A program made the translations under genes and the position numbers. From Arenicola marina (Eukaryota; Annelida; Polychaeta; Arenicolidae), in the NCBI GenBank assembly GCA_964019135.1, contig CAXHSH010000293.1, positions 62,001 through 126,000 of the forward strand: DNA of 64,000 bases. Reading direction: 5' to 3'. Positions 1 through 64,000 of the stretch are shown one piece after another. The notes below the pieces were generated by a model. The model searched no databases. It saw only the letters and a list, made by a program, of their open reading frames with translations, and was not told the origin of the DNA. Numbering within the stretch: position 1 is the first letter of the stretch; each line of letters starts with the position of its first letter.

Positions 1-2010
1 TTCTTTCTTGTAATAATATAAATGTCACTTACAAGTGCCTTTTTATTTCATACACATTTCATAAAATACACTTAAGACGCAGGACTAGATTATTCAGCCA
101 GAAATGACTACATTTATGAAGTGTCATATGTTTTATTGTCAGATGCAACATATACACAGGTTTTCATATATATATGCACACTTTTATGAAGCTGCTATGT
201 AAAACCCAGGTGGGAGTTGAACCCACAGTCAACACAATCGTCAACCAACCAAATGCAAAGGGCTTCCAACAAAAGCAACATTCAATTAAAATGTGCGAGA
301 AACTAAATCTTACGTTAAAGTCAAATACAAAAGTATAACGGAATGCCAAAAGCCTCAAACAAGAATTGTCACAATAATTTTTTATCATTGTCCAGGTAAA
401 CTCAAAAGCTCAGGTTATCTGCATCACATCAGACCACACTTTAAATCATTTTTAATAGTACTCACGAATAAAATGGGTATTCCTTTATGATAGCACAACA
501 TATTGGGATTCATGTCTTAAAAGTCTCTTTGGATCCAAGACTTAAACTTTTAAGTTAGTTTCCAAAATAAAAAAAATAAATCAGTGGTAATAGCGCAATA
601 TTATACCAGTATACAAGATGCTTTAATTAATATTTTAAATAAATGATTACTAGTAGTATTCAATAATGAGTTATTGAGTATCGGTTATCTAAAAGTAAAA
701 TATTTTTATATTTTATCATATCTTCCTCTACCCCTCTGCCAAAGTAGCAGGACTGCAGGGTCGGATCCAGATATGCTGGACAGGGGGGTTTCGAAAGTTG
801 GCATAGTTTTGGGTTTTCATATATGAAATGGTATACATTTCAGGGTTTTAGGCACACTTTGACAGCGTTTCGTTTTGACTGCTGGATGATCTAACTTTGG
901 ATGTGTGGAGGGGACGGGGTGTAGACCTCAAATTGGGCTGGGGAATGGGACCCTGTCTCGCTACTCCAGGCAGGCAGCCAGCTCATCAGACCCTGGGATG
1001 CACAACCCTGTATTCCCACAGCTGGGACTGATGTCTCTGAGGCTGACGCCACTGTCCAGTGACGCCCTCTCCCGTTGCTCACCCCTGCCACCATGTTTCA
1101 CCTGATTAATGATCTCAATCCCTCTTCATCTGGGCATACCACTACCCCCTCTAACATGGACCAACTCATACCCAATACAAACTTCACCCGCCAACCCAGC
1201 TGACGGTCAAATTGTCCAGCAGTCAATATTGGCATAAACTAAAATTATGTAACTTATAAGGTATTCTACCAGAATTGACCATGGATAAATACAGAGTTTT
1301 TACGGGTGGGTCTCCAGGGACTAGGAGTAGGAGTGTCAGTAAATATATTTAGCGCCCCGTGGTGGAATATGGCCCGCAGCATAGGTACCGAGGTGAGAGT
1401 GGCCAGCAGCCTGGCCCAGGAGGCCAGCGGCCCAAGTCGCTATGAAGCGAAGCGAGCGATAATGGGGACTTTTACAACATGGAAGCAAAAAACACAACTA
1501 AATTCATCCCACATTCGCCTTTTGATACAACTGAGAGCATAATTGTAACACACAAGTTGACAAGGAATGAAGAATTCCTCTTTAACACACTCTTTTTCAC
1601 CGTACCACTTGAAACAATTCTCTCCAACTTTGTTGTCCGCTCTGCCTGCAGACATCTTGCAAACTGACGCAAAACACGTTCGTGCGCCGTATATATCTTT
1701 GAAAATATAGGGGGCGCTGCAGCGGTTGTAACCTCCTCTGGAAGCAGCCGATCGGCTTGATGGCGCCATTACTTGTTTACTGTGACGTCACTGGGCGATA
1801 CCACTTACATATCTGTATTACTGTAAGGGGGCATAGGTTTGAATTCCTTCGTAGCGTTTTATCATTAACTCTGTTTTTAAGCATCGACGCAAACCTAAAG
1901 TGGCCCAGAGTGAACCTGAAATCAGTTTAGTATCTATTGAGGCTAAATTTGGTTCATTGCACGAAAGCAAACGCCTTCTGACAAAGTGGTTACACAGTTA
2001 CAGCAGGGCC
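1..2010. other. Non-coding left flank
   Basis: No open frame here has coding character. On the minus strand near 200-265 there is a perfect 5-bp T-arm-like stem around a Pol III B-box (GGTTCAACTCC), followed by a TTGGTTGG stretch, which looks like a SINE fragment. At 758-770 a GTCGGATCCAG stretch resembles the MITE terminus seen at the right edge of the window. Confidence 0.4.
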
Positions 2011-2015
2011 CGGTT

Positions 2016-2400
2016 CCACGAACGGTCTTAACTTAAGTCTGTTTTCCGACTTAAGTTTTGAGGTGTCTGACTTAACTAAGTCTTTTGTTAAGTCGCGTTC
2101 CACGAAGCGACTTAAGTCCGGACTTAAGTAAGTCCAACTTAAAAAGTGGGTGTCACCAACAGGGTTCTGAGTTTGCATTTTAGAAGTGTTGCGCCGGAAA
2201 CGCTCTTTACAATGTGCGGGTCAAAGGAGGTAGAAATGTGGTATTATATGTAAATATTGAACACCGGATGTCTTCTCACTTTCCGTTACTATGGAAACAT
2301 GCCAATGAACATTTGGCGCGGTATTTCACGCATTCAGCAGTTGAACAGTGCAACGGGCACAAGTGTGTTCAAGTGATGGAAACAATAACGGTAAGTTTTC
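2016..2400 (+). mobile_element. Left end of a Harbinger-type element
   Basis: The segment begins GGGCCCGGTTCCACGAACG and continues through several CTTAAGT-rich steps. The same terminus appears in inverted orientation at about 35930-35985 and 56845-56872. From about 2108 onward it is homologous over some 280 bp to 41458-41750, including a shared stretch around GTGTTGCGCCGGAAACGCTC. No coding frame was recognised. It is probably a truncated or non-autonomous copy of the family whose transposase lies at 53668-56709; the opposite end for this copy was not found. Confidence 0.5.
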
Positions 2401-2447
2401 TCAGTTTGAAAGTGTATCTTAGCTTGAACACAGGCGCCGTAAATCAG

Positions 2448-2466
2448 CGGGGGGGGGGGGGGGGGG
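2448..2466 (+). repeat. G homopolymer tract
   Basis: A run of about 19 consecutive G residues, followed 60 bp later by GTGCCGGATCCAG, a partial MITE terminus. The length is likely polymorphic or poorly sequenced. Confidence 0.8.
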
Positions 2467-3068
2467 CTGTGGACAAGAAAGTCGTGATGACCTGCCACAT
2501 GCAGGATATATTAAATTAATTTAATATGCAGTGCCGGATCCAGAGGGGGGATCCAGGTGGCACATGCCCCCCCCCCCTCCTTTGGCTCGAAAATAGGAAA
2601 AACAAAGGCATGTGCCCTCCCCCCATGTGAAGGGGGCATAGGAGGTAGGCCTTCATCATGTTCACTGCCACTGGGGCTGGGATACATATATTCACCAGCC
2701 CCGGCCCACTCTCCTGTCACAAATTTCTCACATATCTAACACATTCTGCACTTGGACAGTACCTCACACGTACCCCCCCCCCCCCCCACCCCTCCAGGTC
2801 AACATTTCTCACTGGATATTACCAAATAGTACTCAACTGGATAAACAAATTGTGCCCCACCCCCCGCCTTTTCATAAATTTCTGGATCCACCACCGATAT
2901 ACATATGAGTCATTCTCTAAATTGGTAACAAACGCGCCAAATTTTAGAAAACAAATTTCAGCTGCTAAAGTAATATATTAAAATATCAAAAAACTAGGGA
3001 AAATTAAGCATGAAAGGAGAAGATAAAATAAATAATAATATTGAAATTATAATTAAAAAACAATAATT

Positions 3069-3160
3069 TGTAACGGATGTGACGAAGGACGTAACGGACG
3101 TGACGGGACATTGTAACGGATGTGACGCAGGACGTAACGGACGTGACGGGGCATCATGAA
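3069..3160 (+). repeat. Two-copy ~44-bp tandem repeat, GTGACGG family
   Basis: Two copies of a unit that includes GTAACGGATGTGACG and GGACGTAACGGACGTGACGG. Related single copies in the same orientation lie at about 11021-11040, 11171-11192 and 11388-11411, on the far side of the transposase-like gene. Confidence 0.75.
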
Positions 3161-4520
3161 AAATAGGAAATTAAAGTATTTACTTTGATCACTTTATGAT
3201 TGGGTGGCATCTCATAATACAACCAGGACGCGCATGCATTTAGTATTCAATTATTGTTGCTGTTTTACTTGACATACTTCGCGCGCAGTCATATACTAAT
3301 TCCAAAATCGGTTTTCGTTGACGGAATGACGGAGGGTTATATTTGATACCGTCCGCCTTAAGGGCGCTTAAAGGAAAATTTGAAGAGCGAAGGCATTAGA
3401 AAAATGAACAGTATCAGTAAATAGTCCAGTATTAAAATAGTGATCCATACCTTACACTGGCACCCACTGTTCAGATGCATGTCTATACAAACTTCATTTC
3501 TCGAAGGATTGATCGACAAATGCTTCCAGTCATCTACGTTGTTTATTTCCATAGATAAGCATGGCATTATCAATGAGAAATATATTGGCTTATGAACAAG
3601 TATCTGCACAAAGTTTTAAACGTCTACCCTTTATACTTAAACGTATGGTCCAATTATCGCATGTAATGGCGTCGTAAGGCAATTGGCTAAACTAAACACG
3701 CACTACTACTATGCATGGGTCAGGTAAACAATCGACCTTGGGTTTACCGCATATTGCTCCAGATTCCACGCACAGAGGATCTAATTAGATTATGTTTGAT
3801 GATCTAACAAATAAACCTGATTGCGATTTCCTGTTGAATATTAGAAAGAAATCTACCAGTCCTGAAACGTATAAGACGTTCTGGATCGGCCGGTCTTCCT
3901 TATCGGGTAAATTGTTTTCACAACGTCCTGGATGTCGACCAGGTACACGTTGTTCATCTCGTAGAATGATCCATCGCGACGGTTATTCATATAGTGGACC
4001 CAGATAGTGTCCTCTTCTGCTGGGTCATCATTCTTATCATTCTCAACCACCTGTATAAGTAAACGGGAGTGAGATACACAGTTCTATCATGATCACATTG
4101 TATGTGACATAGGAACTTCAGTAAGACAAACTCTGCAAATTAAAATAGGATAAAACCCGCCCTACGAAGCCACAATACGTACTCGAGCCGCATAGAACGC
4201 TGATCCCAGGCTAACCTTGACGAAGGTCCCTGCTGCATACCTTCGTGAGAGAAAAAGAAATTGCATATGTGACATGGTAAAATTGACGCTGTCGTTGTTC
4301 ACAGCTAGTCATAGGTGCTCAACTGAAACCACTTAGTTGCAGATATTCCAATTTAGCTAGTTCCTGGGTGGTTGGTAATTGAGCCCACGTTTGTGCACTC
4401 CTTGGCAAAAGGCGACCAATTACTACTTACTAACAGCTGAACTCAAAGGTCAATTATCGTATAACGAACGATGCCATGAACAAACATCAAGAACGGTTCG
4501 ATATACTATAATTCGATCAC

Positions 4521-6886
4521 CTTTCTCTTGGCTTTTGCTCTTCTGCTTCTGTCATTTTGCCATCATTCTGTTTCGGTTCCACCACATCAGTTAGTTCTCG
4601 CTGATTTAGCCCCTGCACTGCTCTATCTTCTCCAGAATCATGCATAAGCGTGTTCATTCCGTATTTTGTGCCTGATCCTGTTTCAGCTGTTCAACGTCAG
4701 TCATTTCTCTCTGCACCAGTATCGGGTGTCCAACTGCAGTCACGTCTCCTTGTGATAGTTCTATCACTTTTGCCACCCTCACCAGATTCATCTCGTCTCC
4801 CTCTTTCACCACTTCCGTACGTTTTCTCTTCTCAAACTGTATCTTCTCCATTTCTTTGGATACCCCCTGCACGCTGTCCTCGTCCTTCACTTCGGTAACT
4901 CTTCTTTGCCCAAGGTCCTCTTCGTCCGCTTCTGTAACTCCTCCCTGGCGGAGCTCCATCATCTCTTCCTCCACTTCTGTATGTCTTCCCCGCTCCAGCT
5001 CGTCTTCATCCACTTCTGCAACTTCACTCCGCCCCAGATCCTCTTGGGGCACGTTTGTAACTGCGCCCTGCACTATCTTCTCTTCATCCACTTCTGCAAC
5101 TTCACTCCGCCCCAGATCCTCTTGGGGCACGTTTGTAACTGCGCCCTGCACTATCTTCTCTTCATCCATTTCTGTAACTTCACTCCGCCTCAGATCCTCT
5201 TCGGGCACGTTTGTAACTGCGCCCTGCACTATCTTCTGTTCATCCACTTCTGCAACTTCACTCCGCCCCAGATCCTCTCGGGGCACGTTTGTAACTGCGC
5301 CCTGCACAATCTTCTCTTCATCCATTTCTGTAACTTCACTCCGCCTCAGATCCTCTTCGGGCACGTTTGTAACTGCGCCCTGCACTATCTTCTCTTCATC
5401 CACTTCTGCAACTTCACTCCGCCCCAGATCCTCTTGGGGCACGTTTGTAACTGCGCCCTGCACTATCTTCTCTTCATCCATTTCTGTAACTTCACTCCGC
5501 CTCAGATCGTCTTGGGGCACGTTTGTAACTGCGCCCTGCACTATCTTCTCTTCATCCACTTCTGCAACTTCACTCCGCCCCAGATCCTCTAGGGGCACGT
5601 TTGTAACTGCGCCCTGCACTATCTTCTCTTCATCCATTTCTGTACCTTCACTCCGCTTCAGATCCTCTTCGGGCACATTTGTAACTGCGCCCTGCACTAT
5701 CTTCTCTTCATCCATTTCTGTAACTTCACTTCGCCTCAGATCCTCTTCGGGCACGTTTGTAACCGCGCCCTGCACTATCTTCTCTTCATCCATTTCTGTA
5801 ACTTCACTCCGCTTCAGATCCTCTTCGGGCACGTTTGTAACTGCGCCCTGCACTATCTTCTCTTCATCCATTTCTGTAACTTCACTCCGCCTCAGATCGT
5901 CTTGGGGCACGTTTGTAACTGCGCCCTGCACTATCTTCTCTTCATCCACTTCTGCAACTTCACTCCGCCCCAGATCCTCTAGGGGCACGTTTGTAACTGC
6001 GCCCTGCACTATCTTCTCTTCATCCATTTCTGTACCTTCACTCCGCTTCAGATCCTCTTCGGGCACATTTGTAACTGCGCCCTGCACTATCTTCTCTTCA
6101 TCCATTTCTGTAACTTCACTTCGCCTCAGATCCTCTTCGGGCACGTTTGTAACCGCGCCCTGCACTATCTTCTCTTCATCCATTTCTGTAACTTCACTCC
6201 GCTTCAGATCCTCTTCGGGCACGTTTGTAACTGCGCCCTGCACTATCTTCTCTTCATCCATTTCTGTAACTTCACTTCGCCTCAGATCCTCTTCGGGCAC
6301 GTTTGTAACTGCGCCCTGCACTATCTTTTCTTCATCCATTTCTGTAACGTATCTCCGCCCCAGATCCTTTTCGTCCACGCTGGTAGCTTCTGTCTTCACC
6401 ATCTTGCCTTCCTCCACTTCTGTGTCTTTCCTCTGCTCTATCTCTTCCTCGTCTAATTCTGTAACTCTTCTTTGCCCCAGGTCCTTTTTGTCCACCTTAG
6501 TAGCATCTCGCTGCTCTCTTGTAACTTCGACCTGCTCCATCCTTTCTTCTTTCAATTCAGTATGTTTTCCCCGCTCCAGGTCCTCTTCATCCACTTCTGT
6601 AACTTCTCCCTACTCCATTTTGTCTTCATCCACTTCTGTATATCTACCCCGCTCCAACTCCTCTTCGTCTAATTCTGCACCCTTCATTTGTCCCAGATCC
6701 TCTTCGTCTGTAGCTTCTTTGTGCTCCATTCTCTCTTCCTTCATTCCTGTATCTTTGCCCCCCGTCTGGTTGTCGCCCTCATCATCTACCTCTTCTGCCG
6801 CCATGTGCTTCACAATCTCCGCTACCCTGTCCCCCAGTTCGAATGACGTGTCCACGTCGAAAAGCGGCTCCTCAACAATCAGTTCA
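4521..6886 (-). CDS. Repeat-tail exon: 17 x 26-residue acidic repeats
   Basis: This exon follows a 139-bp intron (6887-7025, donor CAG/GTAACA, acceptor TTTAG/T) that joins the OTU-domain exon in perfect phase. It begins SELIVEEPLF and becomes a highly acidic tail. Seventeen 78-bp units encode variants of EEKIVQGAVTNVP + EEDLRRSEVTEMD; the second half alternates between an RRSEVTEMD type and a GRSEVAEVD type. Flanking degenerate units (EEDLERG, EEEIEQR) suggest an older, shorter repeat. A TAG at 6610-6612 interrupts it where neighbouring units have a CAG codon, and the frame ends at 4654 although coding character continues in the next frame to a possible donor at 4521. Long antisense frames across the array are a by-product of a stop-free 78-bp unit. 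Function is unknown; charge and repetition suggest a disordered binding tail. Confidence 0.65.
5028..6345 (-). repeat. 78-bp tandem repeat array, 17 copies
   Basis: Each unit includes the plus-strand string AACTGCGCCCTGCACTATCT. Unit types are ordered, and five consecutive units (390 bp) occur twice in succession: the blocks starting near 5499 and 5889 look identical by eye. This points to a recent block duplication inside an older array. Confidence 0.9.
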
Positions 6887-7025
6887 CTAAATGCAAAAGA
6901 GCAATATACATGGCAGTTAACACAGTGATTATCCAAAAAATGCCCGATTAAATAATTCGCTTGTAGCAATGATAATTCACTGCAACATGTAAATACTAGT
7001 GTGGATAATAGAATAATTATGTTAC

Positions 7026-9564
7026 CTGTCATCCGCTTGCTCCTGTGTCTCCAGCGACGTTAGTGGAAGAAGAAGCACGAAGTGATCAGGCCTCCAGCAA
7101 CGCAAGTTCGTCGCGTAATCAAGTTCAGGACGATGTAGTGTGCTCCACATGATATAATCCGTTTTCCCGTGAACATCTGTCCTGGGCATGACGAGCCTGT
7201 GATAATCCTGTTGCACATTGTATCCTCGATCTGGATACACCGACATGATCGGCCTTTGCAGCACACTTGCCATGGCCATGAGCTGCCACATTCCAAGAGA
7301 CACACCACCTCGCATCGCCTGCATCACCTCAGCTTCATATACTCTCCTGATTGCAGCGGGGGCATCTTTCAAATGTTCACCTGAGTAAACGGATGAGCAG
7401 CCTGCATAATGCAAAGCATAATTTTCTCGTTGTTCGTGCCCCCTGGCTAGGCTTTCATTTGCGAGATAGAAATCGGAGTGTATCACCTGCTCAATAATGA
7501 TACGCGTTCGCATTTCCACATGGTTCTCTTCGTGGCCAAACGCCAAAACACTGCCACATCTGCACAAACAGTTTCCGTCTCCGACTATAGTTCTCGGGAG
7601 CAGCATCGGATTTCCAGGTATGTCACTGGGCATTAGGTCCTTGGCATGAACATCAACAGTTGAGGTTACCTGGTTTGCTATGCTGACATCTGGTAAATAG
7701 GTCAACGGGTATCTAACAAGATGTTCATTTCTTTCCCAGATGAAATCCGCCAACATTTCGTAAGAGAAGCTCGAGAGCATTGCTGCGTGTAACGATGTGA
7801 AGAAAGCGTGTCTGTTATCTTCAGGGGAAAACTCAAAGCCGCTAGCTTCAGACAGCTGGTCTTCCATCACTCGGGTTCTTACTATCCCAGATGCCGGGGA
7901 AACAGTCTTTGAATCCCTCAACTTGGTATCTGTTCGGAAACTCTTCCGCCGTTTCCTTGCATTTTCATGCGTTTCAGTATCAGTGTGCCTTTTGTTTTGA
8001 CTTTTTTTGTTTCGAATCGGCTTTTTGGTGGGGTTTTCTGGTATTTCCTTAGTCAGTTTCGCTTCCATTTTACGCTCACAGTCGTTGGTCTCTTTTGTAG
8101 TTTTGGACTTTGGTTTTCGCGCACCTGACATTCCTCTAAATTCGCGTGTTTCATGTTGGCTCTTAAAGCTGCATTTGCGCTCCTTGAACAACACTGCGAT
8201 CTTCTCATCCTCTACTTGTTGCGGATATACGCATGGGTTTTCCGAATCAGTGCAACCACAGTTGCAGGTCAAATTTCGAGTGATCTGTATATTTGTATCT
8301 TCCTTCACGGTGCGAACTGAGTGTAGGCTTCGCGTACCCTTTACAAGCCTTGGAACACGTACATTCTGATGACGCGCGATTTCATTTACCAGATGAAATG
8401 TCCGTCGCATGTGAGCGCCTGTGCAAGTGCCGTATACCGCCTCCTTCTCCTTCGTGAGATGCGTGTCGCAGTATTCGTACATGTCAAGAACATCTCTAAT
8501 TTTCGCCCTTCTGGACATCACAGCTCTCCGCACACAAGACTTGATAACACCTGCTGCCCCATCACACGGCCCTTTTCCATGACGACTTCCAAAGAAATTT
8601 CGAGTAATTGAAACATTAGTTTCCGAACTGGCGGCAACAATACTTGCAAACGCAGTTTTGCCTTTGTACTGTCCCGCAGCACCGTCGGTAAATTGAATCT
8701 TTTGAGAAACTGGAACCCGTCTTCTTCTTAATTCTTCATCGGCTGTCTTTTCGAAAGTTGCTACCGCATGCACGTCGTGCTTGAGATCTTTACTAAGAAC
8801 GATGGCTTCATCCCGAATGACTTCACCACAAGTGCATGGGTAATATGACACAATGGGGTGCAATATTACCTGATCATGGCACCAGTGGGCTGATTGAGCT
8901 TCGTCCTGATAGGTACATAAGTAATTCTGCGCAAAATCCAAGACTTGCGCAACAGTGCCTTCCTTGACCTTGCAGATGGCTTCTTGAAATCTCTTCGCCT
9001 GCCATTTTGCGTTGAAAATGTGCTTGGCCATCACGTGCAAGTCTGACTCTAGTTTATCTATCAGTTGTGACACGGGAGCCTTAGCATTGACTAAGATCAT
9101 TTTCTTTCTGTTGCCGCTTACGGCAGTCCCTTCGTGAGACAGGCATGCGTCTGGATCGTCTTCTGTTTTGTTATGCGTGTTTGGGCCACACTTTGGTCCT
9201 TTGTTTTTGTCATTTTTCAAAGGGAGTGTGACTGTCATCCATCTGTGGTAACATACCTCATCCGTTAATTTACTTTCCAATGCTGTGAGTAGGGTCCGTT
9301 TAAATGGGACGGTCCCACAAGCATTGCAGCTTCGACTGATACAAATCATCTTGTGCCATGTTGAATCTTCGGGAATAGGACAAAGAGTGGATCCCAGGAT
9401 ATTGTCCTTTGATTGAAAGGGATCTTTAAGGCTCTTGTCTAGCTTTGGGTAAAGTGCATTCATCAGCATATCCAGGTTGCAACACTTTTCGCAAAGGGAC
9501 TGATTAGGTGGAGTCTGTGAGCTCAGCTTCACGTGTTTTGGCCGTAATTTAGCGAACGTCGAAA
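7026..9564 (-). CDS. Transposase-like core plus OTU cysteine protease exon
   Basis: This is the largest exon of the 3853-11040 gene, about 845 codons. Seen in order: a Cys-rich segment (CEKCC, SRSCNACG), a helical region, the NYLCTYQDEAQSAHW motif near residue 205, a CTCGE zinc-like pair, TDGAAGQYKGK near 283 and SRHGKGPCDG near 317, a second Cys cluster (CNCGCTDSENPC), a lysine-rich linker, and an OTU domain from about residue 651 with the catalytic Asp/Cys in GDGNC and His near 817. Known of the OTU family: deubiquitinating cysteine proteases. The fusion of an OTU domain to a transposase-like core is inferred to belong to one protein because no stop lies between them. It ends at a good splice donor rather than at its apparent stop. 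Substrates and mobility are unknown. Confidence 0.7.
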
Positions 9565-10120
9565 CCCTAGTTTGGAGGATTGGTTTTCTCTCATGAACTC
9601 TTCAAATGTGCGCTGAACCGTATTTTGTAAGTAGCTTTTCGTGAAGCCCTTCTTTGTGATCCCTCTCATTCCGCCCATCTTGACAGTGAGTGCGGGAGTG
9701 TCATAAAAATTTAGCACAGTTTCTTTTAATTGGTCTTTCATTGCCCTTCGCCCTTTCAAGATGTTCTGCACTGGAAAGAGTTGTTTGCTTCTGCCGATGA
9801 TGTCCAAGACTCTCCGGCGAATTATGGCATTCCTTGGTAAGTGTTGTTTCAACCTGTATACAGCCTGTTTGACTGCACTGGAGCTAATATGAGTCTCTGA
9901 GATTAGTTCCTGTGACTGAGCGTTTTGTTGCAATACAGATTTTCTCTTCATGTCGTACTCTCTTATCCTTCTTTTCTTTTGTGTGCTAGAATTCAGCCTC
10001 CATTTTCGCTTTTGCTCTCTCCAGTACTTTCTTTGTTGCTCTCTTTGCCTGTTTGTTTTTATACCTGGTGTTTGGACTTTTTTCATGTCCTGCGCGTGGC
10101 GCTTTCGATACCTTTGGGAC
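9529..10120 (-). CDS. N-terminal basic exon of the OTU transposase-like gene
   Basis: The acceptor TTCGTGCAG/GTCCC at 10121 joins in phase to the exon 10436-10528 (translating as YQEKEAARQKIKRAR...). The peptide is rich in Arg and Lys (TNRQREQQRKYWREQKRKW), as expected for a nucleic-acid-binding or nuclear segment, then becomes helical (HLPRNAIIRRRVLDIIG). The reading frame stops at 9529, but the downstream frame already matches the conserved STFAKLRPKHVKLSS stretch from about 9560, so one T appears to be missing from the short T run at 9562-9564. Confidence 0.6.
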
Positions 10121-10435
10121 CTGCACGAAGGTGAACATAAAATTGCTATATTTTCTGTTTAACGTCATATATTTTACTGCTAAATGGTCTATAACTAATA
10201 ACACACGGTACCAAGTGGTAAAGAAAGAAGAGTACCCTAGCAGTGGACCTTTTTTCATCTCATTTCTCCCACCCCCTTCCCCCTGCGCCAGGTAGCGGCG
10301 TGAGCGGGGCCTGCACATGGCCACCTTATAGAACTGTACATTTTGGTATAGGCACTAATTTCGGCTGATTACGTTGTTCTGTTACTTCATCCCTGGAGCG
10401 CACAGGTGCTTTGGGTCATTATTTGTAGTAATTAC

Positions 10436-10528
10436 CTTGCGCATGAGTTGACGCGTTCTCGTTCCTTATCGTCTTCTGTTATCCTTGCTCTTTTGATCTT
10501 TTGGCGGGCTGCTTCTTTCTCTTGATAA
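10436..10528 (-). CDS. Small internal exon of the OTU transposase-like gene
   Basis: A 93-bp exon of 31 codons with acceptor TTTCTCCAG/T and donor GCAAG/GTAATT, both phase 2, matching its neighbours (ACAAG/GTAAAT at 10860 upstream; CAG/GTCCC at 10121 downstream). It encodes a charged Arg/Lys/Glu helix containing QKIKRARITEDDKERERV. It is too short for a simple ORF search but fits the basic N-terminus of this family. Confidence 0.6.
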
Positions 10529-10859
10529 CTGGAGAAATAAATCAATGCTTGCATCGTTTGACTGCATCGGTTCATGTAGAAATTGTCTCGCCTCCTCACA
10601 ATTTAAATGATGGGCGCAACTCTAAGTTCTAGCTACAATTGCGCGTTATGCAACAGTCTCCAGATTGAGATGCACGGAAACAGCTAACGGTCTAATCATC
10701 TCAAGCCCAAGAGCTCAAGGTCACGACACTTCCAACTTAAGGCTGAAACCGATGTGAAATCAACATATGATGATAAGGACAGGAAATCTTGATAAATATC
10801 TCACAGCTCGACACCGTTTCATTTAATACTTGATCGGCTCAGATGTTACATTTATTTAC

Positions 10860-11000
10860 CTTGTGAGACGTTCGGCATCATGTTTTAGTCGTGCCCGATA
10901 CTCTTTCTGTCTTTGAGCCGCACTTTTCTTCACCTTTACAATAACTGGTGTCCGTGGTCGAAGAGGTCGACTGTGGCCACCTGCGGAAGATTCGTGTTGA
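10860..11000 (-). CDS. First recognisable exon of the OTU transposase-like gene
   Basis: The frame contains VKKSAAQRQKEYRARLKHD and ends at a good donor (ACAAG/GTAAAT at 10859). The repeated RQKEYRARL pattern is characteristic of the basic N-termini of this transposase-like family. No methionine lies in frame before the stop at 11042, so the exon probably begins at an acceptor (one candidate is CTTCCGCAG/GTGGCC near 10981) and the start codon is further upstream. Confidence 0.5.
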
Positions 11001-11087
11001 ATGTTGAATACACGCACTGGCAACGGACGTGACGGAGGACACTAGAATGTATGATTAGTTTAATCTCATCTCGATCAATATGTGATC

Positions 11088-11411
11088 TAAACACTGTTCT
11101 GTAGCTACATAGGTTTGGAAGCTGGAGGGTTTTTCAGAATAGCAAGAAATTATCATAACTTTCACACTGATAACGGGTGTGACGGAAGACACGACAAGTG
11201 TATCATTCGCTTATGTCCAGAATCACTACCGTTACACGTTTTCTGTGAATATCGGTGACAACGATAAACACGAATTCGCCTTTGTGTCAAGCTGTGTTTG
11301 GAAAACTATTCTGCAGCTACATAGGTTTCTTGGAAGGTGTAAGGGTTTTCAGAATAGCAAGAAATTATCAAAACTTTCACACTGATAGCGGGTGTGACGG
11401 AAGACACGACG
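11088..11411 (+). repeat. Duplicated ~110-bp segment
   Basis: Positions 11088-11192 and 11302-11411 are homologous copies: each has a run around CAGCTACATAGGTTT or TAGCTACATAGGTTT, then CAGAATAGCAAGAAATTATC, and ends GTGTGACGGAAGACACGAC. The end motif belongs to the GTGACGG repeat family near 3100. Confidence 0.8.
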
Positions 11412-12950
11412 GTATTTCACATTCACGGACTGACGTCATGGATGAGTCATCGCGGGTTAACTACAAGGACATTAGTTTCATAATTATCTTGTCAAATCAG
11501 TTGCCCTCTCTCAGCCCCGATACCTCTTTCTCCCCCTCCTTCCGACCGTTATCCCTACACCTATAGCTACCACGGGAGGAGCGGTTAGAGAAGACAATTA
11601 ATACTTGACAGCTGGTTGCTTATGTTGTAGAGCTCAACCCATTGACCTTTCTGGTCGACGGATTAATTGCTTGCAAATGAAAAACTACCTGAGGAGGAGA
11701 GCATACAGGCGCTTATTAGTATTGAAATAATAGACTGACTCATCCAACAACTGTCATAACTCTTTTCTCTCACAATAAGAGGCTGCCAACCCTCTGCTCC
11801 TCATCCACCGACCAACTCCCGATATTACTGCCCCCTCCCCCGTCCCTCCCTCCCCGAAAGCCGATCCCCTCCTACCCTCACCCAACCATGACGGTGAACG
11901 GTATTCACAATCGTGTAGTGACGTTAAGCTGTGTCATCGGCAGATAACTGCAAGGACAGCAGTTATCATGTAAAATTAGTCACCCTCCCTCAGCCCCTTT
12001 TTTCCCCCTCCCTCCTAGTCCGACCGTTTTTCCTACACCTCTTCCGCATTCATCGAGTTCACCGCGTCCCACCACTATTTAGCATGTCGCCCCTCCGTTA
12101 CTACCACCTATGAGTGAGGGACGTACTCCAGCCGCCCACCCGCCACCCCACGCCCGCACCCCAAGGACACCAATACATTAATTTGAGAGGCTACCCAGAC
12201 CAGTGGAGTCACCGAAGCGTGTCGCGAGGGAAAGCCAGCTGCACTACTAGTCACCACTGAGCGTGTTCAGACTTGTCTCTTTTTGGGTGGGCTTGAAGGT
12301 GAGGGGAGGCGGGTGGATGTAATGGCGGTGTGCGCAGTTCACCCCAGCTGCCTTTTCATCGGATTTCGACATGAGGGTGAGCAGTAATGTAAAGACAATA
12401 TTGAATTCAGTTCCCTGTTTTCGATTGAGAACATGAGTTCTGGTGTTTATAGTTTTTTCTCTGTGTAGTTGTTATTTTTAAATGTAAGGCTTCAACAGAA
12501 AGTGATAGGCTTGTTTTACTTATAACTAATAGTTTTGTCAGACATAACGTACGTTGGATGTCCTGTTGAGATTACTCCAATAGCTAGTCTAAAGATTACG
12601 ATGTAGTGGCGTTTCGACAGTTTTGAGTGTTTAATCAGGGTACATTGGTGGTTTTGTCGAAGATTTATGTACCCGTTAGTTTATCCTCGATCCCCTTTTA
12701 CAAAGCACGCGGGCCGTTCTTAGACTGCGAATCACGGGGTAACCGAAGTTTTTGCACACAGTGAGGGTGCTGTGTGATCAGTATCAGTCAGTATCATTTA
12801 CTGACGGAACATTTCGACCAAAGACAGCTAAAATGAGTCAGATCCCCACCACTGGTTTGTTCCGCTCCCTACATTGAGTTGGCTAAAGAGAATTAAGTTT
12901 CCATGCCTACCTTTCCACTTTGTTGTAATTGGTTAGAAAAACAGATGGTG
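11412..12950. other. Non-coding, pyrimidine-rich stretch
   Basis: Contains polypyrimidine-rich segments (CTCCCTCCC types near 11490-11560, 11825-11880 and 11985-12060) repeated in loosely similar form, which accounts for the short frames found there. No coding or RNA gene was recognised. Confidence 0.4.
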
Positions 12951-13374
12951 AGAGACGCTTGGGGGAGGGTTCAGTGGTTATGCACGCATGCTCTATTTTT
13001 AGTGTTGAGGCGATGAGGAGAGGGTGGTTGATGGAGGGGGTTGGGCCGCGTATGCACTATTTTTAGAAACGACATAAATATTAAGAAATGAGGCGGGTGT
13101 GTGGAGGGGGGTTCCCCTTTCGGAGTTTAGATGCATTCTCTATTTTTAAAAATGATATCAGGGTAGGGAGGAATGAGGTGTTGTTACCTCTGTGCGTGGT
13201 AGTGCTATGATGGTTCAGGTTTATTGGTAACGTTTTATTTAATATGAAACAGTTATGTGTAACATACGGCAATGATAATAGGATTTTTTTAAATGTTTCA
13301 TTGAATTATGAATTACATTTTGGGCAGCATTCGCATAACTAGAACAACACAATGGTAAAAATATAGAATTATTA

Positions 13375-15386
13375 CTGACAGAAGTCTAAAGACTGCTTTA
13401 TTCGGTTTGTAAATTTGTTTGTTTGTGTGTTTGTTTATTCGCTCGATACAGGTCGCAATTCAAAACCTACGGTCATCAAACTTCACAGAAAGAAAGATTT
13501 GGGAAATAGCCCGGCTAAGTTCGTTAATGGCATATGTAGGTCAAAGGTCAAGGTCACAACGATTTTTTGAAAAAAAATCGTAGAACGCGAATATCTCCCT
13601 TAATATTAAGTCTAGAGACTTCGGGTAAGTTTCAGAATGTGCTACTATTTAAGGCGCATCTTTCAGCCGTTGATCACTTTTTGACGCGTCATACTCATTT
13701 TCGAGCTACATGACGTTTTATGTTTTCCGAAAAACGCCAAAGATGACCTTGAACGGTTGTGCTGCGATTTGACCACTTTAGGTTAAAGATATCACTCTGG
13801 TGTTCTGGCCTCTCATAAAAATATAAATGAAACTGGCCCCTGTGAAATCTGAGATTTTTCGCATGCGTCATATGACGTCAGGATGACGTCACTTTTGGTA
13901 CATACAAAAAATCGTCAAAAATCGGAAAAAAATGCTAAAAATACAAAAATGGCGCCGTATGGTAGGGAAAAAGATTCCTAGTTCAGCAGAATAATAAAAA
14001 CAATATGTTCTAATCTTACTTCCGGTTCCAGGGGTGACGGCAATTCCCTATGGGACCTCCCATGTTAAAGCCCTCAATCTCTCAGGCTGGGGAAATTTTG
14101 TTTGCCCCGTATTTCATAGGTGCCTGCATCAAACAGTTTCGGGATTTTTTCGTTGGTTAAACAAGGTACCCAGTAACCATGGTCCTTACTAGAGGGAATG
14201 CGGATAATAACTGACGTCACAGGATTTGTTTGAAATTTTCCCTATTGTGAAAGATAGGGATTTTTGGGGCTTGCAGGGGCTCCCACGGGCGTCCTATTGA
14301 AGCCAACGCTCTATGTTTTCAGTTGTTGATGGATAGTAGTAGGATGAGTCATTAACTATAAACACGGCGACATAGCCCTGTAACTTTTTGGTATATAGTC
14401 GAACGCGTTTAACATGGGATCCTATGGAGATAATCAAACTTCCTTCAATATGACGTACTTCCGTTTGAGCGATCTCACTTTGCTTTACGACGGTGCGAGA
14501 TATGGACGGGTGCAAGAGGTCTACGGTATACCCACGGCAAACGCGCGTCTCAGTTTCGTTTCTATGGCCACCGAAGATTTGCTCAATGATAAAAGTATAC
14601 ACATTGGGTCTAACTTAAAAAAATCCTCAAAAATCGGCAAAACAAGCTAGAGCTTAGATCTTTACGGATGGTGGTAGGGAACATACGTATCCAGATCACT
14701 ATTGGCAGCTAATCTTTATTATTATTTTTATCATGGCTGCAGAGTCCTTTCTGCGTCTGTTTTTTTTAATTTATCCGTAATGATGAAGAATAGCAATTTT
14801 CGGTAATTATGTCAAGCCATATCAGAAGAGCTGACCGTCCTACCGCCGTTCTAGTCAACGTTTTTGATTGATAGTACAAAGGTTTGTGTTTTGGTATTTG
14901 GACGTGGTCGTGCGTCATGCCATGACGTCAGCATGACGTGATGACGTCATAATTTGGTAAATGCCATTACTGGCCAATTATACGTCATAGCGACTTCCGG
15001 TTTGTTTGAGGTTAAACCTTATACCAAGAGACAACTGGTGGTATGCGTAACTTTTTTGGTGGTACTGAAGCGTGTGCGTCAAAAACGACGTCCAAGTTTA
15101 CGTTACCCGACTTAATCGCGAGATCGTCTAAGTTTCAACTACATAGGCACTAGCTGAAATCAGTAGGTACATAAGCAGGTAAAGTGAAAAACATTGAAGC
15201 TAAATTGTTCATTTTTGTAAGCGTCAGTGACGTCATGTGACGTCACGTTGACGTTTCCATGGCAACGGAACTAAGCCCAAAGTTAAAGTATAGAGAGTCT
15301 GGCCAAATTGGAAAATTCAATAAAAATCAGGTGAAGAGAGAGAGAGAGAGGAGCTGTACGACATTGGTGCAAGTTACTTCTGTCAG
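13375..15386. mobile_element. ~2 kb insert in the array, with TGACGTCA cluster
   Basis: One array copy is continuous at 16340-16370, whereas its homologue is split after AGAATTATTA (13374) and resumes at about 15419 (ATATAAGTTTGTGTATTAG). The inserted DNA starts CTGACAGAAGT at 13375, and the inverse ACTTCTGTCAG lies at 15376-15386, suggesting short terminal inverted repeats; about 32 further bases precede the resumed array. The insert carries seven exact TGACGTCA palindromes (13873, 13884, 14212, 14923, 14942, 15228, 15238). No convincing protein is encoded. It is probably a non-autonomous DNA element. Confidence 0.5.
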
Positions 15387-18300
15387 TCCCATTCAGCCTA
15401 CGGCTGATTATGGTCTTGTTATATAAGTTTGTGTATTAGATGCTTCACAGGCAATCAAATTTATGTTCTATGTAGCATTCGGGGCAATACTTAGACAATA
15501 GTGAAACGACTATGAAGTATTATGTAAGTTTTATGTTTCAAATGGCATAAAGTATAAGTTATGGGCAACATGTATGTAGCTCATTAGAAAAGTGTGAAAC
15601 ATATAGGTAACATTTTGCATGTTTAGCCTTTCATATAGCATCAAGTTTTTATTTTATGCCACATTCGGGGACTTAATAGACAACCGTCAAAGAATACTTA
15701 TGTATACTATAAATTTCAATATTTAATGCAAGGAAGCTTAGGTTTATGTGGCAATAATAAAGCGAATTGTTTCCAGGATGTTGAAGTTATGTATCAACTT
15801 ACAATGAGTTTGCCAACGATTAAGAGAATAACTGGTTATAGCTGGCCCTGTTATAACTGTGTGGAGACAAATGTGAAAAGAAATGGTATGATCACAGGAA
15901 TTAGGTCTGAATAATCAGTGACGTTGCAAACTCAGAGAGGATGCAGCGGACATACATGCGTTTTCTATTTTTGGACAATACCTTATGTTGAGAGGTGAGG
16001 AGTAGAGAGTTGGGTGGTTAGAGAATAGGTACTATGATAGAGAGAATAGGGGCGTGTGTGCACTACTTCTAGCAATGTCAATGTTAGGATATGAGGCGTG
16101 TGGGTGAGGGGATTCACTTTTCGGAGTGGAGATGCTTGCATGCTCTATTTTTATAAATTATATCAAGTTAGGAAGGAATCAGGTGTTGTTACCTATATGC
16201 GTGGTACTGCTATGGTTGAAGATGCTAAGATATACTTATAAAGTTTTATTTAATTTGAAAGATTTATGTGTAATACACGGCAATTCATTGAATTATGAAT
16301 TAAATGTTATGCAGCATTCGCATAAGTAGGATCAGACAATGGTAAAAATATGTAATTATTATATAAGTTTGTGTATTAGATGATTCATATGCAATCAAGT
16401 TTATGTTTTATGTGCCGGTTAGGTCAATACTTAGACAATTGTGTAACAAATATGTAAGTATTCTGTAAGTTTTATGTTTCATAAGTCATAAAGTCTAAGT
16501 TATGTGCAACATTTATGTATCTCATTAGACAATTATGAAACATAGGTAGCATTCTACGTTTTGCCTTTCATATATCATCAAGCTTATATTTTGTTCGGGT
16601 ACTTAATAGACAACCGTGAAAGAATACATATGTATACTATAAATATCGGTATGCAATGCAAGGGAGCTCAGCTTTATGTAGTAATAATAATGAAAAATTG
16701 TGTCCATGATATTGAAGGTATGTATCATCCTACGGTGAACTATGAAATAAAGTAATAATTGTGTATGCATTGCGAGTGAACATTAAATTTAAACCATGTT
16801 ACACTAAAATGTTTGGTGGAACATGGACATTTTGCAAAGCAAGTGATGTAAATGTGGATTGCGCAGCAGTTTGCCAACGAACAAGACAATAATAGGCTAT
16901 AGGTGTCACTGTTATCATCTGGGATGAGACAAATATGGAAAGCGGTATGATCAGTGTAGTTAGGTTTGAATGATGAGTGAAGTTATTTATTAGAATACAG
17001 TGAACGAAAGTAATGGCTTTTATGTATAGCTGTTGTACCGGCAGAGTCTCTAGCAGTAATGTAATGTGTAATTTGTTAAAGATAAAATGAGAAATACTTA
17101 GGCAATAAGATATAATTAACAAATCGAATACGAAAGTATTTTTCAAGTTTTATTTTTCATGTCATCATGTAAATAGTTATGTGTTACATACGTGCAGCTC
17201 ATTTGACAATTATGAAATGTATGAATAGCGTTCTACATGTTTTATCTTTTATATGTCATCAAGTTTACATCACATTCGGGAAAGACAACCGTGAAAGAAA
17301 ATATAAGTTTATGTATTCAGTGTTTCATATGTCATGTTTGCGTATTTATGTAACACTCGTGGAACCCGTAGGCAATGTTAAAACGGATACATGTATATTC
17401 TGTACATTTCTGTACTCAATACCGATAACCTTGGGTTTCTGTAGTGATGATGTAAAGGATTGTTTCAATTATGTTAAAGTTATGTATCAGAGTACAATGA
17501 ACTAGGGAATAAAGTAACAACTTGTACGTATGACATTCAAGTAGACATTTTATGTGAACCATGCTGCACGTGTGTCACGATTGACGTTTGATGTGTTTGG
17601 CGGAACATAGATCTTTTGCAAAGCAAGTGATGTAAAGTTGGATTGCACTGCAGTTACCAATTTTAAGAGAATAAGCCGCTGTCGTGGTTATAATATATGT
17701 TAGACTACTAAGACACGCTATGATCAGTGTACGTAGGACGGTAAAATGAGTAACATGTTTAATGTAACATGTAGTCTTATGTTTTTTCGATCGTTCATGG
17801 CAAGTAAGATGTGCTTAATGTAACAATGATAGGTTTAGTAAAATAAAAATTCTGTTAAGTTGAAGTTCTTGATCAACATACAACGAACAACGGAATAAAT
17901 GGAAAACTTTTGTGTATGAATATTGTTTACTGGCTGAGAAACTAGGTGGAAATGTAATGCGTAATTTGTTTAAGATCCAATGCGACATAACTTGCGTAGT
18001 GCAAGTTGGGAAGCCACATAATAACTTACAGGAAGGAGTTTCTGTTAAATTAAGATCTAATCAGAGTAGTTAGGTATGAACAGCGAGTGATATGTTTAAT
18101 GAACTCTGTTATATGATTTTGTTTTCAGTTAGCAAAATATTTGTAAGGATAAGCTCTGCTTCCTTTAGTGATGACAGGTTTAGTAAAATAACTGTTTCAA
18201 TTATTTCGAAGATATGTATCAACATACAGCGAACGACAGAAGAAGGCAATAATTTTTATGTAAAACCTTTGAAGTAAACATTAAATGTAAACCATTTTGC

Positions 18301-19588
18301 ACGCGTGTGACGATTGATGTGCGGAATGTTTGGTCCTATATATCTCTTGTGGAGCAAGGGATGCAACGCGGATTCACACAATCGTTAACCAAACAAAAAT
18401 GATTGAGTAAATACTTGTTATAGTTGTCGCTGTTATGAGATGTGTTAACACAAGTATGAAGAGAAGCATTACACGTAAACATTTTGTATCGGTAGAGGAC
18501 CTAAGTGCATATATAATGTCATTTGTTAAAGAACTAATATGAAATCATATGCGTGACGTAAGTTAGGGAATAGTATAAAAAAATACGTGATGAGAACATT
18601 GCTTCATTATCATATGATCAAAATAGTTAGGTGTGGATAACAAGTGACGTGTGAAATGTAACATGTACTGTGACTTTGTTTTCAGAAAGTCAAATGTTGC
18701 GCAATGTAAGTATAAGCCCCGCTTTATGTTGTGATGATGGGTTTAGTACAATAAATGTTTCAACCATGCTGTCGTTCTATACCAATATACGTTGAACTAC
18801 AAAAGGAAGTAAGAACTTGTAGGAAAGGCATTTCAAATGTGCATCAAATGTTAACCATGTTACACGGGTACCCTCAAATTGTGCGAATGAATTTCGGGTT
18901 GGTTAACATATAACACCAGTATGCACGTGTGAATAACGAGTGATTTGTTTAATACAACATGTACTGTGACTTTGTTTCACTGAATGACCTATTGCGCAAG
19001 GCAAGTATAAACCCTGCCTTAGATAGGTTGTACAATAAATGCTTCAATCATGGTGGAATTTTAATACGCATCTACAGCGAACGACAGAAGAATGTAATAA
19101 CTTATATATAACATATATTTCAAGTGAATACTAAATGTGAACCATACATTTACACGTATGTCGTGATTGATGTGTCAAATGCTTCGTCGTGCATATATCT
19201 TTTACAAAGCAAATATTGTAAACCGGGTTTGCACTACAATTACACAATCGTAAAGTGTTCAAGTAAACAACACGCGATATGTGTCGTTAACATAATCTAT
19301 GTGTTTAGTCACGCGTGAAAACAAACGACACGCATATAACTATTGAACAGGTAAACATATGAAATGTGTTACTTGTGAACGAACTAATGGGAAATAACAA
19401 ATGCAACACAAGTTGATGAATCGAATTATAAATTACGTAGAGGAGTTTTAGTTCAGCTAGCATATGATCAGACCAGTAAGATGTAAATAACTGGTTCTAT
19501 TGTTGTAATATAACATGTGGTGTGTCCACGCTAAAAAAAAACTGGTTCATGTAGAGATGATAGATTTATTTGAGAAAATGTTTCACTT

Positions 19589-19597
19589 AGGTTGATG
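19589..19597 (+). repeat. Target site duplication, left
   Basis: AGGTTGATG immediately precedes the terminal TAGCCCTG of the inverted repeat. The identical 9 bp follows the right end at 28016-28024. Confidence 0.85.
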
Positions 19598-20106
19598 TAG
19601 CCCTGAAGAACCCAGGACTCGCTGCCGCTCGCCCAAGCCAAGGTCCTGAAGTGCAACCGGCAAATCCTCAGCGAAATGAAACACCTCCGCTTCAATCTGA
19701 CTGTGATCTAATTGTGCGAGCATAGCGCGACCAATAATTATTATACTTCAATTCTACAGACCTTTAACTATAAATTTACCTTTATTTTGTTTCCTTACAG
19801 AACCGAAGAAGTCCACAGTGCCGGAGATAATCCAAGTTTCATATTTAGCGCTTCCGCCGCCATTGAAGTGACAAGCGGAAAATTCTGCCTAGGCGGCGCT
19901 ACGGGCACCGGAAGAACATTTCTCTGCCTTACCTCGCAGAAACGCCATGGGCGCTCGCAGGACCGTATCGGCGTCACAATAACGTATAGCAAATTTTAAA
20001 CTCCAGAACTTTTGTATTGAAAAAAATAAATTATTTTGTGAATCAAGGCAATTATGATGTTATACTTTTATTCTGTTTTCGACATACTACACTCTTCTTA
20101 CGCCTG
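19598..20106 (+). repeat. Left terminal inverted repeat (~509 bp)
   Basis: It pairs with 27512-28015. Mismatches are few: for example CCAAGCCAAGG here against CCAAGG on the right, and single-base changes near 19823, 19965, 20055 and 20073. A 95-codon frame (19712-19999) recurs in the right copy; since it lies wholly within the repeat it is probably incidental. Confidence 0.9.
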
Positions 20107-20196
20107 CATATAATTATATTAAATACACCAGCATTTATTTAAAAAAAATATCTGTGTATTTTGGTATTAAAAGAGCCTTGAGCACGTGTGATCAAA

Positions 20197-22551
20197 ATGG
20201 ATGCTGAAATAGATAACGTGAAGAAAGATTTAGGAATTGCATACCACGTACGAAGGGAACAAGTGGATGGCATTCGGTCCATTTGTTCAGGACAGAGCGT
20301 CTTTGTCGTCCTGCCTACTGGTTTCGGGAAGAGCGACATAGCCATTTTCCCACCCTTGATTCTGGACAAAGTAACGTCACTTTATACCGATAACGCACAC
20401 TATGTTTAATATAAACAGCGACATATGTGGTAAAGTTTTATAATTTGTTATCTGTAAGATTCTAAAGTATCTCCCAATTATAACCAGTAAAGCCCCTGTG
20501 TGAGGATAATCTTTAGCCATTTTGGCTACCTCGCTACAATACCCTTTCTTTATATATTTTGTTAATAGTTGACAACCGGGAAGAAACACATGGCCGTTGT
20601 GGTTAGTCCACTCACTGGTCTTATGTGGGACCAGCACACGAGGTGGTCAGACCGAGGTGTGAAATGCCTGTCAATTAGCGAGCTGGAAAATGAGTCGACA
20701 GGTACGGGGTATTATTATAAACATAAATTTAATCCTGTGCCAAACTTAAGTCCTACCTTCCACGAAAGGAATAAAAAAATGTACGTTAATGGCAAATGGG
20801 CTACTAAAAAAAAAGCTATGATCATGCCCATTAATGTGTTACATGAGATATCGAAAACATTTATACAATAAAACAAAGTTGTGTTTCAGAGGTCACTGAT
20901 GACAATTGTTCAGTGGTTTGGGCTTCCCCCGAAAGCCTGCTAGGTGACCGATGGGAACAAACTCTTAAGAAGTGGAGTCGTAGGACATGTGTCCTAGTTA
21001 TTGACGAGGCGCACTGTCTCAGTATCTGGTAACTCTTCACTTTGCCTTCATAGAAACTAATACACTGTTACGACAGCTCTGAAGCCTAACAATACCTAGA
21101 AGTTATATAGTATTTACTTAATAGAAAACTTTTTCATATAGTGGTATACCAAAACCTTAAATTCTTAAATAATTAAATGTTACCCACAGGACCCCTTTGC
21201 GGAGAGGCAAACGTTAATGTCGGATATTTCTTAAAAACTTTTATGACATTCTGTGTTGGATTAGGGGTCCCTCTTTCCGACCTGATTATGCTAAAGTGGG
21301 TAGGCTCCGGGCGGTGTTGACATGTCTAGTGTTGATAATGACGGCGACAGCCAGCAAGGACATCTTCCACGACATCCTCCAGAAACTATTCCTGCAGCCA
21401 GAACAGATCCATACAATCGCCGTGGTTCCTGATAGGTAAGGCTCATGTATAATATATTTTGTGTGTAAATAAAAAATTATTACTTTGTAATATTAACATA
21501 TAACCACAGCAGTTAAGGATATGTTAGACCCCATATATATCGATTGAATGCAGACTTTATGTATAAGCATTTATTGTGCCCGAAATGTTCCTTATATCAA
21601 ATGAAATTAATTTACTGTAACGAACTTTTGAAAACTTCAGGCCAAATATCTACCTGAGGTGGAATGAGAAAGCTACGCTGTCCTCAGCTTTCGACTGGTA
21701 TGTCTCAGAACTCCGGCGTGACGACGTTAGAGCGGCCAAGGCTATAATCTTCTGTCGGTATGATAATTTTTTAATTATGGCACACTAAGGTAAAACTTCA
21801 ATTACATTAATGATAGCATAGTTTAAAAAAGGAAAAATATCATACTTTGTTTATTTTATACGACCACTAATTATGCAATTATCGAATAGGTAACCGCATA
21901 CAAGATAAATATATATAATGAAACATAAATATCTATAGTATGATATATTTTGTGCATACTTTTGTAACTTCATTTATTCTGTATGCTACCTTACCTATCC
22001 ACAGAACCATCCAAGCAGTGACAGAGGTATTCGGCCACTTGTCGGCGTTTATGCCTTACCGACCTAGGGACAGGCCGAGAGGACAATACATAATCCAGAT
22101 GTATCACGGCCACCTGGGAAAGGCAAGTCAGACCGTCATCATGGATGAGTTCTGTCGGCAAAATAGCCGCATTCGCTGTGTGGTATCGACGGTGGCGTTT
22201 GGTATGGGAGTGCAGATACCAGACGTCCGGTTTGTGCTGCACTGGGGGCCGTCTTCCAAACTTGTAACCTACTGGCAGGAGATAGGACGATGCGCAAGAG
22301 ACGGAGATCCAGGAGAGGCCGTCATGTACTTGACACGGCGGTCTACGCCGTCTGATGTTTTCGACCAGGGCATGGTAACACTGGTGAAGGAGCTCGGCAG
22401 CAAGTGTCTCAGGCAGTACATTCTTGACAGCCTAAAGCTTCCAGAAATGGAGACGGCAGACATCGTTAATTGCTGTCACGGAAAAAGGTGCTGCACATTC
22501 TGCACAGAAAAAGCAGCGAAATCAACGGGAAAGGTTAAACCAAAAACATGA
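20197..22551 (+). CDS. RecQ-like DNA helicase of the transposon, 426 aa, intact
   Basis: Six exons: 20197-20370, 20569-20701, 20890-21028, 21265-21435, 21641-21757, 22005-22551. All junctions are GT/AG and keep phase, giving 427 codons with no internal stop. The start ATG (MDAEIDNV) is preferred over the GTG nine bases upstream. Motifs: Walker A TGFGKS at residues 41-46, DEAH at 141-144 followed by CLSIWG and SFRPDYAKVGRLR, the RPNIY segment, FGMGVQIPDVRFVLHW (motif V) and QEIGRCARDG at 336-345 (motif VI with arginine finger). A short Cys cluster (NCCHGKRCCTFC) matches the zinc-binding region of RecQ proteins. Known of the family: 3'-5' ATP-dependent DNA unwinding. Inferred role: strand separation or repair during transposition. 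It is shorter than cellular RecQ helicases and lacks an HRDC domain. Confidence 0.85.
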
Positions 22552-22598
22552 CTGTAGATTTAGTACACCTGCCAAGCAACATCACATCGCTCAGCAGC

Positions 22599-25500
22599 CT
22601 ACATTAGTCCGGTAAAGGTTTGGGCTGTCCAATTGTCCATAGCAACACAAAGCTCCCTTAGCCGCTGGCCCATCCCTCGGGGATCTCTGAGGCTATCCCA
22701 CCTGGGAACTTCAGGGAAGGCAACGTGCTGGCGAGGCCCGCGACGGTCGTATCTCATCAGTCCCATGGGGTGAAACTCCCGGATGAACGTCGTGATGTCT
22801 CGGCTATAGCTGGGCGTGTACCGCTTCACCGCCATGTCTCGCCGCGAGGTACCAAGTTTACTGAGAAGTTCGTCTAGAAGCTGTCCGAACGCCCCGCTCA
22901 GCTGACTGCACCTCTTCAGTTGCTCTTCCGTGTAATTTCCCCGGGACCGGCCGAGCATCTCTGCCGAAGATTTAATGACCTATATGACTCGTAACATCTA
23001 CCGCTATGTAAATAATTTTTATGCGTGACGTCAGGATCTATTGTTACAAAAAATGTCGCTATGGCTACACTTATCTATTGGAAACGTCGCCGGCGCAACA
23101 ATGTCATGTTACTGTATTTCAACCGCCTTCACATTGATCTTGTATATAAACGTTATTATTTTCCTCAGAAAATATATTTGAATATTAATATCACCAACTT
23201 ACCTTTGAAATCATTGTTAAGAAATTCATTCACCAAGTCCAGCCCGATGTTGCCTCCAGGTCTCCCACTCAAGTTGGCGACCCGCTCCCAAGTGAGCTCG
23301 TGGCGCAGACGCTCGGGAGCGCATCCACCCGTATCTGTCGTGGAAATTAAAAAAAAATTAAAAGATGCAGGACATAGTGTAAATTTTCATTCATATAAAA
23401 ATGAAAATTTTACGTCGTATATCCATTTATGTCATCGTGCATTAGATCTATACATGATATTAATTACTGACCTTCGTCATATTTTAATAGATGTTTTGTA
23501 CAACTTACACGCAAGGAGTTTGTGGGCGATTATGACATATTTGTAATGCCGCCGGTGCCAGAAATCTAGGAGGTTGAGGCGCCAGAAGGAGAGTAGTCCA
23601 GGACCGTCGCCTTCCCGCACGGTGTCCTTCAGGGCCATGTGGGACAGGCCTCTCCACAAGAGAGACAGGTTGTGGCCCAGGACCTTGTCGTCGTCATCCT
23701 CGCCATCCTCACACTCCTGGCTGCAGTACCAGAGCCCTAACAAAAGCGATAAATTAACTTATATATAAAATATTATAAATAAATCCAATAGTTTTCTATT
23801 TTTGCTGGATTTTTTTGTAATTGATAGATACCTAATTGAAATTAAAGTTTATTATATTTATATATAAATTTCACTTACTCGGGATGTCTGCATAACGTAG
23901 ACCTAGGCAGGTTGGATGGTACTTCTCACACCGTTTGCAGTCATCGCCCAGACGACATTGCACGACGGCCTCATCCCTCTTCTTGTGACAGATACAATGA
24001 ATGTACCCGTCACTGTCGGTGCAGGCCTGCGAGCAGTACCAGTCGCCATCGGGTTGGTCCTCAAGTGGTGGATTGGTGCAGCCTAAGTGGAACCACGAAA
24101 TTGCGCACAAGTTGTTGCAGCACTGGACCATGGTTCCACCAAGACCTGGCAGTTATAAATAATATACATTAGGGAGGGGACAAGGAAGGGTATGATATAA
24201 AGGTATCATAAATATGTACAATACATAATATTTATCTTTGTTAATCTGAATAGGACGATTAATTTGATTTTTACTTACCCTCGTTGCATGTGCAGTAGGG
24301 ATAGAAATCCGCATCCTGCCCATCAAAGGACGCGTTGGCCACTCTGATTTCCTCGTCGTCGATTGGCTGCCAGCACCGTTCCACGATACGCGCGCTGAGT
24401 CGCCTCAACCAGGTCTGTTGCTGCAAGGGGTCGTCTGGGAGGTCCGCAGGCCGACTATCCTGGTCGGGCATGCCCGTCAACGCCAACGCGAGAAGCAGGG
24501 TGAGACCCTCCGTCGTGAACTATCAGGGCAATAAGACGTGCATAAGGACGTGTGTTAAGAACCAGATAAAGATGCAATTTATATATTTTGTTTAATGTCT
24601 ATATTAATTAGGTAGGCATATGTTTCGTTTTTCACCTGGATGAGATCGACGACGTGCTGGAAAGTTGTGCATGACGACCTTCTCCACAGACCGGTGCCGA
24701 AATAAATCTTTGATGTTGAATAGGGTCGCCGAGTCTGCAATACTGCCACCCTTGAAGAAGGCATTCATGGTATCCTGAAAAATAAAAATAAAGTTATAAA
24801 CTAAATGAGTTAATACTTGAAGATTTATTTAATTTTTCATCTGTCATTTTATCGAAAAATATATAATACTGGTATATAGCGGCTTATAAAGTACATTGTT
24901 CAGATTTATGATATAATATTTCATCGGAACATGTTTATGGTATACCTGCAGCATGATGCCTTCGCGGTGAAACTCCTGGGGGGCCGGAAGCAGCCCTTCC
25001 AGCGCATCAACGGGCGTCACCGCCAATGTTTGCGCACGCTTCGCATGGATCATGCGCTCGACGCTGAGTCCGTCCCCGTTGCAAGGTATGGTGTGTACGC
25101 GGTCCCCAGCCTCAGGGACGTAGCGGTGTAGATGAGCCATGATGTCGATGGTGCCCGCGTTGGTGGACGGATCCGCATCGATGACCCCGAGATTCACCAC
25201 GGTGCTCTTTCTCTTCATAGCACGTGACTGGCCATGAGGGAGGTGCAACTCAACGTGAAGGTGACTCAATGCCGGAAGATGAGACACCAGCACCCTCTCC
25301 ACGATGGCAGTCATCCTTTGCTGGAGTACGGAATAGTCAGACAGCTGAGGGAAGAAGCTGGCCGTATCCAGACGAACAGCTGGGATCACATCGTCGCTGG
25401 ACAGATGCAGGCTAGGCGTCCGGTGTTCAGACGCGAAAGCGAGAGCCATCAAACGAAACTCGTTTCCTTGCTCCCGGCTCTGGTGTTTCCTGTGCTGCTT

Positions 25501-26757
25501 GAACTGCACGTTGTCCCAGGTGACGCTGAAAGACCGCGGAGCAGCATCCGGATCAACCCACAGCCGCCTGTCAACAACGCGGCCCGCGACCCCTCTCTCA
25601 TGTGCCTCGATCTTGCCCTTCAGGGCCACGATACCGGCGTCATGGTGCTGGCAAAGGGAGTCTACTCGCCGGCGGGTCGCGTCGACCCCAAGACACAGTC
25701 CCATTGAGTTCATCCTTTGAAAGGTTTTGTGCGACGCCCCTTGACGCCACAAATCCAACCCCAAGGCCGCCTGGGTGAAATTAAACACCTTAGGACGAAG
25801 GGTGAACATTACGGATGAAAGACATACACCCATCCGGCAGTTACACCGTGTGATGGCCTCGTCGTCGGTCAATGTGCTGCAAGACAAAAATTCGCATAAT
25901 AAGTAATAATATATATTTTTTTGACAGCTGCAAATAATAAAGACAATTAACTATTATATATAAAATATAATATATATATTTCGTTAAAAAAATTGGAATT
26001 TTACAAGTATTAATAACGTACCGTCGGGCGCCCTTTGGTCCCTTGTTGCGGAGGCGCTGAAATGACGTATGAGGAGGCATTGCAGCATCGAGCAGACGCA
26101 CCAAAGTTGGTCCCGAAGCGCGGCACTCCTCTACTAATGTTCCCCACGAGAACGTCTCAAGAGACTCCGGCGTAATAGGACGTGTCATGGAGGGTAAGGC
26201 AGCTCGTCCAGCAGGCCGCACAACGGTCTGCACGTCCTCCTTTATCAGTCCCGCGACAATGTCCAACATTGCCTCTTTGGCTGCACGGCTGTGGCGGATT
26301 AGTATGCGGAACATGGCGTTGTAATGAGAGAACCGCAGCAGATTCCCCGCCGTGGCCTTAAAATTGTTCGAAACCGGCCGCCTGAAGGGGGGTGGTTGAG
26401 GCCTGGCTGGCGAACCGCGTACAGGGGACCGTACAATCTCCTGGGCGTCCCCATAAGATTTATTCTTTTTGGATCGCGAACAGGCGACTCGGACCCGCGC
26501 ACCGTCGCGCCTGAGCCTGAATGGCCAGGGTCGTCGTCCGTGCAATGGAATGCCGGTACACTGTCAGAGGCATCAGGAGACCCTCCGCCAACCACTCCCC
26601 AGCACCTATGGCACACAAAGTCAACGTCATGCCCAAACCATTGGCGAGCTACCTCACTCGTAAAAAAGGCAGTGACCTTTTTCCTCTTGTAGCCCCTATT
26701 TCTCTTTACAAAATCTTTGTGACAATTTACACACGACGATTTGAATGCTCGCCACAT
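22599..26757 (-). pseudogene. DUF6589-like transposase with N-terminal zinc finger and two PHD fingers (two frameshifts)
   Basis: Eight exons on the minus strand: 26757-26022, 25876-24946, 24774-24636, 24519-24279, 24145-23879, 23736-23509, 23334-23203, 22960-22599. Junctions are all GT/AG and in phase. The start is MWRAFKSSC. Domains in order: a C-x2-C...C-x2-C zinc finger (CVNCHKDF...CHRCW); a helical region; the core with PCNGDGLSVERMIHAKRAQ and LQDTMNAFFKGGSI, typical of DUF6589; two PHD fingers (CTC...WYCSQAC and CICHKK...WYCSQEC); then ELTWERVANLSGRPGGNIGLDL and a C-terminal tail. One base is missing in the A5 run at 26466-26470 and one C is extra at 24659-24660. The two cancel: the exon sum, 3036 bp, is exactly 1012 codons. 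The gene runs convergently with the helicase. DUF6589 as a transposase domain is my inference from its context. Confidence 0.75.
23509..24291 (-). CDS. PHD-finger exons within the transposase
   Basis: Two complete PHD-type zinc fingers are split across introns. The first begins CTCNEG at the end of the exon ending at 24279 and ends WYCSQAC; the second begins CICHKKRDEAVVQC and is completed in the next exon as RLWYCSQEC. Cys/His spacing fits C4HC3. PHD fingers read histone tails (methylated or unmodified lysine), so chromatin-directed targeting is plausible but inferred. Confidence 0.75.
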
Positions 26758-27511
26758 GTTGACATTTATATAATGAATACGAGGCTCATTACCACTACAA
26801 TAGACTATCGATCTTCAAACTCTCAGAACGCGCCTTGTGTCGGCGGTGGATCTGCCTTTTTATGAGCTGCAGATTTCAATAGCGCACTTTAGCGGACTGC
26901 GGTTGCTTAGTTGTAACAAAGTATCATAGGCGCCAGATCAGTAGAGTATAATTTCCGTAGCGGTAGAAACTATGTACGTTAAGTAGGCCAAAGATAATCA
27001 TAAATGTTTTGGGTGAGATAGCAAATAGACAGACAAGACTCAAATTTTGCATAAAGCTCACACAAGAGAAGTAACAACAACACTGCTCAACCAGTGAGTT
27101 ATAACTGTAGATGAATAATATTACTTACTTATATATTTCAAGAATTAATTTTTTTTATCTAAAGTGTCAAACTGTATGTACACTATTTAATCACCGTCTA
27201 ATAGTGTTGTGAAAATAATAATCTGGACGCGCATTTACATATTTTATATTTAAGTCAGCGAGTTCATGTACACGTTGTGATAAACAATCAATGGCATTAG
27301 GCAAGTGTAATAGGGTATACTTCGGTTGTTGTTTTATATTACTATAATATTAAATAATGTTCCATTATTGTATGCATTGTTTAAGATATGCTATCGTTTG
27401 TAAATATTTAAAAGGATAGAAAAGGAAAGACACAAATTATTTTTATTTAATTCGGTAGTACAATATCATGTTCAGCCACGACCTATTGAGGGTAGGACAT
27501 TTCATTATGTT
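26758..27511. other. Non-coding 5' region of the transposase gene within the element
   Basis: AT-rich sequence between the transposase start and the right inverted repeat; presumably it holds the transposase promoter. No recognisable motif beyond AT richness. Confidence 0.4.
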
Positions 27512-28015
27512 CAGGCGTAAGAAGAGTGTAGTATGTCGAAAACACAATAAAAGTATAACATTCTAATTGCCTTGATTCACAAAATAATTTATTTTTTTCA
27601 ATACAAAAGTTCTGGAGTTTAAAATTTGCTATACGTTATTGTGACGCCGATATGGTCCTGCGAGCGCCCATGGCGTTTCTGCGAGGTAAGGCAGAGAAAT
27701 GTTCTTCCGGTGCCCGTAGCGCCGCCTAGGCAGAATTTTCCGCTTGTCACTTCAATGGCGGCGGAAGCGCTAAATATGAAACTTGGATTATCTCCGGCAC
27801 TGTGGACTTCTTCGGTTCTGTAAGGAAACAAAATGAAGGTAAATTTATAGTTAAAGGTCTGTAGAATTGAAGTATAATAATTATTGGTCGCGCTATGCTC
27901 GCACAATTAGATCACAGTCAGATTGAAGCGGAGGTGTTTCATTTCGCTGAGGATTTGCCGGTTGCACTTCAGGACCTTGGGCGAGCGGCAGCGAGTCCTG
28001 GGTTCTTCAGGGCTA
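27512..28015 (-). repeat. Right terminal inverted repeat (~504 bp)
   Basis: Reverse complement of 19598-20106, ending CTTCAGGGCTA. It is followed by the target duplication AGGTTGATG (28016-28024). Confidence 0.9.
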
Positions 28016-29300
28016 AGGTTGATGGTATCTTTTAACCAACATTGAATGACAAACGAACGCAGACAACGTATATGTGATAGATTCTAAGTGAAGCATAAAT
28101 TGCGAACCATACCATTACGCTTGGCACGATATACGTGTGAAGTGTTCGGGGGCCCATAGCCCTTTTGCAAAGCAGGTGATGTAAATCGGCTCTGCACTCC
28201 AGTTAGCAAAAACTAAACTGATTATGTAACTGACACGCTATACGTCTCCATATCATGCGTCATTTGCTAAAGCACTAATGTGAAACAGTTCCACTTACAC
28301 AATTTAGTGAATCGAATGATAAGTTACGTCTAGGAGTTTCTGTTTAGATAACGAGCAAATGCTCAGAGAAGGTAAGTGAGAATAATGAGCGATATTGTTA
28401 AGGTAACAAGCAATGTTCTTCTTTTTCGAATATACAATGTAAGTAAACTCTGTTTTATCTATTCATGATGACTTTATTAAAAGAAATCTTTGAATAACCA
28501 CTGAACTTGGGCTGGATGGATCTACGTCAGTAATCAACAAGGGAATGCGTGGTGCAGATCCGACTTTTATGACACCAATCCTTCTTATGAAGGGACGTTT
28601 GGGATCTTTCGACGTAACGATCTATGGTGTAGGCATAATTCACGCCACGACTCAGTGAGTTTATGTGGAGTCGAGCAATAACCGAATTGTCTCATCATCA
28701 ACTATCTGTCTGGTGCGAGGTCCTTCGTCATCGAATTTGTCACGATGTATATATAAGATGCACATCCCGCAGCTTCAGCGGTATGGCAGTCTCTTTAGTT
28801 TACCGTTACACCACCAAACAGACATACGCGCGGTCTCTGAAAACCAACGAATCGTGTCATCATCTCATTAGTCTCAGTGATGGCGGCCCCTCTTCAAAAG
28901 ATGGCCTTCTTTCTTCTAACCGAGTACGTTTTCTTTCATTGCGCCTTGTGACTGAAGTCTTTATAAACCCGCTGCGTACCAGAGAAATTACAAAGTTCAT
29001 AACGTGAAAACATAAAATGTCAGTGTAAACATTGACATTTTAGGATATGCCAACGAAACAAACGAGTGAGGGATAATTTAACACTTGGCAATTATTTGTA
29101 ACAAGTTGACTCATATTGAATGAAGTGATGTGCTTCCCTAACGAAAATATTTATGAAACACGTTTTAAGTGAAACATTATGTTAAATACTGAACATCGTT
29201 TGATAATGTAAGACTTTCGGAAAAGTACAATAATTTGTCTAAGTGACGAAAAATTGATTTGAACCATGCATACCATCATTACCTAAAAATGGAGTCAGTC
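28016..29300 (+). repeat. Degenerate AT-rich array, right part
   Basis: It continues the interrupted unit: GCAAACCAT-like strings, CCCTTTTGCAAAGCAGGTGATGTAA at about 28159-28183 and GTTTAGATAACGAGC match units on the left of the transposon. No coding content was recognised. Confidence 0.55.
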
Positions 29301-29548
29301 TGTAGAGGTTTACGGAAGCAGCAGAAGCAGAAATACGACTCTACGAACAACTGTAACTATAAAATATTATAAAAATATGTGCAATCACTTATGTTTCATT
29401 TGTAAACCATTTATTATTGATGAAGGCAATTTTATGTGACGCGTGATTTCTTGTGCGTAAATCAGTCACAGTAGTGATGCATTACATGGTTCATATGTAA
29501 CGGATGTCACTTATGCACGCGTTATTAATGAATGTTCATGTCAAAGCT

Positions 29549-29668
29549 ACCTATTGTATAACCTATGTACGCGTTTCGAGTTCTTTTATACTTGATGCAT
29601 GCAATGCATCAAGTATATTTATACAAAAGGAGTCGAAACGCGTGCCTAAGTTATACAATAGATACCGT
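29549..29668. repeat. Long imperfect inverted repeat (hairpin), ~120 bp
   Basis: Two arms of about 58 bp surround a two-base centre at about 29600. Arms share TATTGTATAAC, ACGCGTTTCGA and ATACTTGATGCAT, with few mismatches. It could be a small foldback element, or the transcript could fold like a pre-miRNA; neither is proven. Confidence 0.7.
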
Positions 29669-31900
29669 TAAATATATACTAAGAGTCGACTGATAATTAT
29701 CATTTAGCAGTTTCCATGATAAGTGATGCCAGTTATAATGCTGAAGGCAAACTTTAAAGTGAGAGACTCGGGGTGCAAAATGTGGTTCCCAAACGCGTTA
29801 CCAATTTACGGCATAATTTTGTTACATAATACGCAAGTAAATCCGTAATTAAATAGGTAAAACTAGTGTAATCTCGATAAAGTTGTTCGTAATATCAAAT
29901 TAGGATGTTCTGCGACCATTGCGTAACATAATCATTCAATTGAAGTAATTGGTAAAATAGCCCATTATTTGAAAATCTGCATGCACAAAATTAGTCAATT
30001 TAGAGAATGACTCATATATATATAGGTCTATAAATAAAATAACATTCATTAATGCTTGAACTGTTCAATGAACACTTTGTATTTGTTTTATAAATAAGCT
30101 TAGTTTATATGTTTCCTCATTTTAAAATAGAAAATATGGGGATGATCGAGTTATATTTTGACAGTTATCTGCCTTTTCCTTCCAAGGCCATTATGGAAAA
30201 CAAATTTGTGTTTACTAAATTAACCTTCTTTGAGGCAGAACAAAAATATTTAAACTAAGCTTACTACAAAAGTGATCACCCCACTTCATTCTGCTGTCTA
30301 TAACTATAGGCGATTTAAGTAAGCTTATCTCTTAAACTAAAGGTTCACATTCATCTGAATATGCTGAATACATCACGGTGCATGAATTTGAAAACCAGAA
30401 CGATCAGCAAGTTTACTCCTCATTCAATGGGGTAAGATAAAGTGATTTACATGGAAGATGGTCTTTTAAATTGCACATTTATATTTGCAGACTTCTGTGA
30501 AAAACAGCAAGGATGGCCAACTGGACGCCACAGGAGTTGGAAAGTTCTGTTTTGGAATGTTGACAAGCATCTCCCCATTATTGATGTTCCTCAATAATTT
30601 TAAACACATGCATATTCCAGTCCTGTATAGACAAGACTATTGTAAAAAAAATATCCTTTAAGCTTACCACAATGACATTCTTTCATAAATTTACTTAGAT
30701 ATATATTTACTTGCTATAACTAGGCCCCTAGGCGATTGGGCGCTGATGGTGATCGTAATGATATTATATTAATTTACTCCTGTCATTATTATTCAATCCA
30801 GGACCTTTCTTTTCTTGTTATAATTATCTTAATGTAATGTAAAAGATGTACCATAGAAACATCATTGTGCATAAATATTATTGACCTTTAATTGCAATGT
30901 AGATTTTTTTTTTTTTTTTAAGTGGGTGACTCATTGGTCTTATGTGTTTTGACTTTTTTGAATTTTGTGTATTACTTGCAATTACCTCAATCGTAAGGCA
31001 CCTTCAGCTGAAGCTGGGTCAGAATAAGGGGTTTACATTTGTTGATATTTGTTATTTAATTGTATGGCAGAATTTATGTACATGTATAAACAGTAAAATA
31101 AATAACACAAACTGGACATATGGGTGTTGTTCAATTTCAAGGAGAAAACTGACAGTGCATGCCAGGCGAAAGAATCCTTACAGTACAGTTGTTCTCAATT
31201 AGACTTGTGTTACATGTTTGCAAAGAATTTTTTGGGTGGATTTGTTTTAAAACTAACTTTAATTTATGGCAAGGGTGCATTATGACATGAAATCATTTAT
31301 TTATCTTGTTGTTCCGAGAGTAACTCGGTAAGTAAGAAGTAAACAAATGACATACTGTCATATACATAATTTGTCAACAGATTTGCGCGTAATATATCTT
31401 AATCAGGTACAAAAAGGGGTTTTAACAACATGCTATTATAATTATTGTTCAATAGATGTTTTTATTTAAATAAAAAGGACCTAAATACATTGGTCCATTC
31501 AATATTAATCATGGGTATCAAATAATAACAATATTTGATTTTTGACAATGTACCATTTAGTATCGGAATTACAGAGAAACCCTAAAAAAAAGTACTCAAT
31601 CATGTCATAGGCTAATATATATTTGTAGATCTACATCAGTTAAAGGAATAGATTAGTCCGAGGATTTGTGCGTTGGATTGTCCTTTTCTTTTTAGCATAT
31701 GCAAGACAAGTAAAATATCTATTGAAATGATCAAAATTGAATATCAAAAAAAAAATAAGTAAAAAGTTACGAAGGTTTTGTTGTGCAAAAAAAAATTTGG
31801 CGCGAAAGTTGGTTTTCCAAGGATCGAGTGAGAAATCGACCTTGACCTTGGATCCCGCGTCATTGGTGCTTAGAATGTTTTGAGCGCCCAGGTCAGCCAT
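29669..31900. other. AT-rich non-coding DNA
   Basis: No coding exon could be supported. Positions 31080-31310 are homologous to 52910-53150 (shared AACAGTAAAATAAATAACACAA and GGCAAGGGTGCATTATGACA), so at least this part is a dispersed repeat. Confidence 0.4.
31080..31310 (+). repeat. Dispersed repeat, copy 1
   Basis: Diverged but clear similarity, in the same orientation, to 52910-53150. Conserved blocks are CAGTAAAATAAATAACACAA near the start and AAGGGTGCATTATGACATGA near the end. Confidence 0.7.
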
Positions 31901-31941
31901 TCGTTCAACACTCAAAACAAACAAGCACATCTGGCCTTAAA

Positions 31942-32172
31942 ATGCCGACGTGTTGTGCTCCTGGTTGTGTCCGAGTAAAGGAATCAAGCCCAGATTGTTC
32001 TTTCTTCCGCTTACCATGGGATAATGCGCCAAGGATTCGTTTGTGGCTGGCAAAATTGAATCTTGTTCACCCCACCTGCCCACTAACACGGGCTTTGTCA
32101 CCTCCATTTTGAAGAACGTGTTCTCGTCATGGTCATGAGGCCGCATCGCCCCAGAGTTCTAGATCTACCTGA
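31942..32172 (+). pseudogene. THAP-type zinc finger remnant
   Basis: The frame starts MPTCCAPGC, continues with a phenylalanine/proline stretch (FFRLPWDN) and RLWLAKLN, and later has RTCSRHGHE: the C2CH arrangement of a THAP domain (C-x2-4-C, a ~50-residue gap, C-x2-H). A TGA at 32110-32112 lies in frame between the halves, and the frame ends at 32172. THAP domains bind DNA and occur in P-element transposases and in cellular regulators. The stop and lack of a downstream catalytic region suggest a remnant. Confidence 0.5.
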
Positions 32173-35100
32173 GACCTGTTCACAAACTCACTGCGGATAT
32201 ATTTCAACACAAGTCAGTGAAGGAAACAAGAAAAAAGCTCCTTGCATCGGAAGAGAACGCGAGATCAGGAAGAGGGGAAGGTTAGTAGGCCCACAGCGGT
32301 TTGATACGGTCCGTTCACAGGTTTGTTGACAAACCACCAAGGCCAGGGTCAAGCACCTCAGCCAAGGCTAATGCTAAATTGGGCCCTTTTGACAGTTTGA
32401 TAAGCTTAGCAGGCCCCCTGTCTCAACTTATAATAATATAAGTGTGGTAGTGTCAGCCCAAGTCTATGATATATCAAGTAAGCTAAGTTACTAACTTATC
32501 ATGCTTATATGTTTATATATTAGATGTAATAAATTCAATAAAAGCTTATTTCAATCCTCATCGACCGGACATATTTTTTAAATTGGAAATGAGGGAAATA
32601 ATTCTTTTCAATGGAGAATGGGGCATTAACCGACCGCTGTCATCAATTATGTTCAGTAGTCGTGAACTGGGAATTTTAATATTAAATAACTGAATATCCA
32701 GAAATAGCCAATTCTTCTTTTAATTCATCATGACCTCCCCCCCCCCCCCCCCCATAGATCTACCGGTACTGAGAATTGTTACCCAGCTAAAAAAACACAT
32801 CCGTGGAATCCTTCATAGCCATAATTTTTTTAAAAACTGTGTTTAGTTTTTATTTCAGCAAATTACAATATGTGAATAAGTATTGAAATATGTCTTTTTC
32901 TACATTTCAGCTCCTTCAGGAGCTTGAAGAAATACCAAGCATTAATGAAACTTCTGTTGTTGAGTCACACAATGAACTCAATGACCTTCCTGTGAAAATC
33001 AGTAGACTTTTTTTCTTCTTTACAGTCATTTTTACATCAGAGCAAATAGATAATTTGCCATGATTAACAAGGCATGTTAAATGCACCTTTTTGGCTAGTT
33101 TAGGGTTGATATGTCATAATGAATAGTGTGACGACATTTTTAGCATCTTAGAAGGTTCATAGATTGGAGTATGATGATTGTATTAAAAAATGGCTGCATG
33201 AGCAGAATTACACAAGAGATACTGTATAGTATTTAATTACATATCCTTGACCTGTTAACACATATTGTGGGGGGAAATACAAAACCCTGGATGGGTTATT
33301 CTCTATAACGTGGGATATACTGACCCTATTGTCTAGCTAAGGTTAATAATGATAGTTTGATAAACCTTTTTTGATTGCACATGGATTGCCAGATGCAGTT
33401 ACCTTGTTTGGCAGAATGAGACCTGACCTGAGGGGGGTAAATATAACTATATATAGGTTACATAAGATGCCAGGTCCAGATTCATTTTATTATGGTTTAA
33501 CTGTATCGCATATATACACACACAAGCCATTGATTTGTTTAATAAGGATATTGTAACCAGTGTAATTATTCATCGACTGGTTGGTGAGACTGACCCAGAT
33601 CACTGAAACAATGTGCAAGGTTTATTCAATGTTGATCATATACAATGTAGTGTTCTTTTGGCTAATTGAATTAAAAGCCATTCATTTTACTGTGCCAATT
33701 CTAATTGCTGGATGGCAGTTATTGTGACTTGGATAGAGCTTGCTTGATCTTGATACCCTTCACATAATCAATTGAACTCAGCAGTGACTTGCTTGATAAA
33801 TACTCCAAATGTATCCTTATGCTTATCAGAATTCGAATAAACTGTGCAAGGTGCTTTTGATATAATGCCCATGAAAATGTAGCCATCAGTTTGATTTGTT
33901 GTGATTTTCATAAAACAAATAACTGCTTCCTTTGGACACCATCACAGTATGGGTGAATAAAAGATTTACTTCAAGCGTAATATAAGTTTCATGTTTTTTT
34001 TCATATTTCTTTTGCAAAATTTTATGAAATACTTTCATTTGGGAACATCAGTGCCTTGACAAAAAATAAGTCTACTCACTACAAAAATAAGTTTTGGACG
34101 AAGTGAATACAAAATTGAAATATTCCATAATATTAAATATTCTATAAAGTGTTTTAAATTTTAATTTACATTATTAATTAATTATTATTGCATCCTTAAT
34201 CAATTTTACACACAAAACTGTTACATTGGACACAATTTCCACCTTACGGTCATTTTCAAGCAGTGTCAGATTTACCATTGCACTCACAACAAATATTACA
34301 ATTCTGTTAAATGGTAATCAATATTCCTTAAATTCAGTATACTTTGAATACTGTTTTATGTAGCGGGAAACAACTGTTTCCGACAGGCCTGCAGTTTTAG
34401 GTATAAGTCACACATGTCTTCTACATGTACTGCTGTAGTGTATCGAAAAGAGGCCGAGTGTCCATACATCACTGTCAAGGCATCTCTCGCTTGAGACAAT
34501 GTATTTGCTCGCCATTTAGTGGAAAGTCATTTTGTTGCATACGGGAGTGATTTCCTGAACCAGCAGTTGGTTTTGCCTTTTAATTTATTATTCTTTCACG
34601 TTTGACCCGCGTTCACCGCGGCTACGTTGCGTTCATGATAAGGCTGAGACAGGGCAGGCTGTGTGGCCGCCTGGAACCTATGACGCGTTTTTTACGCAGC
34701 GCGCTGATTGGCTCGCGCTCTGCTCAGCATGCCGAACTCACAGTCGAGCGGGAAGCGGTAAATGTGAAGGTTTCAGTGCCAAATACTAATACTTATTGCT
34801 GGAGCCGGTAGCAACATACATTTTAGACTGATAGTTTGCATGTTGATCTATATGTAACATGCTACGCCTTGCTGGTCCAAAAACCGGACTAAACTATTCC
34901 TTTAATAAACATCTAAATGAATTATTTGGGTGCATTAAAAAAAAAACATTAAATATTTTTGAGGGAAATATGCTGCATGTAAAGTTTAAATCTTGGAGGT
35001 CTAGCTGACTTCGTTTGCCATTTAGGTGACACCTATCCATATTAATATTGGTAATGAAATGGTATTGCTTACTTATAGATAAATAAACATTTTACATTAA

Positions 35101-35780
35101 AAAGGAGAGGGTGATCAATTGGCCAATTTAGTGTCACCTGGTGTTACAAAGTGAATGAGGCTGTCCATGGGTCTGACTGCGACTATCGCTGTGATCGTGA
35201 GTCGACAGAGGTCACAGTGTCAGTTTGTACGGCAGTAGCAGTGTGCAGCCTGCACTATTAACTAGGGCCTACTAGTGTAGGTGTCAGTGACTGTCACTGT
35301 CAGTGACACTGAAGAGTGAAGATTTAAGTGTAGACGGTGATCTGTCAGTGTCAGTGAGGCTGTCATGCATGCAGACAATGTCATCACGATTTATTGTTAA
35401 CAATAGACGCTTATCACAACCACATACTCTCACTGACTGTCCTCACTGACCATATGGCAATAAACTAGTCGCAGTGCCCCTTTCATAGCCTGCTGCAACA
35501 CTGACACTGTAGTATGTCTGTCTGTTTAGCGTAGTCTGTCAGTGGGTGCGTGAGCGATAATGCAAGAGTCACGGCGCATCGAGTCAAATTTGTATTGTGA
35601 CTCACCCAGTTTTCAAGGGTCAGTGGGCATAATCATGACACTTGCTATGTTCGCATTTAAAATGTTATATTAATGCCAGCGTTTCATTGGAAAAACTCCA
35701 GAAAATCGTAAATTGTTGGTCCCGAAGCGCGAAACTCAAAAGCCACACATTGACTGTCGGGTGGGCCGCTGCGGTCGGCT
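32173..35780. other. AT-rich non-coding DNA
   Basis: Mostly AT-rich with a C homopolymer near 32737-32753. One possible exon (32911-33060, acceptor TACATTTCAG, beginning LLQELEEIPS) has no partner and is not called. Positions 35190-35545 are enriched in CAGTGTCAGTGACTGTCACT-like permutations, a degenerate short repeat. No gene was recognised. Confidence 0.35.
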
Positions 35781-36057
35781 TGGTGCGTTACAACGGCTGA
35801 GCGGGCCCTTTGCCAACTTAAGTCACCTACCAAGCAGACTTAGAAAGTTAAGTCAGCCGTCTGCGGCATCAGACTTAAGTTCTTTCGTGGAACGCATTTT
35901 AAGGGGCATGGACTTAACTTAAGTCAAAACTTAGGATTTAAGTCATAAAACGGACTTAAGTTCGTTCGTGGAACCGGGCCCTGGCCCCACATTTACTAAC
36001 GGAGATCATCAAAGTAGGATGATCTCAACATTTCTTGACAGGATTAGCCAAGTTCCT
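35780..36057 (-). mobile_element. Truncated Harbinger end and adjoining second-family end
   Basis: Nearly identical to 56733-56938: 5' untranslated DNA of the Harbinger transposase, its CTTAAGT-rich end (GGAACCGGGCCC at about 35970), and then the start of a different element (GGCCCCACATTTACTAACGG). The homology stops at 36057 where the LINE begins. Confidence 0.65.
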
Positions 36058-36330
36058 TTTGGATGGCCGCTCAGGTGTGGACGTGATTTTTGCCGTCTGG
36101 GAACACGAGAGCGAAGAAATGTGTCTGTCTCACGTTCATATATCTCATTAATGGACAATGTGTAACGCGAACTAGCAAAGGCTAAGTGGAGACATGTTTT
36201 AGGGAACCAGGAATACTTGATGTGCAGTTAATTCCGGAAGAAAGTCACTGTTGGACAGAACTTGGGTGTAGCTGCCATTATCGCCTCCCTCACAAGGCCC
36301 TCGACCAAGGGGACGGTCTCCACATGAAGA

Positions 36331-37239
36331 ATGGGGCGCACTAAACGCAGGCGAAACAGCAGCGGAAAAACACCTGAGAAAGTCATAGATAAGAAACAAA
36401 AGACCCTTGCTGCCTGGATTGAAGCGGATGACACCGAAGAAAACAGTTTTGAATCGTATCCGGAAATGTCAAGCATGTCGGTTGACATGAACAAAAAACT
36501 GGATAGTATCCTTATATTAGTATCCTGTCTACCTCAGTTGAAGGAAACCGTAGCTGCCATAAAAGGTGAGCTCGACTCTCTACGCAGTCTAGCTGAGCTC
36601 AACAGTGCTAGGCTGGATGACCTAGAGAAGCAGTATACTGGATTAAAAGAACGAGTCAATACTCTTGAAAAAAATGACACAAATGCCAATGCAAATGTAA
36701 ACGACCTCAAAGCGGACAATACGTCTCTAAAAACCAAAGTCGTCGCTCTTGAGACCTATAGTCGGAAGGAAAATCTTATTTTCCATGGCATTCCGGAGTC
36801 ACCGTGGGGTAACCAGGAAAACTGTGCCCTTCTAATTCAGGATATCATGTCAACAAAATTGAACATGGAGAAGGCAGTTGATATCCAAATACAACGTTGT
36901 CACAGGTTAGGCCCAAAGCCCACCCCTGCCACGAGAACCAAAAGATCGCGGCCCATCATTGTTCGTTTCGCCTTTTTCAACGACCGCGAGAAAGTCTGGG
37001 CCCGGAAGACCCAGTTACGTGGGACTCGACTCTTCGTTGACGAGGACTTTCCGAAAGCCGTCCAGGACGAGCGCCGCATTCTGCTGCCTGTGATGAAGGC
37101 CGCCCGGTCGGACGGCGCCCGCGCCACCGTATCGGGAAACAGGCTACTAATCAACGGCAAGAGCTATGATGTTGGGACATTGGCCACACTACCGGAAGCC
37201 TGGCGGAGAATTCCTCACGCGGCGCAAGTTGTATCATAA
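36331..37239 (+). CDS. LINE ORF1 protein (L1 ORF1p-like), 302 aa
   Basis: An RNA-binding ORF1-type protein that packages the element RNA. The first ~50 residues are basic and polar (MGRTKRRRNSSGKTPEK); about 60-155 form a long coiled coil (RLDDLEKQYTGLKERVNTLE); an RRM-like region follows with RKENLIFHGIPESP and HRLGPKP, then a C-terminal domain (RPIIVRFAFFNDREKVW). This order is that of the Transposase_22 / L1 ORF1p family. The frame is intact from ATG to TAA and lies 776 bp upstream of ORF2. Confidence 0.85.
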   Translation: MGRTKRRRNSSGKTPEKVIDKKQKTLAAWIEADDTEENSFESYPEMSSMSVDMNKKLDSILILVSCLPQLKETVAAIKGELDSLRSLAELNSARLDDLEKQYTGLKERVNTLEKNDTNANANVNDLKADNTSLKTKVVALETYSRKENLIFHGIPESPWGNQENCALLIQDIMSTKLNMEKAVDIQIQRCHRLGPKPTPATRTKRSRPIIVRFAFFNDREKVWARKTQLRGTRLFVDEDFPKAVQDERRILLPVMKAARSDGARATVSGNRLLINGKSYDVGTLATLPEAWRRIPHAAQVVS

Positions 37240-38015
37240 GGACATATGAATGAGGTGGGGTCCTAAAAAAAAATTAATGTAATTCGATACTGGCGCCGAT
37301 ATGGAAATTTGTTATGCAATAGACTTATGGCTGTTATTTACCTGAATTTCGCTTTTGAGACTGTCCCTTAAGTGTGGTGTTGACCCACGTGGATTATATT
37401 TATGTTTATTTCATATTGTGCAAGGGGTGTATTGACGTGTATTGTATGAATTTGTTTTGCTCGTGACGTGATTGAAGTGGCCCCTGCTGAACGACTCCAG
37501 TCGAGTCGGAGCGCACTGCTAGTGTTTTTTGTGATGAACGGTAACGTGCTGCTGCCTAGACGCAGTCAACCAAGACGGAGCCGAGTCCCCCTGCCCCGAA
37601 AATGCTATTGCCTTCGTGTGTGTGTCATATGACACACGTGTATTACTCCTGTGATCAAACACACGTCGCCAGTGCCTAAAATGTGTTTAGAGAAATGAAA
37701 TGAACATTGGGCTCGACTCACAACGCAACTCACAACGTAATTTAAAACGCCTTATGCATATTCATGTGGTGACGCTCTCGTGTTTTCCTCAGCACCTGTG
37801 CGCAAAGCTGTGCTGCGCTACCTTCACCCCATTTTCCATGCGATGTTCATTTTTATTCTTATTTGTTTATTGTTTGTTTATTGTACTGATTCGTTGTACG
37901 CGTTTTGAGTTATCGCCAGTCTGCGCTGTAAATACGATCAGCTTGATTCAAATCGACCTGAGTACAAATGGTAGAACCAAGGTAGTATGGAAAAATATAC
38001 ACTTGTACTTTTCAA

Positions 38016-38957
38016 ATGTTAGATGTGCATATCACTGAAAGTGAGGATTTTTTGATGAAATTTGGCGGTGTGGAGCAGAATTCTCTGCTCAATACATTGA
38101 AGTCGAATGATAGAAACGTAAGATATAACAATTCAGAGTTGGATTACATAAAACTATCACCCTATTACACAGAAGACCAATTCTTATCGACTCTCTGTGA
38201 GGGTCGGGGTGAATTCTCTATTATGAGCTTAAATGTCGCCTCTATATCATCAAAATTTGACGAATTCAAAGTGTTAACAGATATTTTAGAAAGTAAAGGT
38301 ATTGAATTATCTGCAATATGTTTACAGGAGAGTTGGCTGTCTGACGACTCTGACCTATCACTGTTTAACTTAGAGAATTATACACTTATCTCTACTGGGA
38401 AGTATTGTAGTGCTCATGGTGGACTAATTATATATTTAAACAACAAGCTTAAGTACAAAACTATTTCCCCACATGTTCGATCTGATATATGGGAAGGGCA
38501 ATTTATAGAAGTCGCGGGGCGGCACTCCACAGAGAAAAAAGTGATATTAGGAAACATTTATCGGCCTCCCCGTGATATAAATGAAAATTATATTCAGTTT
38601 ACAAAAGAATTATCTTCTACCCTTCACCATCTTGAGAAAAACCCTTGCGAGGTTATCATTGCAGGCGATTATAATATAGATCTTCTCAGTCTGAATGAAA
38701 AACCAGTTTTAAGTGAGTACTTCGACACCGTTCTTTCCCGAAGCTTTTTCCCCCTGATAACTCTCCCAACAAGACTGTCCAAATATAGGGGAACTTTAAT
38801 TGACAATTTTCTCTGTAAACTGACTCCGAACACATTAAGTACAACTGCTGGTATACTAATCAAAGGTTTGTCTGACCATTTGCCATATTTTATTTCCCTC
38901 AATCTTAATATCCGACTTTCTCACAAAACCCCGACCCATGTACAGGTAGAAAAATAG
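38016..38957 (+). CDS. LINE ORF2, apurinic-type endonuclease part
   Basis: Endonuclease/exonuclease/phosphatase fold that nicks the target for reverse transcription. Visible motifs: SIMSLNVASI (N of the active site), CLQESWL (Glu), GNIYRPP, IIAGDYNIDLL (D-x-N) and GLSDHLPYF (SDH). The frame ends at a TAG (38955-38957), but the reverse transcriptase frame continues in the same phase 21 codons on, so the two are one ORF2 with a single nonsense codon. Confidence 0.85.
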   Translation: MLDVHITESEDFLMKFGGVEQNSLLNTLKSNDRNVRYNNSELDYIKLSPYYTEDQFLSTLCEGRGEFSIMSLNVASISSKFDEFKVLTDILESKGIELSAICLQESWLSDDSDLSLFNLENYTLISTGKYCSAHGGLIIYLNNKLKYKTISPHVRSDIWEGQFIEVAGRHSTEKKVILGNIYRPPRDINENYIQFTKELSSTLHHLEKNPCEVIIAGDYNIDLLSLNEKPVLSEYFDTVLSRSFFPLITLPTRLSKYRGTLIDNFLCKLTPNTLSTTAGILIKGLSDHLPYFISLNLNIRLSHKTPTHVQVEK

Positions 38958-41186
38958 GACCAGAGTTCCCTTCTTAACTTTAAAGCACATCTTGCAAAGG
39001 CAGAAATTAGCAGTAAAATGGAAAATGATATGCACGCCGATCCAAACATCAACTACAAAATACTAGAGGATGTACTCACAAAGGCAAAGCGTGATCTCTT
39101 GCCAAGTAAACTAGTCAAATTTAATAAGCATAAACATAAGAAATCGGCTTGGGTTACGCAGGGAATTATCAAATCTATTTCCTTTAGAGACAAACTTTAC
39201 AGGCGGCTAAAAGCAACGCTACCAGATTCCATGCAGTATGGAACATTGAAGACGAATTTAAAGACTTATAACAAAATGCTAAAAAAGTTGATTGCACAAG
39301 CTAAAACTGATTATTACCTTAAACGCTTTGACAAGTGCAAAAATGACATTAAAGGAACATGGAGAGAAATCAAATGCTTACTGAATAATAAAAAGGACAC
39401 GAAATACTTTCCGGACTATTTTAATATCGAGGGCAAGCCGATGGAAAATAGACAACTGATAACAGATAAGTTCAATAATTTCTTCGTCAATATCGGCACA
39501 ACTATCTGCGGCAATTTAGATTGCGCAAACTCAACACCCTACAAGTCTTATTTGAAACCTCTACCCACATTAAATAAACTATGTTTCACAGAAGTAAATA
39601 AAGCCCAGATATTGGGGACCATAAATGAATTAAAATCCAAATCAAGTTCAGGTCACGATGGAATTTCGGTAAAATTGCTCAAGATAGTCAAGGAAGAATT
39701 ATGTGAGAGTATTACTCTGATAATCAATCAATGCCTAACGACAGGGATCTTCCCCGACCAGTTAAAACTTGCCAAGGTAATTCCAGTCTTCAAAAAAGAT
39801 GATAACACAAATATCGATAACTATCGACCAATATCTCTATTACCAGCAATTTCTAAAATCTTCGAGAAAACTATATTTACTTTCTTGTATGACCATTTTC
39901 AGAAGCAAAAACTCTTTAACTCTAACCAGTATGGGTTCAGAAAGAAGCACTCCACTGAACATGCTACATTAGAACTGATAGACAGAACTATACAAAAGCT
40001 TGATGAAGGAAAAATTCCTATTCATATATATCTGGATTTATCCAAAGCATTTGATACATTAAATCATAACATTTTATTAAACAAACTGCATCATTATGGC
40101 GTATCTGGAACTGCTCTAAATCTCCTAAAAAGTTATCTTGATAGTCGCAAACAGTACGTTATGATAGATAATATACGATCTGAAGAAATGCCTGTCACAC
40201 GCGGGGTTCCACAAGGTTCAATCCTAGGGCCGCTCCTCTTTATAATCTATACCAATGATTTACCCCACGCCAGTGATGTTTTTAAGTTTATAGTATACGC
40301 TGATGATACTACACTGTTTAGTACACTGGATGCATCAATAACTGGGAGTAAAAATGAAGCGCAAAACATAAATGATGAATTATCCAAGATAAACAATTGG
40401 TTAAAGGTAAATGATCTGTGCCTAAACATAGCAAAAACTAAATACATGGTACTCTACAAGCCCCAAAAAAATGTAAAAATTCCAGAACTATACATTGCCA
40501 GGAACAAACTAGAGTGCGTCGATACCTTTGATCTGCTAGGACTAACAATAGATAAACATTTAACATGGCACAGCCATACAAACAAACTTGCTGCAAAACT
40601 AAGCAAAGTTGTTGGTATCCTAAAGAGGCTAGGAAACTTCCTTCCCCAACACATACTGTATACCATATATATGTCACTGTTTCAGAGTCAACTATATTAC
40701 TGCATTCTGGCATGGGGATATCGAGTTGACAGGTTATTTAAAATTCAAAAACGGGCAATTAGGATTATAACAAAAAGTCATTATATTGCACACACGGACC
40801 CGCTATTCAAATATCTCAAAATCTTGAAACTAAAAGATATACATACATTACAACAACTAAAATTTCACCACCAATTCATAAATAATAACCTACCAGCTTA
40901 CTTTCTCGAACACATGACATTCCTAAAGATAAATGACTTACATAGTCATAACACAAGACAAAACCACACATTTCATATCCCGACTACCAAACACAAATTC
41001 TGTCAACTTACTTTAAGACATAGTCTCATCCATCACTTAAACAACACCCCCTCGCATATCATTAGCAAAGCAACCACACATTCGCTGAAAAGTTATGCGT
41101 CTCATATTAAGGTTCATTTATTAATCGGTTATAAGGAATGTTGTGAAGCCTCATATTGTTATGTCTGCCACACACTGACGGAATAG
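38958..41186 (+). CDS. LINE ORF2, reverse transcriptase part
   Basis: Non-LTR reverse transcriptase of the CR1/Jockey type. Motifs: NYRPISLLPAISKIFEK, QYGFRKKHSTEHA, LDLSKAFDTLNH (first catalytic Asp), RGVPQGSILGPLLF, and FIVYADDTTLF (catalytic YADD), followed by a thumb and C-terminal region (LGLTIDKHLTWHSH). It is in frame with the endonuclease across the TAG at 38955. The ATG at 39018 is probably not a natural start. Otherwise intact through residue 722, ending at a TAG. Confidence 0.88.
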   Translation, partial: DQSSLLNFKAHLAKAEISSKMENDMHADPNINYKILEDVLTKAKRDLLPSKLVKFNKHKHKKSAWVTQGIIKSISFRDKLYRRLKATLPDSMQYGTLKTNLKTYNKMLKKLIAQAKTDYYLKRFDKCKNDIKGTWREIKCLLNNKKDTKYFPDYFNIEGKPMENRQLITDKFNNFFVNIGTTICGNLDCANSTPYKSYLKPLPTLNKLCFTEVNKAQILGTINELKSKSSSGHDGISVKLLKIVKEELCESITLIINQCLTTGIFPDQLKLAKVIPVFKKDDNTNIDNYRPISLLPAISKIFEKTIFTFLYDHFQKQKLFNSNQYGFRKKHSTEHATLELIDRTIQKLDEGKIPIHIYLDLSKAFDTLNHNILLNKLHHYGVSGTALNLLKSYLDSRKQYVMIDNIRSEEMPVTRGVPQGSILGPLLFIIYTNDLPHASDVFKFIVYADDTTLFSTLDASITGSKNEAQNINDELSKINNWLKVNDLCLNIAKTKYMVLYKPQKNVKIPELYIARNKLECVDTFDLLGLTIDKHLTWHSHTNKLAAKLSKVVGILKRLGNFLPQHILYTIYMSLFQSQLYYCILAWGYRVDRLFKIQKRAIRIITKSHYIAHTDPLFKYLKILKLKDIHTLQQLKFHHQFINNNLPAYFLEHMTFLKINDLHSHNTRQNHTFHIPTTKHKFCQLTLRHSLIHHLNNTPSHIISKATTHSLKSYASHIKVHLLIGYKECCEASYCYVCHTLTE

Positions 41187-41308
41187 GTATTTAGCTTTCT
41201 TAAACTTTTACTTTGGATTGTCTGTGTTGTAGAAATTCGAAATACCATATTTGCTGTTGTAAATATATTATATAGTGCATATGAATTCGAAAACAATATG
41301 TTAGAATC

Positions 41309-41457
41309 AGTGTCGTTTTTAGCGTAACGTAACTGGCTTGTGTAACTGGCGTGTTTTTTTTTCCGTTTTTTCCCGTTTTTTTCCTCAGAATCAGTGTCGT
41401 TTTTAGCGTAACGTAACTGGCTTGTGTAACTGGCGTGGTTTTTTTCCGTTTTTTTCC
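41309..41457 (+). repeat. Two-copy ~75-bp repeat at LINE 3' end
   Basis: The block AATCAGTGTCGTTTTTAGCG + TAACGTAACTGGCTTGTGTA occurs twice, each followed by T-rich DNA. Short 3' tandem repeats are common LINE tails. Confidence 0.8.
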
Positions 41458-41750
41458 TTAAGTCCGGACTTAAGTAAGTAAACTTAAAAAGTGTGTTTCA
41501 CCAAGAGGGTTCTGAGTTTGCATTTTAGAAGTGTTGCGCCGGAAACGCTCTTCAAAATGTGCGGGTCAAAGGAGGAAGAAATGCGGCAATTAATGTTAAT
41601 AAACAACACGGAACGTCTGCTCACTTCCGTTACTATGGTAAACATTCCATTGAACATTTGGCGGCATTTTCACGCATTCAACACAAATCAAGTGATGGAG
41701 GCGGTAGTTTTTTTCAGTTTTGAGGGGCCCGTTTTGAGGCTAGAATTAAA
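41458..41750 (+). mobile_element. Left-end fragment of the 2016-type Harbinger element
   Basis: Homologous to 2108-2400 but lacking the outer ~95 bp, including the GGGCCCGG terminus; the LINE 3' end abuts it. A short frame (MCGSKEEEMRQ...) is present here but not conserved in the other copy, so it is not called as a gene. Confidence 0.55.
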
Positions 41751-41789
41751 TAAGCTGGATCCAGAAATATATGGCATGCCTGTAGTGTA

Positions 41790-42899
41790 GGTGGGGCCTG
41801 TATAATGCATCAGCCAATCATGACTTGTCATAAATATTTTTTTACACTGACAATATCGAGTAAAAAAACTTTAGTCGCTAAAGGCTGGATTTTTTTACTT
41901 CAACTTGGTCATTTTTTCGTGTGTCGCACCTATACTTTAGCATTTTCCTTGGATTTTAACTTCATTTTTTGAGAAGAAAGGAAGATAAAGCAGGTAATTA
42001 ATAGTAATCTCATATAGAAGTTTAATAGTTAAATAGATTTAAATAAAAATAACTTTGAAATAGCCAATATTTTATATTTTATCAACTTTCAAATATGTAA
42101 ATTTATTCATTTTCACAAAGTGACCAATTGATGTACCAAAATTTGAGACGAATGAATATTTTTTTGGTAAAATAACCTGTATCTCAGCAAACATAACAGA
42201 TAGAACAACAAGATAGATATCATTTCAAAGCACATTTATTGCTTTATATTAATAGTATATAATAAATAACAAAGATTTACTCATATATAATATAGCCTTG
42301 GTCAAGTTACCCAGGGGGTCATCAAATAATATTACAAAAAAGCTGTAAAAGGGGAAAAAAATCTGAAAATTATTCAGACAGATCAACTAATAAGCCTTTA
42401 GCACACAAATATACTAACATATATATGTTATTATTATATATGAGCTAGTATATCCATAATTTATATATAAAGTAACTTGTAGAAATCTAAAAAAGTCAGT
42501 TTCATATTACTAAAACATCACATTAACGAACGACTCATTTTTTATTGTTACCAAAAACTAATTAATTGGTACAATCTGTACTGAGAAGTAATTACTGGTT
42601 TAAGTAATCAAAGAATTGGAAGTGACACCAACCTTTCTTTGGAGAACAGCGCATTACAAAACATTCAATGTAGTTTACTAATTATCCTAGCATAATCATA
42701 TGCACACACCAAAACTTATGTTAATGGAATACTTTACTCGCATTGTTATCATATGTATATCTCTTAAGCTATGCATACTATGCAACTTTATTGATACCAT
42801 TGATTAATGATTACTTATTTATTACTGTTATTCAGCAGAACATGTAGTATAGATCTGGGATGTTACCCCAGGAAAGTTGTGCACTAGCTGCAAATATTC
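41790..42899. other. AT-rich 3' flank of the second transposase-like gene
   Basis: No coding signal on either strand. It may contain the polyadenylation region of the gene starting at 47333, and possibly the unseen end of its element. Confidence 0.35.
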
Positions 42900-45800
42900 T
42901 CACAGCAAGAGCCTTACATCGCCTTTCATATAATCCTCCAATACCGGCTCATCATATATGCTCTCTGTTACCTCCTCATCTTCGTCATCCTCATCGTCTT
43001 CTGCGTAGTCATACTGAATTGTGTGCAAAGTTGTCTCTGAATTGAATCCTAACACCTTGCCTGTAAACCAGTAGTCCTAGGATTAAAAAAAATATATGTA
43101 TGAGCAAAAGCCACCTAACCAGTTGGTGACGTTGCTCATACCTAGTGGCGATATTGAAACCAAACTGCGTCCCTTTCCGTCCTCCTCTGACGTGAACCGA
43201 TGGTCAATCGAGTGTCCATCAACCGGTAGCACCTCCAGGTCACCTTTCTCCATGTCATCTAGAAGTTCATACGTGTAGACTTTGTCGGGCTCAGCGTCAT
43301 ACCTGAAAAAGCCTTAAACTTCTTAGCCTCTTGTGATAACTTCTGAAAGATTTTTGCAATGAATGTAGGTGGTTAAACTTTTGCAATATAATTTGTTCAC
43401 ACACCACTTGGAAAGTAAAGCCCTATTGACATGCCTCACGGTGAACACGTATGTCGGCTGACCATTCCTCTTCTTTTCAACGTGCACGTCTGCCACAACA
43501 GCCAGATACCATGTCTCGGTGCCCTCCTCCTCACACAGATGACGGATACGTTTTCCAACGAGATCTTCCGGATCATTAATGTTGGTCAGCGGTGTGGGTG
43601 CCATCCTGTTCTTGGTTTGGAGAAGGCTTGTCTGTCGTCTCGATGTCTCGGTTTCTGCAAGGAGATGGAGAAACTTTATTTTTTCGGCCTGCAAACTTCA
43701 TCCGTCAGTATACTCACCCGCATATCCTGCTCCTGTGGTTGAAGCTCGCGTTCCTCGTCGGTTGCGATTCTGATGGCGCACTTCAAATTTTGGATGAGCT
43801 TGGGAACTGGATGTTTCTGTCCCTTCGAAGAGAAAGAAAAAATTTGATTTGAATTTTTGTAACCCAGGACGAATCGTCGGAAGCGGATTTGCACCTCCAG
43901 TGCCGAGCGCTGCTGGGCGCAACTCATCTGTGTCATCTGCTCATCCACTGCCTCTGGTGTGGTCCATAACCCGCCAACCCTTTCGATGTCCTTGGTACAC
44001 TGCTCTCGCTCTCGTTGGTCCTTCTGCTCTTTGTTGATCTGTCGAGTGTGCTGAACTGCCAATCTCTTTTCCTGTACGGCCGCCTTCTTTACCAGGTACT
44101 GTAAAATAACGGTTGCCGCATTTCACTCTATGTGTATTGAAAACATGTGATATTGAAAAAAACCCCATAAAAATCGTCTATCATACAGTGTTAAGTTGAT
44201 ACCTACCGCGTTGCGCTGAGACTTGACCGATTGTCTCGCCTCATCCATCAGATGTTCCTTCTTGTCACCTTCTAAACTGTTCAACCAGGTCGCCGTGTGG
44301 TTGCACTTCCACATTGTAAGTGCCTCTGGAAGAAAAACGCGTATTGTCAATGACTATAATCGGCAATATTCCGTTAAAGCTCTAAATGGCGCCGGTAAAT
44401 TAGAGCACTTACCAACAGCAATGGTGCTCGCACTTGGCATTGTCCTGAGTCGGTCCAACATTCCAAAGATGCGTTCGGGGCCTACGTTGGTACGGGGAAC
44501 ACTCCTTGCCTCTTCTAACAGGTCCTCGGAGGCGTTGTCAAACTTCCCACCCTCCAAATAATCGCCAAACTGCCTGTTTGTGACCACCTAATAGGAAGCA
44601 ACGCTATGGTTAGTGTTGTCATACGGAGTCGACTGATTGACTGCAACAATGCCAGAATTAAAGCGCAAATATTTACCACAAAGGACGAGAACAAGAGCTC
44701 CAGGGCCTGCCTTGTCATCTGTTGGACCGTCTGTGTGGCCGGGGCAGTCAGGGCAGTCAGAACAGTGTCCTTCTCGGGGGCTTCGTCGGTGAACAGCGGG
44801 GTTTCACCGCGTAGGATCGGCGTTGCGTCGTTCGACCAGTCCTGAAGTGGAATATGAGATAATCAAGTTATGAAGATAATCAAGAGGAGTTAATCAAAGA
44901 CCAATACGACGGTATCGCCCTAAGAGTATTTGTAACCAGATCGCTCTGCGATGACCAAAAATGATGCTTTACCTTGAATTTCCGGAAGATCTCCTGAAAC
45001 TTTGGCACCATCAGAAGAGCGTTGCCCTCCTTCTCCAGCTCTCTCCACAACGGGCCAGTCACAAGCTTGGACAGTAAACCCAGGGCTCGGCTTCCTGCCT
45101 GAAAGGTCGTTATTTGTAGGTCAGCGTTGACGGCTGCGAGTAAACGGTTATCGCTCCTATAACGACCAAAGAACAGTTTTGAGATGTGCGTAAAGAAAAT
45201 ACACCCCTGCGCCGTTGTAGAAAAGAATATTGAAACGGTTACCTTTGAAGGGTGCTAGTGGTACAGTTGTCTGTCCCTCCTGCTTGAGGAAGTCGCGGAA
45301 CTGTACCGGCTTACCCGACCTCTCGCACCCCCGATCTTGTATCGCCTTACAGACTGTGCGTATCAGGCGTGCTGTTCCGGACTCTCCTGGCTTGCTATAT
45401 CCACCGGGCAAAGATGTGGCTCCCACTGGCTGCTGGTTGTGCATGAGATTCTCCCACAGGTTCAGCGTCTTGTTGGCTTGCTCCGACAGACCTACAAGGA
45501 AATGTAAACCGCACCAGAAATTGTTCATGGCTGCGAACTTACCTTTTTGGTTACATGGAAGATCGTTGTAACCAGGTATCACCCTCGGTAGCAGCTCCTG
45601 GCGCCAAGCGTGCAGGAGGTCGTTTAAACGCTTGTTGACGCTCGCCTGGTCACTAATGGTGTTCTTCATTTTTGCGACGATGGCTGCCACTTCTTGCTGC
45701 ATGTCCTCGGAGAAGCGAGCTAAGTCGTCGATGACCACCTTCAGGAAATCCAGGTATGCGTTGGCGTCCCCGGTTGCCATGTCCCGCAGACCCGCCACCA

Positions 45801-47333
45801 TGCGTTCCCCATCCGGAAAAGACAAATAAACTGACCCGTAATGGTGACCGAATTTGGTTGTGCCGTCCGTTCCAACGGTAACGTTACCTGCAGACGATTG
45901 TAGCACCTCCTGCAGGTGTAGCATCGCGAGAGACCTGGCCTCTAGGATGAGGTACTTCGCACATGTTGCTTGAGGCATCCGTCCGACGGTTACACCGGCC
46001 ACCTTCTCCAGAACAGTCCTGTAACGCAATATCAACCAACTGAGATGCGACGATGTTCGTATAATTTCCCCCCTTGTCAAATTTCTAGATTTGTCCCTGA
46101 TATGCATCGTGTGCAGTACCTGATAATCTTCTCGATGTTCCTGGTTCCAACATTGAGGCTTAGCAGTTCCATGTAGACTTCCCGGATGACGTCGGTGTAA
46201 CGGCCATCCTCAAAAACCTGAACATCACCCTGCGCCATGAACTGCTGAACCTCCTCTTCATACGCAGCACACCTGCAGGATTAGGAGTCACATTAAACCA
46301 TTGTCTGAAGACATCGTTTGTCAAAATTATCAAGTATGTGAAACAAATTCACCGTACCTGTTCTGCCAAAAGTCTAACTGGGTATTCAGTTCGGCAATCC
46401 GTTCGTTGCCTCCGTTATCGGCAGCGCGCTGCCGATAAAAGTGCTTCAGCGATGCGCGTCGGTGCTTCTCCTGGTACAGCCTTGGTTCGGTGGTTGCCAA
46501 CTTGTCATCTTTCAGTTGGACCTCTCTCTCCAGGTTCTCAACCATCTGCTCGTGCGCTTTTAGTTGCCTTCGAAGGTCACCCGCTTCCGCTGTATTGGTG
46601 AATGTTTTCAATGAGTACATGTTTGACAAAGTGGAAAAAAGTGACCATCTTGCGTCATAAAGGAATTATCCTTACCAGTTGCCGCATCCAGCTTGGCCTG
46701 CTTCTTGTCGTTCTTCATTCGATAGTAGCGCTCCATTCTTTTCGTCTGGCGCAGCTGCTGCCGGACATCCTCCAGGCGGGCATTGCACGAAGACCTCTCC
46801 GCTCGCTTTGCCTTGAGACGCAGCAAAGTTTTTCTGCTGCAGCGCTCGGACCTGCGTTTCTAAGTCGCCTACCTGCTTCTGTAGCTGAATGCATGAGACT
46901 GAAGCAGGAGACTGTTCAGAACAGATAAGCTGGTCACTGTGAGTCAGACGGTCATCACTTGGAGCTACCGGCTGTGCCTCCTCACTTACCAAGAAAGGCT
47001 GAGACGCAAACTGCCGGTATGTGGACTTGTTCCGTAGTTTCTTCAGACGCCTACACTTCGACACCAACCGCAAAGCTCGCATCCACAGAGGCTTGGCATG
47101 AGTGCGCACATCTCTGGAAGGATTGAATGATTGAATTAGTGACTTAAAAAGACTTACCTTGTTGTCCTCAGTCTGAAGGGTAACGACCACCTCGCAGACA
47201 AGTTGGTTGCTGATGACGTCTTCAGACAATGTCCCACCCATCCAGGCACCGGTCTGAACCATGGTCCGTGTCAAGCCAAGCTGCTTGCATACTGTCGCGG
47301 CGTTACGACGGGAAGCAGCGGCGGGTCGCGAAC
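42900..47333 (-). CDS. Second transposase-like gene: coiled coil, RNase-H-like core, Tudor-like acidic C-terminus
   Basis: At least 12 exons: 47333-46677, 46589-46358, 46272-46120, 46018-45205, 45098-44973, 44841-44677, 44587-44413, 44325-44207, 44098-43718, 43631-43405, 43302-43142, 43076-42900. Most junctions are GT/AG and phase-matched; the 43631 acceptor is weak, and the last join is one base out of phase. Seen in order: a helix-turn-helix-like stretch (ATVCKQLGLTRTMVQTG); a Lys/Arg-rich coiled coil (LEDVRQQLRQTKRMERYY); a core with VTVGTDGTTKFGHHYGSVYL and NNFWCGLHFLVGLSEQANKT; KFDNASEDLLEEARSVPRTN; a helical basic region (INKEQKDQREREQ); a WYLAVVADVHV Tudor-like segment; and DYWFTGKVLGFNSETT before an acidic tail. 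Proteins of this type occur in many copies in marine invertebrates; a transposase role is inferred. One extra A in the A5 run at 46829-46833 shifts the first exon. The start exon was not found. Confidence 0.6.
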
Positions 47334-49920
47334 CTGCAATTTGGCAATTGTCTTATCCGGGGAGCCCTTTCTAGAAAGATTACGGTTGTTTTTTGTATAA
47401 AATAGGATCCCAAACTAGTGGAGGTCACAGTATTTAAATACAAACCAGTCATACAGTCACGTCAACTTGGCCCTGATCTGGGGGTGGGGGGTACTTAATA
47501 CATTGCTATTTAGGGGGGGGGGGCACAGAAAAGCCCCCTAAAATGCGCTCTCAATGATCGTTTTACCGCCGTCGACCAGCTCTATATCGTAATCCCATGC
47601 AGACCCATTCGGTTCATCATTTTCTTCTTGGCAAAACCTATCATATAAATGAAAACACATTTTGAGCCTCCCCCCCCCCGGACTAGGGGTGGGGGGTGGG
47701 GGCAGAGGAGGAGGACGACACGCCTCCCTAATATCCACAGGGTAACCGAGAGCTGAAAGCTTTGCATGTTGGGTGTGATTTTTAACGATAAAAGACTCAT
47801 TCCTCCCCCTCCCCCCGCCCTCTTTACCAAAATACTCAAAATCCGTGAATAATTAAGTCGGCCTTAACTTGATTAATATCTTAACCCCCACCCCCCACCC
47901 CCACCCCGTTGTGATATAGCTGTACAGACCCTTGCTTACTCGCATGATGGAAGCTCATTTTAACAACCCATATAACGACTAAATAAACTGCAAACCTGCA
48001 TAGATCCCCCACGTACAAACAAAATATGGCCAGGCATAGAGTCGGGCGCGCCAACTGCCATACAACAACTTCCATGTGCTCGGATAATGTATGCGTAATA
48101 TCATTCCACTCCGCAAACGAGGGACAAAACGACGAGGCCATATCGGTTGAGGGTGATGAGGCGCAGAGAGTGTTTAAAGAGTTTATTGATACGCGGCTTG
48201 GTATTTTAAATATCGATCTAAATTGGATACATCTGTTAACATTTGATTTCGGATAGAAGCAAGTACTTATATGAAACTAGTTTAATTGAAAAGTCTACTT
48301 AAATGTGTAATACTTTATTGCAACTTCACCCCTACGTATTTGCCTGAGGCTAAATGAGCACGGCCCAAAGCGGGCAGCGCGTCAGGACGAGTCCGATATG
48401 TGGAGAGGGGAGTAAGGTTGTGCATAAATTGCTTGCAATCTCCGAAGTCCGTTCATGATCGGATATATACCGCAAGTTGTGTACTTAAAAGATTAAATGC
48501 TATATGTTTTGGATCAATGTAAAGTAGCTCACACAAAACTAGACTAGCTTTGAAGAAACGGCACGACACGTACCTCCCTTCCCACCCTCAAAGCCGTCAG
48601 TCAGACATCTGAAATGGACTCGGCCATATTTAAATGTCACGCGTGACGTCTTTAAATGGCTGCTATTGTTGCGGTATTGCGTGTTTACTTTGGAATTATT
48701 ACTTTCAATTAAGATTATATGATATGAATCAATTAGAAATAGTTTATAACATTACAGCTGATATATATTATCACAGGCGTGGATGTCTTTAAAACCCTTA
48801 GAAGCCCCAAATGCTTGCGACTAGTGGCTGCGCTCGACAGACAAGAGGACAATCCTTGACCTTGTCAAAATGAATTTCGTCTGCTGAGAGCTTAAAGTCA
48901 AGGTTCATATGGCCAAAATTACCAATATTTTCCAACAAGACAGTATTTTCTACTTACCAGAAATGTTTTCCATGCTTTCTTGTGTAGTCTGAGTCACATG
49001 TTGAAACGTTCTTCACATCAGGTAGTCGCAAAATTCGCAAACTATGTCGGCGCAAAATCGTAGTCTGACAAGCGTAGTGGAGCGTTTGCCGGCAGAGAAA
49101 GTCGTGGCGCGAAACATGGAAACAACAGGTGTTTTGATTGGTCGCTGCTCTCTGCTATGATAAAATATATTAACCTAATTTATTCATATCTGTAGTCTTC
49201 AGTGTTCAGGCTGACTAGCGGTATGTGATACGGTCAGTTCTCCCATCGGATTTACACTTTGCTGTCGCTGAACTTTCTTTACACTGGTCTGAAGAAATGT
49301 TTTGGGATATTTAGAAGAGCGTATCACACATTACTGAAATAAGGAAGACATTCCCTTTGATATGGTATTCAGTTTATGAAAATAGATTAAGTAGAAGTGG
49401 CTGCTCCGAAGCCTCAAAGAACACATGAAAAAAATATAAAATCGCGACACACTTTTTGACGCGCCACCGCGATGCTCGATGCGCCACATTCACACGCTGG
49501 TCGTGTCATATATATGAATAATTGTAAGAATTTGAAATAACCACTTCATAAAACTTTCTTTATAGATCAGGGTGTCCAAATAGTGTGTATAAATATGAAC
49601 TATTTAACATGTAGTACCATTCTAACTTTGCCGATGCGTAACACGGCCAGCCGCGATCAAGTGGCCGTGCGTGCGAGCGTCGACCGCTCTAGCCATGTCC
49701 ATGGCCATGTCCCTGGGCATGGCCTGGGTGCCTCTCTGGGCACGCTCGTAAATGTTTCAGGGCTAGTCCATGGGCAGCTAAGTGTTAGACCGTTAGATAT
49801 ACTTTATCTAGGCCTCAAATAGGAACATTGATATAAGCTTATTGCTCTTCATTCATAAGTTTTATTATTGTTAAGTTACACAGAAGCTGGCCTTGAAATG
49901 ACACATTAATTTGACTTAAT
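47334..49920. other. Non-coding region between two transposase-like genes
   Basis: Contains C-rich and G-rich runs (47512-47521, 47670-47705, 47884-47910) and AT-rich DNA. Short frames at 48026-48256 and 49583-49822 show no domain and no splice context; they are not called. The first exon(s) and promoter of the minus-strand gene should lie here, as should the missing start of the Myb-like gene. Confidence 0.35.
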
Positions 49921-49931
49921 TGTATTTGCAG

Positions 49932-52158
49932 AAAAAAGTATGGCTGGCAATAATTGATGGCAAGTTTACAGGTAAGCTTTAGATTGATATTCAGTTATAA
50001 GCTTTTAATTCAGGCATACATATATAGTCTTATATAGACTACAACTACAGACTATTTTAAAAGAAGCCTTTAGGCTAACTATAATTAAATAGTTTAATTT
50101 ACAGTAAAGATATTCACCAAAGCTGGCTTAAGAAGTGGCCTCTCATAATACAGATAGATCTAACTTATCCATTTTCAGTGGCTAAATAAATTTAGAAATT
50201 AAAAAAAAAAATTACACTTTCTTCTGAAGGAGCTGTTGGTGGGGTCTGTAGGCAGGCCAAAGATGCTGCTTGGGAGGAGGTGGCTGCTGCGGTCAATAGG
50301 TAAATATATAAGATATATATATATAAAATAATAAACATATAAATAATATATAGAGGATCTAGATCAGCTTATAAATTTATCTCAAATGGTTTGGCTTCTA
50401 ATTATGGTTACATATGCAGAACTTTAACTGTATACATGTGGTTTTTCATAATAGTGGCTAAGCTATACTCTATTCTTAGTTTTGTAATATTAATGATAAT
50501 TTGTAAACAATACATATGACGATATAAACAATTGATATAAATAGGGGGTAATATTTATTTTTGTTATGGTTAATGTGAGTATATCCATGTATAGCATATC
50601 CATATACTTGTTTTCTTGTTCTTCAATGTAAAGCTGTAGTGTGGCACACAGGACGGTGGTAGACTGCCAAAAAAAGTATAAAAATTATAAACAACAAGGT
50701 ATGTTGGATATCATCTTATGAATAAGCAATTGACATTCACTTCTTTTTCTATTTATTGATTTCTACCTTTAATGCAGTAAGTAAGTGAATAGTGTATATT
50801 AATTATGTCATGTATGTACTCTTAAAATCATTGAGTTATACATGATACATTGTTACTTTGTCATCAGATTATGAAAAACTTATAAATACTATCAATCAAA
50901 TTTGTGTTACACTATTATTTATTGCAGGAAATCTTGACTGCATTCAATATAAGATTTAATTCAGTCTTATATGCATTGGTTATTCAGAATGCACTATATA
51001 AGTTGCAGCTACATCAGTATTTGCATAAATGAATGTCTAAGGTACATTTGCTAGAATTAGCTGCTGGAAATTGACGTTCCCCCACCCATATATAATTAAG
51101 CCCTTTGGACAGTGACAAGCTTACCAGTGACAATATACAAGTGAGTATTTAACGGGACAATATACAAGTGAGTATTTAACTGGACAATATACAAGATTTA
51201 GTTTATGTAAAATATTATATGTCATTACCTTTTGTACAAATTAAAATGTCTTTCAAGAGCAAGTAATTGGCAGAATTATGTAATATATAGGAGATGCAAT
51301 CTATTAGCTAAATTATCTGTAATAATAAATATGTATCTAGTTCACTCATTTGCACTGTACATATTATTTTAGTAAGAGTAATGCATGGCCTTTCCCGTTG
51401 TGCGTTCATTTATTAATTACATGTTGCACTTAGTCAACATTACAACTTGCCCATTTGATGCAGCGCGCGAGAAAGCCGACAGCCTAAAGCGTCCCCCGAC
51501 CGGTGGTGGCCCACCAGTCCCCCCTCCAACCCCTGCGGAGGAAATATTCCTCCGCATGTTCGAGGGGGCCCCCGAGCTTCCATGGCATTGACGGCGGGCT
51601 GGAAAGTACGTACTAGTCTGCTGTGACAATCGTTATCATTGTGGTACCTCCCCTTTGTATACGGTGGTATGTGCGTTATGAAATAATTTACGCATTTTCA
51701 CGTAAATTATGTGTTATTAGTATGATAGTTTTCAAAGTATTGGTGGGGGACACTTGAAGTCAAGTCCATGGTTACACATAATTGATACAAAAAAAAACCC
51801 TGCCCAATGCTTTTAAATTCTGTGTACAATTATGTGACCTATTTCTTAATATTGTTGTTTCCGTTTTTAGCAAACGAACCCTACCAACAAACAACGGAGG
51901 TGCACACCTACGCCCGGCCCCCTAACCAAGATCAAGGGGTTCCAGTGTCGCAGCCAGGGCCCAGCTCGCTTAAAGCGCGAAAACGCCCTGACGTCAAACA
52001 GTTGACAGCTGCGGCGCTGGAAAGCGATGTCCGTCTGAACAAATATCTATTAAAAAAACGAAACTGGAATGCAAGAACTTAAGGTTAAATAACCAAATGC
52101 TCTGTGCCAAGCTGGCAACCCTGGGTCTTGTGCCGGACTAGATAATGCTTATTTTCAG
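49932..52158 (+). pseudogene. Harbinger accessory protein, Myb/SANT-like (two frameshifts)
   Basis: Exons 49932-49971, 50230-50299, 50634-50698, 51464-51605 and 51871-52158; all junctions GT/AG and phase-matched. The Myb-like helix bundle is recognisable (QAKDAAWEEVAAAVN, then VAHRTVVDCQKKYKNYK), followed by REKADSLKRPPTGG and PPPTPAEEIFLRMF, a Pro/Gln-rich linker and a C-terminal helix (LRLNNQMLCAKLATLGL). Harbinger elements carry such a second gene, which escorts the transposase to DNA and the nucleus. An extra C at 51580-51581 and a missing A in the A7 run at 52052-52058 each shift the frame by one; without them the protein runs to TAG at 52156-52158. The first exon is missing. Confidence 0.65.
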
Positions 52159-52909
52159 CCCCCACCCCCCCCGCCTCCCCTCGTCCCCTAATGCATTAAA
52201 TTTTAGATGAATTTTCGTCAACCCCCAGCCTGTGGCTGATTTTATTTGCTTATTCGGCCACACTTATTTAGATGTAATAAGTAATTCATTTCTATGTAAT
52301 TTTTATTTATTTAACCAAATTTACGTTACTTTTCAGCTTCTATACATTCAGGACATGATGATTTATATTGATTACATTTTGCACTAGCTCATTGCCCACC
52401 CTTATTTTACATTATTCAGCATTAGTTCATATGCTTGGTATATATAATGCGGTCCTGATGATGTATTACTTTTATTATATTTACTCTTGTCATTATACTT
52501 TGAAACCGTCGATGTAATAATTAATTTCTGTGCAATTTATATTTATTTAACCAAATTTACGTTAATCTTTAGCTTATATACATTCAAGACATTTTTTTTA
52601 ACAGGGGTGATGCGAGGTTTGGGGTGGTTAAGCAAGGTAGGGTGACGAGCGGTTTAGTGGAGTGAAGCTAGGTATGTTGTGCGAGGTTTGGGAGAGGGGT
52701 TAAGCTAGGTAGGATGTGCGAGGTTTGCGGGGGGGGGGGTTAAACTAGGTAGGGGTGGCGAGAAGTTTGAGATTGATCTAGGTTTGGGCGGGTGGGGGAG
52801 GGGGGAGTTAGGCTAGGTAGGGGTAGCGAGAAGTTTGGGATTTATGTATTTGAAAGTGGGGAAAAAAGGGTTTGTTGTAACGGTTGGTTTTATATGCATG
52901 GGAAGCAGC

Positions 52910-53150
52910 AAGTGTTTATACAGTAAAATAAATAACACAACCTGGATATACGCGTGTTGTTGTTAAATTGTGCGTGCGAGGCGAAAAAGTGTTATTTAAT
53001 GGTACCCATGTGAATTTGATTCTTAGTCGGTGCATGGACCTGTAGTCCTCAATTCGATTAATTTTACACGTTTGCAAAGATACGTCGATTTTTTTTCTAA
53101 CTAATTGTAATTGAAGGCAAGGGTGCATTATGACATGAAATCTTTAATGC
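52910..53150 (+). repeat. Dispersed repeat, copy 2
   Basis: Homologue of 31080-31310. It lies between the two Harbinger genes, so it may be part of the element rather than a separate repeat. Confidence 0.65.
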
Positions 53151-53266
53151 CTGCCGGATTGCGAGAAGCTAGTGAACGTATCACCTAGCTCGATTTGCGA
53201 GAAAAACAACACAAACATAATGTGGCATACGCAAGGTCATTTATAGCTCAATACAACTACTCAATC

Positions 53267-53655
53267 AATGTGTGATATAGTGATTTACAAGGAAATCACG
53301 ATAATAAATATACAAGAGATAATATATAATGAGTTAAGTGATCAATGTGATATAAATATTTCCAATGAAATCGCGATGATAAATGTACAAGAGATAATAT
53401 ATAAAGAATTAAGTGATCAATGTGATATAAATATTTACAATGAAATCGCAATGATAAATGTACAAGAGATAATATATAAAGAATTAAATGATCAATGTGT
53501 GATATAACTATTTACAATGAAATAGTGATGATAAATATACAAGAGATAATAAATGATGAATTAAATGATCAATGTGTAATTTCCACATAGAAAAATGACA
53601 ACAATATACTGTGCAATAAATGATCAATGTGTGATATAATGAATTAAATTATCAA
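53267..53655 (+). repeat. Minisatellite, ~76-bp units, 4-5 copies
   Basis: Each unit runs GTGATATAAATATTTACAAT ... ACAAGAGATAATATATAA ... AAGTGATCAAT. Units are 75-77 bp, AT-rich, and the last one is truncated. A short frame through it is incidental. Confidence 0.85.
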
Positions 53656-54255
53656 TGGATGAAATGATTACGGACAACTAAATCTCTGTGGTGCAAACCG
53701 TCTTCCAAGTTTTTGGGGGGGGGGGGGGTGTAGTTCGACTGCAGGTCTTTGGTCAGGAAGCGGCAGTTCTTCCGGGTTAACGTCATGCCTCAACACCGAA
53801 ATATTATGCAAAACAAAGGCGGACATAATTACAAAGCAACATCGTTCGGGGGCTAACCTAAGTTCGGTGTGGAGGCACGAGAACCGCCGCTTCAACTGAC
53901 CAAAGGCCTGCTCCACCATCACACGCGTACGTTTGTGGGACAAATTATAATTAAGTTGGGGGTCTATTTCCGGGTTTAAAAATGGGGTAAAAAGAAAAGG
54001 GCGACACCGATAACCCGAGTCGCCCAACAAAACACCGTCATGTTGTCCTGCAAAGAAAGGATAAACATTCAGTTCATACATGCATATCAATGACGTTTTG
54101 CGTTTTTACGTTTTGTTTTCCGAGGATAATTTTTCATATTGTTTGTTGTATATTCATAGATCTAGTCGTGATGCCTTATTATTAAACATTATTATTTAAA
54201 TAAATAAATGACTTCCATTGTTGCTATTTGCTAAACATGTATAATTCCTTTCTGA

Positions 54256-54478
54256 CCGGTTGGTTGGTTGTATATTCAGGACACTTTATCCAATTTTGGT
54301 CATAATAATGCGAAAGACATGGGATCTTTATCCTGCGACCACACAGACACGGCCACATGTACAGCGGGGCGCGAACCACCGATCCACGTGGCGTTAGACT
54401 CTCAGGTGGCCAAAGCACTCAAGGCGAGCGTTCTAACCCACCAAGCTATAGCTTTATCCTACAGGAGGTGATAGGGGA
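54256..54478 (-). mobile_element. tRNA-derived SINE in a transposase intron
   Basis: On the minus strand there is an A-box region (TAGCTTGGTGGGTTAGAACG) and a B-box (GGTTCGCGCCC) about 70 bp later, then a body and a 3' tail with repeated AACC (ACCAACCAACC). A related 3' tail occurs at 57715-57780 in the same orientation. It sits 10 bp from the exon ending at 54488. Confidence 0.7.
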
Positions 54479-55478
54479 ATAGCTTACCGTCTTCAAATTG
54501 GTGGCAAAGGGGACTCTCGCGAAAGATGCGAGAGTCGTGGACGCTGCCTGGCCACTTGACGACAACGTCCGTGAAGCTCATTCTGTGGTCGATGACCGCC
54601 TATCATAAAAATACGGGAGATATATAGCGGTTGTATTGGATTGCATTTATTTCAAAATTCGAGGCCTTCAGGCCCATAATACAAAAAATTATCACGTAAA
54701 CGTTTAACAAGGTGCGTACAACAGCAAAATCATAACTTATTATGCAACTTCATTCTAATTTCATTTAACATTTCTGAGCGCGTTGTTTAACAGTGTATAC
54801 AAACATTGGCTACCCCTCGCTCACTTGCAAGGATCACTTGCTAACATTTTGTTCATTAATAGAATAAGTATCATTACCTGCACGTTGATACTGTGGTATC
54901 CTTTCCTACAAATGTAGTCTTTTCCCCTGTCACAGGGGGCCTGAATCTTTATTTGAGTTCCATCAATAAGTCCTAGTACCGAAGGGAAACCTGAAAAATC
55001 GGAAACCCTTTATATACATATATGATTCAATAACTATTTGTTTATAGTCAATCATACATCTGGCCAGTACTTACAATCAATAGCTCTGTTAGTAGTATAC
55101 CATAATAATCTGATATCCCTTATTAATATTATATGTTCACTATTTGGGAAAAATACATGATTTCATATAAAGCATCTTCATTGGTTCAAACTTAGTGAAG
55201 CTTCTTCCAGCTTAACTTACACCAACAATATTAAGTGATATATTAAATATCAGTAAGCTACATGTATATATATAACTTAGAATTGACTCAATACAAAAAG
55301 GATATATTTTGAAGTATATCGCAAGCATGCATATATACTAAGTACTGTAATACACATTTTACCAATATTTATGAACAGTTCATGCAATTTAAACCCAGTG
55401 ATGATATTAACTATATTAATGGTTATACATTGGTACATTAATTTGACAGTAGGTATTAGACTGATTACCATTCAAGAC

Positions 55479-55548
55479 ACCAGAATGGGTTTCGAACCCA
55501 TACTTGCAATGCCATAGGCAGTGCTGTGCTACCATTACACTATCTGGT
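55479..55548 (-). tRNA. tRNA-like sequence (pseudogene or SINE head)
   Basis: Acceptor arms ACCAGA/TCTGGT pair, a D arm has GTG...CAC with A-box TAGTGTAATGGTAGC, and a perfect T arm ATGGG/CCCAT encloses TTCGAAA (B-box GGTTCGAAACC). The anticodon arm is CACTG/CATTG with a C-T mismatch and loop CCTATGG (anticodon TAT), lacking the usual T33. Likely a decayed tRNA or the head of a SINE. Confidence 0.4.
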
Positions 55549-55875
55549 TCAACATATTGTTTGTTACTTAAAATTATATAAAAAAACATATGAAACAGTG
55601 TTTTAGCATGTTTAGCTTAAATATGCATGCATGAAGTGCCAAGAGACTTTTCAAGACAGAACAATATGAATGAAATGATGTAGAGTCTAATAACTTAGTC
55701 AGAACCCATTATATGTTGGCATATCTTCAACTCGAGTAACTTACCTGAGCTAGCCTTGCTTCATTAAACATGTTAAAGTAATAACAGCATCAAATATAGT
55801 AATAAATAAATTAATAACATCAAAACTAAAATTTATCCAAATTGTACAATTGTTAGAATTATAACTTATCTAAAA

Positions 55876-55981
55876 TGATACAAATCTATCCAACATAATA
55901 CAAATCTATCCAACATCATACAAATCTATCCAACATAATACAAATCTATCCAACATAATACAAATTTATCCAACATAATTA
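55876..55981 (+). repeat. 20-bp tandem repeat, ~5 copies
   Basis: Copies of ACAAATCTATCCAACATAAT with single-base variants. It lies in the first Harbinger transposase intron. Confidence 0.9.
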
Positions 55982-56732
55982 GTACAACCAATCATAGAGT
56001 ATGGAGTGGCTGCACCATATATCCAGAAAAATATAGATGCGATTGAAACTATCCAGAGGCAAGCCACCTGTATGGTACCCAAACTAAAGCTGCTACCCTA
56101 TGACGAACAAAATATTGTGGTATTTCTATATTATGTATGATCCGCTATAGATATGGTAAATTTATTATAGGCCTAAGTATAACACAAGATGATGAAACTT
56201 ATTATTTGATTTCTATAACTACATAAACCAGCAAATCATTCTGGCCCATTGGCATTGCGCCATCACGTAAAAGTCACTGACCTGCCACATTATAAAAGCC
56301 TTCACGCACGGTTTGGACTGCATCGCCAGAAGGAAAGAAAATAAATCCCCCCCCCCCTCAGACCAGCAATCACCCTAAGTGTGTCAAAAACAACTCTGCA
56401 CACGGTGGACTTCGCCACCCCGACGAGATCGCCCACAACCAAATAGAAAGTGCCTGTGGCGAGAAACCGCAGGGCCAGGCAGAGTTGGAAGACGACGGGG
56501 AGGGAACCGGACCGGGCTGTAGCCCGCCCCAAGTAAGGGGTCAACAGGTCCGTCAGCCACATCAAGGTGGGCCGACGGAACCTGTATCTGTCGTAAAGGT
56601 GTTCGTCGGACTCTTCGAGGGGGTTAGCCCGGTCGCGGAACACCCTCTCCGCCTCCAAACCCTCCATCTGCCGGCGTCGGACCCTGCGGCGTCTCACCAC
56701 TTCGGCCATTTTGAGACAAAGTGACAAAGCGA

Positions 56733-56872
56733 ACGGCTTAGTGCGTTACAACGGCTGAGCGGGCCCTTTGCCAACTTAAGTCACCTACCAAGCAGACTTA
56801 GAAAGTTAAGTCAGCCGTCTGCGTTATCGGACTTAAGTTCGTTCGTGGAACCGGGCCCTGGCCCCACTTTTA
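56733..56872 (-). mobile_element. Right end of the Harbinger element
   Basis: The segment from the transposase 5' untranslated region outward is CTTAAGT-rich and ends GGAACCGGGCCC. It is the inverse of the terminus at 2016 and almost identical to 35780-35983. Confidence 0.65.
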
Positions 56873-57335
56873 CTAACGGAGATCATCAAAGTAGGATGAT
56901 CTCAACATTTCTTGACAGGATTAGCCAAGTTCCTTTTACTAAACAAGATGATCCTACTTTTTTAGGATTAACACTAAGCCACCTATTTTGTTAGATTAAG
57001 TTGGTTAATCGCGAATAAAATGGCGAATGACGAATTTGGCATCGTGCGGCGTCTCCCGGTAATTCGTGCGCCAAGGGTGTTCAGGCCTCGGGTTAATCCC
57101 ATGGAACATTTTCGTGACGAGGAAGTGAGGCGGAAATTTCGTTTTTGGCCACGGCAGATTCACTAAATCGAGGAGTTAATAAGGGAGGTCATCGAACCGA
57201 TGACGCAGCGTTCGCATGCGATGACGGCCATGGACAAACTGTGCGCGGCACTTCGTTTTTACGCAAGCGGGTCATATCCGGATGTCGTGGGTGATGTTGT
57301 AGGACTGTCAGAGTCCAGTGTCCAGTGGAATCCCT
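56872..57335 (+). pseudogene. Second-family Harbinger: left end plus transposase N-terminal fragment
   Basis: An element end (GGCCCCACTTTTACTAACGG) is followed by a frame from ATG 57020: MANDEFGIVRRLPV..., then EEVRRKFRFWPRQ, a TAA at 57164-57166, and in the same frame DKLCAALRFYASGSYPDVVG, GLSESSVQW. This is the HARBI1 N-terminal pattern, but with a stop and no downstream catalytic region. An independent family from the one at 53668-56709. Confidence 0.6.
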
Positions 57336-57339
57336 GTTG

Positions 57340-58760
57340 CCATGAGATACTTCAAAAATGAACTGGCATACAATTTTACATGACCACCCAGATATGCATT
57401 TAATATACATATTTCTTTTAATTCATTTCATACACATATATATATATTTAGCTGACACAATGGAGAATAAGTGCAAAATATGGTGATTCAACATATATCA
57501 GTCTAAATAGAAATCACAGCTAACATACTCAAAGCAGGCAAACAGGTGAGTCACATAGGTGTAATAAAATATAAATAAATCTCCTTAAATAGCTGACAAT
57601 TTCTTTATCAATTTTTTGTTATAAATTCCCATTGCCAATGCAGTTAAGCTAATTGTATTTTTATCTAAGAAAACAGGGGTCTCATGCAGGCCAAATTATT
57701 TGAAGTTAAATCATGGTTGGTTGGTTGGTTATTCAGGACGCTTTAACCACATTTAGTTGAATCATGAAAAAGTTATCTTGTGTAATAGTTGAATGGTTCA
57801 CACTGAATTTTAATCACCCAATAATTTTAACTCTTGCTTGATCATGCAATGTATTCTTTCTTCATGGACAAAGTTATCGAAATAGATATCTATATATCAT
57901 GGAATATTTGGCAATACAACTGTAAATGCATATTATTTTCAGTGTACTTTAATACAGATAATGGGAGATATTTACCTGTGACTGATATTGGCTACTGCCA
58001 GTTTGATTATCATTACAATTTTTAAATGGCCTTAGAGATATACACTTTGAAATGTGCATCCAAGTTGTCCAATCTAAGCCAAATTAAATTCTGTTTCCAA
58101 TGTTAGGCTTTGTCAACCGAATTTAGGGTCTGTTCTCTAGGAATCGAAATGACAGTCATTACAGGTCATAAGATATTTATTGAGGCACAATGTATGCCCC
58201 TAACACACGTAACATTTTTACTTAATAAACCAACATTTTCTATCATCCCTCAAATCTCATCATGAGTACATATTTTGGGTCGGTTGCTACACTTCCCCAT
58301 GTTGATATCACTTTCTGGTTCCAGGAAACAAGCACCCCCTCCCATTCCTTGACATACAGTAGTGAATGGATGGTTGATTTCAACAGGACATTTATCGTTG
58401 CATATAGCGTTTACAAAGGCCTACTCAATAAAAAGATAAACAAGCGTTTGGTTGCAAAATAGATGATTTCAATAACACGGTTTGGGACTTCGGCTATAAA
58501 CTGGGTCAACGTGCAGTCTATTTGCATTTGTTGATGTAATAAACGAGCAAATATTTACAAACGGCTCTCGGACCCCGGTCTCCGACCTAGCTAGTCCCTT
58601 GGGAGACAGTTGTTGCTCAGCACCAACAACGTCACATGGGGCCTCGACCTAGCTAGCAACTGTGTCTTTCAACAGATTACCGCCCCCGTCCAGCATCTCC
58701 GAGACACGGAATGATTTTGCAGGCAATAGAAGCCTGTTGAAGATAAATGTTTATAATAGC
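57340..58760. other. AT-rich DNA with SINE fragment
   Basis: Contains a 3' SINE tail at 57715-57780 (TTGGTTGGTTGGTTATTCAGG) matching the copy near 54256. The catalytic half of the minus-strand Harbinger transposase that starts at 59065 should lie here but was not recognised. Confidence 0.4.
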
Positions 58761-58767
58761 AACTCAC

Positions 58768-59065
58768 CTGTGGGTTGGCTGACTCCTACTATATCAGCCA
58801 AGATGTCTTGGAAGGATCCCGAAGCGTAAAATCTCAGGGCTATACACACTTGTAACACGGCCGGCACTGCTCCTCCCCGTGAATCCACAGCATCCAAGTC
58901 TTCTGCTATCTCGTCGGTCAAACTGAGGATATGCCGACGGTGAAATCGGAACTTGGAGTACAGCTCAATATCATCGAAGTTATCAAGTGGGTTTTCTCGG
59001 TCTCGAAACACTCTTTCTCGCCTTAAATTCCGTTGAGCCCGACCTCGGACAAACGCTGCCGCCAT
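58768..59065 (-). CDS. Third Harbinger transposase, first exon only
   Basis: ATG at 59065 gives MAAAFVRGRAQRN, then RERVFRDRENPLDNFDD, KFRFHRRHILSLTDEI and VCIALRFYASGSFQDILADI, a standard HARBI1 N-terminus. The exon ends at a good donor (CAG/GTGAGT at 58767). No later exon with the DDE residues was found. The element end, GATTATGAATACGGCCC, lies at 59226-59242. Confidence 0.65.
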
Positions 59066-59245
59066 TTTGCATTTGGCTTACGATGGGTTGTAGTACAGCT
59101 CAAAAGCAAACTTAGACTTACGATGAAAGTTACGGTCCTCATAGCGCTAAGTGGGCTTTATGAATACCAAATTCTCTTAAGTGAGTCCACTTAGCGCTAA
59201 GATGATTTGCGTAGCGCTAAGTGGTGATTATGAATACGGCCCCTG

Positions 59246-59495
59246 GGGCCGTATTCATAATCCCCTCGTAAGTTACGCACGAAAAGTGCATTTTCGTCTG
59301 AGCCTCACCAGCTCGTTGTGGTGGTGCTAATGATTAAGAAATCCTCTTTAATATAATTTTATCATTTTTTTAAATTCAGAAAGCCACTTTCTGGGTGACT
59401 ACTTACGTATTTTGAACCCGATAATCGCCCGACAAATCTTCCACTTAGCGCTAAGTCTAGTGGCGTAGCCTAAGTGGCGATTATGAATACGGCCC
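59246..59495. mobile_element. 250-bp MITE of the third Harbinger family
   Basis: Terminal inverted repeats GGGCCGTATTCATAATC ... GATTATGAATACGGCCC. A CTG trinucleotide flanks both sides (59243-59245 and 59496-59498). Its ends equal those of the neighbouring Harbinger element, so it is presumably mobilised by that transposase. The right end sits inside a coding exon of the IS630-like gene. Confidence 0.75.
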
Positions 59496-60470
59496 CTGAA
59501 CACTAGGGAGGCGCCCTCGATGAAACCGTTGGCTCCACCCGCATCGACAATTATCCACCTGCATATAATATACCTGTATTAATAATTACGTATGACCAGA
59601 ACTTTCTTTCTGAAATTACAGTTAATTAAAAAATATGTTGAATAGTGTATTTACATTCCGTGAATCACATATAAGTTCTTGATTTGGGTATTACCTTCCT
59701 CCGCGCCCAGGCTCCACCTTGCGCTTTCGCTTCACATCGGACGAGCACCATTCTTTTGTGGGGGCGTGTCCCGCGTTTACCCAGGTCTCGTCTAGGTAGA
59801 CGATAGGCCGACCTTCAGACCTGAGGGCAGCGAGACGACGCAGGTAGTGGCGCCGCCAGGTCAGGATGTCGTCCCTGTCCGTCACCTCAGTCCCGCATTT
59901 GCTTTTGTCGTTACGTGTGTAGCTGTTGAGGGACAGTATGGTGGTGGGGGTTAGCCTCATTTAATGTAGATCGATTTGATTCCACTGATAATTTGCATGT
60001 CGATATAGCAGGGTAGGCTAATTGTACTGGAATCGAATGAGCCACAATATTCATTACATTCAATTTCCATGCGATCGCATATTTTATGGTACATGGATTA
60101 TAAGCTTTAAAATTAAAATAAATTAAACACCAGTGACAGACATAAATTGGGGTGAAAGTTATTTAAGCTTGATCATAATATATATCTGCATCAACCGGTT
60201 GAAAGTTACTCCACCATTTCAAACATATAAAGGACGGAGCATCTAATTTTAACAGTTCTTACTTGAATCCAAGTTGGTTGAGATTCAACCGAAGCGTGGT
60301 CAACGAGATGTTAACGTCTCGCTGCCCAATGTCGCGCCGAAGGGAGACCAAATTAACGATCTCCCCTCGCTGTAATTTGTTGGTGACCTTCCTTCGGATG
60401 ACTTCCAGGTTGAAGTCGTCCACTTTTGTAGGGCGACCCGTTTTAGAGGCGGCTTCGTTTTCTAAAAAGG
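59496..60470 (-). pseudogene. IS630/Tc1-like DDE transposase, truncated by a MITE
   Basis: Exons seen: ~60463-60264 (acceptor CCCTTTTTAG; contains KTGRPTKVDDFNLEVIRRKV and LTTLRLNLNQLGFK), one ending at 59693 (WRRHYLRRL, then RPIVYLDETWVNAGHAPTKEW), and 59558 onward (WIIVDAGGANGFIEGASLVF). The last junction is phase 2 and in frame. YLDETWVN holds the first catalytic Asp of this family and IIVDAGG a conserved later strand; the final catalytic residues are missing because the reading frame runs straight into the MITE at 59495. It is therefore inactive. The upstream exon(s) were not found. Confidence 0.6.
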
Positions 60471-60563
60471 GCACACACACACATAAAACCATAAAAATCT
60501 ACGTCAGTCATGATCGCAAAGTATAGATTTGGTCGACCGAAACACATAGTTATTCAGCTGTGT

Positions 60564-60645
60564 GAAGTTGGACGCCGGACACCGGAGACGCGAGAGAAAC
60601 AGTGAAGTTAGACACGGGACACCGGAGACGCGGGAGGCAATATGC
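60564..60645 (+). repeat. ~40-bp tandem duplication
   Basis: Two copies of a GAAGTTGGACGCCGGACACC / GAAGTTAGACACGGGACACC unit followed by GGAGACGCG. Confidence 0.75.
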
Positions 60646-60814
60646 CATATGAGACACAGGCATTGGGGGTATGGGGCGCGGGAGGAGGCCAAGGAGGAAT
60701 GGAGGGACAAACTAATATGCAGCCTGTAACCAAGATAATTCGTATATAAGATTTATCTCAGAGCCGCCTTTCATCCGTTCTGCCATGTATATAACAACAC
60801 GTCTTTATCTATCG

Positions 60815-61230
60815 TCCAATTAGTTCCCGACTTTTCTCAAACATGACCGGCATAGCCTGGCACTAAGTCCCATACAGGAGATGTAGCACAGAGAACATAG
60901 TCAGGTTTCGTACATTCGGCGTTCTTTTATGAATTTTTCTTGCGTCCAATTAGTTCCCGACTTTTGCCAACCAAGGCCGGCCTCAGAAAGCTGATTAGAA
61001 CCTCTAACTACCATGTACATTTTAGCCTGGCACAAAGTCTGTTATACGAGATGTAGCTCAGAGAACTTGACCCCTTTTGTCGCTTCTGCGACGCATTTAA
61101 TAACGGTTTTTTCAAGACCGATATCAGAAGAAAGCTTATTAGAACCTCTAACTACCATGTACATTTTAACCTGGCATTTTAACCTGGCACAAGGGTACTG
61201 GGTAAGGCTTCCGGTCACGCAATAATGGCT
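60815..61230 (+). repeat. LINE 5' monomer repeats
   Basis: Tandem, imperfect units of ~130-160 bp upstream of an ORF1: CGTCCAATTAGTTCCCGACT occurs at about 60815 and 60945, and TTAGAACCTCTAACTACCAT at about 60996 and 61139, with TAGCCTGGCAC-type blocks between. Tandem 5' monomers act as promoters in some LINEs; here that is inferred. Confidence 0.6.
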
Positions 61231-61311
61231 GACGCATAAATTTTCTGTGCGGCAAGTAGAACCACAAAATTACTTAGAATACAGTCACAAGTGCCCCAAA
61301 CCTGAGCCTAT

Positions 61312-62163
61312 ATGGATAAGTGGCTTACCAAAGCATCAAGGAAGCGAACCATGACATCCAGTGGGGAAAAAGAGAGGAAGAAACTAAACTTACTGCAAAA
61401 AACGCCTCCCCCAATGCAAACAATGGATAACATGGGCGATAACTCAGGCGATTCGCCGGCCACTAACAAAGGAACCGCCATTGGTGACGACTCGCCGCCC
61501 ACCCTCGCAGGCAATAGCTTCGATTCGCCGGTGCTCCAAGAAGACATTGCCGAGAATCTTTCACAAACAATTGAAACTGTGGGAGAAAATTCTGGATTTA
61601 TCGCTACCTTAAAAAAGGATAATCAAGACTTGAGAAAAGAGCTAGCCTTACTCAAAGGAGTTGTGATCAACCAGGACAAACGGATTACTGAACTCCATAC
61701 TCTCCTACAGGATATCACGCTTCGATCAATGAGACACAATGTCCTCATCCACGATGTTCCGGAATCACCTCAAACCGGTAAGATGGAAAACTGTGTTTCC
61801 ATAGCAACCGAGCTTTTATCGAAAAATGGATTCCGGAGTTCCTGCCCAGAAATTGACCGGGCCCACCGCCTTGGCGCGCCCCACGACCCCTCCAAACAAA
61901 GGCGCCCCCGACCTATTGTTGTGCGCTTCTGCACACAAAGGGATGCTGACACAGTATTAACCTTCGGAAGATCTTTAACGAAAGGGAAGGACTCACTGAG
62001 AATAACCCCGCAATACCCAACGGATATTCTTGAAAGCAGGCGCAAACACGGTGAAAAAATCGCGGAAATGAGGAAGAAAGCAGGAGGTACGGTAATCAAA
62101 TCTAAAATGATCAAGGACAAACTGTGGGTAAACGGTGAGCTCCAAAGAGACCCCCTCCCCTGA
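61312..62163 (+). CDS. Second LINE, ORF1 protein (L1 ORF1p-like), 283 aa
   Basis: Starts MDKWLTKASRKRTM. A polar N-terminus is followed by a coiled coil (LRKELALLKGVVINQDKRIT), the RRM-like block (RHNVLIHDVPESPQ, DRAHRLGAPHD) and the C-terminal domain (RPIVVRFCTQRDADTV). It differs in sequence from the ORF1 at 36331, so it is another family. After the TGA at 62161-62163 the same frame stays open to 62418 and includes SLFKDKKNIQEGKAVSDIGS, SRIPVQSIDDVRKAYKSLLL: either a nonsense codon cut an extension off, or the stop is natural. No ORF2 follows; the element is cut off by a minisatellite. Confidence 0.75.
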   Translation: MDKWLTKASRKRTMTSSGEKERKKLNLLQKTPPPMQTMDNMGDNSGDSPATNKGTAIGDDSPPTLAGNSFDSPVLQEDIAENLSQTIETVGENSGFIATLKKDNQDLRKELALLKGVVINQDKRITELHTLLQDITLRSMRHNVLIHDVPESPQTGKMENCVSIATELLSKNGFRSSCPEIDRAHRLGAPHDPSKQRRPRPIVVRFCTQRDADTVLTFGRSLTKGKDSLRITPQYPTDILESRRKHGEKIAEMRKKAGGTVIKSKMIKDKLWVNGELQRDPLP

Positions 62164-62429
62164 CCTCTACCCCAAGACATCCTACATACCACCATTCAGG
62201 AAAGAGAGTCTCTGTTCAAGGATAAGAAAAACATCCAAGAAGGGAAAGCTGTCTCGGACATCGGCTCGTCCGTTATCGCCTCGCGCATTCCAGTCCAAAG
62301 CATCGATGACGTCCGTAAAGCGTACAAATCCCTGCTCCTGGACCCGGCGAGACAAGAAGCATCGCATTATGAGGGGCCATTTGGGTCACATTGGCATTTT
62401 CAACGCGTTCAATATTGAACGCGTGATAG

Positions 62430-62645
62430 CCAGCTTACGCGCGTAAGTGACTGGATTACGCGCGTAAGTGACTGGCTTACGCGCGTAAGTGGCTGGGTTA
62501 CGCGCGTAAATGACGCGCGTAAGTGACTGGGTTACGCGCGTAAATGACGCGCGTAAGTGACTGGGTTACGCGCGTAAGTTACGCGCGTAAGTGACTGGGT
62601 TACGCGCGTAAGTTACGCGCGTAAGTGACTAAGTTACGTGCGTAA
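62430..62645 (+). repeat. TTACGCGCGTAA minisatellite
   Basis: About a dozen copies of the palindrome TTACGCGCGTAA or its half CGCGCGTAA, separated by GTGACTGG or shorter linkers. Units are ~20 bp, with shortened units (TGACGCGCGTAA) interspersed. It is very CpG-rich in an AT-rich context. Confidence 0.85.
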
Positions 62646-62738
62646 CCTGTTGACCAATCAAGACGTTCCTTACATCGCGGTCGCCGTCGTTTTTACGTTT
62701 TGAAAGGACATTTTTGGAGCAAAGTTTGAGTTCGAATC

Positions 62739-63646
62739 ATGGCGACCAGTGTGGACTTCATGCGTCGAATGAAGGTCAAGTTTGACTCTTGTGTTCGCGA
62801 CGTGCTATATTGTGAACAACTAAGCGACAGAACCATAACAGCTGTCATTTCCAGGTCAGTGGAGCGATATTTTGACTTAAGACTTGTGGTGTTATGTCAA
62901 GCCTTCATCTAAACTCCCTTTTATTTTAAAGTAAGACTGAAGTAATGCCCTGACATGGGTTAGATCTACAACAAGCCTTGCTAGACCCACGGAACAACCC
63001 AGGCGTATCCAGGGGGCTGGGTCGATCATGATAGGGCTGTTTTTTATGATGCTATATTCATATCTCCAGATATAATATATAAACATGGGCCTCGTTGCCA
63101 GCTATAGGACGTGGTACAAGGGGTTCCCTTGGTACGTTCTGGATATGTTGTATGTGACCTCCCCATACTGATCCCGACCTCACTTTCGGAACGCTACCCT
63201 CTCACTCGATCGTCAGTTGAAATATAGGGCAATATCGTGGGTCACACCAGGGTATGTGTGTGCGGGGGAGGGGGCGTGTCTACACTGATCCATATATATA
63301 CAAAGTAGATAGTTGCTTTTATGCCTAAATATGTTAAATACTGTTGGCACCTGTCCGTCTATGCAAGATGGTGGAAATTAAAGAATTGAACCCGGTTTGA
63401 TTTGTTGGAAGGCAACCACGCAAGCCGCTATAGGTTCTATGAATATTATAATGGCAGGATTTCGGTAGACAGTTGGCAAACTTTATTTTAAAACATTGCT
63501 TCCCAACAGGGCGGAAAGCATCGAACGAGACCTGAATAGGGCGAAAGGACAACTCGTATCTGATATTAACTGCCAACACTTATTGGATGATGTGGCCAGC
63601 TTCCTCCAGGAAATGCGTGGTCAACAGCACGGAAACAGTGCGCCGT
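62739..63646 (+). CDS. Two exons of an unrecognised gene continuing right
   Basis: Exon 1, 62739-62854, starts with ATG (MATSVDFMRRMKVKF...) and ends at CCAG/GTCAGT. Exon 2, 63510-63646, begins at TTCCCAACAG/G, joins in phase (phase 2) and reads RAESIERDLNRAKGQLVSDI, then HLLDDVASFLQEMRGQQHG, ending at a donor CGT/GTAAGA. The predicted peptide is helical and charged; I recognise no family. It could be a host gene or the N-terminus of another transposase-like protein. Confidence 0.4.
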
Positions 63647-63901
63647 GTAAGATATATCGAAGTGAATATATCGTAATATATTGTCATCAAATCAGCGTTC
63701 CATTGTTGGACAAACATTGGTTATATATCGTTGCTATACGACAAACATATGTATGATGCCTGCCAAAACGATATAACGCACTTTTATTGAAGTATAATAC
63801 ATTCCAAATCCGCGCACACCTGGGACCGTAAGTTCGAAAGGGCCGGGGTCTTCAAATACATAACATGCAGATGAATGCAATATTCAGCCATGGCCGTTAC
63901 C

Positions 63902-64000
63902 AGTGGCGGATCCAGAATTTTGCCAAAGGGGGGGCACGTTTTTGCGTCTAAATGCCGCCGAATTTGGCATTTTTCCCCCCATCCACCTGGATCCGCCACT
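63902..64000. mobile_element. 99-bp MITE at the window edge
   Basis: Perfect 14-bp terminal inverted repeats AGTGGCGGATCCAG ... CTGGATCCGCCACT, with a short GGGGGGG-containing middle. Partial copies of the same terminus occur near 758 and 2530. Target duplication cannot be checked because the window ends. Confidence 0.75.

Follow-up and report, generated by a model that had tools for sequence, protein, structure and literature searches.

Background

We take the DUF6589 domain to denote transposases of the Academ superfamily of DNA transposons, in which the AcademX nuclease is of the XPG type. According to the accessible part of PMC10045372, which cites Kojima 2020, AcademX elements encode a nuclease and generate target-site duplications of 3 or 4 bp, while AcademH elements generate duplications of 9 or 10 bp. 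AcademH elements combine a transposase with a helicase. The occurrence of AcademH in animals and fungi is given in the title of Kojima 2020, as cited in the accessible parts of PMC10045372 and PMC10799480.

A 64,000-nucleotide stretch of the Arenicola marina genome (hereafter the window) contains a complete DNA transposon of 8,418 bp at positions 19598-28015. The traits of AcademH that it displays are a 9-bp duplication, terminal inverted repeats and a helicase gene beside the transposase gene. We consider it, with a probability of roughly 0.87, a cut-and-paste transposon of the AcademH type that encodes a DDE transposase together with a helper helicase of RecQ type. Judged by its sequence, it fits best as a new AcademH-type family, AcademH being compared here by its published description. 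The sequence-only reading had also arrived at AcademH or a related lineage. That assignment is retained as the best fit to the duplication, the RecQ-type helicase and the DUF6589 domain; its doubt over the duplication length is dropped, and 9 bp is ruled out as an argument against Academ by the 9-10 bp reported for AcademH in the accessible part of PMC10045372. AcademX would belong to the same superfamily, if the Academ assignment holds, but differs from the window element, with its 9 bp and helicase, in its nuclease and 3-4 bp duplications (same part of PMC10045372). No XPG domain was among the families reported for 10 open frames and the two spliced proteins of the element. Features of the element are summarized in Table 1.

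Table 1. Features of the transposon, in window coordinates; rows are sequences in the transposase alignment
Feature	Position	Strand	Remarks
Left 9-bp target-site duplication, AGGTTGATG	19589..19597	.	
Left terminal inverted repeat	19598..20119	+	~520 bp
RecQ-type helicase gene	20197..22551	+	six exons, 426 aa
Helicase exons	20197-20370, 20569-20701, 20890-21028, 21265-21435, 21641-21757, 22005-22551	+	
DUF6589 DDE transposase gene	22599..26757	-	eight exons
Transposase exons	26022-26757, 24946-25876, 24636-24774, 24279-24519, 23879-24145, 23509-23736, 23203-23334, 22599-22960	-	
Proposed first catalytic residue, D367 (WDNVQ), codon	25513..25515	-	D in 21/22 rows with a letter
Proposed second catalytic residue, D514 (GDG), codon	25072..25074	-	D in 22/23 rows with a letter
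Two tandem C4HC3 PHD-type zinc fingers	23690..24300 (approximate limits)	-	exons 4-6, between D514 and E885
Proposed third catalytic residue, E885 (LVNEF), codon	23225..23227	-	E in 21/24 rows, D in 2, K in 1
Right terminal inverted repeat	27499..28015	-	~520 bp
Right 9-bp target-site duplication, AGGTTGATG	28016..28024	.	perfect match to left

Element ends, target-site duplications and other copies

The first bases of the element are TAGCCCTGAAGAACCC, the inverse of which closes the other end; the left end TAGCCCTGAAG starts at 19598 and its inverse terminates at 28015. The exact ends and perfect 9-bp duplication proposed from the sequence alone were recovered, with AGGTTGATG at either flank, and the long, near-identical inverted repeats, put at 505 bp, measured about 505-520 bp with 98-100% complementarity and a single 5-bp length difference.

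When the left end was used as a query against the host genome (867 Mb, 762 contigs), at least 59 matches were found. Among these is a second full-length copy on another contig (C12), which is 8,428 bp long and lies in the opposite orientation. It is identical to the window element at 8,354 of 8,410 aligned bases (99.3%) and has the same ends, but is flanked by its own 9-bp duplication, AACACAGGA, unlike AGGTTGATG. Both ends were found in 17 of the 27 loci examined; in the remaining 10, at least one end was missing from the stretch fetched, partly because this was short. Sixteen of the 17 two-ended copies have an exact flanking duplication, the longest being 9 bp in every case (16/16), so that the sequence-only reading's ends and duplication length recur elsewhere in the genome. 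The single two-ended copy with no exact flanking duplication is L018. The duplications have no strong common sequence except for a central T in 11 of 16.

Most copies with an exact duplication (13 of 16) belong to a non-autonomous family of 0.80-0.95 kb, whose similarity to the window element (~77-80% identity) is confined to the outer ~287 bp of the ends. Pairwise identity among the non-autonomous copies plus L018 (n=14) has a median of 96% and falls to its lowest value, 68%, in a comparison against L018. A 99% identical copy on contig C14, in which element positions 47-1275 are fused to 7706-8418, is an internal-deletion derivative. At a locus on contig C11 (L011), a copy of a related family, 564 bp in length, contains a 190-bp end of the window family (~97%), with a 9-bp duplication around the whole composite.

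The transposase gene

The sequence-only reading had distinguished two convergent spliced genes, encoding a helicase and a DUF6589-like transposase, and these were confirmed as genes of six and eight exons, respectively. The exon joins of the transposase match its alignment to protein P0001 of Branchiostoma floridae. An intact transposase in the window copy is ruled out by frame breaks in its first and third exons; the break in exon 1 of the C12 copy falls at another place, and one splice donor in that copy is GC, not GT. With X placed at the breaks, the window transposase reads through to 1,012 aa, of which residues 420-933 match Pfam DUF6589 with 119 bits (cut-off 27). No account of DUF6589 was found in the literature searched. 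Comparison with Academ-type DDE transposases was based on this 119-bit match and on DDE-type fold matches. In the fold comparison the P element and Hermes scored higher Z values than ISCth4, while Foldseek against the PDB returned nothing at E below 0.001.

These results also bear on the possibility of a Mutator-like (MuDR) element. MuDR has two convergent genes, but to our knowledge encodes no RecQ helicase. DUF6589 was the sole Pfam family reported for the window transposase at E up to 0.5, and the 1,012-aa read-through gave no MULE match at that threshold, although both MULE and DUF6589 are listed for one relative (P0145). The ranking of P element and Hermes above ISCth4 likewise argues against this reading, which we regard as very unlikely even with the long inverted repeats and 9-bp duplications that the accessible part of PMC2774946 describes for Mutator/MuDR, and that are found in maize Mu.

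A protein search with the window transposase, in which only those candidates that had the most words in common with it were scored, identified a single relative, P0001. The search from P0001 yielded 33 proteins (P0001 included) from amphioxus, sea stars, sea urchins, an acorn worm and bivalves, among others. Twenty-three of the 33 listed proteins were aligned with the window protein, and the best relatives found are 37-41% identical to it. Residues D367, D514 and E885 are likely to constitute the DDE catalytic triad, as judged from their conservation in this alignment. In a tree of 18 sequences (17 of the 33 listed proteins and the window protein), the window transposase groups with amphioxus, sea-urchin and two sea-star proteins (support 99/96); two other sea-star proteins and the acorn-worm and clam proteins fall outside this group.

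The helicase gene

All five introns of the helicase gene are of the GT-AG type, and its frame is intact, with no stop, in both the window and C12 copies. The 426-aa protein matches DEAD and Helicase_C in Pfam, with no RecQ-specific domain among the families reported. Among solved structures, 1oyw (E 4e-39), which we take to be E. coli RecQ, ranks first, followed by RecQ, WRN and RECQ5. A tree of 34 sequences, 33 of them from the 120 listed relatives, places the helicase in a group (100/98) whose other members are short RecQ-like proteins from two acorn worms, one sea star and one priapulid. This group is nested in a larger one (100/98) that also includes mollusc proteins and is separate from bacterial RecQ.

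A RecQ-type helicase could also point to KolobokH, or to the independent capture of a RecQ gene by another superfamily. Kolobok elements insert at TTAA and generate 4-bp duplications, in contrast to the 9-bp duplications of varied sequence observed here in 16 of 16 cases, and no Pfam family other than DUF6589 was reported for the transposase. As described in the accessible part of PMC9587614, KolobokH, like the window element, combines a DDE transposase with a RecQ helicase, which in one red-alga Kolobok lies on the complementary strand, but is known only from fungi. We consider this origin extremely unlikely.

Genome-wide pairing of the two genes

The large transposase exon has at least 131 matches in the host genome and the last helicase exon at least 149; those listed merge into 109 transposase and 130 helicase loci. 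A convergent helicase lies within 5 kb of 61 of the 109 listed transposase loci, within 10 kb of 68 and within 20 kb of 74. A divergent helicase was found within 10 kb at three of the 109 loci, and no helicase at 38. Random placement of helicases (200 trials) gave a mean of 1.9 and a maximum of 8 pairs, against the 68 observed, some of which are segmental duplicates and are not to be counted as 68 independent events. Gene order is unchanged in the fetched parts of a divergent copy on contig C18.

The dN/dS ratio of the helicase exon against the C18 copy is 0.12 (174 codons). For the transposase exons it is 0.18 and 0.13 against a relative on contig C17 (284 and 112 codons, respectively) and 0.15 against C18 (119 codons). 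As read from the codons, these values indicate purifying selection on both genes between divergent copies.

Some of the data would suit a helicase that is a passenger, or at most dispensable, with no necessary part in transposition. Besides the 38 transposase loci without a helicase, there are 60 helicase loci, of the 130 listed, that lack a transposase match within 10 kb. The C17 relative (L059-L060) has an open large transposase exon, 84% identical, and no helicase match in the 14.4 kb fetched or nearby; it is possibly a helicase-less derivative. Four other close but decayed transposase relatives also have no helicase within 10 kb, and because C17 and these other close relatives are helicase-less the case for a need of the helicase is weaker. 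Moreover, the near-identical window and C12 helicases differ by six changing and three silent codons. Against a passenger role, the convergent helicase is kept at 68 of the 109 listed transposase loci, down to 35-45% protein identity, and its dN/dS between divergent copies is as low as that of the transposase. In addition, the unpaired loci on C78 and C450 (two of the 38) represent one broken transposase remnant. On balance a passenger helicase appears unlikely, and a helper function is preferred.

The transposase loci without a helicase could form a lineage of their own; wider DNA was read for three of these 38 unpaired loci, those on C78, C450 and C17. C78 and C450 (L069, L070) are small contigs, 99.97% identical over 10 kb, and represent either a recent duplication or an unmerged assembly haplotype. 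Beside their transposase remnant, at L069:4225-4832 (-), there are protein pieces (CGLHF.VGL.EQANKTL.LWENLMHNQQ...) similar to pieces at window positions 45160-46209 (-), which suggests another repeat family inserted there.

A divergent lineage with both the transposase and the helicase gene was observed on C7 and C9 (L071, L072). Its copies, on two chromosomes, share 99% identity over 8.2 kb. Neither inverted repeats nor a duplication were found at their common limits, and the left end is a variable tandem repeat.

These observations open the question of why a cut-and-paste transposon retains a RecQ helicase. The host genome offers material for addressing it: many natural pairs from 99% to ~35% identity, a few helicase-less close relatives, and two near-identical, clean-ended, full-length insertions.

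PHD fingers in the transposase

The tandem fingers of the window transposase are conserved in its amphioxus, echinoderm, acorn-worm and clam relatives, several of which bear the UniProt name 'Zinc finger PHD-typ...'. Fifteen of the 16 zinc-ligand columns are invariant in rows with a letter, the exception being the first cysteine of finger 1. Finger 1 of the window protein matches the PHD finger of Arabidopsis ING1 (E 8.7e-13), and its top 19 matches are all ING-family fingers; finger 2 of P0001 matches Arabidopsis ING2. One residue of the ING2 aromatic cage is presumably the tryptophan that precedes the zinc-binding histidine. In finger 1 this tryptophan is conserved in 19 of 24 rows, and in finger 2 in 21 of 23 rows that have a letter, the window copy having a lysine there instead. 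On its tyrosine side, as judged by eye from the alignment, the cage is not conserved. The cage is therefore only partly kept, and binding of H3K4me3 is not assured.

Tentatively, and with more doubt than confidence, we suggest that the transposase reads histone H3 tails through its two ING-type fingers and aims insertions at a particular chromatin state across deuterostomes and molluscs, the RecQ helicase opening the DNA there. The RAG2 PHD finger reads H3K4me3. RAG1/RAG2 resembles the window element in its DDE recombinase fold with an insertion domain, but the fingers of the latter are two in number and are located in the transposase itself. The conserved tandem fingers provide a testable idea on insertion sites that can be compared with the RAG recombinase. 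No account of PHD fingers in Branchiostoma Academ elements was found in the literature searched.

Proposed mechanism and recent activity

The sequence itself documents the two genes and the selection on both, the element ends and their 9-bp duplications, the conserved residues and fingers, and the convergent pairing seen frequently in the genome. Catalysis, the helicase's step and histone binding are inferred as follows. The DUF6589 DDE transposase (D367, D514, E885) would bind the long inverted repeats, excise the element and insert it at a target site cut with a stagger of 9 bases; filling of the gaps would then produce the 9-bp duplication. The RecQ-type helicase, expressed from the convergent gene, would act as a helper, most likely unwinding or remodeling DNA at the element ends or at the repair gap, and the two ING-like fingers in the insertion domain of the transposase may tether the complex to histone H3 tails.

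The window and C12 copies diverge by ~0.6% overall (0.4-1.4% per compartment compared). Movement in the recent past is supported, because two insertions ~0.6% apart have different duplications and a 99% identical deletion derivative exists. The sequence-only reading had deduced recent activity from the intact helicase and near-identical ends; the helicase is indeed intact, and the low divergence and the deletion copy bear out recent activity, but the transposase is broken in both full-length copies. With its transposase frame interrupted, the window copy is probably not autonomous at present. The protein may come from related copies or from an intact copy elsewhere, or the interruptions may be assembly errors.

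Other features of the window

Three long open frames (303, 323 and 742 aa) at positions 36328-41183 (+) look like a non-LTR retrotransposon, the last of them containing what we take to be a YADD-type reverse transcriptase motif. At 4657-9601 (-) lie a 651-aa and an 859-aa open frame, the former consisting largely of a 78-bp tandem repeat (17.6 copies, 5003-6373). The open frames at 53671-54105 and 56305-56745 (-) resemble pieces of Harbinger-type transposases. A single tRNA match (41.7 bits) was identified at 55477-55549 (-).
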